DNA from: Alphaproteobacteria bacterium
GTDB lineage: Bacteria > Pseudomonadota > Alphaproteobacteria > Micropepsales > Micropepsaceae
Length of the DNA: 64,000 nucleotides
Direction of reading: 5' to 3'
Assembly (NCBI GenBank): GCA_016124635.1
Contig: WGNJ01000011.1
Span: 124,001-188,000 of the forward strand
Under the pieces are notes generated by a model, which was not told where the DNA came from, ran no database searches, and saw only the letters and a list, made by a program, of their open reading frames with translations. The position numbers and the translations under genes are program-made. Of the stretch, positions 1 through 64,000 are shown in pieces. Positions within the stretch are counted from its first letter, which is position 1. The number at the start of each line of letters is the position of its first letter.

Positions 1-194
1 ACGCGATCAAGGCCGTGAACGTGCCGCTGATCGAAGTGCACCTATCGAACCCTTATGCACGCGAGCCCTTTCGCCATCACTCCCATGTCAGCCACGCCGC
101 CAAAGGCGTGATCTGCGGCCTGCGCGCCCAAGGCTATGAGTTCGCCGTCGACGCCATCGCCTCCCTCGTCGGCAGTCAAAAAGGAAAGTCATGA
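1..194 (+). CDS. aroQ: 3-dehydroquinate dehydratase, type II (3' end only)
   Basis: Only the C-terminal 63 codons are in the window, read in frame from base 3. The enzyme dehydrates 3-dehydroquinate to 3-dehydroshikimate in the shikimate pathway. The visible part holds the family signature: EVHLSN, then AREPFRHHS, then [19 protein letters not shown], which contain the substrate-binding HLSN segment and the conserved Arg of the C-terminal half. The stop TGA at 192-194 overlaps the accB start (ATGA), so the two are translationally coupled. The aroQ-accB-accC order is common in Alphaproteobacteria. The 5' part lies upstream of the window. Confidence 0.93.
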
Positions 195-657
195 GCAAGA
201 GCGACAACGCCGGCGACGCACCTGAGGCGAAGATGATCCGCGACCTCGCGGCGATCCTGTCCGAGACCGGCCTCTCGGAGATCGAGATCGAGAAGCAGGG
301 CCTGCGCGTGCGCGTCGCGCGGCAAATTCAAGTCGCGGCCGCGATGCATGCGCCCGTCGCCGCTCATGCGCCCGCCGCCGCCAACGCCGCGGCACCCGCG
401 GCGAAGAACGACCTCTCGACGCATCCGGGCCTGGTCGCTTCGCCGATGGTCGGCACCGCCTATGTCGCCGCCTCGCCGGGTGCCGCACCCTTCGTCAAGA
501 TCGGCGACACGGTCAGCGAAGGCCAAACGCTTCTCATCATCGAAGCGATGAAGACGATGAACCAGATCCCGGCGCCGCGCGCCGGCCGCGTCACCCAAAT
601 CATCATCAGCGACGGACAGCCGGTCGAGTTCGGCGAGCCGCTGATGATCATCGAATA

Positions 658-658
<1 letters not shown>
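191..658 (+). CDS. accB: Acetyl-CoA carboxylase biotin carboxyl carrier protein
   Basis: 155 aa. AccB carries the biotin that AccC carboxylates and the carboxyltransferase uses to make malonyl-CoA for fatty acid synthesis. An N-terminal segment (about 10-50) is followed by an Ala/Pro-rich linker (about 50-75) and the C-terminal biotinyl domain (about 78-155). The biotinylation motif is EAMKTMN, with Lys121 as the attachment site; the family consensus is EAMKLMN. The start ATG at 191 sits in an ATGA overlap with aroQ, and the stop TAA shares its last base with the accC ATG, so the three are expected to be co-translated. Length is normal. Confidence 0.97.
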
Positions 659-2010
<1,352 letters not shown>

Positions 2011-2062
2011 GCCAAGTACACGCCCTCATCCGTCCCCCGCCTCGCAAACTCAGCCGGGTCCA

Positions 2063-2320
2063 CCTTCTCCCCGCGGGAGAAGGGCAATAGATAAGACGCG
2101 GTCTTGCCCACATTCGCCCTTCCTTTTCCTCCCCTGCTTTAGCGGGAGTGGTCTTGCCCACATTCGCGTTCCTTTTCCTCCCCTGCTCAGCGGGGGAGGT
2201 GGATCGCCGCGATAAGCGGCGAGACGGAGGGGGTGAGCCTCCTCCGCTCCGTCCGCTTGCTCTTCTCCCTCAGGGAGAAGGTTTTGCCGCCTGAGCGGCA
2301 AGACGGATGAGGGCCGCCAA
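2063..2320. repeat. Cluster of palindromic (REP-like) repeats with a tandem 50-bp unit
   Basis: Non-coding block after accC. Two near-identical units of about 50 bp lie head to tail at 2101-2150 and 2151-2199, both starting GTCTTGCCCACATTCGC and sharing CCTTTTCCTCCCCTGCT. Around them are several inverted repeats: CCTTCTCC/GGGAGAAGG (2063-2083), CCTCCCC/GGGGGAGG (2179-2199), TCGCCGC-gataa-GCGGCGA (2204-2222), CTTCTCCCT/AGGGAGAAG (2262-2280) and TTGCCGC/GCGGCAA (about 2283-2300). This looks like the short intergenic palindromes common in Hyphomicrobiales-type genomes. No ORF with coding character covers it. A role as the transcription end of accC is possible but unproven. Confidence 0.75.
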
Positions 2321-2840
2321 CTCTCAAGCCGACACAACCGCCGCGCGATACATGCGCAGCCGATCCATCACACTCGCACAACGGCGGATTTCCGCGGAAA
2401 CAAGTTCACACAAAGCCCGCACATCGTGACGGTCGAAGCTCCAACACGAAGCCAAATCCCGGCCAGGTCGCTTCCACCCGCATCGCATTACACGCAGAGA
2501 TTGCGAATTTCGCACGATCCCCCCGCTTATCCGCTACATCGGCGGAATTGAGCCGTTTCATCCGCTACAAATCCTCACACGCGTATATGCACAAGCCGCT
2601 ACGTCGCACGTTCAGAAAAGCAACGCCTGCCTGAGCGATCTTCTGCGTTCCCGTACGCAAGAGGCCAAAGCCTCAAGCGGGTTCACCAGCACCATATTCA
2701 CAAATTCAATGAGCGCACCCGCCTACGCGGGCGAATAACCAATCTATTCCTGCATTGCGAAAATATCAAACGCAGAATTTCGAAAGTCGGAGGAGCAGGT
2801 ACTCGGGTAGCGAAGTATCTCACCCGTCACGCTCGCCCCA
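2321..2840. other. Intergenic, no gene seen
   Basis: About 520 bp between the repeat cluster and the converging GNAT gene. Short open frames exist but show no family motif, ribosome-binding site or codon bias. It has a lower GC content than its surroundings from about 2500 to 2820, with one small palindrome (CCCGCCTACGCGGG near 2708). I see no RNA gene. Confidence 0.5.
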
Positions 2841-3437
2841 TTACGCAGCGCTATCGCGCCTCACGAGCTCGGCGTCCGACATCGGCGTGCCGGCGCGCCA
2901 GACTTCTCGGGAGCGCGTGTAGTGCAGGATTTCGACGTTGCCTTTGCCGTCCGCCGCGGCCTTCGCGCTGCGCCCGCACAGCGTCCAGTTCTTTTCTTCG
3001 AGCGCGCGAATGGCGGGGATATTGGTTGAGAGCGTCGAGGCGAATTGGGACCTAAGATCGAGGTCTTCGAAGAAGTACCGGTTCACGCGATACGACGTCT
3101 CGTGCCGGACGTGCGTCTTGCGCTCGGGGATGTCGCCGATGAGCAGGTTCATCTGAAACTCGAGCCGCGTCCAATCGACGTACATCGCGAACATGCCGAT
3201 CAGTTCGCCGCCTTGACGCCGAAAGATGCCGAGCACGTGATTATCGACGCGATCGAACGCGCGCACATACTCCTTGAAATCATCCAGCGTCAGCGTCTTC
3301 GGCGCGAAGTTCAACATCCGCGCGGTATTCTCATCGGCGACCCAACTGCCCCAATTTCCCATCTCGTCGGTATCTTCGAGCGTGCGCACGACGTAGTTCG
3401 GCGTCTCGATCGTGATGTTGAAGGGTGTCTTCGTCAT
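2841..3437 (-). CDS. GNAT-family N-acetyltransferase
   Basis: 198 aa. The opening ITIETPNYVVRTL, the central GGELIGMFAMYVDW strand pair, and RHETSYRVNRYFFEDLDL followed by LSTNIPAIRALEEKNW match the layout of RimJ/L-type GNAT acetyltransferases, in which a neighbour residue pair near the C terminus precedes the acetyl-CoA site. The substrate cannot be told. The ATG at 3437 has GGGAGA upstream. It stands alone, facing accC across the repeat region, with 283 bp of featureless DNA before the next gene. Confidence 0.7.
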   Translation of the reverse strand: MTKTPFNITIETPNYVVRTLEDTDEMGNWGSWVADENTARMLNFAPKTLTLDDFKEYVRAFDRVDNHVLGIFRRQGGELIGMFAMYVDWTRLEFQMNLLIGDIPERKTHVRHETSYRVNRYFFEDLDLRSQFASTLSTNIPAIRALEEKNWTLCGRSAKAAADGKGNVEILHYTRSREVWRAGTPMSDAELVRRDSAA

Positions 3438-3720
3438 GAGATCGTCTCCCAGCTACCGCAGTCGACTCGCGGCAGGTCAGGATAGGCCCTCGTGCCTGGC
3501 CATCGGACCGAAACGACGCCGATATAGGTACGACCGCAACGATATCCGCAGTTCGGTGAAGCCGAAGATCGCACCCTTGCGCCGGAGTTCTCGTGGCGCC
3601 ACGCATTTCGCGACCGCCCCGTGTCGCTCTAGGCGGCGTCGGCGGTATCGTCCCGGGGCTGAACCTCAAGCCGCTTCAAAACGGCTCGAGGCGCCATTAC
3701 AGGTGCGCCCCTGACGACGA

Positions 3721-4656
3721 CTAGCGAGCCAGAAAATCCTGCACCGTCCTCACCGTTTGCGCGGGGTCCTCTTCCTGTGGCACGTGGCCCAACGCGCGAA
3801 AGACGACGAGCTGGCTGTTGGCGATGTCACGATGGAAGCGTTCGGCGTGAGAGAAAGGCACCACGTGATCGAGCCCGCCCCACAGGATCAATGTCGGCGC
3901 CGCGACCTGCTTGATGCGAGCCCAATCGTCATAGGATTCCTGCTCGATCTCACGCAACAACGCATGCCGGTTTCCGCCGCGCAGGAGCAGCTCGTAGTAA
4001 CGATCCACCACGCCATCCGATAGCTTTCGCGGATCGCCATAGGCCTGGCGCAGGCTCTTCTCGATGAGGCTGCGCGGCGTGATGTGCTCCATCAGCAGCG
4101 GGCCAATGACCGGAAGCTCGGCAATTCTGACGGCGAGCGGCGGCGGCCCGGCGTCACCCGGATAGCCGCGCGCGTCGATGAGCACCAAACGATCGACGAG
4201 ATCGGGCCTGGCGACCGCCGTCTCCCACGCAATATGGCCACCGCGCGAATTGCCGATGAGGATGGCGTGCGCGATGCCGAGCTGATCGAGAAGTGCGTCG
4301 ACGAAGCGTGTCTGATGCGCGATGGAGTAGTCATCGTCCGCAAACGACCCGGTCAACCCTGCGCCCGGCAAATCGAACCGGATGACGCGGTGCTGGCCCT
4401 TCAGCGCTTGGACCCATCCATCCCAGGTGTGAAGGCTCGACGATGTCCCGTGAATGAGGACGATCGGATGAGCATCCGTCGCCGGCCCCTCATCGCGCAG
4501 ATGCACGGCCACGCCATCGACGGTCACAAATTTGGAAGGCGCCGGCGCCCACCGCGCCTTGAGGGATTCGAGCGATCGGTCCGGCGTCCAGACGGCGGCG
4601 ACGAGCACCGCGAGGATCCCGATAACCACGGCAAGAGCGATGATTGCTTTTCTCAT
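3721..4656 (-). CDS. Alpha/beta-fold hydrolase, membrane-anchored
   Basis: 311 aa from the ATG at 4656. One N-terminal hydrophobic segment (about 3-22) precedes a canonical alpha/beta hydrolase domain: oxyanion loop VLIHGTSSSLHTW, nucleophile elbow IGNSRGG (GxSxG), acidic residue in LILWGGLDHVVPF, and catalytic His in ALGHVPQEEDP. The substrate is unknown; esterase or epoxide hydrolase-type chemistry is typical. A longer reading frame to 4719 exists, but it would run through the operator and overlap the divergent regulator, so I chose the start at 4656. It is transcribed divergently from the TetR gene and is its likely target. Confidence 0.85.
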   Translation of the reverse strand: MRKAIIALAVVIGILAVLVAAVWTPDRSLESLKARWAPAPSKFVTVDGVAVHLRDEGPATDAHPIVLIHGTSSSLHTWDGWVQALKGQHRVIRFDLPGAGLTGSFADDDYSIAHQTRFVDALLDQLGIAHAILIGNSRGGHIAWETAVARPDLVDRLVLIDARGYPGDAGPPPLAVRIAELPVIGPLLMEHITPRSLIEKSLRQAYGDPRKLSDGVVDRYYELLLRGGNRHALLREIEQESYDDWARIKQVAAPTLILWGGLDHVVPFSHAERFHRDIANSQLVVFRALGHVPQEEDPAQTVRTVQDFLAR

Positions 4657-4671
4657 GTCTCCGGCAATATA

Positions 4672-4685
4672 TGAGCGATCGCTCA
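4672..4685. promoter_or_regulatory. Perfect 14-bp palindrome, likely TetR operator
   Basis: TGAGCGATCGCTCA is a perfect inverted repeat between the start codons of the hydrolase (4656) and the TetR-type regulator (4718). TetR-family repressors usually bind such palindromes in the intergenic region they share with a divergent target, so it probably controls both genes. Confidence 0.7.
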
Positions 4686-4717
4686 GCAAAAATACTCGCT
4701 TCCACGAAGTTCCATTC

Positions 4718-5380
4718 ATGGTTCAACGACCGCAAAAAACGCCAAGAAAAATAGCCTCTCAGAAGCGATCGCGCGTGACCGTCGACGCGCTTGTCGAAGC
4801 GACCGCTCGCATTTTGGTCAAGGACGGCTATGACCGCGCGAGCACCAACCGGATCGCGGCCGTCGCCGGCGTCAGCATCGGCACGCTCTACCAATATTTC
4901 CCGAGTAAGGAAGCGCTCGTCGAAGCCGTCATCGAGCGTCACACCCAGGAACTGTCGCAGGTGGGCCAGACCGCCTTGCTCAAAGTCGCCGCATCGCCGA
5001 TCGAGATCGCCTTGCGCGAGCTTGTCCGTGCCGCGATCGATGCACATCGCGTCGATCCGAAACTGCACCGCGTCCTCGCCGAACAGGTCCCTCGCACGGG
5101 ACGGCTTGAGGATATCGAGGCTGTCGAACGAAACGCGCTTCCGCTCTTTCGCGCCTATCTCGAGGCCCATCGCAGCGAGGTCGACGTCGCCGATCTCGAC
5201 CTCGCTGCCTTCATCTTGGTGACGACGGTGGAAGCGCTGACGCACTCAGCGGTCATAACTCGCCCGGACGTCCTGGCCGACGAAAAGGCCGACGCGTTCG
5301 TCGAGGAGGTGACGCAACTCATGTTGCGCTACCTCGGCAGGGACCGCGGGGCAAAGCGGGGCACGGCCCGTTCGAAATAA
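4718..5380 (+). CDS. TetR/AcrR-family transcriptional regulator
   Basis: 220 aa. The N-terminal DNA-binding domain (about 20-70) contains the TetR helix-turn-helix STNRIAAVAGVSIGTLYQYF followed by PSKEALVEAV. The C-terminal helical part (about 80-205) is the ligand-binding and dimer domain. The ATG at 4718 begins MVQRPQKTPRK, a basic arm. It is divergent from the alpha/beta hydrolase with a perfect palindrome between them, so it is probably an autorepressor that also represses the hydrolase. The inducer is unknown. Confidence 0.9.
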   Translation: MVQRPQKTPRKIASQKRSRVTVDALVEATARILVKDGYDRASTNRIAAVAGVSIGTLYQYFPSKEALVEAVIERHTQELSQVGQTALLKVAASPIEIALRELVRAAIDAHRVDPKLHRVLAEQVPRTGRLEDIEAVERNALPLFRAYLEAHRSEVDVADLDLAAFILVTTVEALTHSAVITRPDVLADEKADAFVEEVTQLMLRYLGRDRGAKRGTARSK

Positions 5381-5394
5381 CCGGTGAAGGCGTC

Positions 5395-5419
5395 CTTTGG
5401 GCTCAAGCCCGAGCCAAAG
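5395..5419 (+). terminator. Hairpin after the TetR gene
   Basis: Inverted repeat CTTTGGGCTC / GAGCCAAAG with a 6-base loop and one bulged G, 14 bp after the TetR stop. No U-tract follows, so it is only a possible terminator or mRNA-stabilising stem. Confidence 0.35.
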
Positions 5420-5530
5420 TCGAGTTCCCTCTCAGCGCTAGCTCGGGTCTCACGACAGCCTTGTTGCTCCCAATCCTTCGGCACACGCACTAAGGTCTGA
5501 CCATTCCAGCTATTGCAAATGGAGACGGGC

Positions 5531-6538
5531 ATGAAGGTTTGGGAGATTCAGAACGCCTACGGTCTCGAACATCTTGCAATCGCCGATAAACCCGAACCGA
5601 AGCCAGAGCGCGGTCAGATCGTCGTTGCCATGAAGGCGGCGTCGCTGAACTATCGCGATCTTCTGACGGTGAAGGGGTTCGGCGGCGCGTTCCCCCTGCC
5701 GCTCGTGCCGTTCTCGGATGGCGCCGGCGATGTCGTCGCCGTTGGCGATGGCGTCACGCGGGTGAAATCGGGCGACAAGGTTTGCCCGCTCTTCTTCCAA
5801 TCTTGGACCTCGGGGCCCGTCACCTTCGAAAGCCGCATGAAGGCGCTGGGCGGTTCGGTACCCGGCGTGCTGCAGGAAAAGCTGCTCGTCGCCGCCGAAG
5901 GCGTCTCGAAGTATCCGGCGCATTTGTCCTATGAGGAGGCCGCGACCCTGCCCTGCGCCGGTTTGACCGCTTGGCGCGCCATCGCCGTCGAAGCGCCCGT
6001 CGGTCCGGGACAAACGGTGCTCGTGCAAGGCACCGGCGGCGTCTCGATCTTCGCCTTGCAATTCGCCAAGGCCCTCGGCGCCAAAGTGATTGCGACCTCG
6101 TCCAGCGACGCGAAGCTCGAGCGGGCGCGCGCACTCGGAGCGGATCACACGATCAACTACAAGACGACCCCTGATTGGGGCGCGAAAGCGCGCGAACTCA
6201 CCGGCGGCCGCGGCGTCGACGTCGTCGTCGAGGTCGGTGGCGAGAACACGCTCGGCCAATCGATGGATGCCGCGCGCGTCGGCGGCGCGATCGTCATCAT
6301 TGGCGTGCTCGGAGGCTTCTCGGCGCCTGTGATGGTGCCGCTCGTGTTCTCGAAGAACTTGCGTATCCACGGAATCTCGGTCGGTAGCCGCGAGCAGTTC
6401 GACGACATGTGCGCGCATATCGAGCGCTGGAAACTGAAGCCGGTCGTCGACAAAACCTTCGGCTTCAAGGAGATACCGGAGGCGCTCAAGCTCATGGAAT
6501 CCGGCGGCCACTTCGGCAAGATCGTCGTTCGGTTCTAA
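5531..6538 (+). CDS. NADPH:quinone oxidoreductase-type medium-chain dehydrogenase
   Basis: 335 aa. The N-terminal GroES-like domain includes MKAASLNYRDLLTVKG and PFSDGAGDVVAVGDGV. The Rossmann NAD(P)H-binding domain has VLVQGTGGVSIFALQFAKALGA near 160, and the GRGVDVVVEVGGENTLGQS segment is conserved in this family. There is no CxxC zinc cluster or catalytic-zinc Cys/His pair, so it belongs to the zinc-independent quinone reductase type. The ATG at 5531 has GGAG seven bases upstream and is preferred over the in-frame ATG at 5519. The substrate is unknown. Confidence 0.88.
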   Translation: MKVWEIQNAYGLEHLAIADKPEPKPERGQIVVAMKAASLNYRDLLTVKGFGGAFPLPLVPFSDGAGDVVAVGDGVTRVKSGDKVCPLFFQSWTSGPVTFESRMKALGGSVPGVLQEKLLVAAEGVSKYPAHLSYEEAATLPCAGLTAWRAIAVEAPVGPGQTVLVQGTGGVSIFALQFAKALGAKVIATSSSDAKLERARALGADHTINYKTTPDWGAKARELTGGRGVDVVVEVGGENTLGQSMDAARVGGAIVIIGVLGGFSAPVMVPLVFSKNLRIHGISVGSREQFDDMCAHIERWKLKPVVDKTFGFKEIPEALKLMESGGHFGKIVVRF

Positions 6539-6623
6539 TACTCACGCCCGCAATGGCCGCGCCAGGCCCCATCATCAAGTTGCGCCGAAACGCTGGTTGA
6601 CTGCATTCGCTTGAGGATCGCTC

Positions 6624-6845
6624 ATGAAGCCGCTCGCTGCCTTGAAGACCGCGCTCTCCGGCGCCTATCTGATGCGCGCGATGATGGTCGCCCTCGTGGT
6701 CGGCACGGTGTTGAACCTCATCAATCAGGGCGATGCGCTCGTTCAGGGCGCGCCGCTCAACATCGCCAAGCTCGTCCTCACCTATCTGGTACCGTTCTGC
6801 GTGGCGACCTACGGCGCCGCGACGGCTCTGGCGCAGTCTCGTTAA
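6624..6845 (+). CDS. nrtS: NrtS-like small nitrate/nitrite transporter
   Basis: 73 aa with two hydrophobic helices: about 18-32 (MRAMMVALVVGTVLNLINQGD) and about 48-68 (LVLTYLVPFCVATYGAATA). The VVGTxLNLINQGDAL and LTYLVPxCVxTYGA blocks match what I recall of the NrtS family, described as nitrate/nitrite transporters in cyanobacteria and some proteobacteria. GAGG lies 7 bp before the ATG. No nitrate reductase or nas gene is in the window, so the physiological partner is unknown. The gene is 35 bp before an enoyl-CoA hydratase on the same strand. Confidence 0.75.
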   Translation: MKPLAALKTALSGAYLMRAMMVALVVGTVLNLINQGDALVQGAPLNIAKLVLTYLVPFCVATYGAATALAQSR

Positions 6846-6880
6846 TCAGCGCCCGCACCTAGTTATTGGAGGCTCCCGCA

Positions 6881-7681
6881 ATGTCCGACGACCGCTACGC
6901 TCATTACCGCCGCTTGAAATTCGACAGGCCGCACCCGCGCGTGCTGCGCATCACCATGTCGAACGGCAAGATGAATTCCGCCGATCAGCCGATGCACGAA
7001 GAGCTGGGCCGCATCTGGCGCGACATCGACGAGGACCCGACCGTCAGCGCCGCGATCATCACCGGTGAAGGCAAGGTCTTCTCCGCCGGCGGCGACTTCA
7101 AGATGATCGAAGATCTGATCGCCGATTACAAAACGCGCGCCATGGGAATGCGCGAGGCGCGCGACATCGTTTACAACATCATCAACTGTTCGAAGCCGGT
7201 GGTCAGCGCCATGCGCGGCGTCGCCGTCGGCGCCGGCTTGGTCTGCGGGCTTCTCGCCGACGTTTCGATCGCCGCGAAGGACTGCCGCATCATCGACGGC
7301 CACACGCGCCTCGGTGTCGCCGCCGGCGATCATGCGGCAATCGTCTGGCCGCTGCTCTGCGGCATGGCGAAGGCGAAGTATTATCTGCTGCTCTGCGATC
7401 AGCTGCTGGGCGAGGAGGCGGACCGTATCGGCCTCATATCGCTTTCAGTCGACGACGGCACACTCGATGCCAAGGCGGTGGAGATCGCCTCGCGCCTCGC
7501 CGACGGCGCGCAGCATGCGATCCGCTACACGAAATACGCGCTCAACAATTGGCTGCGCCAAATGGGCCCGGCCTTCGATGCCTCGCTCGCACTCGAGTTC
7601 ATGGGCTTCGCCGGGCCCGAAGTGCGCGCCGGCCTCGATGCGCACTATCAAAAGCGTCCGCCGCAGTTCCGGGCGGACTAG
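6881..7681 (+). CDS. Enoyl-CoA hydratase/isomerase-family protein
   Basis: 266 aa crotonase fold. The acyl-CoA oxyanion segment [14 protein letters not shown] and the second glycine-rich segment [20 protein letters not shown] are present. At the first catalytic-glutamate position the sequence reads [14 protein letters not shown], without the usual PE, so it may not be a classical hydratase. GGAGG lies 8 bp before the ATG at 6881. It follows the nrtS-like gene by 35 bp. The exact reaction cannot be assigned. Confidence 0.85.
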
Positions 7682-7690
7682 TACCTACAG

Positions 7691-7774
7691 CTTCACCACA
7701 AAGACACGGAGTTCTCAAAGTTGCGCAAAGACGCTTTGTGGACCTTCGTGATCTTGGAGCCTTCGTGGTGAAGC
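7691..7774. repeat. Imperfect palindromic repeat, copy 1
   Basis: About 84 bp bounded by CTTCACCACAAAGAC and CTTCGTGGTGAAG, with internal CTCAAAGTTGCGCAAAGACGC. The ends are inverted repeats of each other. A second copy in the same orientation lies at 8558-8640, on the other side of the flavin reductase gene. Confidence 0.8.
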
Positions 7775-7965
7775 AGGCATGCTGATCTCAAACATGCGCA
7801 AGCACGCACAACCGCGTTCGCAGCGCACATCGATGATCCTAAGTGAAATGCATGTAACCGCGATTGCACAACAAATGGACTTTGCGACGCTGTGAGCGGT
7901 GCTAGTTTGCGCTGCTCAAGCAATGTGATCGCCCGATGTTCGGTTGGAAGAGGAAGGACCGCAAA

Positions 7966-8535
7966 ATGCTCAAGGTCGGCATCATCACCGGTAGCACGCG
8001 ACCTGGTCGCAAAGCGCTCGATGTCGCGAAGTGGTTTCATGCCATCGCCGCGACACGAGGCGATGCGGCCTATGAAGTCGTCGACATCGCCGCGTTCGAC
8101 CTGCCGCTCTTCGACGAACCGCTGCCGCCGTCGCTCGGCCGTTATTCGAAGGAGCACACGAAGAAGTGGGCGGCAAAGATTACCTCGCTCGACGCCTTCG
8201 TCTTCGTGACGCCGGAGTACAATCACTCGACTTCGGGCGCGCTCAAGAACGCGATCGATTACCTCTTCGCAGAATGGGCCAACAAGTCGGCGGGCTTCGT
8301 GGGCTACGGCTCGTCGCTCGGCGCCCGCGCCATCGAACATCTGCGCGGCATCCTCGGCGAAGTGCAAATCGCCGACGTGCGCACGGCCGTCGGCCTTTCG
8401 CTGTTTGAGGATTTCGAGAATTTCACCGCCTTCAAGCCGCGCGACATCCACAAAACGAATGTCGGCCACATGCTCGATCAGGTCGTCGGCTGGGGCACGG
8501 CGCTGAAAACCTACCGCGACGCCCGGTCGAAATAA
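7966..8535 (+). CDS. NADPH-dependent FMN reductase family protein
   Basis: 189 aa with a flavodoxin-like fold. The FMN phosphate loop is GIITGSTRPGRKALDVAKW near the N terminus and the second flavin loop is VTPEYNHSTSGALKNAIDYL, both hallmarks of the family. It reduces FMN, or quinones and azo compounds, with NAD(P)H. The ATG at 7966 has GGAAGGA upstream; an in-frame ATG at 7936 has no such site. Two copies of an 84-bp palindromic repeat flank the gene. Confidence 0.9.
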   Translation: MLKVGIITGSTRPGRKALDVAKWFHAIAATRGDAAYEVVDIAAFDLPLFDEPLPPSLGRYSKEHTKKWAAKITSLDAFVFVTPEYNHSTSGALKNAIDYLFAEWANKSAGFVGYGSSLGARAIEHLRGILGEVQIADVRTAVGLSLFEDFENFTAFKPRDIHKTNVGHMLDQVVGWGTALKTYRDARSK

Positions 8536-8557
8536 GTAGGCCCTCGACGCGAGTCCG

Positions 8558-8640
8558 TTTCACCACAAAGACGCGAAGCCCTCAAAGTTGCGCAAAGACG
8601 CTTCGTGGGTCTTCGTGATCTTAGAGGCTTCGTGGTGAAG
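8558..8640. repeat. Imperfect palindromic repeat, copy 2
   Basis: Second copy of the repeat at 7691-7774, in the same orientation, from TTTCACCACAAAGACGC to GAGGCTTCGTGGTGAAG. Similarity continues past the palindrome (CAGGC, then GATCTCAA) up to the end of the DUF4199 gene at 8655. Confidence 0.8.
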
Positions 8641-8654
8641 CAGGCGCGCCGATC

Positions 8655-9182
8655 TCAAGCGTTTGCAGGAAGCACCCGGCTGTTGCGCAAGATGATGGCT
8701 GAAATCAAGGCGATGACGAGCCCGACCGGGAAGATCTCCATGAACGTCATCGGCAGGCGGAAGAGCGGGTTGGCATAGTCGCTCTTGAGCTTCTCCATCT
8801 CGGCCGCGTACGCGTCGAGCGCGGCGCCGGTGACACCCTTCGCTTTTTGCGCCGCGACCATCGCATCGGTGTACTGACTGATGAAACTGTAATGCGTCGC
8901 GGCAAGATAAACCTCCCACACCATCACGTAGATGATGCCGGCGACGATTGCGATGCCGAGGCCGAGCGTCAGCGCCGGCAAGAACTTGATGACGCCGCCG
9001 CCTTGCGTGTCGCGGTAGCGCTTCACCCCGAAGAAGATCATCGACAGCGCGAGGATCATGGTCAGGTAGCCAAACCATTCGCTCGCCCCGCCGTGCTCGG
9101 GCAAGACGAAGATGCCGAGGAACATGCCCGCCATGACGATGAGGCCCGCGATCGTGCCGTATAGAAAGGTGATGTTGATCAT
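8655..9182 (-). CDS. DUF4199-family membrane protein
   Basis: 175 aa with four hydrophobic segments (about 5-28, 38-55, 68-92 and 145-168) and a soluble stretch about 95-140 (AAQKAKGVTGAALDAYAAEM). This layout and the ending FMEIFPVGLVIALISAIILR fit the DUF4199 family, whose function is unknown. It lies 12 bp after the VOC gene and downstream of a LuxR-type regulator on the same strand, and is probably part of one transcription unit with them. Confidence 0.75.
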   Translation of the reverse strand: MINITFLYGTIAGLIVMAGMFLGIFVLPEHGGASEWFGYLTMILALSMIFFGVKRYRDTQGGGVIKFLPALTLGLGIAIVAGIIYVMVWEVYLAATHYSFISQYTDAMVAAQKAKGVTGAALDAYAAEMEKLKSDYANPLFRLPMTFMEIFPVGLVIALISAIILRNSRVLPANA

Positions 9183-9194
9183 GACGCCCGCGCC

Positions 9195-9572
9195 TCAGCT
9201 CTTGTCCACGCCGCCCGGTTCCCAGAGCTGGATCGGATTGCCCTCCGGATCGTGGGTTTGGGCGAACCGCCCGTTCGGGTAGGTCTCGGGATCGATCTCG
9301 ACCTTGACGCCCGCGGCGCGTAGCTGCGCGGCCATCTTGTCGAGGCTGCGGACGCGGAAGTTGATCATCCACTGCTGGCGCATATCGCCGAAGTAGGTCG
9401 AATCCTGCTTGAAGGGCGCGAACACGGTCGTGCCCGCCTCCTGCTGCCAGGCGGTCCCGCCGTAGCTCTCCGGCACCGGATTGATGCCGAGTTGCTCCTC
9501 GTACCACTTGGCGAGTGCCTTCGGGTCCTTCGCCCGAAAGAAAAAGCCGCCGATCCCGGTCACACGCTCCAT
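9195..9572 (-). CDS. VOC-family (glyoxalase/bleomycin resistance-like) protein
   Basis: 125 aa, a single vicinal-oxygen-chelate unit: GIGGFFFRAKDPKALAKWYEEQLG at the N terminus and FAQTHDPEGNPIQLWEPGG at the C terminus. The Glu of the second motif is replaced by Gln in NPIQLWEP, where active lyases or dioxygenases usually have a metal-binding Glu (NxxELW), so the metal chemistry is uncertain. The ATG at 9572 has GGAGAG upstream. It is followed after 12 bp by the DUF4199 gene. Confidence 0.85.
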   Translation of the reverse strand: MERVTGIGGFFFRAKDPKALAKWYEEQLGINPVPESYGGTAWQQEAGTTVFAPFKQDSTYFGDMRQQWMINFRVRSLDKMAAQLRAAGVKVEIDPETYPNGRFAQTHDPEGNPIQLWEPGGVDKS

Positions 9573-9715
9573 CGAATCTCTCCTCGTCTACCGAACTGCG
9601 CGGTCGAACATGCGCAAGCTAAGCGCCGAAATCCTATCGCCCGAAAGGGTGAGTTGACCGATTTCAGCCGTTTTGGCGTGGGGAATTCACAGACCTGTTG
9701 TGGGGTATCAGCGCG

Positions 9716-10141
9716 CTACGGCAACAACTTCAGTTCGCGGGCCTTTTGGATGGCTTGAGTGCGGCGCTGCACCTCGAGCTTGGCAAAGAGGCTGGCGATG
9801 TGCGTCTTGACCGTATTGGGCGAAATATCGAGCTGGCGCGCGATCTCCTTGTTCGAGCTGCCCGCGGCCAAGAGCTCGAGCACCGCGACCTCCCGCTCGG
9901 TTACGCCCAAGGTCTTGAGCGCCGCCTCGTTGCGCTGGAAGTCGCGGGCGACGGTCCGCGGGGTCAGCCGGTTCCCCGCCCAAATCCCGAGCGCCGTGAA
10001 GCCGAGCGCGATGAGGACGACGTAGAACTCGGGCGCCATGGTCCGGGCCAGATATTGGTACTGTAGCCACTGCAAGACGAACGCGCCCGCCGCCAGTGCG
10101 ACGCCGTAGATCGCGATCGTTCGCCACATGCTAAGCGGCAT
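9716..10141 (-). CDS. Membrane-anchored LuxR-type helix-turn-helix regulator
   Basis: 141 aa. Two hydrophobic segments (about 6-26 and 38-56) precede a C-terminal LuxR/GerE DNA-binding domain (about 76-138): VTEREVAVLELLAAGSSNKE, then IARQLDISPNTVKTHIASLF. No receiver or autoinducer domain is present, so it would act from the membrane. The start is either the ATG at 10141, overlapping the amidohydrolase end by 11 bp, or the ATG at 10129. VOC and DUF4199 genes lie downstream on the same strand and may be its targets. Confidence 0.85.
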   Translation of the reverse strand: MPLSMWRTIAIYGVALAAGAFVLQWLQYQYLARTMAPEFYVVLIALGFTALGIWAGNRLTPRTVARDFQRNEAALKTLGVTEREVAVLELLAAGSSNKEIARQLDISPNTVKTHIASLFAKLEVQRRTQAIQKARELKLLP

Positions 10142-11321
10142 TCTGCGTCACTTTCGGCCGGCGCAGCTCGGGCGCGAGTCCCTCGCCCATCAGGTCGATG
10201 AAGTTTTCCGAATAGAAGCGCTCGATCGCGCGGGCCGGCAGACCGGCAAGACTCTCATCGAACCGCTTGAGCGGATTACGCCCGCCTTCGACGTGCGGGA
10301 AGTCGGAGGAGAACATCGCGACCTCCTCGCCCGAATTGGTGATGATCCAGCCCGCATCCTCATGCGGATAGGGCGTCACGCGCACCTGACGCTTCACGAA
10401 TTCGGAGGGTTTCATCGACAGCTTCTTGAGCCGCTCCTCGCCTTTGTAGAACGCGCCGTAGCCCGCATCCATGTAGCGCATCCAGCTCGGCACCCAAGAC
10501 GCGCCGAGCTCGATCACGCCGAACTTGAGGCGTGGGAAACGATCGAGCACGCCGTCGAAGATCATCGCGGCGAGCGTCAGCTCGACGGACTGGGGGATTT
10601 TCATGTAGCTGACGGAGGTGAAGTTTTCCTCGCCGCCGTGAAAGTCCTTCACCCTCGGCATGCCGTTGTTGAAGTAGTCGGGGTCGAGCTTCTCCTCGCC
10701 GCCGACGTGAAAAACGATCGGCAGTCCCGCCTCCTGCGCCATCGCCCAGACCGGATCGAACGCGGTATGGCTCGGCGAGTGACCGTTCGGACAGATCGAG
10801 GGAATGAGCAGCGCCTTGAGTCCGAGGTCGATCACCTCGCGCGCCGCAACCTTCGCGCGCTCGAAGTCCGACAGCGGCACATAGCCCGTGCCGAGGAAGC
10901 GCCGGTCGACGGAGCAGAAATTCGCCATCATGCGGTTGTGTGCCTGCGCCGTCGCGTAGGCGAGTTCGGGATCCTTGTCGTCGAGTTGAAAGTTGCCGAG
11001 GCACCAGGTCGTGAACACGAGCTGCGACGAGAAGCCCAAGAGATCGAGCGCCCGAGGCCGGTCGGCCTTCTCGAACGCGCCGAGCGCTTCGTAGTTCTTA
11101 CGCAGAAGCAGGTTATCGGCGGCGCCGGAACGAAAATCCGGGTCGGATTGCTTTGCCCGGGCGACCTTCACCCACTTGCCGTCGCGCGGCCAGGCTTGGA
11201 GCTTGGGCAGCGCGTTGTAGCGCGCGCGGAACTTCGGATCGATGAAGTCGTCGAGGCAGTCGGCAAGCTCCATCAGATGCGAATCCGCATCGTGAACGAT
11301 CCGTCCGGTGACATAGGCCAT
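10131..11321 (-). CDS. Amidohydrolase-family (ACMSD-like) protein
   Basis: 396 aa, a TIM-barrel metal-dependent hydrolase of the amidohydrolase-2/decarboxylase type. The N-terminal metal motif appears as HDADSHLME (HxD/E-like rather than HxH), a central His is in IVFHVGGEE, and the C-terminal Asp is in MFSSDFPHVEGG. The last is very typical of this group. The ATG at 11321 follows GGGAGG by 8 bp and is preferred to an in-frame start at 11351. The substrate is unknown. It may be co-transcribed with the LuxR-type gene. Confidence 0.85.
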   Translation of the reverse strand: MAYVTGRIVHDADSHLMELADCLDDFIDPKFRARYNALPKLQAWPRDGKWVKVARAKQSDPDFRSGAADNLLLRKNYEALGAFEKADRPRALDLLGFSSQLVFTTWCLGNFQLDDKDPELAYATAQAHNRMMANFCSVDRRFLGTGYVPLSDFERAKVAAREVIDLGLKALLIPSICPNGHSPSHTAFDPVWAMAQEAGLPIVFHVGGEEKLDPDYFNNGMPRVKDFHGGEENFTSVSYMKIPQSVELTLAAMIFDGVLDRFPRLKFGVIELGASWVPSWMRYMDAGYGAFYKGEERLKKLSMKPSEFVKRQVRVTPYPHEDAGWIITNSGEEVAMFSSDFPHVEGGRNPLKRFDESLAGLPARAIERFYSENFIDLMGEGLAPELRRPKVTQNAA

Positions 11322-11431
11322 GGCGCGAGCCTCCCTGCTCTTTTCAGGCAATGATCGCGGAGCCCCGGCGTTTACGCAACCGCCGCCGGAACGCTTGTCC
11401 AGCCTCGGCTTTTCGCGCTAGGCCTTGGCCC

Positions 11432-12031
11432 ATGCTGGACCATCTCAAGGCCAACAACCGCGCTTGGGCCGAGCGCATCAAGAAGAGCGACCCGGACTTC
11501 TTCAAAAAATTGGAGGCGCAGCAGTCGCCGCAATATCTTTGGATCGGCTGCTCCGACAGCCGCGTGCCGGCCAACGGCATCGTCGATCTGGAGCCCGGCG
11601 AGCTCTTCGTTCATCGCAACGTCGCCAACCTCGCCCCGCCGCAGGACGCGAATTATCTGTCGGTCTTGCAGTACTCGGTCGACGTCTTGAAGGTGCGCCA
11701 TATCATCGTCGTCGGACACTACGGCTGCGGCGGCGTGCGCGCCGCCGTCGACGGTCAGCGCCGCGGCCTCATCGATCACTGGCTCCATCCGATCCGCGAA
11801 GTTTGGCAGGATCACCGCGCCGAACTCGAAGCGATCGCGGACGATACGGCCCGTCACAATCGTCTCGTCGAGCTCAACGTCATACGCCAGGTGAAGAATG
11901 TGGCGTCGGACGTGTTCGTCCAGGAAGCCTGGGCACGCGGACAGGAACTCAGCGTGCACGGCTGGGTTTACGCGCTGCACGATGGCTTGGTCAAAGATCT
12001 CGACGTCACGGTCAGAAAACCGCCGGCCTAA
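11432..12031 (+). CDS. can: Beta-class carbonic anhydrase
   Basis: 199 aa. It interconverts CO2 and bicarbonate, which supplies the carboxylases. The zinc ligands are visible: Cys40 and Asp42 in GCSDSRVPAN, and His96 and Cys99 in GHYGCGGVRAA, with Asp42/Arg44 forming the usual dyad. The start is the ATG at 11432 (MLDHLKANNRAW), the normal N terminus for the family; longer in-frame starts would add a basic leader without homologous character. It is divergent from the amidohydrolase and 54 bp before aat. Confidence 0.96.
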   Translation: MLDHLKANNRAWAERIKKSDPDFFKKLEAQQSPQYLWIGCSDSRVPANGIVDLEPGELFVHRNVANLAPPQDANYLSVLQYSVDVLKVRHIIVVGHYGCGGVRAAVDGQRRGLIDHWLHPIREVWQDHRAELEAIADDTARHNRLVELNVIRQVKNVASDVFVQEAWARGQELSVHGWVYALHDGLVKDLDVTVRKPPA

Positions 12032-12085
12032 ATCGCCGGCGCCTCACATCTGCGAGGTATTCCTCGTAACCGCATTCGCCGTAGA

Positions 12086-12781
12086 ATGGGAGTGATGTCC
12101 CGCACCCGTCGCCCGTCAAGGCCTGAGACGATCTCCGTCGCGTCGTTGATCAAGGCCTACTCCTACGGCGTGTTTCCGATGGCCGAAACGCGCGACGATC
12201 CCGAGATCATATGGATCGATCCCGAATGGCGCGGCATCCTCCCGCTCGACGACTTCCACGTGCCCAAGCGTCTCGCCCGCTCCGTTCGCGCGACGCACCT
12301 CGACGTCGTCGTCGACAAGGCCTTCGACAAGGTGATCGCCGCCTGCGCCAAGCCTGGCCGCGGGCGCGCCAAGACCTGGATCAACGATACGATCGAGCGC
12401 TCATACATCGAGCTGCACCGCCAAGGTCACGCCCACAGCGTCGAGGTCTACAACGGCGACGCGCTGGTCGGCGGTCTCTACGGTGTCTCGATCGGCGCGG
12501 CGTTCTTCGGTGAGAGCATGTTCTCTGTCGAACGCGATGCGAGCAAAATCGCGCTCGTTCATCTGGTCGCGCGGCTCAAGGCCGGCAAATACAAACTGCT
12601 CGACACGCAATTCGTGACCGAGCACCTATCGCAGTTCGGCGCGATCGAAATTCCGCGCGGCCAATATCATGATCGGCTTCGTCCCGCGATTGACGCAAAG
12701 GCGAACTTCTATGAATTGGGCGGCGCCGGCGCCGCCGTATCGGGCGGCACGGTCTTACAGCTGATCACCCAGATGTCGTAG
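12086..12781 (+). CDS. aat: Leucyl/phenylalanyl-tRNA--protein transferase
   Basis: 231 aa. It adds Leu or Phe from tRNA to proteins with N-terminal Arg or Lys, marking them for ClpAP (N-degron pathway). The family core is intact: IKAYSYGVFPMAE, IDPEWRGILPLDDFHVPKR, WINDTIERSYIELHRQGHAHSVE, GGLYGVSIGAAFFGESMFS and LLDTQFVTEHLSQFGAIEIPR. The start could be the ATG at 12086 or 12095. The last 73 bp overlap the 3' end of the converging DUF2155 gene. In many relatives this gene follows accC closely. Confidence 0.96.
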   Translation: MGVMSRTRRPSRPETISVASLIKAYSYGVFPMAETRDDPEIIWIDPEWRGILPLDDFHVPKRLARSVRATHLDVVVDKAFDKVIAACAKPGRGRAKTWINDTIERSYIELHRQGHAHSVEVYNGDALVGGLYGVSIGAAFFGESMFSVERDASKIALVHLVARLKAGKYKLLDTQFVTEHLSQFGAIEIPRGQYHDRLRPAIDAKANFYELGGAGAAVSGGTVLQLITQMS

Positions 12782-13314
12782 ACAGGATGCTCGAGCGCGC
12801 TGAGCGCCGGGCTCGACGCGAACATCCAGCCCGAAAAGATGTTAGCCGTCGTGCCGTCGGGCTTGCGCTCCTGGATGTCGAGGTAAGCCGCGGACTCGGG
12901 CGGCTCCTCCGGAGGACGCGTCTTGCAGGTCCGCGCAGTGACGATCAGCGTGTTATAGAAGACTTGCTCGCCGATATTCGCCTCGAACCGTGCGGTCCGC
13001 GCGGCGATCTTATCGAGACCGCCCAAGATCACACCGACCACGACCGGCTGCTTCAGCTGCTGTGCAGGCGGAAGGACCTCCGGGGGTGGAGGCGTTGTCG
13101 GCGTGGCGGGCGGTGGAGGCGGAGCTTCAACCGGCGGCAACGGCACGCTCTCGACCGGAGAGATGCTCTCGTCGGGCGGCTCACTCGGCGGCGGGAGCGG
13201 TGTCGAAGTGACCGGCGGCGTTGCCTGCGATTCACCGGGCGTCGGCTCGGCGACGGCCGTGCCTAGCAACGCGACAAAGCCGGCGGCGACGACAATGGTA
13301 AGAAATCTACTCAT
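12709..13314 (-). CDS. DUF2155-containing periplasmic protein
   Basis: 201 aa. A signal peptide (about 1-22, ending AVAEPT) is followed by a long Pro-rich linker (about 25-88) and the DUF2155 domain (about 95-188). The domain shows LDKIAARTARFE, LIVTARTCKTRPPEEPPE and the signature IFSGWMFASSPALSALEHPVYD. The function is unknown; the aat-DUF2155-NDUFA12 neighbourhood is common in Alphaproteobacteria. Its 3' end overlaps aat on the opposite strand by 73 bp, encoding the Pro/Ala-rich tail. Confidence 0.92.
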   Translation of the reverse strand: MSRFLTIVVAAGFVALLGTAVAEPTPGESQATPPVTSTPLPPPSEPPDESISPVESVPLPPVEAPPPPPATPTTPPPPEVLPPAQQLKQPVVVGVILGGLDKIAARTARFEANIGEQVFYNTLIVTARTCKTRPPEEPPESAAYLDIQERKPDGTTANIFSGWMFASSPALSALEHPVYDIWVISCKTVPPDTAAPAPPNS

Positions 13315-13341
13315 GACCCGGATACCTAATCGGCAGCGCCT

Positions 13342-13851
13342 CTATTGCGGCGTCGGCGTGGACGGCGCTGGCTCCGTGCTCGGCGCTGGGGCCGGTGGGC
13401 TTTGCTTGGAGCTGTCGTCATTGAACATCACTTTGCCCAACAGGCCCACAAGATCAACTGAACCCTGCGTAACCTGGAACTCGCTGTTCTCGGCCATCAT
13501 CGTGTCGCTTCCACCAGGCGATATCGCCAGATAGGAACCGCCGAGCAGGCCCACGGTTGCGACGCGGATGGACGAGTCATCCGGGATCTTGATGTTCGAA
13601 GCGATCGACATGTGGACCAGCGCCCGGTAGGTCTGCTGGTCGAGATCGAGGCTCGTCACGGTCCCGACCTTGATCCCCGACATGCGTACGTCCGAACCGT
13701 TGCTGATCCCGTCGATGCGATCGAATTTCGCTATCACCTGATAACCGGACACCGTGCCCGTGTCCGTGCGGCTATAGGCGTAGAACACGAACGCGCCGGC
13801 GATCACGAGGACCGCCGCGCCGATCAGCGTCTCAACGAAGCTATTGTTCAT
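13342..13851 (-). CDS. mlaD: MlaD-family outer-membrane lipid asymmetry protein
   Basis: 169 aa. An N-terminal transmembrane anchor (about 5-27) is followed by an MCE/MlaD domain (about 38-115): GYQVIAKFDRIDGISNGSDV, RMSGIKVGTVTSLDLD and VGLLGGSYLAISPGG. The tail is acidic, then Pro-rich. MlaD binds phospholipids as part of the MlaFEDB ABC complex that keeps the outer membrane asymmetric. The ATG at 13851 is preferred over the TTG at 13860. It lies between NDUFA12 and DUF2155, all on the minus strand with gaps under 30 bp, so it is probably co-transcribed. The other mla genes are not in the window. Confidence 0.93.
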   Translation of the reverse strand: MNNSFVETLIGAAVLVIAGAFVFYAYSRTDTGTVSGYQVIAKFDRIDGISNGSDVRMSGIKVGTVTSLDLDQQTYRALVHMSIASNIKIPDDSSIRVATVGLLGGSYLAISPGGSDTMMAENSEFQVTQGSVDLVGLLGKVMFNDDSSKQSPPAPAPSTEPAPSTPTPQ

Positions 13852-13878
13852 GCACCGCAACCCCTCAGGAAAAAGAAA

Positions 13879-14262
13879 CTACTCCGGCCGCCATGCTTCG
13901 TAGTCGCCGGTCGCCGGTGGGCGTTGACCGGACGCGAGCAAACTCCCGGATGGCCGGTAGGCGTAAGGCGTGCCCGTCAAGTTCGGCACGTGCTCGGTCT
14001 CCCACGGCTTAACCTTCGGCGGATCGACCGTCGGCGGCTCGGCAAATGTGTGGTGCAACCAGCCGTGCCACTCGGGCGGCACTTGGCTGGGCTCCGCGAT
14101 CGTCTTGTAGATCACCCAGCGCCGCTTGCCCGTCTTGTCGCGGTAGTACCGGTTGCCGAAGAGGTCTTCGCCGACGAACTGGCCGTTGCGCCATGTGTAG
14201 ATGCTGGTGCCAATGGTCGAACCGTTCCACCAGGTCAGCAGCCAGTTGAAGAATTTGATCAT
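13879..14262 (-). CDS. NADH:ubiquinone oxidoreductase subunit NDUFA12 family
   Basis: 127 aa. It is homologous to the accessory complex I subunit NDUFA12 (B17.2), which in bacteria is found in Alphaproteobacteria. The signature is VGEDLFGNRYYRDKTGKRRW followed by VPPEWHGWLHHTFAEPP, and the C-terminal TGTPYAYRP. The start is the ATG at 14262 (MIKFFNWLLTWW). A longer frame to 14373 exists but adds a basic non-homologous leader. It is the first gene of the NDUFA12-mlaD-DUF2155 group on the minus strand. Confidence 0.95.
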   Translation of the reverse strand: MIKFFNWLLTWWNGSTIGTSIYTWRNGQFVGEDLFGNRYYRDKTGKRRWVIYKTIAEPSQVPPEWHGWLHHTFAEPPTVDPPKVKPWETEHVPNLTGTPYAYRPSGSLLASGQRPPATGDYEAWRPE

Positions 14263-14393
14263 GAAGGCCTGAAATACTCGTGGGATTCGGGATTTTGCCC
14301 GGAGACTAGGGGTGAGGCCCGCCACGGTAAAGCGGGTTGCACCCCGGCGCGCCCGAGGGGCATTCTTTGCCACAGATTTGGGAGCAAGGCTCG

Positions 14394-15107
14394 GTGTTTC
14401 GCGGCCTTTTCTGCGTCTTTTTGAGCCTCTGTGCGGTTGCAGGCGCGCCGGCCTTAGCCGATCCGGCGAAGGCCGTTTCCGCTCCGCCGGCGGCGGCCGT
14501 CAAACCCAAGGGTGACTGGCTGAACGCAAAGCTCAGTTTTGCGACGCGTCTGGCCGCGGCCGCGGAGGAGCGGTCGCACCACCACGTCGTCTACGATGGT
14601 ACCGGCTACCCAATCTCCTATCCGATGGGCGACGTTCCAGCCGGCAAAGGAACGTGCACCGACGAAGTCATTCGCGCCTATCGCCTCGTCGGCGTCGACC
14701 TGCAGCAGGAAGTGCACGAGGACATGCTGCGCAACTTCGCGGCCTATCCGCACAAGTTCGGACTGAAGGCCCCCGACCCGAACATCGATCATCGCCGGGT
14801 TTGGAATCTGTTGACCTTCTTCCTGCGCAATGCGGACGCACTGCCGATCACCGACGATGGCAAGGATTACAAACCCGGCGACGTCATCGTCTGGGACCTC
14901 GACAATTATCAACTTCACATCGGCTTGGTGACGCGCAAATGGTCGAAGAAGCACAAGCGTCCGCTGATCATGCACAACATTTCTTCCGGCCCGCACATCG
15001 AAGACAAGCTCTTCGAGTACAAGATCATCGGTCACTTCCGTTACCAGGGCGGCCTCAAGCCCGAGCCGACGCCGATTCCGCCGGATCTGTCGGCGGCTGC
15101 TCCTTAG
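14394..15107 (+). CDS. DUF1287-family secreted protein
   Basis: 237 aa from GTG 14394, with GGAG 9 bp upstream. That start gives a clean signal peptide (about 1-23, ending APALA); an upstream ATG at 14337 would bury it. The DUF1287 domain spans about 60-220: YDGTGYPISYPMGDVPAGKG, then TCTDEVIRAYRLVGVDLQ, YKPGDVIVWDL and QLHIGLVT. The Cys in GKGTCTD and the His in YQLHIGLV are the probable catalytic pair of an NlpC/P60-like fold, so it may be a periplasmic amidase or peptidase. It converges with the globin gene, overlapping by 4 bp. Confidence 0.88.
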   Translation: MFRGLFCVFLSLCAVAGAPALADPAKAVSAPPAAAVKPKGDWLNAKLSFATRLAAAAEERSHHHVVYDGTGYPISYPMGDVPAGKGTCTDEVIRAYRLVGVDLQQEVHEDMLRNFAAYPHKFGLKAPDPNIDHRRVWNLLTFFLRNADALPITDDGKDYKPGDVIVWDLDNYQLHIGLVTRKWSKKHKRPLIMHNISSGPHIEDKLFEYKIIGHFRYQGGLKPEPTPIPPDLSAAAP

Positions 15108-15490
15108 CCTAGGTCTCGCTCGACGCGCGCAATCATTTCACGCCAAGCGGCATCGAACTCGCTCGTCCAATCGCTGCCGAGGATCTCCGCGAACGTATCC
15201 CGCATGACGGAGAAGAACGTCACGAAGTTCGCCGGTGGAACGCCGATCTGTTCGTGATTGACGATCTCGGCACGAAAAAGATTGCCGCCGTAACTGTTGT
15301 GGCCCGCGTAATCCATCAGCGCGGTCATCGCCTCGGCGAGCATGTTGCCGCGGATGTTGCCATTGGTGTCGCGAATAAACAGCGCTTCCATATCCGGATG
15401 GGCCGCGAACAAGCGGGAATAGACCATGGGCGCGGGATCGCCGCGTTCAGCGACGAGCTCGAGGCTTCGATTGATAGCGTCGGTATCCAC
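15104..15490 (-). CDS. Globin-like protein
   Basis: 128 aa, a single-domain globin fold. The probable proximal haem ligand is His79 in IVNHEQIGVPPANF, which aligns with the F-helix motif KHxxxGV of bacterial haemoglobins; the H-helix part is DWTSEFDAAWREMIARV. It begins with GTG directly after the stop of the upstream formaldehyde/GSNO dehydrogenase (TGAGTG), so it is translated from the same mRNA. The pairing suggests a role in nitric oxide or formaldehyde stress, but this is inference. Confidence 0.8.
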   Translation of the reverse strand: MDTDAINRSLELVAERGDPAPMVYSRLFAAHPDMEALFIRDTNGNIRGNMLAEAMTALMDYAGHNSYGGNLFRAEIVNHEQIGVPPANFVTFFSVMRDTFAEILGSDWTSEFDAAWREMIARVERDLG

Positions 15491-16600
15491 TCAATAGACC
15501 ACGACGCTGCGGATGGATTCGCCCTTCTCCATCATCTCGAAGCCTTCGTTGATGCGCTCCAGCGGCATCGTGTGCGTGATCAAGTCGTCGATGTTGATTT
15601 TCTTCTCCATATACCAGTCGACGATTTTCGGCACGTCGCTACGTCCCCGCGCGCCGCCGAACGCCGACCCTTGCCACACGCGGCCCGTCACCAGTTGAAA
15701 CGGCCGCGTCGAAATTTCCTGTCCGGCACCGGCGACACCGATGATCGTCGAAACGCCCCAACCCTTATGACAGCACTCGAGCGCTTGGCGCATCAGCGTC
15801 GTATTGCCGACGCATTCGAAGCTGTAATCGGCGCCACCTTTCGTCAGTTCGACCAGGTGCCCGACGAGATCGCCCTTCACCTCTTTCGGATTGACGAAGT
15901 GCGTCATGCCGAACTTCCGGCCGAGCGCCTCTCGCTTCGGATTGACGTCGATGCCGACGATCATGTCGGCGCCCGCGAGCTTTGCGCCTTGAATGACATT
16001 GAGCCCGATACCGCCGAGGCCGAACACCACGACATTGGCGCCGGGCTCCACCTTCGCGGTGAAGATCACGGCCCCGATGCCCGTGGTTACGCCGCAGCCG
16101 ATGTAGCAAATCTTGTCGAACGGCGCGTCCTTGCGCACCTTCGCGATCGCGATCTCCGGCAACACCGTGAAGTTGGCGAAGGTCGAACAGCCCATGTAAT
16201 GGAGAACCGGCTTGCCCTTGAGCGAGAACCGGCTCGTGCCGTCCGGCATCAAACCCTTGCCCTGTGTCACGCGAATCTTCTGGCACAGGTTGGTCTTGCG
16301 GCTGGTGCAGTATTCGCACTCACGGCATTCGGGTGTGTAGAGCGGGATGACGTGGTCGCCGACCGCGACGCTTGTCACGCCCGGGCCGACCTCGCGCACA
16401 ATGCCGGCGCCTTCGTGCCCGAGGATCGCTGGAAACATGCCCTCAGGATCCGCGCCCGAAAGCGTGAACTTATCCGTGTGGCAGATGCCGGTGGCTTTGA
16501 GTTCGACCAGCACTTCTCCGGCGCGCGGCCCGTCGAGCTTCACCGTTTCGATCGACAATGGCTTCCCGGCTTCAAATGCGACAGCGGCGCGAACGTCCAT
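15491..16600 (-). CDS. frmA: S-(hydroxymethyl)glutathione dehydrogenase / class III alcohol dehydrogenase
   Basis: 369 aa. It oxidises S-hydroxymethylglutathione (from formaldehyde) with NAD+ and reduces S-nitrosoglutathione. Zinc ligands are clear: catalytic Cys40 (GICHTD) and His62 (GHEGAG), and structural Cys92, Cys95, Cys98 and Cys106 in the ECRECEYCTSRKTNLC segment. The NAD-binding motif is FGLGGIGLNVIQGAKLAG. The start ATG at 16600 has GGAGGAG upstream. The gene is fused in transcription to the globin gene. No FrmR-type regulator is next to it. Confidence 0.96.
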   Translation of the reverse strand: MDVRAAVAFEAGKPLSIETVKLDGPRAGEVLVELKATGICHTDKFTLSGADPEGMFPAILGHEGAGIVREVGPGVTSVAVGDHVIPLYTPECRECEYCTSRKTNLCQKIRVTQGKGLMPDGTSRFSLKGKPVLHYMGCSTFANFTVLPEIAIAKVRKDAPFDKICYIGCGVTTGIGAVIFTAKVEPGANVVVFGLGGIGLNVIQGAKLAGADMIVGIDVNPKREALGRKFGMTHFVNPKEVKGDLVGHLVELTKGGADYSFECVGNTTLMRQALECCHKGWGVSTIIGVAGAGQEISTRPFQLVTGRVWQGSAFGGARGRSDVPKIVDWYMEKKINIDDLITHTMPLERINEGFEMMEKGESIRSVVVY

Positions 16601-16995
16601 GGGGCGGGCTCCTCCTTCTTAAGGCGAAGATAAACCGCGTCTACGAGGCGAGCGCAACTCACGTCCACGATCATGGACCGGCCAACAATTTGGTACCGCA
16701 GATAGCTCATATCGGCGAGGATTCTTGTCTTTATGCCGCCGATGCCCCGAACGGGCGATCCGTACTGCCGGCGCTTCGCAATGGGGCGAGCCTCACCTTG
16801 CTCAGATGACGAAGTTGCAGATGAAGGCGGACCGTCGACGAATCCCAGCCCGTTTGCCCATTCACGCGGATAGCGATTTGTGGCCCACGATGATCAGCGG
16901 CTTCAATGGCTTTGAGCCTTCAAATGCAGTATAAGAGAACAATACACTTTTCCTTTCAACGAATTTAAGAGGCTGCCAACCGGGGAGCATTGCCT
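16601..16995. other. Intergenic, no gene seen
   Basis: About 395 bp between the divergent frmA and the unknown membrane gene. It should hold both promoters. The last 80 bp (from about 16900) are AT-rich and include TATAAG at 16930-16935, but I could not pick a well-spaced -35 box. GGGGAG at 16982-16987 is the ribosome-binding site for the next gene. Confidence 0.5.
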
Positions 16996-18201
16996 TTGGC
17001 TCAAGTAGAACAGTCACTGTCGCCAGTGGCAGCAGCAGCAATGGAGCAACTTAAACCCGAGAGCTCCTTGGACGATATTAAGCGAATAGCCGAGATTCTG
17101 AAGGCAGACGTTGAATCTCAGTCAAACGCCGCAAAACTCCGCATAGGCTGGCTGCAATCAGCGGCTCCAATCCTGGTTCCACTGGTGTCGTTGGCGGCCC
17201 TAGTCGCGACGATCGCAATGCAGGCGTATCAGCTCAGTTTATCAAGAGCAGATCAGGCCAGACAGTACGAAATTCAGGAACAGCGTCGCACGGACGACCA
17301 GTGGAACGAATTCCTCAAGGGAGTTGACCCAGCGAATTCCGGTTATCTTTCAAATCCGTCCTTGGCCCCGCGTCTGCTTTTTTTTCTGCATAACAAATCC
17401 TACAACGCTCAGGCAATCGGAGTTGCAAAGAACATCCTGGGCAACATGTCCGACCATATCGGCTTTGAGCAGATATTTGGCGAGGTGTTCATCGCGGATC
17501 AGTCCGGACTACGAGTCAACCGCGACAATCTCAAAGATTTGGTGAACATCTTCAAAGCGAGAATGCGAACAGCGGGCGCAGTTCGTATCGAATGCCTCCG
17601 TCTAAGCAATTCGATCAAAAAGGATGATGACGAGAAATACTACGGCCTATGCTCGCTGTCGGAGGAAAAACTCATTGATACGGTACGAAGTCGAAAAGAA
17701 GCCGGCTCGTTACTAACGTTGCAGCAAGCGCGAGATGAGCTCGACCAAGAGCATAGCTTTATCTCGAAGGAGGTTGCGAAACTACTGCGCCACCATAGCA
17801 GTCAACATCAGCTCAACGCCGCGCTGGGCTCGGAGGTCAAAGTTAACCTGTACGGATTAGAATTGTACGACTGTGATTTGTCGGAAATCAACTTTTCAAA
17901 CGTTATCCTGGACGGCGTCATATTAGATTCTACCAATCTGCAGGACGCACGAATAACGCCAACATCGCCGTGGAAGAAGCCTGAAATAAGAGCGTCCAAT
18001 TGGTGGATGGCCAAGAAGATAAACCCTGAAATTCTGGAGTACCTCATCGTCAATAAGTTCCCCTACTATCCCACGCAAGGAGCAACCAACTTCGAGGTCG
18101 ATCGTTCTACCTACACCGACAACATTATCCGGCTGTGCCGAGAATCTCATACCTCCGCGTGCGATGCGAAACTGTCGTTCGGCGAGCGACCTGAGAAGTA
18201 A
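16996..18201 (+). CDS. Unknown membrane-anchored protein with pentapeptide-like repeats
   Basis: 401 aa; I do not recognise a family for the whole. An N-terminal helix (about 15-50) precedes one transmembrane segment (about 57-79, APILVPLVSLAALVATIAM), then a Gln/Arg-rich coiled stretch, a central domain, and near 285-320 short repeats of the pentapeptide type (LYDCDLSEINFSN, VILDGVILDS, TNLQDARI). The start is TTG 16996, 8 bp after GGGGAG; the in-frame TTG at 16990 is too close. The base composition is clearly more AT-rich than both neighbours, which suggests recent transfer. Confidence 0.7.
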   Translation: MAQVEQSLSPVAAAAMEQLKPESSLDDIKRIAEILKADVESQSNAAKLRIGWLQSAAPILVPLVSLAALVATIAMQAYQLSLSRADQARQYEIQEQRRTDDQWNEFLKGVDPANSGYLSNPSLAPRLLFFLHNKSYNAQAIGVAKNILGNMSDHIGFEQIFGEVFIADQSGLRVNRDNLKDLVNIFKARMRTAGAVRIECLRLSNSIKKDDDEKYYGLCSLSEEKLIDTVRSRKEAGSLLTLQQARDELDQEHSFISKEVAKLLRHHSSQHQLNAALGSEVKVNLYGLELYDCDLSEINFSNVILDGVILDSTNLQDARITPTSPWKKPEIRASNWWMAKKINPEILEYLIVNKFPYYPTQGATNFEVDRSTYTDNIIRLCRESHTSACDAKLSFGERPEK

Positions 18202-18472
18202 CACGGGCTGAAGACTTATTCTCAATTTTGGCGTCAGGAGCGGATGCCCAGAAAGGCAATGACAACGTCCACTTTCGGTGAAAGCGGGGCGTGGGCGCTT
18301 CGGCGCCGAGGGGCCGCCTTGGAGCTACTGACCATCCACGGCCCCAAGTTCGGTGCGGCGATGTCACGATCGTCCGCAATCTCGGGGATTTTGGCAGCGA
18401 CACAAGGTCTGGCTTACTTTGAATCGCCACCGGGTTGCGTCGGGTCATTGTGCCAGCTATGCGAACAGCCCG

Positions 18473-20104
18473 ATGTTGCGCCTCACCGAGCTGAAACTCC
18501 CTCTCAACCACACCGACGCCGAGTTGCGCTCGTCGCTGCTGAAACGCTTGGGCATTGCCGAAACCGACCTGATTGACTTCTCGGTGTTTCGCCGCGCCGC
18601 CGACGCGCGCAAGCCCAAGCAAATCTCTCTCACCTACACACTCGATGTGGCGCTGAGGAACGAGCCAGAAGTTTTGAAGCGCCTCAAGGGCGACCGCAAC
18701 GTCGGTCCGACGCCGGACATGACCTATCGTCCACCGACGAACTTGCGCCGTGCGCCGCCGAAGCGTCCCGTTGTAATAGGCGCTGGACCGTGCGGCTTCT
18801 TCGCGGCGCTGATCCTTGCCGAAATGGGCTTCCGTCCCATCCTTCTCGAGCGTGGGAAGATCGTGCGCGAGCGCACCAAGGACACATTCGCCTTTTGGCG
18901 TCGGCGCGAACTCAATCCTGAATCGAATGCGCAATTCGGCGAGGGCGGCGCCGGCACCTTCTCGGACGGAAAGCTGTACAGCGGCGTCAAAGACCCCCGC
19001 CATCTGGGCCGCAAGGTGTTGACAGAGTTCGTGGCCGCCGGCGCGCCTGAAGATATTCTCTACGCCGCCAAGCCGCATATTGGAACGTTTCGTCTTGTTG
19101 CGATGGTGGAACGCTTGCGCGCCAAGATCGAAAACCTTGGCGGCGAGTTTCGCTTTGAGACCCGCGTCGACCGCATCGGTGTTGGCAAATCGGCTTCGGG
19201 CGACAGATGCGTCGAGGGTCTGTTACTTTCAGACGGGTCATCGATCGAAACCGACCATGTCGTACTCGCCGTCGGCCACAGCGCACGCGATACGTTTCAA
19301 ATGCTCTACGACGAGGGCGTTCACATCGAACCGAAGCCGTTCTCAATCGGCTTCCGCATCGAACATCCGCAATCGCTCATCGATCGCTGCCGCTTCGGAC
19401 CGAACGCCGGCAACAAGATCTTGGGCGCAGCCGATTACAAGATCGTGCACCACGCCTCGAACGGACGCTCGGTCTACAGCTTTTGCATGTGTCCGGGCGG
19501 CACGGTCGTTGCCACGGCGTCGGAACCGGGCCGCGTCGTCACCAACGGCATGAGCCAATACTCGCGCAACGAGCGCAACGCCAACGCTGGCATCGTCGTC
19601 GGAATCACACAGGCCGACTATCCCGGCCATCCGCTCGCCGGCATTGCCCTGCAGCGTCATTGGGAAGAACGCGCCTTCGCGGCTGGCGGCGCCAACTATT
19701 CGGCGCCAGGCCAGCGCGTTGGTGATTTCATCGCTGCGCATCCGTCGACCGCGTTCGGAAGCGTCGTTCCCTCCTATCGCCCATCGGTGACGCCAACCGA
19801 TCTCTCGGACTGTTTGCCCGACTATGCCGTCGCTGCGATCCGCGAGGCTCTTCCTGCATTTGACAAACAGATACCCGGCTTCGCCATGGCCGATGCCACG
19901 CTCACGGGTGTCGAAACGCGCACCTCGTCACCGATCTCGATCCGCCGCGGCGTCGACTTCCAAAGCATCAACACGCGCGGCCTTTATCCGGCGGGCGAAG
20001 GCGCCGGTTACGCAGGCGGCATTCTCACCGCCGCCATCGACGGCATCAAAGTCGCCGAGGCCATCGCCCGCGCCACGATCGACGACGCCGCCCTCGCCCC
20101 TTGA
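18473..20104 (+). CDS. FAD-dependent dehydrogenase (COG2509-like)
   Basis: 543 aa. An N-terminal domain (about 1-90, LTELKLPLNHTDAELRSSLL) precedes a dinucleotide-binding fold with RPVVIGAGPCGFFAALILAE near 100-115. The FNAQFGEGGAGTFSDGKL-type segment (here ESNAQFGEGGAGTFSDGKLY) and the C-terminal GLYPAGEGAGYAGGILTAA, the second FAD contact, are typical. Substrate unknown. The ATG at 18473 (MLRLTELKLP) gives the normal family N terminus; the frame is open further up, but that extension has no homologous character. About 270 bp of non-coding DNA precedes it. Confidence 0.88.
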   Translation: MLRLTELKLPLNHTDAELRSSLLKRLGIAETDLIDFSVFRRAADARKPKQISLTYTLDVALRNEPEVLKRLKGDRNVGPTPDMTYRPPTNLRRAPPKRPVVIGAGPCGFFAALILAEMGFRPILLERGKIVRERTKDTFAFWRRRELNPESNAQFGEGGAGTFSDGKLYSGVKDPRHLGRKVLTEFVAAGAPEDILYAAKPHIGTFRLVAMVERLRAKIENLGGEFRFETRVDRIGVGKSASGDRCVEGLLLSDGSSIETDHVVLAVGHSARDTFQMLYDEGVHIEPKPFSIGFRIEHPQSLIDRCRFGPNAGNKILGAADYKIVHHASNGRSVYSFCMCPGGTVVATASEPGRVVTNGMSQYSRNERNANAGIVVGITQADYPGHPLAGIALQRHWEERAFAAGGANYSAPGQRVGDFIAAHPSTAFGSVVPSYRPSVTPTDLSDCLPDYAVAAIREALPAFDKQIPGFAMADATLTGVETRTSSPISIRRGVDFQSINTRGLYPAGEGAGYAGGILTAAIDGIKVAEAIARATIDDAALAP

Positions 20105-20314
20105 GGGATTAAGGCAACCCTATTTCCCCACGGCGTAACAATTGCGCCTCGACCCCGCTCTATTCGACGGCTAAATTGTGTCTGAATTGATCGTTTGCAC
20201 GTGCTGGGGGCCGCTGTGCGCAGTCTACACTTAGGCGCGATTGTCGCATCGATCCGAAGCGCCGAACCGAATAGGGCGCGATCGGACTTAGAAACGGTGC
20301 GTTGGGGAGCGAGC

Positions 20315-21416
20315 GTGGGAACGCGCCTGCTCGCGGGCGTTCTGCTGACGACAGCGATGCTGCTGACCTCTTTCAGCTGCGCGACCGCTATCGAACCCGA
20401 ACCCAATTCTACGCGCGAACCGGTGCCGTCCGACTGCGGCTATCACACGCGCCACTTCGATCGCCGCCCCGAACCGATAGCGCTCGACGTCTCCTATCCA
20501 AAGAATGAAGCGGAGGAGTTGGGGGAAGGTTGGTAGGCTCGTTTACGCCGTCAGCGACACGGGTGAGCTAACGCACGTTGAGACGGTCGATATCCTGGGC
20601 TCAAAAGCCTACTCCGATGTCATGCAGGACGCGTTCAAGCGAGCGAAGTTCCAGATTGCCCAACTTGGAGGAAAACCCGTCGACTTTTTCGACGGTATAT
20701 ACGAAATCACCTTTTCGTTTTCAGGGCGCAACCGAGCCCGCGTTCATTACTTCGGCTTCAGCAGGGCGTATGACGCGGCGAAAAGACGCCGCGCCAAGGG
20801 CAAATTCGAAGAATCGATCGCCATCGTCCGCGAAGCCATGACCGAAGAGCTCAACATGTATGAGCTGGCAACGCTATCTCATGGGCTGACATATTCTTAC
20901 CTGGGCCTGAACGACAAACGGCGCGCGCTGATTGCAATTCGCCACGCCACGATCGAGCAAGGCTACTTCCTAGCTCACGATGCGAGACCTTATGCAGAAG
21001 CGTTACTCGCCCAGCTTGAAGCGGAAAACAACAATCAGGGCGCCGCACTATGCGCCTTTGGTTGGCTGCGGCAGAAATATTCGTCGTTCCAGCCCGACTT
21101 GCAATTGCAGACGCTCATTTCGACGGCTCACTTGCAACTCTCGGGCACTGACGAAGTGCGCACGGATATCGAGCTTATCGATTCCGACCGCCCCTACGTG
21201 CCCAACCGTTGGACGCATAGGTTGATCCGCCACACATTCAAGTTCGACAACGTCCCGGCGCCCGGCGCGGCACGATTCCGCCTCGTCTGTCCGACCGTCG
21301 TCCGTGAAGACGGTGTCACGGCAAATCGCGTTTGGGACGTGGATCCGGGGGAAGGCGATTGCATGCTCTATTTCTACGGCGACCCCGGCGCAAAATTCAC
21401 ACTGATCGAGAAATAG
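20315..21416 (+). pseudogene. TonB C-terminal domain protein, interrupted by a frameshift
   Basis: Two frames together make one plausible protein. Codons 20315-20533 encode a signal peptide (GTG start with GGGGAG upstream) and the opening of a TonB C-terminal domain (PIALDVSYPKNEAEELGEGW), then hit TAG at 20534. The +1 frame from 20535 continues the same domain (RLVYAVSDTGELTHVETVDI) and a TPR-like helical region to 21416. Dropping T20534, or adding two bases there, restores one frame of about 366 aa. It could be a real mutation, a sequencing error, or a programmed +1 shift at TGG-TAG-G. The TonB-like role is inferred from the YPxxA...G pattern. Confidence 0.6.
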
Positions 21417-21498
21417 CGAACGCCGGCGCGCTTACTCGGCGGCCGCCGGCATCTGCGTCGCGTAGTCGTCGAGATTCACATTGGCCGTCGCACCTCGC

Positions 21499-22314
21499 CT
21501 AGCGGCCTTTGAACTGCGGGACACGCTTCTCGACGAAGGCGCGCGCCGCCTCGCGGTGATCTTCGGTGAGACCAGTATGGATGTGGTGCGTCGCCTCGAG
21601 GTCCAGACAATCGACCATCTCGCCCGCGACCGCGCGGTTCAGATTTTCCTTCATATAGCGATAGGCGACGCGCGGGCCCTCCGCGAGCCGCCGCGCAATC
21701 TCCATCGTGCGCGCCGTCAATTGATCCGCCGGTACGACCCAGTTCACGAGCCCAAGCTTCTCCGCCTCGCTCATCGTCACGCGATCCGAGAGATAGTAGA
21801 GCTCGCGAGCCTTGGCGCTGCCGACCAGGCGCGTCAGAAAGAACGTTCCACCGTAGTCGCCCGAAAAGCCGACCTTCGCGAAGGCGGTCGTCATCACGGC
21901 ATTGTCGGCGGCGATGCGCAAATCGCAGGCGAGCGCCAAGGCCAGCCCGGCGCCGGCTGCGGCTCCGGGCAACGCAGCGATCGTCGGCTTCGGCATGGTG
22001 TAGAGCCGGCCCGACGTCGCACGCTGACTGAGCCGTTGGCGATGGATGCGCGTATCGATATCGTCCGCGACGCCTTCACGCGCCGCCATCCCCTTCACGT
22101 CGCCGCCCGCGCAAAACGCGCCGCCGGCGCCGGTCAGAACCACGGCCGCCACGCTTGTGTCGCTTTCGCACTGGGCCAGCACCGATGCCATCGCCTCCAG
22201 CATTTCGCCTGAAAGCGCGTTGCGCCGCTCGGGCCGGTTCATCGTCAACACCGCGACCCCATCCTCGACATGAGCCGAGAGATCGTTCGTTCCCGTTGTC
22301 AATTCTCGCTTCAT
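21499..22314 (-). CDS. Enoyl-CoA hydratase/isomerase-family protein
   Basis: 271 aa crotonase fold: VAVLTMNRPERRNALSGEML, oxyanion segment GAFCAGGDVKGMA, GAAAGAGLALALACDLRIAA, and FAKVGFSGDYGGTFFLTRLVG. The C terminus FVEKRVPQFKGR is typical of acyl-CoA-processing members. The ATG at 22314 has GAGGG upstream. It is one of three crotonase-family genes in the window (with 6881-7681 and 46229-47020); they are clearly different from one another. Exact substrate unknown. Confidence 0.9.
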   Translation of the reverse strand: MKRELTTGTNDLSAHVEDGVAVLTMNRPERRNALSGEMLEAMASVLAQCESDTSVAAVVLTGAGGAFCAGGDVKGMAAREGVADDIDTRIHRQRLSQRATSGRLYTMPKPTIAALPGAAAGAGLALALACDLRIAADNAVMTTAFAKVGFSGDYGGTFFLTRLVGSAKARELYYLSDRVTMSEAEKLGLVNWVVPADQLTARTMEIARRLAEGPRVAYRYMKENLNRAVAGEMVDCLDLEATHHIHTGLTEDHREAARAFVEKRVPQFKGR

Positions 22315-22405
22315 GAGACGGCCCTCACCTATGTGTTTGCGCAGAGCATAGCATCGTTGGGAAAGGCTCAAACGGTCTGATAGCCTCCTTCAGGCTGGGA
22401 GCCAC

Positions 22406-23527
22406 ATGGTCAAGCTGATCGAATTCTCATCTGACGCACCGGGCGATGAAACCGAGAGTGGCGTCTCGGGCTTTTTCGCGGCACTGACGAGGATCGGCGT
22501 CAGCAAAGCCATTCCGAACCTAAAGGCGCGGCTAGGCGCCATCGTCGGCGCGGGAACCACCCTGCCCTACGTTGTCAGCGTCGACGGCGGTGGCCGCGGC
22601 TATGTCGGCAGCTTCACGCGCATGTACATGGATGGCGCGGCAGACGAGTTGGGCTCTTCCAAGAACGCCCTGCTTCGGCTCGCGGCGCCAGGTGTGGCGG
22701 TCAGCGGACACGCCGCCCGCGCGCTCGGCATGGATGAGATCGTCACCGTCAACAACAACCTGCATTCGACGGTCCACGTGCCCGACTGGACCGGGATCGA
22801 CATCGGCGCGATGACGGCGGCGCTTATCGCCAAGTACCCCCGTCACGCAATTTGGGTTCGCGGCATGACCGATCGCCTGAACGCGGACGATCTCGCCCGC
22901 CTCAAGGCACAAGACTACGTCATAGCGCCCTCGCGCCCCGTCGAAATCCTCGATCCGAGCGCGCCGGACTACAAGGTCTCGAGCAATCTGAAGAAGGATT
23001 TCAAGAGGCTCGAGCGGATTCCGGGCATGACATCGTTCATCGGCGGCGCGTTCTCCGACACAGACTTCGCCGCGATGGAGCGCTTCTGTCACAGCGCCAC
23101 GGTCGAGCGCCACACCAAGCTTCTGCCGAACTACACCGCGGCCTTCTTCGCCGCTTGCGCCGCATGGTCCGACTGCCGGATCCTCGGACTTCGCGACGAC
23201 GGCGGCGCGTTGCGCGGGTTCGCCACGTTGATCATCGGACCCACGCGCATCACCTGTGGGACGCTCGGCTACGACATGGATGCGCCCGACGCGAAGCCGA
23301 TCTATCCGGCGCTCAGCGGCATGGAAATGCGCGAGGCCATCAACGCGCGGCTGCCGTTCAACATCGGCTATGGCGCCGTCGACTTCAAACGCGTGCGCGG
23401 CACCGTCCCGGCGATGGAGACGAATGCCTTCTATATTCGCCACCTTCCGGCAGTCAGACGCCGGCTGTGGGCCACGACGTTGTCCGCGATGTCGAGCATG
23501 GCGGGCGCCGTCTTGAAGCGCCTCTAG
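22406..23527 (+). CDS. GNAT-like / CelD-type acyltransferase
   Basis: 373 aa, probable acetyl- or aminoacyltransferase-type fold. The middle (about 150-330) shows PRHAIWVRGMTDRLN, a lysine-rich segment SSNLKKDFKRLER, and later GALRGFATLIIGPTRITCGTLGYD, the strand layout expected for a GNAT-like domain of the FemAB/CelD (BioF2-like) kind. I cannot assign a substrate. It ends 4 bp into the converging monooxygenase gene. Its place beside the monooxygenase and the polyketide genes makes a tailoring role possible. Confidence 0.55.
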   Translation: MVKLIEFSSDAPGDETESGVSGFFAALTRIGVSKAIPNLKARLGAIVGAGTTLPYVVSVDGGGRGYVGSFTRMYMDGAADELGSSKNALLRLAAPGVAVSGHAARALGMDEIVTVNNNLHSTVHVPDWTGIDIGAMTAALIAKYPRHAIWVRGMTDRLNADDLARLKAQDYVIAPSRPVEILDPSAPDYKVSSNLKKDFKRLERIPGMTSFIGGAFSDTDFAAMERFCHSATVERHTKLLPNYTAAFFAACAAWSDCRILGLRDDGGALRGFATLIIGPTRITCGTLGYDMDAPDAKPIYPALSGMEMREAINARLPFNIGYGAVDFKRVRGTVPAMETNAFYIRHLPAVRRRLWATTLSAMSSMAGAVLKRL

Positions 23528-24972
23528 AGCGTGCTCAAGAACGCGTAGTCCTGCGGGTTGAGGATCGCATTGAAGCGGGAGAACGGCGGATGTTTGGCGT
23601 CGGCCGGCGGCAACCCCATGTCGGCGAGCAGCGTATCGAGATAATAGAACGTCAGTGGCCCGGCGAAGTGGCCGAGCGGGTGGCTCGCCTTTTGATGCGC
23701 CCGCCGCCAAGCCAAATCTTCATCGATTGCGGCGTTCATTTCGGCGGCGTTTGGATGCTTCACCTGCCCGTCGATCCAGCGCGCAATCCAGTGCGCGGAT
23801 ATCTCGGAGGTCAGCGGCACGGCCGTCGTTCCGTTGTAGCCGTTGAACGTCAACCCTTCGAGCGCTGGCGCGACGATGTGACGGTAGAGCCGATAGTCGC
23901 CGTTCGGCGCCAACACTTTGGCTCTGTCTTCATCGGATAGGATGGAAAGATCCTGCTCAAAGCCGGTGGCCAAAATGACGAGCTGCGCCGCGATGCGTCG
24001 GCCGTCCGCCAAGGTCGCGCCGTCCGCATCCAAAGATGCGATCTCGCCTTTGACGGCGTCGATCTCGCCGTTTCGCAACTTGCGCAGATTGTCCTTGAAG
24101 CCGAAGCCCGTCGCCAGCCCGATCGAATCCCGCAAGGAAAAGTCGGGCCTCATCTTCTTGGACAACAGCCCAAGATGCGCGCCGATGACCAGCCCGCTGA
24201 CCGCCCAATAGAGCCGGACGAGCCACGGCAGGCGCTTGTGCAAGAAGCCCTCGAGACCGCTCGCATTCCGGCCGTGCCAAAACTCGGCCGAGCGCGAATA
24301 GGCAAGGGCCTTACCGGGAATGACGCCGAACAATTTGTACGGCACGTGCCAAGTGGTTCGCCGGAAAAGCAACGTGACGCGTCGCGCCACCTTGCGCGCT
24401 TCGTAGGCGACGTCGAGCGCTGACTTGCCGAAGCCGACGACGATCACGTCTTTGCCGCTCGCCGCGTTGAGGTCCGTGAACTCAACGGAATGGAGTACGC
24501 GACCGCCGGCCGCTTCAAACTGCGGTCGCCCGGCAAGCTCCGGCGCGTTCCTTTTCGTGAATAGCCCATTGCATAGCACGACGTGCTCAAACGTTTCATC
24601 CGGCAGCGCCCTGCCGCTCGCCATGTCTTTCAATTCGAGCCGCCAGCCCGCGCCCGCCTTACGAAGCGAAAGAACTTGCGTGTTAAACCGCACGTGAGGG
24701 TTGAGCGAATACTTCTCTGCGTAAGCGTCCAGATAGCTTGCAATCTGTCGGCCTTCCGGAAACTCCGGATAGTCGGCGGGCATATCGAAGTCGGAGAACG
24801 TGTAGATCTCGCGTGGGCTCTGAATCTTCAGCCCGATGTAGCGCCGCGACACTTCCCACACGCCGCCAAGTTCCGGGCGCTGCTCGAACAAAGTCACCGA
24901 ATGACCTCGGGCCAGCAGCACCTTGGCCGTCACCAGCCCGGTCACTCCAGCTCCGATGATGCCGATATTCAT
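23524..24972 (-). CDS. Flavin-containing monooxygenase
   Basis: 482 aa class B flavoprotein monooxygenase. The FAD-binding motif IGIIGAGVTGLVTAKVL is at the N terminus, the NADPH-binding motif VIVVGFGKSALDVAYEAR near 175-195, and the segment LATGFEQDLSIL fits the conserved ATG motif. It would oxygenate a nitrogen, sulfur or carbonyl group. It is divergent from the ICMT-like methyltransferase across 116 bp and converges with the GNAT-like gene. It may tailor the product of the nearby polyketide genes, which is inference from position. Confidence 0.85.
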   Translation of the reverse strand: MNIGIIGAGVTGLVTAKVLLARGHSVTLFEQRPELGGVWEVSRRYIGLKIQSPREIYTFSDFDMPADYPEFPEGRQIASYLDAYAEKYSLNPHVRFNTQVLSLRKAGAGWRLELKDMASGRALPDETFEHVVLCNGLFTKRNAPELAGRPQFEAAGGRVLHSVEFTDLNAASGKDVIVVGFGKSALDVAYEARKVARRVTLLFRRTTWHVPYKLFGVIPGKALAYSRSAEFWHGRNASGLEGFLHKRLPWLVRLYWAVSGLVIGAHLGLLSKKMRPDFSLRDSIGLATGFGFKDNLRKLRNGEIDAVKGEIASLDADGATLADGRRIAAQLVILATGFEQDLSILSDEDRAKVLAPNGDYRLYRHIVAPALEGLTFNGYNGTTAVPLTSEISAHWIARWIDGQVKHPNAAEMNAAIDEDLAWRRAHQKASHPLGHFAGPLTFYYLDTLLADMGLPPADAKHPPFSRFNAILNPQDYAFLSTL

Positions 24973-25088
24973 CTAACGTCCCCCGAAGCACGGCGCGCCG
25001 GCGTCGTAATCATCAATCGCCGCCGAACTTGTAGCTCCAATATGCCCAAGCTAAATAGCGAACGCAGCGCATAGAAAGGCCGCAGCCC

Positions 25089-25640
25089 GTGGGTACGTCG
25101 ACGTCGTTGATATTAATCATCGCATCGCTTGCCACGTTTGCGGTCATCACTGGCGTCTCGACATTTCACTTCGTCCGCAAGGACGCCGTCCCGCTCGGCG
25201 CCATGGTAATCTCCGCTGCAGCGGTCTCCAGCGTCGCCGTCTTCGCTTGGTGCGCCTGGATGGTTCCACGCGACACTCTCATTCCCCTGCCTCTATATGT
25301 GGCAGCCTTGACCCTTTTCTTCTGGACGATACAAACGACGCGAAAACGCGACTTCGTCCTCGCCTTTACCAAGATCGTGCCGAACACGCTGTCGGTCGAC
25401 GGACCTTATGCCTATGTCCGACACCCTTTCTATGTTGCATACCTGATCTATCACGCAGCCAACGCCATCGCGACGACGGCACTGCTCCCCTGGGCGATGT
25501 TTGGCTTGATGCTCGCGATCTATGTCGTCGCCGCGCGTGGCGAGGAGCAATTCCTCGCGCAAGGCGAATACAAAGACGCGTACGGCGCCTACCGGCGCCG
25601 CACAGGCATGTTCTTTCCCAAGCTCTGGCGAAGAACTTAG
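25089..25640 (+). CDS. Isoprenylcysteine carboxyl methyltransferase-like membrane protein
   Basis: 183 aa with about five hydrophobic segments. The C-terminal catalytic region has the ICMT/PEMT signature GPYAYVRHPFYVAYLIYH and RGEEQFLAQGEYKDAYGAYRR with FFPKLW near the end, which bind S-adenosylmethionine and the lipid substrate. Methyl transfer to a carboxyl or lipid headgroup is likely. The start is GTG 25089. The stop overlaps by 4 bp the converging barrel gene. It is a candidate tailoring enzyme for the polyketide product. Confidence 0.82.
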   Translation: MGTSTSLILIIASLATFAVITGVSTFHFVRKDAVPLGAMVISAAAVSSVAVFAWCAWMVPRDTLIPLPLYVAALTLFFWTIQTTRKRDFVLAFTKIVPNTLSVDGPYAYVRHPFYVAYLIYHAANAIATTALLPWAMFGLMLAIYVVAARGEEQFLAQGEYKDAYGAYRRRTGMFFPKLWRRT

Positions 25641-26896
25641 TCGGTCAGCGAGAAGTACTTCGTCGCCTTCAGCTGAACGTAGCTGTCGTGGTCGATCGCT
25701 TGCAGCAGGTTGCTGTCGTTGCCGTTGAACATACGTGCTTCGACACCGACGCGCCAATCGTCGCCCACACGGCGCGAGGATTCCAAATAAACGTATGAAG
25801 AACCGTCGCGCGTGTCCACATATAGGCCGACCAAAGCGTGCGTATCGCTGTCGTCATTCAACGTCAGACGAAGGCCCGCAAAAACGCCGTTGGTGTAAAT
25901 GGTACCCGGCTGCGTGAAGTCGCGGTCATCCCAGTTGTATTCGGCCAGGACACCGAGATCGAACCCCTCCTGGAACGGATCCCTAATCGTATACTCGCCG
26001 CCCGCCACCATCGCGAAGAAGTGGTCAGCCCCCATGCCCAGCGGGCTGAATGTCGGATTGCCTGCGTTCCAGCGATAGATACCTTCGCCTTTGAAGATCC
26101 AGTCGCCGATCGCATACGCCGCATCGACGCCGATCTGATCCATCGTCTGGTAGTACGGCTGCAATTCAGGTGTAAGCCCGCTAAGCGTCGGCACGAAAAG
26201 CGGCTCGCGGTTCGTGCCGTGGAAATACGACACGCCAACGTCGAGCGGACCAAAGGTGTTTTCGTAACGGGCCGCGAAATCCCAGCACCACTCGTCGGCC
26301 GAACATTCGAACGCCGGGTTGTATGCGGCGACACGAATCGGACCGCGAAGACGTCCGTCATTGTCGGCAAACGTTTGATTACGGAAGCCGGTCATCCCGA
26401 AGAGAGAAAGCTTACCCCACTCGCCGGTGAAGTTGAGATTGACCATGGGTTGGCCGAGATAGTTCTCGGAGTCGAAGTTCTCGACCAAGTCGACTTGATT
26501 GATCACGTTGACCAAATGACGGGATTCTGCGCGGCCCCAAAACACCGTGTGCGCGCCGATCAGAATATCCCAACCATCGCCGCGATAGCTGTAATTCGCT
26601 TCGCGCAAATCGGCGTGCGTGCGACGCGAGTCATAAACGTCATAGCGGCCGTATGGCGTCACTTGAATTTGCTGACGGCCATCATCCCAGGTGTATGTCG
26701 CATCGATTTGGCCGAAGGCCGACGGCCAAAAGATGTCGTCGCGCTGTCCCGCCCATGCCGGATCGGTCGGATAGACGCGTATCTCACCGCCAAGATACGC
26801 ATTGACGACGAAGCCATCCGTCTTTGCCGGCGCTGAGATCGCGCCAATCGACACAAGCGCGCCCACCAGCAACGAAGCGTAGCCAAACTTCAGCAT
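25637..26896 (-). CDS. Outer-membrane beta-barrel porin-like protein
   Basis: 419 aa. A signal peptide (about 1-22, MLKFGYASLLVGALVSIGAI then SA) is followed by alternating amphipathic strands rich in Gly, Tyr, Phe and Trp over the rest (for example GQIDATYTWDDGRQQIQVTP and GVLAEYNWDDRDF), as expected for an outer-membrane barrel resembling the DUF1302-type barrels. The last residue is not the usual Phe (it ends KYFSLTD), so assembly-signal identity is uncertain. It follows the PPTase gene by 145 bp on the same strand and may be the outer-membrane part of the export system. Confidence 0.7.
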   Translation of the reverse strand: MLKFGYASLLVGALVSIGAISAPAKTDGFVVNAYLGGEIRVYPTDPAWAGQRDDIFWPSAFGQIDATYTWDDGRQQIQVTPYGRYDVYDSRRTHADLREANYSYRGDGWDILIGAHTVFWGRAESRHLVNVINQVDLVENFDSENYLGQPMVNLNFTGEWGKLSLFGMTGFRNQTFADNDGRLRGPIRVAAYNPAFECSADEWCWDFAARYENTFGPLDVGVSYFHGTNREPLFVPTLSGLTPELQPYYQTMDQIGVDAAYAIGDWIFKGEGIYRWNAGNPTFSPLGMGADHFFAMVAGGEYTIRDPFQEGFDLGVLAEYNWDDRDFTQPGTIYTNGVFAGLRLTLNDDSDTHALVGLYVDTRDGSSYVYLESSRRVGDDWRVGVEARMFNGNDSNLLQAIDHDSYVQLKATKYFSLTD

Positions 26897-27041
26897 TAAA
26901 AGCCCCCAAGACGGTATCGTCGGATCGTTAACGTAAGGCACTTAATGAGTGATGAACGATACGGAGTCCATCAACTTGTTCGTGCTGGATATGCAGTGAT
27001 TCCCGTATCAGAGGCAATTGGCGGATGTTGCGCGCCAGTAA

Positions 27042-27692
27042 CTATGGGCTCGCGATTCGCGCCTTCGAAGCAACGTTAAGGGTCTTCAGGACAACGGGAA
27101 CTGGCTTGGGCGTGGCGGCACCCACCACGATCTCCCCCGGCACGCGAGCATGCCAAAAACATACGCCTGCGCGATCTGACCCACGAAACTCAACTTCACC
27201 GCTAGAGCCAATGATCCATGCCGGAGCCATGGTTGCAAACCGACTGGCGCCAAGATCCCATGGCAGGCGCTCAAGCTTCAAAAAGGCCTCAAACGCCGTC
27301 CAAAGCGTCAAGAACGCAGCGTTCCGAGCTGCGGGCGCAAGTTCGCCAAGTCTGGTCGCGAGGCCTTCGGTTCCCAATCGCTGCAAGGTTTGGATCGGCC
27401 CATCCACCGGCCGAAGGCGCTCGATATCGATGCCGATCGGTGTCGAATTCCCGACGCCGATCGCCAAATGCGTCCCGGAGTCCGAAAGACTGATTTGGCT
27501 TCCCTGGAGCGTACCGGCCTCTTTTGCAGCGTACTTGTCGAGCACGCGATTCATGAACACACCGCGCTCACCCGCGCGCCAGCTGACAGGAATGCCGGCG
27601 ACCGCATGCTCGGCCCGGCAGTGAATGGTCGCGTCGCTCGTCGACGCAATTTCGGTGCCCTTCGTCCACCAAATATCGGCGGTACGGCCCAC
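27042..27692 (-). CDS. 4'-phosphopantetheinyl transferase (Sfp-type)
   Basis: 216 aa. It would attach the phosphopantetheine arm to the ACP of the adjacent polyketide synthase. The Mg-binding motif GIDIERLRP (about 89-97) is clear. The second motif reads WTAFEAFLKL, where most Sfp-type enzymes have WxxKEAxxK: the Glu and the last Lys are kept but the first Lys is Phe. The start GTG at 27692 is 2 bp after the LolA-like stop, so they are coupled. Confidence 0.8.
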   Translation of the reverse strand: MGRTADIWWTKGTEIASTSDATIHCRAEHAVAGIPVSWRAGERGVFMNRVLDKYAAKEAGTLQGSQISLSDSGTHLAIGVGNSTPIGIDIERLRPVDGPIQTLQRLGTEGLATRLGELAPAARNAAFLTLWTAFEAFLKLERLPWDLGASRFATMAPAWIIGSSGEVEFRGSDRAGVCFWHARVPGEIVVGAATPKPVPVVLKTLNVASKARIASP

Positions 27693-27694
27693 CG

Positions 27695-28492
27695 CTATTG
27701 CCCCAGGGAGTACGGCGCCATCTGTTCGGGCGTCAGCTTCACATTGAAGTCGTAAGACGACCAGCGCATCTCCGTCGACTTGCCGGTCTGGAAGTTGCTC
27801 ATCACCATCTTCGTCGGCCGCAGATACTTGTTGTCGAACAGCTTGAAGTCCGACGAGACGAGCGTCTTCAAAAGCGCGCCCGAGCGGTCGTAGTACTCGA
27901 CCTTATAGCCGCGATAATCTTGCTGATCGATCCAAGCCACCATCCGCGAATAGCCGGAGTCCGGATCCTTCGGCCGTTGCTCGTTGACGTAGCACATGCG
28001 ATCGGGTGCACTCGGGCATGGCTCGTCGCGCAGCCACTCGTAGGTATTCTTCTCGATGATGTGGCCGACGAGGTCCTCGTAGGAAAATTCGCTTCCTGCA
28101 AAAGACCCGGAGCGCGAACCCGAGGTAATGCGCCGCGTGCGCGAGGCGGCCGGCAAATAGAGCCACTGGTCATCGTCACGATCCGTATGGGCGTGCGTCA
28201 GCACTGTCATTCCACGAACATCGAGCGGTGTCTCGAACTCGATCGACGTGCGATCACCGTCGCCTTTGACCTCGAGCGCGAGCGCTATGAAGTCGCGTTC
28301 GACTGCGGTACCCGTTTTGTCGCGCAAAATCATTTTGGCCTGGCTTCGATAAGAACCGAAACCTTCGTCGCGATCCTTCGCGGCACGCGCGATCTCGAGG
28401 CCTTTTTGCGCGTCTCCTGCATTCGCAACCGGCACCCACGCGAGCGCGGCAACAAAAGCAATGGATCCGAGCAAACGATGAACTGGGGTCAT
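27695..28492 (-). CDS. LolA-like outer membrane lipoprotein-sorting protein
   Basis: 265 aa, exported (signal peptide about 1-26, ending VANAGD). The family signature WLYLPAASRTRRI and GSFAGSEFSYEDL (about 125-145) identifies the LolA-like 'outer membrane lipoprotein-sorting' family, which occurs next to MMPL/RND exporters and is thought to carry a lipid across the periplasm. It overlaps the exporter stop by 4 bp (ATGA) and precedes the PPTase by 2 bp. Cargo is unknown; a polyketide lipid is my inference. Confidence 0.85.
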   Translation of the reverse strand: MTPVHRLLGSIAFVAALAWVPVANAGDAQKGLEIARAAKDRDEGFGSYRSQAKMILRDKTGTAVERDFIALALEVKGDGDRTSIEFETPLDVRGMTVLTHAHTDRDDDQWLYLPAASRTRRITSGSRSGSFAGSEFSYEDLVGHIIEKNTYEWLRDEPCPSAPDRMCYVNEQRPKDPDSGYSRMVAWIDQQDYRGYKVEYYDRSGALLKTLVSSDFKLFDNKYLRPTKMVMSNFQTGKSTEMRWSSYDFNVKLTPEQMAPYSLGQ

Positions 28493-30834
28493 AGTTTTCC
28501 TCGATCGAAAAGTATGAGAAGGCCCGGCAGCAACAACAGTTCGGCGAGCGCCGCGATGGCGATGATGAGCGCGGCCAGTGTCCCCATGACGGACGTGATG
28601 TTGAACGACGAAAAACCTAGCAAGGCAAATCCCAAACTGAGCGCGAGCGAGGCCAAGATCACGGCGCCGCCCGTGTAGGTCAAAGTCTCGCGCGCAGCAT
28701 CGAACGGACTCATGCCCAAAATGCGGCGCGCCCAGCGGTATTTCGTCATCGTGTGTACCGTGTCGTCGGTAACGATGCCGTATGTGATCGACGTCACGAC
28801 CGAAATTGCCAGGTTAACTTCGCTGCCCGTCAGCGACCATACGCCGAAGGCGACCGCCGCCGGCGCCAAGTTGATGAGCAAACTGATCCAGCCCAGGAAC
28901 CAATTCCTGAGCGCCGCCGCCATGATCAGCGACACGGCCAGAACTGACACGGCCGTTCCGAGCAGCATCGCTTGGATGTTTCGCACCGTAAGCCACGAAT
29001 AGACGAGAGACATGCCGGTCGCCGGCGCGACATGCGTCGGTGCGTGCTGTTTCAACCAATTGTTGCCCGCATCCGCGAGCGCGATGATCTCGTTCGACGA
29101 GACGTCCGTGAGGCGCACGGTCACCAGGCTGTCGGAGCGCCCGACGTCGACGAGCGATGACATATCCTGACCTGGAGGCAACGACAGTTCGTAGAGGAAC
29201 AGGTATTGCGCGATCAGCTTCTTGTTGTCGGGGATGCGATCGAACTCCGGCTTGTCGCTGTTCATCGCCTTATTGATGCGGCGAACGACGTCCGCCAATG
29301 TCGAGACATAGACGACGTGCGGCTGCTTACGATACCAAGCGGCGAAGGCATCGAGCGTCTTCAGATACTCGGGATTGGTGATGCCGTCGGCCTCACCAGC
29401 AGGCACCGAAAAGGACAGTGCGTGCAGCCCGGAGATATGCTGCTCGAGATAGTCGGTCGCGATCCGGAACTCGAACGATTTGTCGAAGTACTGAACGAAG
29501 TTGTCGTTGATCTTGAGATACGGGATGGCCAGCAGCGCCAGCGGAAACAGGATCGCGAAGCCGTAGAGAAATTGTCGATTGCGCGTGACGACCCAATTGG
29601 CCATCGCCGCGACGATGCGATGCGTGCGGCCTTCCTCGGTGTATTTCGGAATTGGCAGATAGGACAGCATCGCTGGGATCAATGTCACGGTCAAAACCGC
29701 GCCGATCAGCGATCCGACCGCGACCACGTTGCCGAGCTGATTGAGCGGCGGCGAGTCGCTGAAGTTCAGCGCCAAAAAGCCGACGATCGATGTCGCCGAC
29801 TTGATCAAGGTCGGCAACAGATTGAGACGGATCGTTTCGACAATCGATTGTTCGCGGCTGCGCCCGTGCGTTTGCTGCTGTACCGCCGCCATAACGAAGT
29901 GGACGCAGTCGGCAAAGAACAGCGTCATGATGATCGGTGGTGCCGCCGCCGTGACCGTGTTCAGCACCTCGCCGAACCAGCCATAGATGCCCATCGTCTC
30001 GACAACGGTCAGTCCGATAACGACCGACGTCACGAGCGTCACGGTCATCGATCGCATGCCGATCAGCAAGACGCCCAGAATGATGACCGCCATCAACGGC
30101 ACCAAGAAAAGGGTATCCCGGTGCGCCGCCTCGACGAAGGAAAGGTCGGCCATGATGCCGCCCGTCAGATAGACGTTCACCTCCGGATGCGTCTTCTCGA
30201 TGTCGGCTTTGAGCGCTTCGACGAAGTCGCCGATCTGCGGAACGACTGAAGGACCCTTCGGCTTGTTGAACAGGATGACGACGGACGTCGCCTCGCCGCT
30301 CGGCCCCACGAAGTTCGCAACGATATCTTTGTTGCCGAGCGCGCGCCGCCGCACCTCCGCAGCGACTTCCGGCGTAACCGGCTTGCGCCCGTTGTACAGG
30401 GGCGAGACTTTCAAATCGTCGCCGTCCGCCTGCAGCTGCTGGAAATTCGCCAGCGACTCCACCCGGTAGGAATGAGGCGCCTTCCATGCACGGTTGGTGA
30501 CATCAGCGAGCAACGTCAGGAACTGAGGAGAGAAGACGTTCTTGTCCTTCGGCGCCAGCACCAGGATGACGTTCACGATTTGCGCGTATTTCGCCTCGAC
30601 CCGGTCGAGCGCAATGCGCTCTGGATTCTCAGGGCCGAAATAGGCTCGCGTGTCGGGATTGAAGGTCAGAAAGCGGATGCCGTAGCCGGTGAACACCGTG
30701 AAAAGGACGGCCCCGACGATGATCCAGAGGCGCCACTTCAGGATCAACCAGCCGACGCGCGTCGAGCCTAACGCGAGATCCTCTTCGGGATCGTCGCGTC
30801 GCCCGACCGGCGGCGTTTTGACTGGCTTATCCAT
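28489..30834 (-). CDS. MMPL/RND-family lipid exporter
   Basis: 781 aa. About 12 transmembrane segments in the RND two-repeat layout: helix 1 about 32-52, a large periplasmic loop, helices 2-6 about 220-380, a second loop, and helices 8-12 about 610-770. The MMPL signature region is visible (LINLAPAAVAFGVWSLTGSE and SITYGIVTDDTVH). The start is the ATG at 30834; the frame is open to 30912 but would overlap the PKS end. It lies 52 bp downstream of the polyketide synthase and overlaps the LolA-like gene, so it is likely the inner-membrane exporter for its product. Confidence 0.9.
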   Translation of the reverse strand: MDKPVKTPPVGRRDDPEEDLALGSTRVGWLILKWRLWIIVGAVLFTVFTGYGIRFLTFNPDTRAYFGPENPERIALDRVEAKYAQIVNVILVLAPKDKNVFSPQFLTLLADVTNRAWKAPHSYRVESLANFQQLQADGDDLKVSPLYNGRKPVTPEVAAEVRRRALGNKDIVANFVGPSGEATSVVILFNKPKGPSVVPQIGDFVEALKADIEKTHPEVNVYLTGGIMADLSFVEAAHRDTLFLVPLMAVIILGVLLIGMRSMTVTLVTSVVIGLTVVETMGIYGWFGEVLNTVTAAAPPIIMTLFFADCVHFVMAAVQQQTHGRSREQSIVETIRLNLLPTLIKSATSIVGFLALNFSDSPPLNQLGNVVAVGSLIGAVLTVTLIPAMLSYLPIPKYTEEGRTHRIVAAMANWVVTRNRQFLYGFAILFPLALLAIPYLKINDNFVQYFDKSFEFRIATDYLEQHISGLHALSFSVPAGEADGITNPEYLKTLDAFAAWYRKQPHVVYVSTLADVVRRINKAMNSDKPEFDRIPDNKKLIAQYLFLYELSLPPGQDMSSLVDVGRSDSLVTVRLTDVSSNEIIALADAGNNWLKQHAPTHVAPATGMSLVYSWLTVRNIQAMLLGTAVSVLAVSLIMAAALRNWFLGWISLLINLAPAAVAFGVWSLTGSEVNLAISVVTSITYGIVTDDTVHTMTKYRWARRILGMSPFDAARETLTYTGGAVILASLALSLGFALLGFSSFNITSVMGTLAALIIAIAALAELLLLPGLLILFDRGKL

Positions 30835-30886
30835 CGAGCTCTCTGATCGACCGGCGCAATGAGTAGACGAAACCGATCCGTCTATC

Positions 30887-33800
30887 TCATGAAATCTTCG
30901 CCAACTCGCCAATGGTGAGGTCGGGGTTATCCAACCCGGCCTTCAGCACCCGCAAGAAACGATCGAGATACGCCGCCTGCCCGTCTTTACCATCGAACAC
31001 GCCTTCTCTGGCATGCAGCGAGATCAAGATGTCGCCGTCGACTTCCTCATAGGCGATCTGAGCATCGTTAAGATAGCTGCCGCCGCCTTCGACGGAGACC
31101 GGCAACATCGTGATCTCGAGATCGCCGAAGCGATGCAGCGTGCCCTCGGCCTGGAACATGATCTGCTCGAAGCCCGACCGATCCATGTTGTCGGGCCACA
31201 TCATGTTGAAGGCGACGAAGTGCGGCTTGACCGGGCCACCGTTCGTTTCCGCGGCCGCTTCGAGCATGAGGTGCGTCGGATATCCGGTGTACTCCATGGA
31301 GTCCTGAAGCGCCCGTGTCACGTTCGCGGCATGCTCGCGTAGCGTCGTCTGAGGATCGACGTCGGCACGCACGAACATCTCGTTCGCAAGCCAGCCGACC
31401 ATCTGCTCTTCCTCGCTCCGCGTGCGATTCGCAACGTTCGACTGGATCACCACGTCACGCGCGCCGGTCACACCGTAGAGATGCGCGTGATAGGCGCCGA
31501 CGAAGAGCGCATGCAGGGATACGCCCACGCCACGCGCGACCTCACGCGCGTTCCAATTCTCCTTGGCGGCGACGAAGCGTTTGACCCACGTGCCACGCGC
31601 ATGCGGATCGACCAGCGCCGGGTCGCGTCCACCAAGGCTGAGCGGCGCCGGCAGGTTTGCCAGCTTCTCGCGCCAATAGGAGCGGGCCGCCTTTCCGTCT
31701 TTGCCGTCGAGCCAATTGCGATGCCACCGGGCATAGTCGAAATAGGCTGCATTCGGCTTCTCGTCGCTATCTTTGAGCGGCATTAGCCCGAAGTAGCCCT
31801 GGAAGATCTCACGCAAGATCATGCCGAAGGCCCAGCCGTCGAGCAGGATCCCGTGTCCGCGCAACACGATGACGCTGTGGTTGTCCGGGCGGCTGAAGAC
31901 GCGCAGATCGATCAGCGGCCCGTTCTGCAGGTCGTGGAAGCGGTGGGCAAGTTTGTGCAGCTCGCCCATGAATTCCTCTTCGGGCATCGATTCCGCGTCG
32001 ATGCTGCGGACGGCAAATTTCTCCTTCGGCAACACCGTGACCGTCGGCTTGCCGCCGACTTCGGGGAACGCGCTGCGCAGCATCTCGTGCCGCTCGACAA
32101 CCGAGAGAAACGCCTGATTGAGACGCTCCATATCGATCGCCGGCTTGATCTTGATGACCGCGATGGTCTCGCGCATCCCGTGCATCGGGTATTGCCCGTC
32201 TTCCTGGATGCGGTGCCAGAGCCACTCTTGGCGCGGCGAGAGTTGACGCGTGGCCGACGCATTCGCTTTCTCCGCGCCCTTGCCCTCTTCGGCCGGCGCC
32301 GTGTCCAGCGTCTCGCTGATCGTCTGTGCCAGCGAAACCACCGTCGGCTTCTGCAGGAACTTACCAACCGGCAGCGTCACACCGATTTCGCTCTCGATCT
32401 TGTTCTTGAGCTGGAACGACGTGAGCGAGTCGAGGCCGAGCTCGTTGAGCGGCCGCGTTTCCTCCAGCGTCTTCGCGTCGAGCTTCAGCACGCGGGCGAT
32501 TTGTTGCGCCAAGAACTCTTTGAGGATCCGTTCGCGCTCGGCCCCCTTGGTCGCCACCAGCTCGCCGCGCAGGCGTCCGCCGCCGGCACCCGACGCCGTC
32601 GACGCCATCACGTCAGCCAACCGCGGCACCTTCTTCACCGCGCTGTTCGCGCGTCCGAGCGTCGCCCAATCGACCTTGAGGAAGCCGATCTCCGGGGTGT
32701 CCTTGCGCAACATCACGCCAAGACCGCCGAGCGTCTCGCTCAGATCCATCGGCGGGATGCCGCTTTCCTTGAGGTAGCGCAGGATCTTCTTGTCGCGCTG
32801 AACCGCACCGGCTCCACCGAGCGCGCCCCAATTGATGGCGATCGCCGGCATCCCCATGCGCCGGCGATGCGCCGCCAACAGGTCGAGGAAGCGGTTCGCC
32901 GCCACGTAGTTCGCCTGGCCCGATGAACCGAACACCGAGGCCATCGACGAGAACATGGCGAAGAAGTCGAGCGGCGCCTTGCGCGTCGCCTCGTGCAGGT
33001 TCCAAGCACCGATCGCCTTCGGCTCGATGACGCGCAGCATGCGCTCGCCGTCGAGCTGCGTGACCAACCCGTCGTCGAGCACCATGGCGCTGTGCATGAT
33101 GCCGCGCAGCGGCCGCTTGCTCTTGCTGATCTTGGCGATAACCGCCTCGACCTGTTTGCGGTCGGCAACGTCCGCCGCGATGGCGGTCGCCTTGACGGCC
33201 CGCTTTTTGAGGCTCGCGAGCAGCGCTTTCGCTTCCGGACGCGACGCGCCCGAACGGCTCATCAAATAGAGATGCTTAGCGCCGCGATCCGCGAGCCACT
33301 TCGCAGCTTCCGCACCGAAGCCGCCGAGCCCGCCCGAGATCAGGTAGGCGCCGTTCGGCGACACCGCAAAGGGATGCACCGTCGTCTGGTCGACCTGAAG
33401 ATCTTCCTCCTCGAAGTCGATAACGATTTTGCCGATGTGTTTGGCTTGCGCCATCGTCTTGAACGCATCGATCACGCGCGAAGCCGGAAACACCGTCGCC
33501 GGCAACGCCTTCATGCGCCCGCGGCTGAGGTGGTCGACGCACTCGCTGAAGACTTCCTTGATGCCCTCCGGGTCGTCGCGATCCATGCGCGCCATGTCGA
33601 GCACGAAGAACGCGCCGTTGCGCCGCAGATTGCGCAGACCCAGCGCACCGTCGCCATAGATGTCGCGCTTGCCGATTTCGACGAAACGGCCGTTGGGCGC
33701 CATCACCGACACGCCGAGAGCGATAGCATCGCCCGCCAGCGAGTTAAGCACCACGTCCACACCGCGGCCGTGCGTCACGCGCCGTACGTCTTCGGCAAAG

Positions 33801-36800
33801 CTCAGCGAGCGCGAGTCGAAGACATGTTTCACACCAAGCTTCTTGAGATACGCGCGCTTTTGCGGATTGCCCGCCGTGCTGATGACCCTGGCGCCGATCA
33901 AGTTTGCGATTTGGATTGCCGCGAGGCCGACGCCGCCGGTACCCAAATGCACAAGAACCGTTTCACCTTTGCGCAGATGCGCGAGCCGGACGAGGCCGTA
34001 ATAGGCCGTGCCATAGGCCGCCGGAACCGTCGCCGCATCGACGAAGCTCATGCGCTTCGGCATGTCATAGACCGCCGACGCCGGCACCACGAGTTCGCTG
34101 CGGAAGCAGCCTTCGGCGAACGCGATCACCTTGTCGCCGCGGCGCACGCCTTTGACGCCGGCACCGACTGCCGTGACCACGCCGCTGCACTCGACGCCCA
34201 GCAACTCCGACGGCGTACCGTTGGTGTCGGCGTCCGTCGGGTAAAGCGCTGTTGCCGCCATGATGTCGCGGAAGTTCAGGCCCGCCGCTTTCACCGCGAT
34301 CTTCACTTGACCGGCGCCGACCGCAAGCGGGTCCGTCTCGATCAGTCTCAGATTGTCGAGATCGCCCGCGGACGTCATCGACAGGCGATATTGCCGCGTC
34401 AGTTCCTCCGTCTCCGCCGGTGCCTTAAGCGCCGGCAGCGCACGGTCTTCGGCCTGACGCAGACGCGGCACGAACCAGGCGTCGCCGCGTAGCGCAATTT
34501 CTGTTTCGTCGGTCTTGCCGAGCAGCACGCCCGCAAGATTCCCAGCTTGCCGCTTCGCGGCCTTGGCATCGATGTCGAGGTCGAGGACGGTTGCCTGATA
34601 ATCGGCATGCTCCGTCAGCGCCGTGCGCGCAAAGCCGGCAAGCGGCGCACCCGCCATCGCTTTCGCCAGCGCCTTCGCCTCGTAGCTCTCGCCGACCGGA
34701 TGCACGCCGCGCGTCATCAGCCACACGCGCGGCTTCTGTTCCGCCGTCTTCGCAAGAGCTTGCACAAGATAGAGGGCCGCAATCGAAGAGCGGCTCTCGA
34801 GAGCGGCGACGCTCTTGCGATCGAACGTCTTCAGCGCTTCCGCCGCTGCGGCGGACCAGCCGAAGAGAACACCTGCGATCTTCTTCTTTCCGCCCTGCGG
34901 CGCGACGGCATCGATCAAAGCGGCGTAGTCATCGACCCGCGTCGGATCAATCTGCCAGCCGTCTTTGCCGGACGCTTTAAAGTTGTCGCCCGCAAACACT
35001 GAGACCACGTGAGCGCCGGCTTCCTTGAGCGAACGCGCGCCCTGTGCCGCCAAGCTGCCTGCCACCTTGTCGCGGAAAACGAGCCACGTCTGCCCGCGAC
35101 CGGCCCGCGCCGACTCCGCCAACTTCGGCGTTGCCTCGATCCAGTCTTCAACCAAATAGACCGGCTTCAAATTCTTGGACGTCGACGGCTTTTGCCGCAC
35201 GCCGACCGATTTGCACGTGAAGCCTTCGAGCTCGAGAAGGCGATGGCCCTTCTCGTCCTCGATGATGGTGTCGTTGATGGCGACGGATTCGTCGAACTTG
35301 ACGGTCCGCGCGCGCGACCAGAATGCGGCTTTGCCCGCGTGTCCACGCAGCACCGCACGCTCGATACGGATCGGCAGATAGAGACGCTCCGGTTCGGCCT
35401 TGCCGTTCTTCGAACTCGCACCGCCTCCGATACCGGCCTTCAGACCAAACCCGGCGTGCAGCGCCGCGTCCAGCAGAGCCGGATGGAAGTTGAACCGCTC
35501 AGTTTCAACGTCGCGGGCGCGAACGTACGCCAGCGATTCATGATCGCCCGGCCACAGCTTGCGCATCCCCTGGAACGACGGTCCGTAGGCGTAGCCGCGC
35601 TCCGACAGCTTCTTGTAGATCGGCGCCGGCGACACGGGCGCGCTACGCGGCGCCTTGATCGGCCGGCCGTGCGCGTGGGTCGACTTCGGCAACGCGTGAA
35701 TGATCGCGCGTGACCGCAAAATCCAATCGAGATTGCTTCCACGGGGCTTGCTCGAGATCGAAATGCGACCGCGTGCCGGTTCGTAGGTTGTCTGCACGAG
35801 CTCCGTCCGCTCGTTCGACAACACCATTGCTTCGAGGATTTCGACGTTCTCGAGCTCGATATCGACGGCTTCGCCGAACATCTCGCGCCCGGCGCCGAAC
35901 ATCATCTCGAGATATCCTGCACCCGGGAACACGACGCTGCCGTCAACCTTGTGGTCCTGCAGAAACGCGTGCTCTTCGAGCGATATTTCACCGGACCACA
36001 TCGGCGTCGCCGCCAACTCCCGTATGCCGAGCAGCGAATGCGCCTTCGGTCCTTGCAGGGCGGCTTTGCTCTCCTCGGACTCGATCCAATAGGGCTTCTT
36101 CTCCCACGGGTAGACCGGCAGATCGATGCGCGGCACCTCATCGCCGTGGAAGCTCTCCCAGCGAGGCTCGACGCCGTTGACGTAGAGCGTCGCCGCCGCC
36201 GTCATCATCGTCTTCTCGAAGCCTTCGTCACGCTTGAGCGATGGCACGACGACGGCGCTGGTGCCCTTCTCGGCAACGCTCGACGAAATCATCGCCGACA
36301 GATTGATGTGCGGTCCCATCTCGACGAAGACGTTGCCGCCGAGACGCAAGACTTCACGCAAGCCATTTTCGAAGATCACCGCGTCGCGCATATTGCGCCA
36401 CCAATAGGTGGCATCGGCCATCTGGCCGACGATCAAGTGACCGGTCACCGTCGACACCATCGGGATGTTGCCCGACAGCGGCCGGATCGACTTCAAGGAC
36501 TCGAGCAATTCCTCGCGCAACGGATCCATGTGATGCGAGTGCGCCGCGAAATCGACTTTGAGCACGCGTGCGAAAAAGTCTTCGCCGTGCTTCTCCTTGA
36601 GCTTTTGAACGACTTCCTGGATCGCATCGTTGTCGCCGGCGATATTGATCATGCTGGTGCCGTTCACGGCCGCGATATCGACGCGGGTGATGCCCCATTC
36701 TTCGAGCTGACGCTCCATATCGCTCCGCGACAGCGCGATCGCGGCGATCGTCCCGCGGCCTTCCTGCGTCGCCTGTAGGCGTGCGCGGTGATAGAGCAAC

Positions 36801-38770
36801 TTCACGGCGTCGGGCGTCGACAGAATGCCGGCCGCGTGCGCAGCTGCAAGTTCACCGGACGAATGTCCGATGATCATAGAGGGCGTGATGCCCCAAGCGC
36901 GCCAGCGCGCGACCAATCCGACCTGAACCGCGAACAGCGTTGGTAGCTGATAAAGCGTGCTGGAGCGATAGTCCGCCTCGCCACGCAGCAACTCTTCGGC
37001 GACCGACCAGCCGGCCAGTTCGCGGAACGGCGCATCGATCTCCTCGACAGCGGCGCGGAAGATGGAATCTTCCTTCATCAAGCCGTGCGCCATGCCCCAC
37101 CAGGTACCGCCCTGCCCCGCGAAAGCGAACACGATGCGCGGCTCGACAAGCCGGCGGCCGGTGATAAAGCCGGTATCGTCCTTGGACGGCGCCTCGATCG
37201 ACTTCGGCGCGCGCTTCAGAATGGAGATGATTTCCTCCGGCTTCTCGGCGAGCGCCGCAGCGCGGAACGTCAAGTGCGAACGCCGTACGGACAGGTTGCC
37301 GGCGACGTGATCCATCGATGGCGCCGAGCCGTTCGCCGTCGTCATGAAGTCGGCATAGCGTTCCGCCGAGGTGCCAAGCGCTTTCGTCGACTGTGCGCTG
37401 ACCGGCACCATCCGGTAACGGCGATATTCACGTGATGGATGCATGGCGCCGTTCATATTTGCCGGCGCGCTCTCGAGCACGATGCAAGCATTCGTCCCGC
37501 CGATGCCGAACGAGTTTACCGCCGCACGGCGCGGACGGCCGTTGTCGGCAATCCACTCGCTGTGCTCCAACGGCAGATCGATGCCCAGATCATCGAACGG
37601 AATATTCGGGTTTGGCTTCGAGAAGTTCAGATTTTTCGGAATCTGACGGTTGTAGAGCGCTAGCGTCGTCTTGATCACACCCGTGACACCGGCTGCCGCC
37701 TCGAGGTGTCCGGTGTTTGTCTTGCCCGCGCCGACGATCAGCTTCTGTTTGCGATTGCGATGCTTTCCGAACACGGTGCCAAGCGCGCGCGCCTCGACCG
37801 GATCGCCGATTTGCGTGCCGGTGCCGTGCGCCTCGACGTAGTCGATATCGGAATAGCTGATGCCAGCGCGGTCGCAAGCTTCGCCCAACATAGCGATCTG
37901 CGCTTCCGCGCTCGGAACGCTGATCGTGCTGGTGTAACCGTCCTGGTTGACGCAAGTCGCACGGATGACCGCATAAACGCGGTCCCCATCGTCCATCGCC
38001 TTCGACAACCGCTTGATCACGAGGGCGCCCACACCCTCGCCGCGCACGAAGCCGTCGGCGTTGGCGTCGAAGGTCCGGATCTTACCGGACCGCGAGATCA
38101 TGTTGGCTTTGCTGAAATTGATGAAGACGCCCGGGTCGAGCATCGCATTCACGCCGCCCGAAACGGCAATGTCGCTCTGGCCGTGCCAGATCGAATTGCA
38201 GGCCATTTCCGTCGCGACCAGCGACGACGAGCATGCCGTATCGACGGTTGCGCTGGGACCATGGAAATCGAATTTGTGCGACACGCGGTTTGCGATGATG
38301 CACATCGCACCGCCGGTGCCGGCGTGAACGTTTTCCGCAGTGCGGCGGTAGCGCTGAATCTGCGCGTAGTCCGTCGTGCACGCGCCGACAAAAACGCTGG
38401 TGTTCGATCCGCGCAGGCGCTCGGCGGCAATACCGGCGTCCTCGAAAGCTTCCCAAACCGCCATCAGCATCATGCGCTGTTGCGGGTCCATCGCCTCCGC
38501 TTCGCGCGGCGAAATGCCGAAGAACTCGGCATCGAAATCGCGTATGCCCTCGACGAAACCGCCCCAGCGAACCGACATCTTGCCCATCGCATGCGGATTG
38601 GGATCGTAATACGCATCTAGGCTGAAGCGGTCGTGTGGGATCTCCTTGATGCCGCTACGGCCCTCTCGCAAAAGCGACCAGAACTCCTTCGCGCTCGCAA
38701 CCTTGCCCGGCAGCGTGCACGCGATACCTACGATAGCCAGCGGCTCGAAATCGGTTTTGTATTTGGTCAT
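30887..38770 (-). CDS. Iterative-type polyketide synthase with C-terminal condensation-like domain
   Basis: 2,627 aa. KS about 8-435 (Cys180 in VDTACSSSL, EAHGTGT, KTNTGHLEAAAG); AT about 545-860 (Ser637 in GHSSGE); DH about 925-1200 (His940 in HKVDGSVVFP); pseudo-KR linker about 1225-1440; ER about 1460-1790 (HLGTGGVGLAAIQ); KR about 1805-2000 (ISGGLGGFGAEA, an LDD motif, SxxS...Y); ACP about 2080-2155 (Ser2115 in GLDSLTSF); condensation-like domain about 2190-2620, where HHxxxDG reads HGILLDG (His2306, Gly2307). No thioesterase. All reducing domains look intact, so a saturated chain is expected, probably made iteratively by one module. AT specificity is unclear (FAAHS). The ATG at 38770 is preferred over 38875. 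Confidence 0.93.
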   Translation of the reverse strand: MTKYKTDFEPLAIVGIACTLPGKVASAKEFWSLLREGRSGIKEIPHDRFSLDAYYDPNPHAMGKMSVRWGGFVEGIRDFDAEFFGISPREAEAMDPQQRMMLMAVWEAFEDAGIAAERLRGSNTSVFVGACTTDYAQIQRYRRTAENVHAGTGGAMCIIANRVSHKFDFHGPSATVDTACSSSLVATEMACNSIWHGQSDIAVSGGVNAMLDPGVFINFSKANMISRSGKIRTFDANADGFVRGEGVGALVIKRLSKAMDDGDRVYAVIRATCVNQDGYTSTISVPSAEAQIAMLGEACDRAGISYSDIDYVEAHGTGTQIGDPVEARALGTVFGKHRNRKQKLIVGAGKTNTGHLEAAAGVTGVIKTTLALYNRQIPKNLNFSKPNPNIPFDDLGIDLPLEHSEWIADNGRPRRAAVNSFGIGGTNACIVLESAPANMNGAMHPSREYRRYRMVPVSAQSTKALGTSAERYADFMTTANGSAPSMDHVAGNLSVRRSHLTFRAAALAEKPEEIISILKRAPKSIEAPSKDDTGFITGRRLVEPRIVFAFAGQGGTWWGMAHGLMKEDSIFRAAVEEIDAPFRELAGWSVAEELLRGEADYRSSTLYQLPTLFAVQVGLVARWRAWGITPSMIIGHSSGELAAAHAAGILSTPDAVKLLYHRARLQATQEGRGTIAAIALSRSDMERQLEEWGITRVDIAAVNGTSMINIAGDNDAIQEVVQKLKEKHGEDFFARVLKVDFAAHSHHMDPLREELLESLKSIRPLSGNIPMVSTVTGHLIVGQMADATYWWRNMRDAVIFENGLREVLRLGGNVFVEMGPHINLSAMISSSVAEKGTSAVVVPSLKRDEGFEKTMMTAAATLYVNGVEPRWESFHGDEVPRIDLPVYPWEKKPYWIESEESKAALQGPKAHSLLGIRELAATPMWSGEISLEEHAFLQDHKVDGSVVFPGAGYLEMMFGAGREMFGEAVDIELENVEILEAMVLSNERTELVQTTYEPARGRISISSKPRGSNLDWILRSRAIIHALPKSTHAHGRPIKAPRSAPVSPAPIYKKLSERGYAYGPSFQGMRKLWPGDHESLAYVRARDVETERFNFHPALLDAALHAGFGLKAGIGGGASSKNGKAEPERLYLPIRIERAVLRGHAGKAAFWSRARTVKFDESVAINDTIIEDEKGHRLLELEGFTCKSVGVRQKPSTSKNLKPVYLVEDWIEATPKLAESARAGRGQTWLVFRDKVAGSLAAQGARSLKEAGAHVVSVFAGDNFKASGKDGWQIDPTRVDDYAALIDAVAPQGGKKKIAGVLFGWSAAAAEALKTFDRKSVAALESRSSIAALYLVQALAKTAEQKPRVWLMTRGVHPVGESYEAKALAKAMAGAPLAGFARTALTEHADYQATVLDLDIDAKAAKRQAGNLAGVLLGKTDETEIALRGDAWFVPRLRQAEDRALPALKAPAETEELTRQYRLSMTSAGDLDNLRLIETDPLAVGAGQVKIAVKAAGLNFRDIMAATALYPTDADTNGTPSELLGVECSGVVTAVGAGVKGVRRGDKVIAFAEGCFRSELVVPASAVYDMPKRMSFVDAATVPAAYGTAYYGLVRLAHLRKGETVLVHLGTGGVGLAAIQIANLIGARVISTAGNPQKRAYLKKLGVKHVFDSRSLSFAEDVRRVTHGRGVDVVLNSLAGDAIALGVSVMAPNGRFVEIGKRDIYGDGALGLRNLRRNGAFFVLDMARMDRDDPEGIKEVFSECVDHLSRGRMKALPATVFPASRVIDAFKTMAQAKHIGKIVIDFEEEDLQVDQTTVHPFAVSPNGAYLISGGLGGFGAEAAKWLADRGAKHLYLMSRSGASRPEAKALLASLKKRAVKATAIAADVADRKQVEAVIAKISKSKRPLRGIMHSAMVLDDGLVTQLDGERMLRVIEPKAIGAWNLHEATRKAPLDFFAMFSSMASVFGSSGQANYVAANRFLDLLAAHRRRMGMPAIAINWGALGGAGAVQRDKKILRYLKESGIPPMDLSETLGGLGVMLRKDTPEIGFLKVDWATLGRANSAVKKVPRLADVMASTASGAGGGRLRGELVATKGAERERILKEFLAQQIARVLKLDAKTLEETRPLNELGLDSLTSFQLKNKIESEIGVTLPVGKFLQKPTVVSLAQTISETLDTAPAEEGKGAEKANASATRQLSPRQEWLWHRIQEDGQYPMHGMRETIAVIKIKPAIDMERLNQAFLSVVERHEMLRSAFPEVGGKPTVTVLPKEKFAVRSIDAESMPEEEFMGELHKLAHRFHDLQNGPLIDLRVFSRPDNHSVIVLRGHGILLDGWAFGMILREIFQGYFGLMPLKDSDEKPNAAYFDYARWHRNWLDGKDGKAARSYWREKLANLPAPLSLGGRDPALVDPHARGTWVKRFVAAKENWNAREVARGVGVSLHALFVGAYHAHLYGVTGARDVVIQSNVANRTRSEEEQMVGWLANEMFVRADVDPQTTLREHAANVTRALQDSMEYTGYPTHLMLEAAAETNGGPVKPHFVAFNMMWPDNMDRSGFEQIMFQAEGTLHRFGDLEITMLPVSVEGGGSYLNDAQIAYEEVDGDILISLHAREGVFDGKDGQAAYLDRFLRVLKAGLDNPDLTIGELAKIS

Positions 38771-39164
38771 GTCGGCTGCAGTCCCCACAAACTCAGTCGG
38801 CAAGGTTTTTTCGCACCTGCACACTAGCGAACTCAAGAGGTAACCAATCCCCTCTCGGCCACGCCGATGCGACAAGGAACCAACCGACCCGCGATCTGAG
38901 CGACGAGTGCAAGATTCGTGTCAGTGTGCGCCGCCAGCAGGAATTAACTGCGCGGGGCCACCCGAGATCGCTCGGGGCACGCACATCGTTCTCTCGCCAA
39001 TGCGCCGTGAATTGCGCCATGGCGCGCCGCTGTGCAAGGTGGCGACGGTGGCTTAAGCATAAATTGTGACTGACGGCACTTCGCTCTTGAGCTTCACGCG
39101 TAACCTTGGTCGCCAGAAAGGCGACTTAGATCGCACCCCTCGTGCTGCGGTTGAGCGGCGGTGC
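38771..39164. other. Intergenic: PKS promoter region and end of the M16 unit
   Basis: About 395 bp with no gene. It must hold the promoter of the polyketide operon (minus strand, near 38771-38950), but I could not pick convincing boxes. A short stem GTCGCC/GGCGAC (39109-39125, loop of 5) is 40 bp after the M16 stop on the minus strand and may end that transcript. Confidence 0.45.
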
Positions 39165-42002
39165 CTATTGCTTCGGCAGAACGCGAACATCAATGCGGCG
39201 TTCATCGACCAAGTACTTGTTCGCGACAGTGACGAGTTCGGCCTTCCCAATGGATTCCATATCACTTTGGAAGCTCCGGATTGCCGAGATCGTCCAAGGA
39301 AAGGTTTGGGCACTCTCTAGCGCATTCGCCCAATACTCGTTCGTTCGCCGGTCTTTCAAGGCCGTCTCGACGATGGGCCGTCTTGCTCTTTCGACCAAAT
39401 CCTCGTCGAAGGCTCCGCGACGCAAATCCTTCACAATCGACGCGAGCGTCTCATAAAAGGTATTCACACTTGCCGGCGGCGTTTCGCTGCCCGCTGCGAT
39501 GAAGCCAAAGTCGGCAACGGCACCCGACGCCCAGCTCGACGCAAAGGGCGAATATGTCGCTCCCTGCTTCTCGCGGAATTCGTCGGTCAGCCGAACCTTC
39601 ATCATGTCCCGCAATAGAACAAGTGTCCGTGCCTGTCTCGGATTGGACGGAAAGTCCGGACCGGGCCAAGCCGCATAAGCGACGGCCTGATCGCCTCTCC
39701 CATCGTGCGTAAATTGAAAACGCTCGCGTTGCCGCGGAAATCGGATCGTGGCCGACGGCAGCGAGTGACTATCTCGCGGTGCAAACGCACCGAACGTCGC
39801 CGCAACGCTTGAGATCGCTTTGTCAACGTCCACATCGCCAGCGATCGTAATTTCGATCGGCGCTTGCCGCAGCGCGCTGGACATCACGGCCTGCACATCG
39901 CTCATCGAGATGGATTGAATTTGCCGCAGTGTCGGAAAACGCCACCGCGCATCATTTGAGCGCACGACGCCCGACGCCTCGCGCGCCAATACCCGTCCCG
40001 GACTCGACGAGTATTGTCGAAGGTAATTCTCGGCCGCGGTCTGAAGCCGCGCCAAACCTTCGCCCCGATAAGCGGGTTCGGTCGCAAATGCCGCGAGAAG
40101 CTCGAGTTGCAGATCGAAATCCCGGGTGTTGGCTTTCCCTGACAGCTCAAATGCATCCTCGTCCAGCGACAGATCTGCGCTGACGATGCGCCCAGCCAAC
40201 GCCCGCTCGAGTTCTACGGTCGTGAGCTGCTTCAATCCCCCTTCGATGAACCCGAACGGAAGTGCCCAAAACAGCCCGACCTTTTGTCTTGGCAAAACCA
40301 AATAACCACCACCGATGCGAACCTTTACGATCACCGCATCTTTCTCGAACGCCGTCGGCTTCACGTTCAAACGCACGCCGTTCGCAAATTGAACGAGAGT
40401 GACACCGAGGTCGCCGACCTCCTCTCGACGGGCCACAACGCCGGCCTGCCCAAATTGCGTATAGGGAAAGTCTTTCGCTTCGACCTCGGCCTCGGCTTCG
40501 ACCGGGATCGCATGTGAATTGAGGTAGGCCGATCGCACAGCATCCCCGCCGGCGATGGGCTCGCTGCCGGACGCGAAGATCATGGACGGATCGCTTCCGA
40601 AGCAGCGCCGAAGCGCCTCTGTAACGGCGGCGGCCGTGAGTCCGTCGATCGTCTTTGCATAGATCGCGACATCGTCCCGCGGATCCGTAAAGACCCGCCG
40701 CAACGCAATGTCTTCGATCATCGTATCGGCCAATACCTTGTCGTATCGCGTGTCGGCCTTTGCGGCCAGATCGTCGAGGACCGCCTTGACGACGGCAACC
40801 TCGCGGTCAACCTCGTCCTGGCGCACGCCGAATTGAAGCGTGCGTCGGAGTTCCTGTTCGGCGGCCGCCATTCCCGTTGACCAAGAGCCGGGCCTCGAAT
40901 TCACGGACAGCGCGGCAACGGTCGCCACCCCGCGCACGACGCCGCGCGACGCCGACGCAGAAACGAACGGCGGATTTGCGCCCCGCGCCATCCGGCTGAG
41001 CCTACGGTTCAACACTGCAAAACCGACCTCTCGAACGCTCCGCTCACGCCTCATTGCAATCGAATCTGGAGCGTCGTCGGCGTCGCTCAACCACGCCATC
41101 GTGGCATCGTCCGGCAGATTGGGTTCGACATGCTCTCCCGAACGCAACGTCGCCCTGTTCACGACGCCATAGTTGCCGTCCCGTTGAGCTCCACGCTCCC
41201 AATCGGAAAATGCCGCTTTGATCTTTGCTTCGACCGCAGCCACGTCGATGTCGCCGGCAATCACCAACGCGGCACGCTCAGGGCGATAATATCGATTGTA
41301 GAAATCGGCGATCTGTTGCCGCGTCGCGGTACGGATCACTTGCATATCGCCGATGGGCAAACGCTCTGCCGCTTGATGACCGCTGTAGGTCAGCTTCCAG
41401 CGATCGTTGAACACGCGGCGCTCAGGCGTGTCGCCCTGCCGTTCCTCCGACATGACGACGCCGCGTTCACGGTCGATCGCATCCGGCGCCAGGGTCAGCC
41501 CGTCGGCGACATCGCGCATGAAGCGCAAGGCCGTGTTAATCGTATTGTCCCCGACTTCCGGCAGCTCCAGGACGTACACTGTTTCCTGCAAGCCGGTATG
41601 CGCGTTCGTATGCGGCCCGAAAGCAAGACCCTTTCGCTGCAACGCCTTAACGGCTTCGCCTTCGGCAAAGTGCTTCGATCCGTTGAAGGCCATGTGTTCG
41701 AGAAAATGAGCCAGACCTTTTTGGTCGTCGGCCTCCTGGAGCGACCCGGCCGCGATGCGCAAGCGCAAGCTCGCCGAATGTTTCGGCTCGGCGTTGCGTA
41801 TCAATGCGTAGCGCATGCCGTTCGGCAAAACGCCGAAGCGCACGCGTGGATCGGGCTTCAGATCGCTCTGGTCGTGTGGCCAGGAAAGATAGTCCGGCGC
41901 CGCAACGCGCGGCAGCTCGCCGGGTCCGCCCCCCACGCATCCGGCGAGCATCAGTACGGCGATGATCAGAACTGCGCTTCGCCGCGCTGCAGCTGCCAAC
42001 AT
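39165..42002 (-). CDS. M16-family zinc peptidase, predicted lipoprotein
   Basis: 945 aa, pitrilysin/insulinase-like. The start is the ATG at 42002, with AGGAG 6 bp upstream, rather than GTG 42020. A lipobox LMLAGC (Cys22) marks a lipoprotein. The inverted zinc motif HFLEH (His99, Glu102, His103) with a distal Glu in RGVVMSEERQ is intact. Two M16 homologous halves follow. It lies 18 bp after the neighbouring M16 gene, to which it is closely similar (shared PxYLSWPxDQxDxKPDP-type start of the mature domain), indicating tandem duplication. Substrate unknown. Confidence 0.9.
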   Translation of the reverse strand: MLAAAARRSAVLIIAVLMLAGCVGGGPGELPRVAAPDYLSWPHDQSDLKPDPRVRFGVLPNGMRYALIRNAEPKHSASLRLRIAAGSLQEADDQKGLAHFLEHMAFNGSKHFAEGEAVKALQRKGLAFGPHTNAHTGLQETVYVLELPEVGDNTINTALRFMRDVADGLTLAPDAIDRERGVVMSEERQGDTPERRVFNDRWKLTYSGHQAAERLPIGDMQVIRTATRQQIADFYNRYYRPERAALVIAGDIDVAAVEAKIKAAFSDWERGAQRDGNYGVVNRATLRSGEHVEPNLPDDATMAWLSDADDAPDSIAMRRERSVREVGFAVLNRRLSRMARGANPPFVSASASRGVVRGVATVAALSVNSRPGSWSTGMAAAEQELRRTLQFGVRQDEVDREVAVVKAVLDDLAAKADTRYDKVLADTMIEDIALRRVFTDPRDDVAIYAKTIDGLTAAAVTEALRRCFGSDPSMIFASGSEPIAGGDAVRSAYLNSHAIPVEAEAEVEAKDFPYTQFGQAGVVARREEVGDLGVTLVQFANGVRLNVKPTAFEKDAVIVKVRIGGGYLVLPRQKVGLFWALPFGFIEGGLKQLTTVELERALAGRIVSADLSLDEDAFELSGKANTRDFDLQLELLAAFATEPAYRGEGLARLQTAAENYLRQYSSSPGRVLAREASGVVRSNDARWRFPTLRQIQSISMSDVQAVMSSALRQAPIEITIAGDVDVDKAISSVAATFGAFAPRDSHSLPSATIRFPRQRERFQFTHDGRGDQAVAYAAWPGPDFPSNPRQARTLVLLRDMMKVRLTDEFREKQGATYSPFASSWASGAVADFGFIAAGSETPPASVNTFYETLASIVKDLRRGAFDEDLVERARRPIVETALKDRRTNEYWANALESAQTFPWTISAIRSFQSDMESIGKAELVTVANKYLVDERRIDVRVLPKQ

Positions 42003-42020
42003 CGCGATCTCCTGCCGCAC

Positions 42021-44870
42021 TTATTTCTTCGGCAGAATGCGCATGTCGATGCGCCTGTTCTCGTCCAGTATGAGCTTGGCCGCCGCAACGATCTCCTCGC
42101 GCTTGATCGACTCCACGTCAGGAATGAGCGACCGAATAGTATTGACGGCCTTGTCGTCGGTTTGAATGTTCGACAGCACCCCCTGCCAGAACGCGTTCGT
42201 GTTTCGCTGAGCGTAGAGACGCGTCAGCGCCGGATTGCGCGCGCGGGCCACCAAATCGTCCGAGAACTTCCCCTCACGCAGCTCGTCCTCGATCTTGTCC
42301 AATGTCTTGAAGAAGGCTTCGACCTGATCCGGCCGCGTTTCCGCACCCGTGGTCAAGAACCCGTAGCCTTTGATCACCGACGATGCCCAATCCTGCGCGA
42401 ACGGAACGTAGGTCGCGCCCTGTGTCTCACGGAACTCTTCAGTCAATCTGATTTCCAGCATCTCGCGCACAAGGCTCTCGGCGCGCGACGCGCGTACATT
42501 CGAATAGAAGTCAGGCGCCGGCCACGACGCGCAAGCGATCGCCTGATCGGCGCGGCCCGTGTGGTAGAAAGTCAGCTGTTTGCCCGATCTCGGAAAGTGA
42601 ACGTCGCGAGCCTCGTCCGGCAACGGATAGGTCTCGTTGCGAGCTGGCAGCGCACCAAAGGTCTTTGCCACCGCGTCGATTGCGGCGTCGACCTTGACCT
42701 GTCCCACGATGGTTATTTCGATCGGCGCGGACTCCAGCGGCTCCGTCATGGCCGAGCGCACATCGTTGATCGTGATCGCGCGCATCTCCTCTGGCGTTGG
42801 ATAGACCCAGCGTGGATCGTTGTCGTGCAGCTGTGCCGAAAGCTCACGGCTCAACACGCCGCTCGGATTTGCCATCAGTTGCTGCTGCAGCTCTTGACCG
42901 GCCGCCTGCAACCGTTCGAGCCCGTCCGTGCGATAGGCTGCGTCAACCGTGTAGGCCGCCAGAATCTGCATCTGAAGAAGCAAATCGCGCTGAACCGTTT
43001 GACCGGTCAATTCGAACGCGTCCTCGTCGATGTCCAGATCGACGCCGGCAAAGCGCCCCGGCTCAGTCAACTCGAGTTCCTGCTTGTCGAGGCGCCCAAG
43101 TCCGCCTTCGACAAAGGCGAACGGCAGGGCCCAACCGAGGCCTGGTTTGCTGCGCGCCAAGGACAAATAGCCGCCGGCAAAGCGAACGGTTACACCGACC
43201 TTGTCGTTCTCGAAATTGGTCGACTTCACATTCAGCTTGACGCCGTTTGCAAAGCGAACCGCCGTCACGCCCAAGTCGAAAATCTGACGTTTCGCAACGA
43301 CCTTCCCTGGTGCGCCGAAATTCGTGTAGGTGAATTTCTTGGCCTCGCCCGCGACGGGAGGCGTAACGGTTGTGGCGACTGATTTCTCATAGGCAGCGCG
43401 GACGGCGTCGTCTGTCACTGCCGTCGGTCCGGAATAAAAGACAACGGGTCCCTCGCCGCCAAACGTCGAGCGCAGCACGGCGTTGACGTCCTCCGCCTTC
43501 ACGCCCTTCGTGTCCACATCATAATACGCAAGGTCCTGGCGCGGATCGGTGAACACCTCACGGTCTCCATAGGCCTCGACGAGCGCGGTCGCCAATGCAC
43601 CGTTCCGCCGGTTGCCGGCATTCGCCGCCGCAAGCTCGAATGGCGCCCTATTTTCTGCCGCCTCTCGGTCGACCTCGGCTTGCGACAAGCCAAAGGTTAT
43701 CGCGCGCCTTAGCTCTTGTTCGGCTGCGGCCATCGCGGTCTGCCATTGCCCGGTTCGGGCACTCACCCCCAGCGACGCGACGATCCCCGCATCCTGTGTC
43801 TCGTCCCGCTCGATGTTTGCGCCGATGAAAGGTGCATTCGACTGGCGCGCGATCCGGTTGAGCCGCCTGTTGATGGTCGTGAACGCAATTGCCCGCAGAT
43901 TGCTCTCGCGCCGGAGAGCGCGAGAATCGCTAACCCGCCCGTTGGGCTTGATCCAACTGATCGTAACGGACTCGGCAAGCGCCGGGTCCGTCATGTGGCC
44001 CGCGACCAAGCCGCGATGCTTGACGGTCCCGAAGTCCGGATCGCGCCCGGCCTCGCCCGGCTGCGACCAGTCCGAGAACATCGTCTGCAGGCGCTTTTCC
44101 ATCTGCGCCGGATCGACATCGCCGACGACAACGATCAGCGCACGTTCCGGCCGGTAGTAGCGATGATAATAGTCGGCCAGCAAATCGCGGTCGGCGCTGC
44201 GGATCGTCGCCATGTCGCCGATCGGAAAGCGGACCGCATAACGCTGCCCTTCGAACCACAGATTGAGCCGCGCCAACGCGGCTTGAAGGTCGGCGCCCGC
44301 GCGGCTGCGCTCTTCCGATTGTATGACGCCGCGCTCGCGATCGATCGCGGCCGGGTCGAGCAACAATCGATCCGCCATCTCGCGCAGCATCTTTAGCGCG
44401 ACGCCCAACGTCGCATCGTCTGTGCCCGGCACGTCGAAGGAGTAGATCGTTTGTCCGAAGTCCGTTTGCGCGTTGACATGCGGCCCGATCGACAAGCCCA
44501 TCCGCTGCAGGATTAGAAACGCTTCGCCTTCGGGAAAATTCTTGGTCCCGTTGAACGCCATATGCTCGATGAAGTGAGCGATGCCGCGTTGGTTGTCGGC
44601 TTCTTGGAGCGAGCCGGCGGCGATGCGCAGGCGCACCGAGGCGACACCCTCCGGCTGATTGTTGTGCATGATCTCATAGCGCATGCCGTTCGGCAGCACG
44701 CCGTAGCGCACGGCAGGATCGGGCTTGATGTCGGTCTGATCCTGCGGCCACGAAAGGTACGCCGGCGCCACATCTGCGACCGCGTAACCGAATGAGAGTA
44801 ACGTGAGGGCGAAAACTGCAATCGTGGTACGAGCGACGTACCGAGAGGCAAGGCGTTGAAACGCGTCCAT
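42021..44870 (-). CDS. M16-family zinc peptidase, secreted
   Basis: 949 aa from the ATG at 44870. It has a signal peptide (about 1-32, ending YAVAD) but no lipobox. The zinc motif is HFIEH at the same positions as in the neighbour (His99, Glu102, His103) with RGVIQSEERS downstream. Like its neighbour it has two M16 halves and ends RRIDMRILPKK (neighbour: RRIDVRVLPKQ). The longer frame to 44966 would add a leader before the signal peptide and is not preferred. The genes are probably one transcription unit, with this one first. Confidence 0.92.
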   Translation of the reverse strand: MDAFQRLASRYVARTTIAVFALTLLSFGYAVADVAPAYLSWPQDQTDIKPDPAVRYGVLPNGMRYEIMHNNQPEGVASVRLRIAAGSLQEADNQRGIAHFIEHMAFNGTKNFPEGEAFLILQRMGLSIGPHVNAQTDFGQTIYSFDVPGTDDATLGVALKMLREMADRLLLDPAAIDRERGVIQSEERSRAGADLQAALARLNLWFEGQRYAVRFPIGDMATIRSADRDLLADYYHRYYRPERALIVVVGDVDPAQMEKRLQTMFSDWSQPGEAGRDPDFGTVKHRGLVAGHMTDPALAESVTISWIKPNGRVSDSRALRRESNLRAIAFTTINRRLNRIARQSNAPFIGANIERDETQDAGIVASLGVSARTGQWQTAMAAAEQELRRAITFGLSQAEVDREAAENRAPFELAAANAGNRRNGALATALVEAYGDREVFTDPRQDLAYYDVDTKGVKAEDVNAVLRSTFGGEGPVVFYSGPTAVTDDAVRAAYEKSVATTVTPPVAGEAKKFTYTNFGAPGKVVAKRQIFDLGVTAVRFANGVKLNVKSTNFENDKVGVTVRFAGGYLSLARSKPGLGWALPFAFVEGGLGRLDKQELELTEPGRFAGVDLDIDEDAFELTGQTVQRDLLLQMQILAAYTVDAAYRTDGLERLQAAGQELQQQLMANPSGVLSRELSAQLHDNDPRWVYPTPEEMRAITINDVRSAMTEPLESAPIEITIVGQVKVDAAIDAVAKTFGALPARNETYPLPDEARDVHFPRSGKQLTFYHTGRADQAIACASWPAPDFYSNVRASRAESLVREMLEIRLTEEFRETQGATYVPFAQDWASSVIKGYGFLTTGAETRPDQVEAFFKTLDKIEDELREGKFSDDLVARARNPALTRLYAQRNTNAFWQGVLSNIQTDDKAVNTIRSLIPDVESIKREEIVAAAKLILDENRRIDMRILPKK

Positions 44871-45059
44871 GAGCCCTCGAGCGAATAGATGCACCGGCAA
44901 TGTGAGACCATCACCGGGGCCAAAATGAAAGTCAAAGATTAGCTTTCCCGCCCGCGGCTCCAACAAAAGTCAAGTCTTTGTAATCCAGGTCAAAGCCACG
45001 TGATTGCCACAAGCTTAAGCACCACCCCTGCTTTTGATTGCGATTTGCCGGGCTGGTCG

Positions 45060-46229
45060 TCAGGTGGGCAGCCGCCACAACGCGGCGAGATTGTTCTTTT
45101 GCATGTCCGAGGAGCCACCGACGATCGGCATACCAAGCAAATCCCGCACGTGGCGGTCCATGTCATAAGCGTCAGACAGGGCGTAGGCGCCCATGACTTG
45201 CTGACACGCAAGTCCGATCTCAACGCCGGTATCCGCGATAAAGAGCTTGGCCATCGACGTCTCCACCGCGCACGGCTTACCCTCGTCTGCCAGGCGCGCC
45301 GCGTTGTAGAGCATCAAGCGGCACGCCTCGAGCCGCGTTCGCGCAGCGACAAGTTTGTGTCGGATAGCCTGGTGTCCTGCGATCGGCTTGCCGAATTGCA
45401 CGCGTTCCTGCGCGTACTGCCACGCTTCTTCGACGGCCGCCTGCGCGATCCCGAACGTCACGGCCGCCACTTCGAGCTTCTCGACGTCAAGCGCGCGACC
45501 CGCAAGCATCTTCCACGCATGGCCCCACTTCTCCCTTCCCCCGACGATTGAATTCAACGGCAAGCGCACCTCGTCAAAATGGACGTCGCAAGATGCCGTG
45601 TAGCGTAGGTTCACATGCTCGATCGGCGTAATCGTGACGCCGGCCGTCTTTGGCGGAATGAGCAAGAACGTGAGCGCCTCACGTTTCGGTAGCTCGGGCG
45701 CACTATTCACCAGGCAGTAGATGTAGTCCGCCCAGTCCGCTCCGGTGCACCACCGCTTGGAACCATTGACGACGACGCTGTCGCCGTCGATGCGCGCGCG
45801 CGTCTTCACGGACGCAAGATCGCCGCCGACGTCGGGCTCCGACAGGCCGTATGCGAACAACAAATCGCCCCGCGCCAACTTCGGAAGCAACTCAGCTTTC
45901 TGCGCCACGCTTCCGTTCTCCGCGATATTCATTCCGCCGTAGAATGCGCAGTGGATGAACGGTCCGGCGAGAAATGGTCCGGCGCGGCACAGTTCTTCGA
46001 TCGCCGCGACGGCCGCCCAAATATCACGGCCGGCACCGCCATATTCTTCAGGCACCGTCAGCGCACAAAGCCCCATCCCAGCGAGTTCGCCGAACAACTC
46101 TCGCGGCCAAGTGTGCTGCTGGTCCCATTCGCGCCGCTTCTCGCGCGGCGCCTTGTCGACCACGAAGCGACGCAGCTGACGCCGCAACTCGGCGACATGC
46201 TCCGGCTCGGGCAAATTGTTCTCGATCAT
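45060..46229 (-). CDS. Acyl-CoA dehydrogenase family protein
   Basis: 389 aa, FAD-dependent oxidation of an acyl-CoA to the enoyl-CoA. N-terminal helical domain, middle beta domain with FAYGLSEPDVGGDLASVKTR and VVNGSKRWCTGADWADY, and a C-terminal helical domain with AQERVQFGKPIAGHQAIRH and GAYALSDAYDMDRHVRDL. The end IVGGSSDMQKNNLA fits the family. The ATG shares one base with the stop of the upstream hydratase (TGATG), so it is translated with it. About 190 bp separates its end from the M16 start. Confidence 0.92.
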   Translation of the reverse strand: MIENNLPEPEHVAELRRQLRRFVVDKAPREKRREWDQQHTWPRELFGELAGMGLCALTVPEEYGGAGRDIWAAVAAIEELCRAGPFLAGPFIHCAFYGGMNIAENGSVAQKAELLPKLARGDLLFAYGLSEPDVGGDLASVKTRARIDGDSVVVNGSKRWCTGADWADYIYCLVNSAPELPKREALTFLLIPPKTAGVTITPIEHVNLRYTASCDVHFDEVRLPLNSIVGGREKWGHAWKMLAGRALDVEKLEVAAVTFGIAQAAVEEAWQYAQERVQFGKPIAGHQAIRHKLVAARTRLEACRLMLYNAARLADEGKPCAVETSMAKLFIADTGVEIGLACQQVMGAYALSDAYDMDRHVRDLLGMPIVGGSSDMQKNNLAALWRLPT

Positions 46230-47020
46230 CAGTCGCCCGAATAGGTCGGCTTGCGCTTCTCGACGAAGGCGGCGACGGCTTCGCGCCGGTCGCCCATCAT
46301 GTTGGACAATATCTCATAGGCGATCGCGGCTTCGCTGAGTTGCGCCGACAGCGCCTTCAGAGGCTGGTTGGCAACCGTCTTCGTCCACCGCACGGCCCAG
46401 CGCGGATTGGCCAAGATCTTTTGGGCAACCTCGGCAACCTTCGCGTCGAGTTGATCCGCAGCCACGACGTGATTGACCAGCCCGATCTGCTCGGCGCGTT
46501 TTGCGGTGAGCATCTCGCCGGTCATCAAATATTCCTTCGCCCTCGCAAACCCGATCAGCTGCGGCCAGATCAATGCGCCGCCGTCGCCCGCGACCAATCC
46601 AACCTTCACGTGCGGATCGCCGATCACGGCGGTCTCGGAGGCGACCACGACGTCGCACAGCAAAGCGATTGTCGCGCCCAACCCCGCCGCCGCGCCGTTC
46701 AACCGGCAGATGATCGGCTTTTCCATATCGAGCAGAGAGGAGACAATGCGCTTCGCCTCCGGCGTGATGGCGCGAAAGGCTTTCGGATCCTCGATCTGCT
46801 GCTTAAACCAGGCCGTATCACCGCCCGCGCAAAACGCCCGGCCCTCCCCCGTCAGCACGATGAGATCGCTCTCGGCGTCGTCCTGCGCCTCGACGAACAC
46901 ACGCGCCAATTCGTGATGCAATGCGCCGTCGACTGCATTCACGGGGCCTGCGCTGAGCGCGACGGTGAGAATACGTCCGTGCCGTGCAAAGCGAATGCGG
47001 GAGTAATTGTCGAACGCCAT
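46229..47020 (-). CDS. Enoyl-CoA hydratase/isomerase-family protein
   Basis: 263 aa crotonase fold: ILTVALSAGPVNAVDGAL, oxyanion segment RAFCAGGDTAWFKQQ, GAAAGLGATIALLCDVVVAS, and GDPHVKVGLVAGDGGALIWP. The first catalytic Glu position reads PHVKVG, without the usual PE, so it may be a non-classical member. The ATG at 47020 has AGGAGG 9 bp upstream; a longer frame to 47047 is less likely. It overlaps the acyl-CoA dehydrogenase start and follows murJ by 37 bp. With the dehydrogenase it forms a beta-oxidation-type pair. Confidence 0.9.
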   Translation of the reverse strand: MAFDNYSRIRFARHGRILTVALSAGPVNAVDGALHHELARVFVEAQDDAESDLIVLTGEGRAFCAGGDTAWFKQQIEDPKAFRAITPEAKRIVSSLLDMEKPIICRLNGAAAGLGATIALLCDVVVASETAVIGDPHVKVGLVAGDGGALIWPQLIGFARAKEYLMTGEMLTAKRAEQIGLVNHVVAADQLDAKVAEVAQKILANPRWAVRWTKTVANQPLKALSAQLSEAAIAYEILSNMMGDRREAVAAFVEKRKPTYSGD

Positions 47021-47057
47021 CGTGCGCGCCTCCTGGTGACGCTGCACGCTATGCCCA

Positions 47058-48587
47058 TCAATCCCGGATCGACAAGACGCTGCGCAACCCGAGGAGCAAC
47101 GTGACGGCGCCGTAGACGGCGGCCGACAAGAGAGCGATCAACAATAGGTGCGCCTCCTTGTGATAGCGCGGCAGCTCATTCGCGAGTTCGGCCAGGGTCG
47201 CATTGGAGATGTAGACCGCCACACCCAATGCCAGCGCCGCCGCAACGATCCGCGGCCCGAACTCTTTGAGCCGCTCGCCGACGAACAAGATGTCCCGGCG
47301 GTGCGCAAAGAACGCCAAGCATCCGAGGTTGACCCACGACGCGGTCACCGTACCGAGTGCCAGACCAACCGCGCCGAGACCTACCCCAAGAACCAAGGCA
47401 ACCTTGACCGCAACGTTGACGACGACGGCAATCATCGTGGCGCGCACCGGCGTCGCCGTGTCGTTGCGCGCGTAGAACAGCGGCGTGAAGGTTCGGACCA
47501 ATATGAAAGCCGGCAATCCCATGGCGTACGCTGTCAGCACAGTCGCTGCCGCCTCCGCCGCCTCAAAATTGAACGCACCACGCTGAAAGAGCCCCCGCAT
47601 GATCTCTTGCGGCACGGTCAAAAACAGCGCAGCGCAGGGCAGCGTTAGAAAAAGTCCGAGCTCGACCGCCCGGTTGTGTGCCGTCGCCGCCGCCACCGGT
47701 TCGTTTGCCGCCAGCCGGCGCGACATCTCCGGCAGCAACACGGTTCCGAGCGCGACGCCGACAACACCGATCGGCAACTGGTTGATGCGATCCGCAAAAT
47801 AGAGTGCCGTCAAACTTCCCTGGGGCAGAAAGCTCGCAATGATCACGTCGGCAAAGAGACCGAGTTGCACGCTCGCCGATCCGACGACCGCAGGTCCAAG
47901 AATGCGCAAGAAATTGCCGACATCGCCGGTCGCGCGCGGCCAGCTCAGCTTGACGCGCATACCGGCCCGCCGCGACGCCACGAAGAGCAGGGTCAGCTCG
48001 CAAAGCCCGCCGACCAAGACACCGAAGGCGGCTGCATGCCCCGCGGTCGGAAACATCCAATAGACCGCAAGCATCGCGGTCATCGTCAAATTCGTGAGGA
48101 TCGGCGACGAGGCGGCCGCGGTGAAGCGCTGCTCCGCGTTGAGCATCGCCCCGAACTGCGAGACGATCGCGACGCAAAAGAGATAGGCGAACGTTATGCG
48201 CGTGAGGTTGGTCGCGAGCGCGAGCTGCTCCGGCCGTTCCGAGAATCCCGGTGCGATAACGCGAATAACCCACGGCATCGCCAGGAACGCCACCAGGAGC
48301 AGCGCGAGTTGAATAACGACCTGCCACGACATCAGATCGCCCGCGAATATGATCGCGGCGTCGCGGCCCTCTCGCGTCTTCTTGCCCGTATAGAGCGGAA
48401 TGAACGCGGCGTTAAACGCCCCCTCAGCGAAGATCGAGCGGAAATTGTTCGGCAGCCGCCAGGCTACTTGAAAAGCGTCCGAGATCGCGCCCGCCCCCAT
48501 CGCGTAGGCCATGAGGAAGTCGCGCAACAGACCGGTCACGCGGCTGAGCAACGTGAAGCTGGAAACCGATATGAGGGAACGCAACAT
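47058..48587 (-). CDS. murJ: Lipid II flippase MurJ
   Basis: 509 aa with about 14 hydrophobic segments (MOP/MATE superfamily). It moves the lipid-linked cell-wall precursor across the inner membrane. The start MLRSLISVSSFTLLSRVTGL and the following LLRDFLMAYAMGAGAISDAF and AFNAAFIPLYTG segments are the classical MurJ/MviN beginning. The length is normal. The end lies 37 bp before the enoyl-CoA hydratase start on the same strand. It is divergent from threonine synthase (98 bp). Confidence 0.97.
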   Translation of the reverse strand: MLRSLISVSSFTLLSRVTGLLRDFLMAYAMGAGAISDAFQVAWRLPNNFRSIFAEGAFNAAFIPLYTGKKTREGRDAAIIFAGDLMSWQVVIQLALLLVAFLAMPWVIRVIAPGFSERPEQLALATNLTRITFAYLFCVAIVSQFGAMLNAEQRFTAAASSPILTNLTMTAMLAVYWMFPTAGHAAAFGVLVGGLCELTLLFVASRRAGMRVKLSWPRATGDVGNFLRILGPAVVGSASVQLGLFADVIIASFLPQGSLTALYFADRINQLPIGVVGVALGTVLLPEMSRRLAANEPVAAATAHNRAVELGLFLTLPCAALFLTVPQEIMRGLFQRGAFNFEAAEAAATVLTAYAMGLPAFILVRTFTPLFYARNDTATPVRATMIAVVVNVAVKVALVLGVGLGAVGLALGTVTASWVNLGCLAFFAHRRDILFVGERLKEFGPRIVAAALALGVAVYISNATLAELANELPRYHKEAHLLLIALLSAAVYGAVTLLLGLRSVLSIRD

Positions 48588-48685
48588 GAAACGGCAGCGA
48601 ATCTTGGGACTTAGCGCGCGACCTTACACGACCGGCCGCGCCTCTTTGGTGTATCTAGGCCCCGGCAAACGTAAAGAGCGCCTCA

Positions 48686-49924
48686 ATGTCCACAAATCTC
48701 GACAATCTCACCGCCGAGCGCCCGACATTCGTCACACATTTGGAATGTTCAGCGACGGGCGAGCGGCAAGAGGCGGATCGCATTGCCAACCTGTCCCGAG
48801 CCGGTAAGCCGCTGCTCGTTCGCTACGACTTGCCCGCCATCCGCAACAGCCTATCGAAGGCTGATCTCGCGCGCCGTCCGCCAGACATCTGGCGCTATCG
48901 CGAATTCCTGCCGGTGCGAAAGGCCGCCGACATTGTTTCGCTCGGCGAAGTCATGACGCCCCTCGTGCCCTTGAAAAATAGTGCGCTGGGACCCGGCGAA
49001 GTACTGGTGAAGGATGAGAGCCGCTTGCCAACGGGGTCATTCAAGGCCCGCGGCGTCGCCCTCGCCATTTCGATGATGCGGGCCTTCGGCGTCACGGAGG
49101 CCGCGATGCCGACCAACGGCAACGCCGGCGCGGCGCTCGCGGCCTATTGCAGTAGAGCCGGCATCAAGACGACGATCTTCTGTCCTGAGGACACACCCGA
49201 CATCAACGTTCGCGAGATCCAAGCACAAGGCGCGAATGTCTATCTGGTCAACGGCCTCATCGATGAATGCGGCAAGCTCGTCGGCCAGGGCCGCGAGGTC
49301 CGAGGTTGGTTCGACGTCTCCACACTCAAGGAGCCGTATCGCATTGAAGGAAAGAAGACGATGGGCCTCGAGCTTGCCGAACAACTCGGCTGGGAGGTGC
49401 CCGACGCCATCTTCTATCCGACCGGCGGCGGCACTGGTTTGATCGGCATGTGGAAGGCTTTCGAAGAGCTCGAGGCCGTCGGCTTCATCGGTTCCAAACG
49501 TCCGCGCATGGTGGCCGTGCAGGCCTCCGGCTGCGCGCCGATGGTCAAAGCTTTCGACGCCGGCGAGGAGCACGCGGCGCGCTGGCAAAACGCCTCGACC
49601 ATTGCGATGGGCATCCGCGTGCCGCAAGCGATCGGCGATTTTCTCATCTTGCGCGCCGTCCGCGAGAGCAACGGGTACGCTATTGCAGTCGATGATGACG
49701 ATATCGTCGATGCACGAGATAACGTCGCCCGCAAAGACGGCCTTTTGATGTGCCCAGAAGGCGCGGCGACTTATGCCGCCTATCGAAAGTCGCTGCGCGA
49801 AGGCCGCATAGCGCCAGGTGATCGTGTGGTGCTGTTCAACTGCGCTAGCGGCCTCAAATACGACCTACCTCCCGCCATCAAGAAACTCGATCTGCGCCAA
49901 CCAATCGATTTCAAAAGGCTCTGA
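48686..49924 (+). CDS. thrC: Threonine synthase
   Basis: 412 aa, PLP-dependent conversion of O-phosphohomoserine to threonine. The N terminus has THLECSATGER, the PLP Lys is in SRLPTGSFKARG, the phosphate-binding loop in PTNGNAGAALAAYCSRAG, and the conserved FYPTGGGTGLIGMWKAF segment follows. Within the fold-type II family, cysteate synthase is an alternative, but threonine synthase is the more common match. It starts 98 bp from divergent murJ. Confidence 0.85.
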   Translation: MSTNLDNLTAERPTFVTHLECSATGERQEADRIANLSRAGKPLLVRYDLPAIRNSLSKADLARRPPDIWRYREFLPVRKAADIVSLGEVMTPLVPLKNSALGPGEVLVKDESRLPTGSFKARGVALAISMMRAFGVTEAAMPTNGNAGAALAAYCSRAGIKTTIFCPEDTPDINVREIQAQGANVYLVNGLIDECGKLVGQGREVRGWFDVSTLKEPYRIEGKKTMGLELAEQLGWEVPDAIFYPTGGGTGLIGMWKAFEELEAVGFIGSKRPRMVAVQASGCAPMVKAFDAGEEHAARWQNASTIAMGIRVPQAIGDFLILRAVRESNGYAIAVDDDDIVDARDNVARKDGLLMCPEGAATYAAYRKSLREGRIAPGDRVVLFNCASGLKYDLPPAIKKLDLRQPIDFKRL

Positions 49925-50161
49925 CGTCAACTCGTTGAAGGCATCGCCTGTTGGCAAGGGCCGGTCGGCTTGGGCCAGCGGTCGAATGCTCCACACGTCC
50001 CGCCCCGCCCCCCTGCCCTGAGTTGCACACGATCATTCCACTCGCCCACCGATGGCTGGATGCACAGAAGTTGCTCGCCCAATGGGGCTCGTTGCGCGCA
50101 CTCGAGCATTGCCGCGATCGACGAACGCTCTTAGCGTCAAGCGATTGCTGGGAGAGAGAAC

Positions 50162-50821
50162 ATGCGGAAATCAGGACTGGTCATCGCCTCTTTGGCGCTG
50201 GCCGCCTTTAGTGCGAGCAGTGCCACAGCGGCGGAGTCGCTGATCAGCAACCCCACCGCCGTCATCGACACGCTCGACGTCACCACAGTTGGTGAAATGC
50301 TCGCGGAGATTGGCGCGCAACGCGTCGAAACGAGCGAAGAAGGTGATAAGAAGCTCATCAGATTCTACAATGGCGAGGTGCCGTTCATCGCAGCTGTTGC
50401 ACTCTGCGATCTGAAGCCCGGTAAGTGCCTTGGTCTTGCCGAGGTCACCGTGATGCAGACCTCGGCCAACATCACTCTGGACGTGATCAACAAATACAAT
50501 AGCGACAACCTCTTCATGGCAGCGTTTAAGCTCGACGACAATCGATTGGGCTTTGGGCGCGTCGTTATCGTCGACGGTGGTATCACCCGCCAGAATCTGG
50601 CGATCAACTTGGCTGGATTCGTCGTCGGCATTCCGGAGGCCGTTAAGCAGCTGCAGGGCCAACTCACATCGAGCCTTCAGCGGTCCAATCCGCGAGCCGC
50701 TGCCGCGATGGCAAACATCCGCTTCACGCCTGTCCAAGCGGATCCTCGCCACGCGCGGTTCGTCGCGGACCAACTCATGGCGCAGTACAAGGCGCTGCTG
50801 ACGCGTGGCATCCGCCACTGA
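50162..50821 (+). CDS. YbjN-like secreted protein
   Basis: 219 aa. The signal peptide (about 1-24, ending ATAAES) is clean and GGGAGAGA lies upstream of the ATG. The central part (about 40-150) with TTVGEMLAEIGAQRVE, FIAAVALCDLKPGKCLGLAE and NITLDVINKYNSDNLFMAAF resembles the YbjN family of secretion-chaperone-like fold proteins. The function here is unknown. It ends just before a strong intrinsic terminator. Confidence 0.7.
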   Translation: MRKSGLVIASLALAAFSASSATAAESLISNPTAVIDTLDVTTVGEMLAEIGAQRVETSEEGDKKLIRFYNGEVPFIAAVALCDLKPGKCLGLAEVTVMQTSANITLDVINKYNSDNLFMAAFKLDDNRLGFGRVVIVDGGITRQNLAINLAGFVVGIPEAVKQLQGQLTSSLQRSNPRAAAAMANIRFTPVQADPRHARFVADQLMAQYKALLTRGIRH

Positions 50822-50849
50822 CACCAGCCAAGTTCAGGATCCAACGAAC

Positions 50850-50883
50850 GACGCTACCGCCCACCGCGGTAGCGTCTTTTTTT
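50850..50883 (+). terminator. Rho-independent terminator after the YbjN-like gene
   Basis: Perfect 11-bp stem GACGCTACCGC / GCGGTAGCGTC with a 5-base loop (CCACC) followed by TTTTTTT, 29 bp after the stop. This is the clearest intrinsic terminator in the window. Confidence 0.95.
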
Positions 50884-51300
50884 CGTCAATCGGCCCGCAC
50901 GATCGGCAGCCGTCAGTGTCGATGCTGGCGATCAATGTCGGGTGTCTAGCTATGAATATACGCACGGAGCGAGCTGTAGCTTGCGGCGGCTGTCGCAAGC
51001 TTCATCGGCCGCCGTCGGGGATCTCCTTGCCGATTTTGCTCCGTCCGCCGACTCGGTCATGCTCTTGTCGTCATGTGACTGACTGATTCGCACCGAGTTA
51101 CCCACAGGCAAAAGGGGCGAAATCTCCGGCAGCACAAGGCGTTGAGAGCGAACCTCTCATCACGCTCTCAAGGCAGCGTACGAGGCGCGCCAAGAGAGCC
51201 TCAGACTCGATTTCGGAGCGGAGCGAGCCGCAACCAGAAAAGAGTCAGCTTCGGTGGCAAAGACGCCACGTTGAATCCCACGGATTTTCCCCAACGCCAC
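50884..51300. other. Intergenic, no gene seen
   Basis: About 420 bp between the terminator and the nrdJ control region. Small open frames here lack coding character. TTACCCACA near 51097 resembles a DnaA box but is isolated. Confidence 0.5.
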
Positions 51301-51348
51301 CCACAAGAGATTGTATCGACCCACCGGTCTTAACACAAAATCTATTGC
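51301..51348 (+). promoter_or_regulatory. Pair of NrdR-like boxes upstream of nrdJ
   Basis: Two 16-bp elements, CCACAAGAGATTGTAT (51301-51316) and ACACAAAATCTATTGC (51333-51348), each match 12 of 16 positions of the NrdR box acaCwAtATaTwGtgt as I remember it. They are spaced 32 bp start to start, three helical turns, the usual arrangement for NrdR, the repressor of ribonucleotide reductase genes. They lie 157 bp upstream of the nrdJ ATG. The match was made by eye. Confidence 0.6.
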
Positions 51349-51379
51349 TTCAGACGACATCTAGCCCCTTACTAGGGCC

Positions 51380-51472
51380 ACCTGCTCGCGAGCCAAAACG
51401 GCCCGCGGTTCCCAGTCCCGGTGTGGGGGTTCCAGTCGATGAAAAACACCGGCGCTGTGAGCAAGAGCAGGT
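51380..51472 (+). promoter_or_regulatory. Nested stem-loop in the nrdJ leader
   Basis: Outer arms ACCTGCTC (51380-51387) and GAGCAGGT (51465-51472) are complementary, and inside them CCGGTGT (51418-51424) pairs with ACACCGG (51446-51452). It also contains a near-repeat of GGTTCC(C)AGTC (51407-51417 and 51428-51437). It lies 32 bp before the nrdJ ATG and could be a cis-acting RNA; I see no cobalamin-riboswitch core. Confidence 0.4.
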
Positions 51473-51504
51473 CGCGAAACTTGTATCCGTCCTGGAGGGG
51501 CTAA

Positions 51505-54500
51505 ATGCGCATCGACCGCCTGTTTACCGTTGAAGGCCAATCCGCGTACGCCGGCATCAAATTCCGTACGACCTCGAGCGAAATCAGGAACCCCGATGGT
51601 TCGCTCGTCTTTCGCCAAGAGAACATCGAAGTTCCCGAGCGATGGTCGCAGGTCGCATCCGACGTCTTGGCGCAGAAATACTTCCGCAAAGCGGGTGTGG
51701 CCTCGAAGCTAAAGCCGGTCTCCGAAGGCAACGTCCCCTCGTGGCTGTGGCGTCAGGAACCCGACCGGGAAGCGATCGCAACGGGCGAAGCCAAATTCGC
51801 GGGTGAAACGAGCGCGCGCCAAGTCTTCGACCGCCTCGCCGGCACCTGGACCTATTGGGGTTGGAAGGGCGGCTATTTCGACCAAGAGCGCGACGCCCGT
51901 GCCTTCTTCGACGAAATGCGCTTCATGCTCGCCGCCCAGATGGCGGCGCCGAACAGCCCGCAGTGGTTCAACACGGGTCTGCATTGGGCGTACGGCATCG
52001 ATGGTCCTGCTCAGGGTCACTTCTATGTCGACCACTGGACCGGCGAACTCGTGAAATCGGGGAGCGCCTACGAGCATCCGCAGCCGCACGCCTGTTTCAT
52101 TCAAGGCGTTCGCGATGACCTAGTGAATGAAGGCGGCATCATGGACCTCTGGATCCGCGAGGCACGTCTCTTCAAATACGGCTCGGGCACTGGCTCGAAT
52201 TTCTCCGCATTGCGCGGCGCCAATGAAGCTCTCTCCGGTGGCGGCAAGTCGTCCGGCCTTATGAGCTTCCTCAAGATCGGCGACCGCGCCGCCGGCGCCA
52301 TCAAATCCGGCGGTACGACACGTCGCGCAGCCAAGATGGTCATCGTCGATGCCGATCACCCCGACATCGAGAATTTCATCGACTGGAAGGTTCGCGAAGA
52401 GCAGAAGGTCGCGTCAATCGTCGCCGGCTCGAAGCTCCTCGCCACGCACCTCAACGCCATCATCAAAGCGTGCTTGAACTGCCGCGGCGACGGCGACACC
52501 TGCTTCGATCCCGCCCAGAACCCGGCGCTGAAGCGCGAGATCAAGGCCGCTCGCAAGTCGCAGATTCCGGACAACTCGATCCAGCGCGCCATCCACTTCG
52601 CGCGTCAGGGTTACACGCAAATCGAAATTCCGGTCCACGATACGGATTGGGACGGTGAGGCCTACTACACCGTCTCCGGTCAGAACTCGAACAACTCCGT
52701 CCGCGTCACCGACGACTTCCTGAAGGCCGTCGTTCACGACGGAGAATGGAAGCTGACGCGCCGCACGGACGGGAAGGTCACCAAGACACTCGCGGCGCGC
52801 GGCCTGTGGGACAAGATTGCGGAAGCTGCCTGGCAGTGCGCAGACCCGGGCCTGCAATTCCACACGACGATCAACGATTGGCACACCTGCCCCGCGTCCG
52901 GCCCGATCCGCGCGTCCAATCCATGCTCCGAGTACATGTTCTTGGACGACACGGCCTGCAATCTTGCCTCGCTTAACTTGCTTGCCTTCCGCAAGGAAAC
53001 GACCGACGGCCGCAAGGTGTTCGACGTCGCGGCTTACGAGCATGCAGTCCGCCTCTGGACGATCGTGCTCGAAATCTCGGTGATGATGGCGCAGTTCCCG
53101 TCGAAGGAGATTGCCCAGCTCTCGTATGAGTACCGCACGCTCGGTCTCGGCTACGCCAATATCGGCGGCCTGCTCATGTCGTCCGGTTTGGGTTACGACA
53201 GCCCGCAGGGCCGCGCCGTCGCAGGGGCCCTTGCAGCGCTCATGACCGGTGCCTCCTATGCGACGTCGGCCGCGATGGCGCGTGAACTCGGTGCGTTCAA
53301 AGGCTACGCCAAGAACGCCGAGCACATGCTGCGCGTCATCCGCAATCACCGCCGCGCGGCGAACGGCGCGATCGACGGCTATGAGCAGCTGTCGACCAAG
53401 CCGGTTTCGCTCTCAGCGATCGACATCCCGGAACAGGGTTATGAGGGTCTGCTCGACCGCGCCCGCGCCACGTGGGACGAAGCTTTGGCGCAAGGCGCGC
53501 TCTACGGCTTCCGCAACGCTCAAGCGACGGTGATCGCGCCGACCGGCACGATTGGCCTCGTCATGGATTGCGACACGACGGGCATCGAACCCGACTTCGC
53601 GCTCGTCAAGTTCAAGAAGCTGGCCGGCGGCGGCTACTTCAAGATCATCAACCAATCGGTGCCGGAAGCGTTGCGCGTTCTCGGCTACCGGCCGGAACAC
53701 ATCGAAAGCATCATCAACTACGCGGTCGGCCACGGCACACTCAAAGGTGCGCCTGGCGTCAACCACGAGTGGCTTAAGATCAAAGGCTTCACCGATAAGG
53801 AATTCGCCGCCGTCGAAGGCGCGCTGTCGACCGCATTCGACATCCGCTTCGTGTTCAACCGGTGGACGCTCGGCGAAGAGTTCTGCACCAAGACGCTCAA
53901 CATCGCCGAAGAGCGGCTGGATGCGCCGGACTTCGATCTTCTCTCCGAGATCGGCTTCACCAAGACCGAGATCGAAGCGGCCAACGTCTACTGCTGCGGC
54001 GCGATGACGTTGGAAGGCGCCCCGCATCTCAAGGACGAGCATCTGCCCGTCTTCGATTGCGCCAATCCTTGCGGCAAGATCGGCAAGCGCGCGCTTTCGG
54101 TCGACAGTCACATCCTCATGCTGGCTGCAGCCCAGCCGTTCATCTCCGGCGCGATCTCCAAGACGATCAACATGCCCAACGTGGCGACCGTGCAGGATTG
54201 CGCCGACGCATACCTGAAGTCCTGGAAGCTCGCGCTCAAGGCCAACGCGCTCTATCGCGACGGCTCAAAGCTCTCGCAGCCGCTCGCAACCTCGGTGCTC
54301 AGCGGCGACGACGAAGAAGACGAGATCGTCGATCAGGTGCTCGAAGCGCCGCAAGGCGTGCAGGCGCAGAAGGTTGCCGAGCGCATCGTCGAACGCCTGG
54401 TTGAGATCAACAAGCGCGACCGCGAGAAGCTGCCGCAGCGCCGCAAGGGCTACACGCAGAAAGCAACGGTCGGCGGGCACAAAGTCTACCTGCGCACCGG

Positions 54501-55209
54501 CGAATACGACGACGGCCGCTTGGGCGAGATCTTCATCGATATGCACAAGGAAGGCGCCGCCTTCCGCAGCTTGATGAACAATTTCGCGATCTCGATCTCG
54601 ATCGGCCTGCAATACGGCGTGCCGCTCGACGAATTCGTGGAGGCCTTCACCTTCACGCGCTTCGAACCGGCCGGCATGGTGACAGGCAACGACTCCATCA
54701 AGAACGCAACCAGCGTGCTCGACTACATCTTCCGTGAGCTCGCGGTGTCGTATTTGGGTCGCGGCGATCTCGCCCATGTCGTGCCCGGCGGCAACGACGG
54801 GTCGGAGATCGGCGACGGCGATGGCGAAGGCCGTCGTCCGGCGGTCGCTCCCGCCCGCATCGTCTCGACGGGCCTCGTGCGCGGTCAGATTCCGCAGCAG
54901 CTCGTGGTGCTCGAAGGTGGCCAAGGCCAACGTCAAGAAGCGGTGACGGCAAGTGCCGTCTCGGCCGAGGTCACGCTCGAGCAGCGTCGGGTCGTCGGTC
55001 AAAGCAGTCCGGTCAAGCAAAGCGTCGAAGTGCTGGAGCGCGAGGTCGCAACGATCTCTGCCTCAGCCGTCCGCGCTCGCAAGGTCGCTGAAGCCCGCAT
55101 CAAGGGTTACGAGGGCGACGCTTGCAGCAACTGCGGAAACTTCACGCTCGTGCGCAACGGCACCTGCATGAAGTGCGACACCTGCGGCACGACGACGGGC
55201 TGCAGCTAA
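51505..55209 (+). CDS. nrdJ: Class II ribonucleotide reductase, B12-dependent
   Basis: 1,234 aa. It reduces ribonucleotides using adenosylcobalamin, without oxygen dependence. The conserved radical-domain segments are visible: [12 protein letters not shown], the [20 protein letters not shown] region (the Cys of NPCSE is the thiyl radical site), and [20 protein letters not shown]. At the C terminus a zinc-ribbon-like CSNCG...CMKCDTCG is present, followed by a low-complexity linker (about 1085-1210) and the redox Cys pair. Length is normal for alphaproteobacterial NrdJ. GGAGGGG lies 5 bp before the ATG. Upstream are NrdR-like boxes. Confidence 0.97.
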
Positions 55210-55306
55210 CGACAAGACGCGGGCTGGAGACGTTGCGTCGCCTCCGGCCCGTACATCAGTGCCGTGCCTAAGAAAAAAGAGGGGTGGTTTGTAATGGGAG
55301 TCGATC

Positions 55307-55633
55307 ATGATCATTTGCCTAAAGAACGAAGGTGACGGCTACGTGCGTGAGTTTCGCCTTGACGACGCCGGTAACCCGGATCGAGTCCCGGTTGAAACGC
55401 TGTTGAAACACCGCATCGAAGTCGACGGCAGGGAAGAAGTGCTGACGCAAGAACCGGCCCATCCCGCGGGCTCCATAACCCGCCTGGCGACCGGCCACTT
55501 TGCGGCAGCCGTTTCGGCCCAAGACGGGTTGGTCCAAATCGAGCAGCAATTCTCGAACGAAGTCAGCGCTCTTCAAGCGATCGCCGCCAAGTTCGGTACG
55601 CGGAAGAAGCGCTCGTCGAAGTCGGCCGCCTAG
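55307..55633 (+). CDS. Small hypothetical protein downstream of nrdJ
   Basis: 108 aa; I do not recognise a family. GGGAG lies 6 bp before the ATG. It is charged at both ends, with EEVLTQEPAHPAGSIT in the middle and a Lys-rich C-terminal end (KFGTRKKRSSKSAA). No signal peptide or membrane segment. It starts 97 bp after nrdJ on the same strand and could be co-transcribed. A GC-rich hairpin follows. Confidence 0.55.
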   Translation: MIICLKNEGDGYVREFRLDDAGNPDRVPVETLLKHRIEVDGREEVLTQEPAHPAGSITRLATGHFAAAVSAQDGLVQIEQQFSNEVSALQAIAAKFGTRKKRSSKSAA

Positions 55634-55655
55634 CAGACACAAAACCGAGACATTG

Positions 55656-55689
55656 GACACCTCCCCGCGCGCCCGCGCCGGGAGGTGTC
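55656..55689 (+). terminator. GC-rich hairpin after the small gene
   Basis: GACACCTCCC / GGGAGGTGTC form a perfect 10-bp stem with a 14-base GC-rich loop, 23 bp after the stop at 55633. No U-tract follows, so a Rho-independent terminator is not certain. Confidence 0.5.
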
Positions 55690-56060
55690 GTCGTCTGTCC
55701 CAACGCGACTTCAAGACCTGAGCGGACCATGTTCGACGGCTGTTGCCTCCTCAACACAATCGGAAGCACTCGATACCGAGCTTGACGGGGATCTGGCGCA
55801 AATGACGCGTCCGGTCATGAATCCCCTGCACTGTTCGGTCACACTGTCACGAAACGCGCCCCAAAAATTTGGTTTGGCAACGACGAGATTTTCGCGGTTG
55901 CGTGGCGCTCGTTCGCCGATGGCGCTATAGTCCTTTCGTTTATTGCCGCAGTTTCAATTTGGATGGCGTTCCAGCAACAGGCTCGCCCGATAAGAGCACT
56001 CCCCCCTTTACGCCCAGTGTCTGCGTCGCTTTCATTTCAACATTCGAAACGGCAGGCCGC
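55690..56060. other. Intergenic, no gene seen
   Basis: About 370 bp with only short open frames of no recognisable coding character. It should hold the promoter of the small gene at 56061. I see no RNA gene or repeat. Confidence 0.5.
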
Positions 56061-56273
56061 ATGTACACCGTGATCCTCGAAACGGACGGTTCGAACGAAG
56101 CGCGGGAATTCCCGGCGCTTGGCCCGGCGATGCACTTTGCGGCCGGCAAGCTCAAACGCAAAGACATCGGCAACGCCAAGATCCGCATCGAGAACGGCGA
56201 TCGCCAAATCGTCTTCCTGCACGAGCAGATTGCCGGCGCCGTCAGCCAGCTGAGTTCGTACGCCGACAGCTAG
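56061..56273 (+). CDS. Small hypothetical protein
   Basis: 70 aa starting MYTVILETDGSNEAREFPAL, with no transmembrane segment and no recognised domain. The frame is open much further up, but the ATG at 56061 is the start that best fits a compact globular protein. It ends 3 bp before the converging squalene/phytoene synthase-like gene. Function unknown. Confidence 0.5.
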   Translation: MYTVILETDGSNEAREFPALGPAMHFAAGKLKRKDIGNAKIRIENGDRQIVFLHEQIAGAVSQLSSYADS

Positions 56274-56276
56274 GGA

Positions 56277-57101
56277 TCAAATTCGCCACAGGAGAACCGC
56301 TAGCGCGATCCTGGCAACGCGCTCGCCCTGGCTTACCTCGATCGGCTGAAAGGCTCGCGAACGCCTGGCCAGTTTCAGGTACCGAGGAACGAGCGCCACC
56401 GGCGCCAGCGCGGTAATCGCCGATGTCGGAAATCGAGCCGCGCGGGCGGCGCGCAAATGGCTGCGGGCGCGTTCGGCCAGCCGCGCGACAATGCGTTCCA
56501 ACGCCGGCGTCGAACGACCAGCGAACACATCCTCGACGCTGAGGCCCTCGGCCTCAAGCCACGCGCGCGGCAAACGGCAGTGGCGAAGGGCCGCGTCCCG
56601 CCCCAATGCCCGTATGTAACCCGCATAGGCCGCCGCAATGGCGGCTTCACGCGCAGCCACATCGGCGCGGTCTCCAGCGCCGCAAATGTGTGCCGCAAGC
56701 TGCATCAGCGATCCCGCAGTTGCCGCCGCGTAGCCTTCGAGCACCGCCTCATCGCCAAACGGCGCCTCCTCGAAATCGAGGCTTCGAGCGTCGAGATATC
56801 GATCGAACAGCGAGCGCGGCAACGCGAAGGATGTCACGGTATCGGCCAACGCCGCTGCGATCGGTGTAGCGACCGGACGTTTGTCAAAGATCGCCCCGAT
56901 CTGCTCGCGCCACCAGCCAAGCCGAATGTGTCCGACAAGCGGCTCGTGTACGACCTCGCGGATGCGCGCGACATCATGATGAAAGGCGTAGAGCGCCGTT
57001 AGGCCGCGCCGCCGGTCCGGCGACGCGAATAGAGACGCGACGTAGCGATCAGGATCGCTATTGGCGACCTGCTCTTCGAGTGCCTGAAAGCTATCGCTCA
57101 T
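56277..57101 (-). CDS. Squalene/phytoene synthase-family protein (NDUFAF6-like)
   Basis: 274 aa from the ATG at 57101 (MSDSFQALEEQ). The family blocks are DRYVASLFASPDRRRGLTAL, YAFHHDVARIREVV and HIRLGWWREQI. The second aspartate-rich motif of true squalene synthases (DxxxD) is not clearly present, so it is probably the NDUFAF6-like complex I assembly branch rather than a terpene synthase. In many alphaproteobacteria this gene lies near secD-secF. Starts at 57128 and 57140 are possible. Confidence 0.75.
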   Translation of the reverse strand: MSDSFQALEEQVANSDPDRYVASLFASPDRRRGLTALYAFHHDVARIREVVHEPLVGHIRLGWWREQIGAIFDKRPVATPIAAALADTVTSFALPRSLFDRYLDARSLDFEEAPFGDEAVLEGYAAATAGSLMQLAAHICGAGDRADVAAREAAIAAAYAGYIRALGRDAALRHCRLPRAWLEAEGLSVEDVFAGRSTPALERIVARLAERARSHLRAARAARFPTSAITALAPVALVPRYLKLARRSRAFQPIEVSQGERVARIALAVLLWRI

Positions 57102-57164
57102 CTGAAAGCAATTGTGGCCCGGGTTCATCGCCCAGGCCACAGCGCTTTGACGCTTTTGGAGACT

Positions 57165-57797
57165 CTAGCCGAAGCCGTAGTGCGAGGCGCCGATCATGCA
57201 AAGTAGCATCGGCAGCGACAGCACGGTATTTGTCCGCGAAAACAGCATAGCCGTACGGCCGTGGCTCGCGCGCTGATCCTTGGTCAGATCCGGAAAGCGG
57301 TTCTCGATGTTCAGTGCTCGCTGCTGGTTGGGCCAGATCACGAACCACACATTGAACCACATCACGATACCGAGCCACATTCCGATGCCGATCAGCGTAT
57401 GCGAGGCGTCGGAGAAACCTTCCGCCGCGCCCAGCGTCAGCGCTGCGATGAGATAATCGTTCAAAAAGGCCAACCAAAGGCCGAAGAACAGCGTCGACAT
57501 CGCACCCCAGCGGAACCACCACAGGGCCTCCGGCGCAATAACCTTTGAGATCGCCGGCTTTTGATCGTCCGGGATCTTCGGCATCAAGGGGACCTGAACG
57601 AGGTTGAAGTAGTAGAGCAACCCGATCCAAACGATGCCCGAGAGCACGTGCATCCAGCGCACCGGATACCACCAGAACGGCGCCGACATCAGGTTGATCG
57701 TGCCGTGGAACAGAAACGCGCTTAGGACGTAGACGACGAAAGCCAGCACGAAGCCGGTGATGACGGCGTTGCGTAAATTGCTGAGCAGTCCGGCCAT
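57165..57797 (-). CDS. PuuD-like membrane protein (urate hydroxylase membrane domain family)
   Basis: 210 aa with about five membrane segments. It has WMHVLSGIVWIGLLYYFNLVQ and WFNVWFVIWPNQQRAL, which match the membrane domain of the PuuD family, in which some members are fused to a cytochrome c domain. This protein has no cytochrome part (no CxxCH). The ATG at 57797 has AGGGGAGGGG upstream. It lies between secD and the NDUFAF6-like gene, where secF would be expected. The function is unproven. Confidence 0.7.
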   Translation of the reverse strand: MAGLLSNLRNAVITGFVLAFVVYVLSAFLFHGTINLMSAPFWWYPVRWMHVLSGIVWIGLLYYFNLVQVPLMPKIPDDQKPAISKVIAPEALWWFRWGAMSTLFFGLWLAFLNDYLIAALTLGAAEGFSDASHTLIGIGMWLGIVMWFNVWFVIWPNQQRALNIENRFPDLTKDQRASHGRTAMLFSRTNTVLSLPMLLCMIGASHYGFG

Positions 57798-57901
57798 AGC
57801 GATGAGCCCCTCCCCTTGCCTTGCCGCACGACTCGCAGTGCGACTGCACAAGCTTAGCCGATATAGCCGTCGCAAGCGACAGCTGGCGGCGCCAAAACCC
57901 T

Positions 57902-57917
57902 AGTCCCGCCAGGGACT
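57902..57917 (-). terminator. Hairpin after secD
   Basis: AGTCCC / GGGACT with a 4-base loop, just after the secD stop on the minus strand, followed by AGGGTTTTGG. It may end the secD transcript, which would mean no secF follows in this operon. Confidence 0.5.
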
Positions 57918-57924
57918 TGGGGCT

Positions 57925-59556
57925 CTAAATAGGCAGTGCCGCGGGCCGGCGCCCGTGCAACCACCAGATCACTTGCAAGCGCGTGATGAAGATTGAGGTG
58001 AAGAACGACGAGATAATGCCGAGCGTCAACGCAACGGCGAAGCCGCCGACCGGCCCAGATCCGAGGCTGAGCAGAATGAGGCCTGCGAGCAAGTGCGTTG
58101 CATTGGCGTCGATGATCGTCGCCATAGCGCGGGCAAAGCCCGAGTCGATTGACGACATGATCGTTCGTCCGTTGCGCACCTCTTCCTTGATGCGTTCGTA
58201 GATCAAAACGTTTGCGTCGACCGCCATACCCATCGTCAGCACGAAGCCGGCCACACCGGGCAAGGTCAGAGTTGCTCTGAACAAGGTCATCGCCGCCAGC
58301 AGCAAGACCAAGTTCATGAGCAGAGCCACGTTCGCGAAGATACCGAACAGCCGGTATTGTAGCAGCATGAAGCCGACGACCAAGACAAGTCCGCCAAGCG
58401 CAGACATCCATCCATTGCGAATAGCGTCTAGACCGAGCTCGGCGCCCACGGTGCGCTGTTCGAGAATTTTGAGCGGCACCGGCAAGGCACCTGCATTCAG
58501 CAGGATGGCGAGATTGTTGGCTTCCTCGACCGTAAAGTTACCCTCGATCTGGCCTTGACCACCCAGGATGGGGGATCGAATGACCGGCGCCGTGATGACC
58601 TTCTCGTCGAGCACGGCGGCGAAACGGTGACCGACATTGTCCCGTGTGATGTCCGCAAACCGTCGCGCCCCTTGCGCATTGAACTTGAAGCTCACGACCG
58701 GTTGCTGCGTCTGCCCGTCGATCGTGCCCTGAGCCCTCTCGAGCATGTCGCCCGTGATGATGGCGCGTTCTTTGACGACGATTGGAAATTGCGACTTCTG
58801 TCCATTCGGTCCGGTGATTTCTTCGAAAAGAAGCTTATCGCCCGGTGGAATTCGCTTGGCGTTGATGTCGGCCTGGCTCACGCTCTCGTCGACCATGTGA
58901 AACGTGAGCTTCGCCTGCGTATTCACCTTGGCCTGAATTTCGGCTGTGTCGGTAATTCCCGGCACCTGAACCAGGATGCGCCGCTCGCCTTGGCGCGCAA
59001 ACGTCGCTTCGGTGGAACCGTTCGGATCCACGCGGCGCCGAACGACTTCGACCGATTGCTCCATGACACGGCGGCGAAGATCTTCGCGGCCCGCGCGAGA
59101 GAGCGTCAGCGTTATGACACCGCCGTCGCCGGTGACCACGTCGAACTCACCCGAGGAGTTGCCCAGGCCGAACGTCAGCCCGGCCGGCTGCACGAGCTTT
59201 CGAATAAGGGCGGCCGCGTCCGCGACTTTGTCCGGCTCCATGATCTGGACGCTCAAACCGTCCTTCGTCGATGTCACGGAGAGCTTGCTGTAGAGGATGT
59301 GGGCGCTGCGCAGACCCTTGCGCACATCGTCGAGCACCGAGTTCGTTCGGTCCTTCACGGCCGCATCGATATCGGCTTCGAGCAACAGATAGGCGCCGCC
59401 GCGCAAGTCCAGACCAAGCGGCACCGGCTGGTGCGGCAGCCACGTCGGTATCGAGTTGCGTACCGACTCCGGCAGCACGTTCGGCATCGCAATGAAGATG
59501 CCGAACAGGCAAATGCCGAGGATCAGATAAACCTGCCAGCGAGGCATATGCAGCAT
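57925..59556 (-). CDS. secD: Protein translocase subunit SecD
   Basis: 543 aa. It uses the proton-motive force to help protein export through SecYEG. An N-terminal membrane helix (about 8-25) is followed by the periplasmic P1 head, including LGLDLRGGAYLLLEAD, and six C-terminal helices with GMAVDANVLIYERIKEEVRNGR near 435-460, the hallmark of SecD. The start MLHMPRWQVYL at 59556 has GAGG upstream. It follows yajC by 29 bp. The normal partner secF is not downstream. Confidence 0.96.
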   Translation of the reverse strand: MLHMPRWQVYLILGICLFGIFIAMPNVLPESVRNSIPTWLPHQPVPLGLDLRGGAYLLLEADIDAAVKDRTNSVLDDVRKGLRSAHILYSKLSVTSTKDGLSVQIMEPDKVADAAALIRKLVQPAGLTFGLGNSSGEFDVVTGDGGVITLTLSRAGREDLRRRVMEQSVEVVRRRVDPNGSTEATFARQGERRILVQVPGITDTAEIQAKVNTQAKLTFHMVDESVSQADINAKRIPPGDKLLFEEITGPNGQKSQFPIVVKERAIITGDMLERAQGTIDGQTQQPVVSFKFNAQGARRFADITRDNVGHRFAAVLDEKVITAPVIRSPILGGQGQIEGNFTVEEANNLAILLNAGALPVPLKILEQRTVGAELGLDAIRNGWMSALGGLVLVVGFMLLQYRLFGIFANVALLMNLVLLLAAMTLFRATLTLPGVAGFVLTMGMAVDANVLIYERIKEEVRNGRTIMSSIDSGFARAMATIIDANATHLLAGLILLSLGSGPVGGFAVALTLGIISSFFTSIFITRLQVIWWLHGRRPAALPI

Positions 59557-59585
59557 GGGAAGAACCTCAGGCTAAGCGTCGGACG

Positions 59586-59963
59586 CTACTTGCTGTTGTC
59601 GTCACTCTTGGACTTGCCGTCGCTGGTTGCGGGCTCGCCTTTGACCCTCACGTCGGCGAGCGTCGCCTTGACGACACGCACGCGCACCCCCTCTGCAAGC
59701 TCGACCAGGACCTCATTGTCATCGACAACTTTGGTGACCTTTCCGACGAGTCCACCGGCCGTCACGACGGTGTCGCCGCGGCGCACGTTGGCCACCATCG
59801 TCGCCAGCTGCTTTGCCCGCTGCTGTTGAGGCCGGAGCACAATGAAATAGAAGATCACAAAAATCGCGATCCACATTGGCAACGTCGTGAGGAGGTCCCC
59901 ATAACCTCCGGCACCGCCCGCGGCAGGAGCCGCAGACTGCGCATAGGCGGCGGTGATGAACAT
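59586..59963 (-). CDS. yajC: Preprotein translocase subunit YajC
   Basis: 125 aa. One membrane helix near 29-45 (LPMWIAIFVIFYFIVLRPQQ), then the soluble segment RAKQLATMVANVRRGDTVVT and GGLVGKVTKVVDDNEVLVEL, which is the conserved YajC signature. The start is the ATG at 59963, with GAGG upstream; the frame is open to 60011 but that adds a basic leader. It is the first gene of the yajC-secD unit. YajC forms a complex with SecDF. Confidence 0.96.
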   Translation of the reverse strand: MFITAAYAQSAAPAAGGAGGYGDLLTTLPMWIAIFVIFYFIVLRPQQQRAKQLATMVANVRRGDTVVTAGGLVGKVTKVVDDNEVLVELAEGVRVRVVKATLADVRVKGEPATSDGKSKSDDNSK

Positions 59964-60103
59964 GCTTAAGAACCTCAAGTTCCTGCCAAGGCTGCGCAGA
60001 TCGGGGCGCAAAACGCGCGCGGACTATAGCGGCGGCGACCTGCATTGCAACACTTAGGGGTGGCCCCTGGCGCAGCCACAGCCTGTGCGATAGTCAGGGC
60101 GCT

Positions 60104-60967
60104 ATGACGCATACGGACAAAGAGACCGAGGTTTTGGCGCGCATCGCTGCCGCGCTCGAGCGCCTGGCCCCTTCGCGGCCGTCTGCGGCCGATTGGAGTT
60201 CTGCCGACGCCTTCGTCTGGTCCGCCCACGATCAGCGTCTTGAGCCTGTGGCCCAGATCGCGCGCATACCTCTGGCGTTGCTGAAAGGAATTGATCGGCA
60301 ACGCGACATTCTGCTCGAAAATACGCGACGGTTCGCAAACGGATTGCCGGCGAACAACGCATTGCTCTGGGGCGCGCGTGGTACCGGCAAAAGCGCGTTG
60401 GTCAAGGCAATCCATGCTGTGGCGCAGCCGAATAGCACCGCGCCGCTGAAACTTGTCGAGATCCATCGCGAGGATGTGGGGACCCTTGGCCATCTGCTCA
60501 AGCTGATCGCGGCGGCGCCGGTCCGAGTGATACTTTTTTGCGACGACTTATCGTTCGATGCGCAGGATTCCGCGTACCGGCCGCTAAAGACAGTGTTGGA
60601 AGGCGGCATCGCCGGCCGGCCACATAACGTCCTTTTCTACGCAACCTCGAACCGGCGCCACTTGATGCCGCGTGAGATGGTCGAGAACGAGCGCTCGACC
60701 GCCATCCATCCCGACGAAGCGATCGAAGAAAAGGTCTCGCTGTCGGACCGCTTCGGTCTATGGCTCGGTTTTCATCCCTGCAGCCAAACCGACTACCTAA
60801 CGATCGTTCGCGGCTATGTGGAACACTTCAAACTCAACATGCCGCCTGTCGAGGTTGAGCGCCGCGCCCTCGAGTGGGCGATGACACGCGGTAGCCGCTC
60901 CGGCCGCGTCGCCTGGCAGTTCATCGAAGATCTAAGCGGCGAACTTGGCCAAGAATTGGCGCCTTGA
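60104..60967 (+). CDS. DUF815-family ATP-binding protein
   Basis: 287 aa, AAA-type ATPase. Walker A is GARGTGKSALV (about 88-98) and Walker B is VILFCDDLSFD (about 142-152). The Arg-rich segment NRRHLMPREMVEN and SLSDRFGLWLGFHP follow. Function unknown. It is divergent from yajC and converges with nlpD, with 10 bp between stops. Confidence 0.88.
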   Translation: MTHTDKETEVLARIAAALERLAPSRPSAADWSSADAFVWSAHDQRLEPVAQIARIPLALLKGIDRQRDILLENTRRFANGLPANNALLWGARGTGKSALVKAIHAVAQPNSTAPLKLVEIHREDVGTLGHLLKLIAAAPVRVILFCDDLSFDAQDSAYRPLKTVLEGGIAGRPHNVLFYATSNRRHLMPREMVENERSTAIHPDEAIEEKVSLSDRFGLWLGFHPCSQTDYLTIVRGYVEHFKLNMPPVEVERRALEWAMTRGSRSGRVAWQFIEDLSGELGQELAP

Positions 60968-60977
60968 CGCGTGAGGA

Positions 60978-62252
60978 CTAAAGGCTCGCGTTGGCGCGCT
61001 CGAGATAGCGCGTCGGATTGACAGCGCGATCGCCTCGGCGAATTTCAAAATGCAGCTGCGGACGGTCGACATCGCCCGTCGAGCCGACGAGCGCGATCGT
61101 CTGACCTTGGCGCACGTTGTCACCCTTATTGACGAGCAACTTCTTATTGTGCGCGTAGGCCGTCACATAGCCGTTCGAATGACGAATGAGCAGCAGATTG
61201 CCATACCCAGCGAGCTCGTTACCCGCATAGACGACGATGCCGCCGTCTGCCGCCTTCACTGAGGAGCCCGGCTCCGCCGCAATATTGATACCGTCGTTGT
61301 GCACGCCGCCGGCGCGCCGACCGAACACTGAGATAATCTGACCGTGCACGGGCCAGACAAAGTGGTTCGACGCTCTGACGTGACTGCTCGGCGCAGCAGG
61401 CTTTGCGTGATGCCGAGCATCATAAGCTTCATCGGCGGGATCGACCGCGCCGACGCGCCGCTGCTGCGCTCGTCGGCGTGGCGAATCGAACGCTTCGTCG
61501 TCCGGATCGGCACTCGCGAGCTCGCGCTCCGGCACTGGAGGCTTTGGCCGCGGGTGGTAAGCCCCATCCGCCGGGTCCACGGCGCGCGCAGCCCGGGCGT
61601 TCGAAAACTCCGGCCCTCCCTCGCCCGTCGAAGCGGGCTTGTATCGAGGCAGGCCTGCTGTGTAGTAGCGCCCGCCGCCAAGCCTCGGGTCCTCGCCTGT
61701 AGATGGCGCCGGGGATGGCGTTGGCGGGGCAATATTTGAACGCGCGACAGGTGCCGGAATTCGTTCCACCCGCGCCATCTGATGCTCGCTGACGAACGGA
61801 ATGGTCAGCTGCTGCCCCGGATAGATTTCGTCCGGCGACGCCAGTCTGTTCACATCGATGATCGCGTTCGCCGAGACGTTGTAGCTCCGCGCAATCGAAC
61901 TCACGGTATCGCCGCTTTCGACAAGGTGCACCGAAGACGGCGGCAAGGTCAGCGCCTGACCTGCTCGCAAACGGTAGGGCGGCCGCAGATCGTTGGCCTC
62001 GATGATCGCCTGCTCGGAAACATGGAAACGGTCGGAGACGCTCTCGACCGTGTCACCACGCAACACTTGTACGATCATCACCGGCCGAGGGCCCGGGCGC
62101 GCGCTTACGACCGGCGGGCGCGCGTAGCGGCCGTCGTAGTCGTATGTAGCGCAACCGGATGCGGTACCGAGCAGCAATGCAGCTAATAGCGTCTGTGCTG
62201 TCTGCTCCAATAATCTCCGCTTCCCACGCCCATCTGGAGACTCATGCTCCAT
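60978..62252 (-). CDS. nlpD: NlpD-like lipoprotein with LysM repeats and a degenerate M23 domain
   Basis: 424 aa. Lipobox-like ASGC at Cys34, then two LysM domains (about 53-95 and 105-150), a long linker with low-complexity segments, and a C-terminal M23/LytM domain (about 310-420). The zinc ligands of active LytM enzymes (HxxxD and HxH) are mostly missing: NDGIN replaces HxGxD and QLH replaces HLH. It is therefore probably an activator of a cell-wall amidase, as E. coli NlpD is. The ATG at 62252 overlaps the pcm stop by one base. Confidence 0.9.
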   Translation of the reverse strand: MEHESPDGRGKRRLLEQTAQTLLAALLLGTASGCATYDYDGRYARPPVVSARPGPRPVMIVQVLRGDTVESVSDRFHVSEQAIIEANDLRPPYRLRAGQALTLPPSSVHLVESGDTVSSIARSYNVSANAIIDVNRLASPDEIYPGQQLTIPFVSEHQMARVERIPAPVARSNIAPPTPSPAPSTGEDPRLGGGRYYTAGLPRYKPASTGEGGPEFSNARAARAVDPADGAYHPRPKPPVPERELASADPDDEAFDSPRRRAQQRRVGAVDPADEAYDARHHAKPAAPSSHVRASNHFVWPVHGQIISVFGRRAGGVHNDGINIAAEPGSSVKAADGGIVVYAGNELAGYGNLLLIRHSNGYVTAYAHNKKLLVNKGDNVRQGQTIALVGSTGDVDRPQLHFEIRRGDRAVNPTRYLERANASL

Positions 62253-62893
62253 CACTCGCTTGCCACACCTTCAAGCAAGGGCACGAACCTGACGGGCAAA
62301 AGGTTCGTACTCTGAAAGCCTTGGCTCGTCCGCTTGACCCGGACGAGCACCTGCCCGTCGACACCGAGATCAATCGGAATAACCATGAGTCCCTTAACAG
62401 ACAGTTGATTTAACAAAGCTTGCGGCGGATTTTTGCTGACTGCGGCAGTTATGATGATGCGATCGAACGGCGCTTGTGAAGGCCAACCCAACGCACCGTC
62501 GCCGACCATGGTGTCGACGTTAGGAAGTCTTAATTCGCGGAAGCGCGCTTCCGCCAGGCGCATGAGGGAAGCGTAACGTTCAATCGTAAACACGCGCTTG
62601 GCGAGCTTCGACAGGATCGCGGTCTGATAACCCGATCCCGTGCCGATCTCCAGTACCCGATGCTTCGGCGACAGCTTCAGAGCCTCGGTCATGAAGGCGA
62701 CGATGTACGGCTGACTGATGGTCTGCCCCGCCTCGATCGGCAGCGCGCAGTTCTCGTAGGCGCGATCTTCAAAGATCTTCGGTACGAAAAGTTCACGCGG
62801 CGTCGTCTCGATCGCCGACAGGACGTCGGCGTCCGTCACGCCCTGCCGGCGCAGTTCCATGATCAATTGCAGCGCGTGAAAATTCGACGTCAC
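62252..62893 (-). CDS. pcm: Protein-L-isoaspartate O-methyltransferase
   Basis: 213 aa from GTG 62893 (VTSNFHALQLIMEL); the frame runs to TTG 62932, so the start is not certain. It methylates damaged isoaspartyl residues for repair. The SAM-binding motif VLEIGTGSGYQTAILSKLA and the active-site AYENCALPIEAGQTISQPY are intact. It follows surE in the usual surE-pcm-nlpD order, and its stop shares a base with the nlpD start. Confidence 0.93.
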   Translation of the reverse strand: MTSNFHALQLIMELRRQGVTDADVLSAIETTPRELFVPKIFEDRAYENCALPIEAGQTISQPYIVAFMTEALKLSPKHRVLEIGTGSGYQTAILSKLAKRVFTIERYASLMRLAEARFRELRLPNVDTMVGDGALGWPSQAPFDRIIITAAVSKNPPQALLNQLSVKGLMVIPIDLGVDGQVLVRVKRTSQGFQSTNLLPVRFVPLLEGVASE

Positions 62894-62938
62894 CTTACGA
62901 TCCTGCCATGCCGCCTGACACGCGGCTAGCAACGAAAC

Positions 62939-64000
<1,062 letters not shown>

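Follow-up and report, generated by a model that had tools for sequence, protein, structure and literature searches.

A candidate locus for synthesis and outer-membrane export of a reduced polyketide lipid in an alphaproteobacterium, with a MAS-like polyketide synthase gene beside genes for an MMPL pump, a LolA-like protein and a predicted barrel

The mycobacterial PDIM pathway combines a reducing polyketide synthase (PKS) of the mycocerosic acid synthase (MAS) type with a condensation-superfamily domain, an MMPL pump and a LolA-type carrier. PapA5 is the member of the condensation superfamily in this pathway and performs a direct ester/amide-type transfer, and LppX has a LolA-like fold. LolA-type carriers serve lipidated cargo that is unable to cross the periplasm alone. 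Aryl polyene clusters contain an MMPL-type exporter together with a LolA-like gene and rely on separate enzymes for synthesis, and fungal reducing PKSs of the type of the lovastatin synthase LovB unite a reducing PKS with a terminal condensation domain. In the PDIM literature, MmpL7 is reported to bind the PDIM synthase PpsE (PMC1238737), and the lipoprotein LppX to be involved in export (PMC11539658). Two further systems are described in excerpts of the respective reports: AmeABCD of Castellaniella consists of an HAE3-type pump, a LolA-superfamily periplasmic protein with DUF1329 and an outer-membrane protein, a DUF1302 barrel (PMC6394551), and TOL_3187/TOL_3188 of Thalassolituus combine MMPL and a LolA-like domain with a neighbouring protein, a predicted porin that lacks any known domain (PMC6304351). 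The Thalassolituus pair rises on the C28 alkane, and its authors propose that the porin passes alkanes (PMC6304351, excerpt).

We analyzed a stretch of 64,000 nucleotides from a genome of the Micropepsaceae (contig WGNJ01000011.1), termed the window, for which a first-pass annotation had claimed a cluster of eight genes. Open reading frames were called mechanically, without a gene finder. The eight genes were found as claimed, including the four gaps of 52, -4, 2 and 145 bp; the PKS, MMPL, LolA, PPTase and barrel genes form a row on the minus strand, which is followed by the methyltransferase, FMO and GNAT-like genes:

30887..38770, minus strand: MAS-like reducing type I PKS, 2627 aa (Pfam; ATG at 38770, stop at 30887)
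30890..32251, minus strand: C-terminal condensation domain of the PKS, about aa 2174-2627 (PF00668, E 9e-50)
31835..31855, minus strand: broken HHxxxDG motif of this domain, HGILLDG, aa 2306-2312 (from alignments)
28489..30834, minus strand: MMPL/RND transporter, HAE3-like, 781 aa (PF03176, 1.7e-22; ATG at 30834)
27695..28492, minus strand: LolA-like protein, 265 aa, with a signal-peptide-like N-terminus (PF17131, LolA_like, 1.7e-54)
27042..27692, minus strand: probable Sfp-type phosphopantetheinyl transferase, PPTase (GTG start; ACPS, 23.6 bits)
25637..26896, minus strand: predicted outer-membrane beta-barrel (ATG at 26896; C-terminal Phe in the family)
25089..25640, plus strand: ICMT/PEMT-like membrane methyltransferase (PEMT, 2e-6, 28.6 bits, cut-off 25)
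23524..24972, minus strand: flavin-containing monooxygenase-like (FMO) enzyme (PF00743, 4.1e-36)
22406..23527, plus strand: GNAT-like (Acetyltransf_6) protein (named after an ortholog matching PF13480)

Pfam agreed with the family names given earlier to the PKS, the MMPL transporter, the LolA-like protein, the FMO and the PEMT-like enzyme; the names of the PPTase, the GNAT-like protein and the barrel fit less firmly. In the window genome the type I PKS linker PF16197 is matched once and PPTase twice, and there is one condensation domain, that of the PKS itself. Since these parts are so few in the genome and the gene set recurs elsewhere, the cluster is not a chance assembly. Two adjacent genes for M16-family peptidases (951 and 981 aa) lie ahead of the PKS gene at 39165-44966, and neither had a match on the eight loci tested.

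The cluster shares with the PDIM pathway the presence of a synthase, an MMPL pump and a LolA-like carrier in one locus. It differs from PDIM in that the condensation domain is fused to a single PKS and has a broken motif, that an outer-membrane barrel is present, and that FMO, methyltransferase and GNAT-like tailoring genes belong to the cluster. In addition, PDIM has several Pps synthases whereas the window genome has its one PF16197 match, and a PDIM-type FadD is not found among the eight cluster genes. The window PKS differs from LovB in its bacterial origin, its MAS-like character, its link to a pump and the lack of a methyltransferase domain match; LovB (7cpx) and mokA (6ad3) are among its PDB matches. 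Aryl polyenes are made by separate enzymes, whereas the window cluster encodes a single type I PKS. LppX has been described as a lipoprotein (PMC11539658), while the LolA-like family of the cluster consists mostly of proteins that are not, a lipobox-like pattern being present in 1 of 44 members. The window LolA-like protein also matches DUF1329, as found in AmeABCD, which differs by serving monoterpene efflux and, in the excerpt, by having no synthase (PMC6394551). Membership of the window barrel in DUF1302 was not supported by profile comparison, since hhalign gave a probability of 1% with a small DUF1302 set (12 loci, longest ORFs), so that the barrels of both systems appear unrelated; one weak match to a Prevotella protein annotated as DUF1302 was obtained (E 1e-6). 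An alphaproteobacterial genome, G077, has 14 DUF1302 matches. The Thalassolituus system, likened here by its description, differs by having pump and LolA domain in one protein, and the excerpt reports no PKS (PMC6304351). A search of the open-licence literature found no paper with the gene set, in agreement with the earlier remark that no described pathway has the same parts, and neither the combination nor the broken terminal condensation domain nor the link of a MAS-like PKS to the barrel was found there. Each part is of a known kind, and the combination is new to the literature searched.

According to the Pfam matches, the PKS has the domain order KS-AT-DH-psiKR-ER-KR-ACP-C, with E values from 3e-10 to 2.4e-94 for KS, AT, DH, ER, KR, ACP and C and without a match to a thioesterase, adenylation or methyltransferase domain. 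Residues 9-2160 are colinear with MAS (E 3.8e-295), which is the best full-length PDB relative, and the top NCBIfam matches include Pks2 of sulfolipid-1 (aa 10-2154), under the model cut-off. The domains of the "reducing PKS" of the first-pass annotation were confirmed; the terminal condensation domain with its broken motif had been overlooked. Judged by the general rules for PKS catalytic motifs, those of KS, AT, DH, ER, KR and ACP are all intact. Full reduction by the PKS is therefore possible, and we infer from the sequence that every round would be fully reduced. An iterative single-module PKS is suggested by the MAS-like domain order and by the lack of any other PKS match in the genome. 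YASH or HAFH and GHSQG are standard AT signatures for a malonyl or methylmalonyl extender unit. The window AT has FAAH instead of YASH or HAFH and GHSSG instead of GHSQG; FAPH or YAPH is found in three related PKSs, those of the congener G003 (MAG SZUA-430), of G297, an alphaproteobacterium of another family, and of G126. This signature fits neither the malonyl nor the methylmalonyl rule, which speaks against the pathway reading, and what we infer about the extender unit and the identity of the product is conditional.

The occurrence of the cluster was investigated in relatives and across the class. The earlier expectation that the PKS, exporter and LolA-like genes co-occur in related genomes held for six of the nine genomes in which a protein with both PKS and condensation parts was read; in these six, MMPL and LolA genes are adjacent to its gene (the window genome, G003, G297, G778, G779 and G126). 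It failed for G265, G055 and G009 on the stretch read (20 kb, 16 kb and a 7.7 kb contig, respectively), and these triad-free genomes argue against a link between PKS and triad. Among 61 genomes (window, relatives and class) an ortholog of the PKS was present only in the window genome and in G003, and both are also the orthologs among the 5 of 96 genomes over threshold in the order sample. In the class sample 18 of 385 genomes pass 1e-30, four of which were read (window, G297, G126 and G265). A scan of the named genomes for the condensation domain yielded one locus, the G003 contig, which carries PKS, MMPL and LolA up to the contig end. A second short G003 contig (L021, G003:C356) has AT and condensation matches, hence G003 may hold another PKS-NRPS gene.

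All eight genes are present in G297 with identities of 43-62% (PKS 55, MMPL 55, LolA 62, PPTase 43, barrel 52, methyltransferase 50, FMO 58 and GNAT 50%); the last three lie on the opposite side of the operon compared to the window. Within the order of G297 the PKS tail was detected in 3 of 10 genomes (G297 and its congeners G778 and G779). On the G778 contig (15 kb, ending nearby) the GNAT gene is located straight before the PKS gene, followed by MMPL, LolA and a partial PPTase gene, and no FMO or methyltransferase match was obtained on these 15 kb. G779 encodes PKS, MMPL, LolA, PPTase and barrel, and its contig likewise ends nearby. G126 is the only one of five genomes of its order with the PKS tail; it has the order LolA-barrel-MMPL-PKS with a PPTase gene adjoining the PKS gene, the PKS is 36% identical to that of the window, and the genome holds two triads, one PKS-linked and one PKS-free (L056, L153). 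Three plasmid records of two Sulfitobacter strains, Sulfitobacter dubius DSM 109990 and Sulfitobacter sp. DSM 110093, contain PKS-MMPL-LolA-galE-barrel, with a PKS about 35% identical to the window PKS (two of the three records compared). In Sulfitobacter sp. DSM 110093 the cluster is found with identical protein accessions on two plasmids (L158, L193), with a transposase gene near one of them. The eight-gene set in another family and the partial copies in G003, G778 and G779 argue for one pathway, as does the PKS-pump-LolA-barrel combination on the Sulfitobacter plasmids and in G126. The cluster is, as far as these samples reach, rare and patchy. The window KS is equally close to its congener G003 and to G297 (67% each), which may reflect horizontal transfer.

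Several other loci were considered and set aside. The G265 protein, although its PKS is 40% identical and thus closer than that of G126, was rejected as ortholog because it is a PKS-NRPS hybrid (C, A, T parts) without the trio on 20 kb of a 42 kb contig; weak methyltransferase and PPTase matches were found there. G055 has PKS and condensation parts in one frame with the ER unmatched. In G790 the PKS parts and the condensation parts are encoded on different strands, and G825 has condensation parts only; neither genome gave an MMPL, LolA or barrel match.

The PPTase of the window scored 23.6 bits against the ACPS profile, just under the cut-off of 25, and its G297 ortholog scored 25.4. The other PPTase match of the genome is located in a frame of 136 aa and is AcpS-sized; together with the single PF16197 match and the single condensation domain, this makes the cluster PPTase the likely partner of the PKS. 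The window GNAT-like protein itself has no Pfam match, and its name is based on the G297 ortholog (PF13480, 6e-5, 23.7 bits, cut-off 22). None of the FMO, methyltransferase, GNAT and PPTase proteins of the window had a match at any of 41 other triad loci, indicating that these genes go with the PKS. FMO and methyltransferase do not seem to be fixed members, since they are unmatched on the G778 contig.

The MMPL protein also matches TIGR00921 (HAE3, 3.2e-37), below the cut-off of that model, and the LolA-like protein matches PDB 3bk5 (E 3.4e-59). The C-terminus of the LolA-like protein has an SLG(Q/R/KN) tail in the window and G297 genera (window, L019, L054, L188, L189), and R or K ends 38 of 44 family members compared. 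For the barrel, searches of Pfam, NCBIfam and PDB returned no family and no relative. Of 45 family members, 40 end in Phe (the window copy ends ...KYFSLTD), and the N-termini of the 12 members inspected are hydrophobic by eye; the predicted barrel assignment is based on these two features and is one of the weaker ones. Single-sequence fold models of the barrel and of the GNAT-like protein were unusable (mean pLDDT 33 and 31).

A barrel profile (A2) built from three PKS-linked barrels matched 58 of the 385 genomes in the class sample and 42 of the 398 in the phylum sample. From these overlapping sets of positive genomes 41 barrel loci were picked by hand, not at random and mostly among the higher-scoring ones; they comprise 40 genome loci, including the second copy of the window genome (L138), and one plasmid. 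All three triad genes were present at 38 of the 41 chosen loci and had the order MMPL>LolA>barrel on one strand at 37, the exceptions being L138, L139, L160 and L126, where the contig ends without an MMPL match. The window row has the same order on one strand, with the PPTase gene between LolA and barrel. At 40 of the 41 loci no PKS match was found; the remaining one, L134 (G683), has a gene for a KS/NRPS protein 0.9 kb before the trio and was not counted as PKS-linked because this protein is of another type. Judged from these hand-picked loci, MMPL-LolA-barrel is a widespread module of Pseudomonadota that nearly always occurs without a PKS, a point that the first-pass annotation had overlooked.

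Trees were calculated for the three triad proteins. In the barrel tree a single branch (93/97) separates the PKS-linked members (6 of 47 rows) from the rest, and the PKS-linked LolA group lies on one side as well, weakly (72/72; 8 of 48 rows). In the MMPL tree the PKS linkage needs two changes (8 of 47 rows), where L056 and L139 have long branches and their joining may be false. The PKS-linked triads thus tend to group in the portions of these trees inspected. At L139 (G158) a P450 gene separates the barrel gene from an MMPL gene on the other strand, and LolA is unmatched there. At L160 (Pseudoalteromonas rhizosphaerae plasmid p1, 24 kb) the pump, LolA-like and barrel genes adjoin gamma-mobile-trio integrase genes, so that the triad may be mobile. 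The second LolA-like/barrel pair of the window genome (L138; G000:C10, 7.3-12.6 kb) points away from a neighbouring ABC ATPase-YHS gene and a pair of MacB/FtsX permease genes, and no match to the window MMPL was detected beside it. LolCDE gives lipoproteins to LolA for the outer membrane, and its LolC core has been compared with that of MacB (PMC8277102, excerpt). The position of the L138 pair beside a MacB/FtsX-type ABC set, a class resembling LolCDE, supports but does not prove outward transport.

We consider it just probable that the eight genes form one pathway, in which a reduced polyketide lipid would reach the outer membrane by way of pump, carrier and barrel. The PPTase would arm the ACP of an iterative single-module PKS, which would reduce fully in each round and thereby make a long, mostly saturated chain. 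This chain would not be cut off by a thioesterase but handed on via the C-terminal condensation-type domain. The domain of the window probably docks or positions the chain or its acceptor, and the transfer itself would fall to a different enzyme, for which the GNAT-like protein is a candidate. FMO and methyltransferase may decorate the head group or the chain. The MMPL pump would extract the lipid from the inner membrane, the LolA-like protein would ferry it across the periplasm, and the barrel would take it into or through the outer membrane. Delivery to the outer membrane, by analogy to PDIM, MmpL7 and LppX, would be the best reading.

The hand-over step depends on how the condensation domain is read. 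The PKS tail is a profile match to an NRPS condensation domain in which the second His of HHxxxDG is gone. Gly or Val takes its place in the two species of the window genus (HVLLGDA in G003), and both His are gone in G126 (EQVVIDG). The Sulfitobacter tail, where the motif reads HAALGDA, has no PF00668 match at E 0.001, and two separate condensation proteins with intact motifs are encoded about 7 and 8 kb ahead of the PKS gene. Of four triad-linked lineages, three, including that of the window, have thus lost the catalytic histidine. The motif is intact in G297, G778 and G779 (HHTLMDG) and reads HHIIADA in the G265 PKS-NRPS. These losses, and the separate intact proteins of Sulfitobacter, stand against a domain that is still catalytic via another residue and makes the ester or amide directly, as PapA5 does. 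Such an activity would be in line with the intact motif in the G297 genus and with the conservation of the domain: window and G003 share 55% here, close to the 56% of the DH (other domains 46-73%). Between the window and G297 no part of the PKS varies more than the condensation domain (36%, other domains 49-76%). Faster drift on the window side was not supported, since the window domain (28%) is no farther from G265 than the intact G297 domain (26%), so its rate gives no sign of decay. On balance we regard direct catalysis by the window domain as doubtful, though it carries some weight. The window domain would instead have lost the usual chemistry and kept a role in docking or hand-over, and the domain of the G297 genus may be an active acyl transferase.

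Two other explanations concern the locus as a whole. The genes might serve a small-molecule pathway, in which a chain that is short or reduced only in part would be coupled to an amine or alcohol, oxidised by the FMO, methylated and secreted, with the trio acting in efflux and self-protection rather than in delivering a structural lipid. The FMO, methyltransferase and GNAT-like genes that go with the PKS resemble the tailoring set of a small product, and the PKS-NRPS of G265, with its weak methyltransferase and PPTase matches, stands without a triad. Furthermore, TetR_N was matched by 22 of 115 scanned neighbours of the sampled triads (hand-chosen from 236 ORFs), and these neighbours, together with the 40 triads without PKS, fit efflux of foreign hydrophobic compounds as well. 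However, the window PKS lacks adenylation and thioesterase domains, and a LolA-type carrier implies a lipidated cargo, so that we hold a small-molecule product to be unlikely. It is still less probable that the trio serves to import or scavenge hydrophobic compounds of long chain length, with the PKS as a neighbour by inheritance or using the imported acid as a starter. This would be in line with the Thalassolituus MMPL+LolA protein and its adjacent porin, which rise on C28 alkane and whose porin is proposed to admit alkanes (PMC6304351, excerpt). However, RND/MMPL pumps of known lipid substrate move lipids outward according to the excerpts available (PMC1238737; HpnN, PMC8277102), and the second LolA-barrel copy of the window genome adjoins a MacB/FtsX-type ABC set. 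The link between PKS and trio is also kept, as PKS-linked trios tend to their own branch and occur in several lineages and gene orders, which argues against uptake.

Taken together, we favor one pathway for a reduced polyketide lipid that would be exported to the outer membrane. A broader picture can be sketched tentatively, and we rate it as rather doubtful: the module may be a general surface-lipid route of Pseudomonadota, leading from an RND pump, in one case a LolCDE-like ABC transporter, via a LolA-like carrier to a barrel of unclassified family. In a few Alphaproteobacteria this route would be tied to a MAS-like PKS that lays a waxy polyketide on the outer membrane, as the Gram-negative equivalent of PDIM, and the condensation domain without catalytic histidine would now be a docking or hand-over part. 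The passage of very hydrophobic lipids through the Gram-negative periplasm and outer membrane is poorly known. The barrel family is without a Pfam model, yet it is present in 58 of the 385 sampled alphaproteobacterial genomes. Because two Sulfitobacter strains that carry related clusters on plasmids are in culture, deletion tests are feasible. The locus represents a full candidate route from the inner to the outer membrane beside the enzyme that would make its cargo, and because this enzyme adjoins the route, cargo and route can be tested together.
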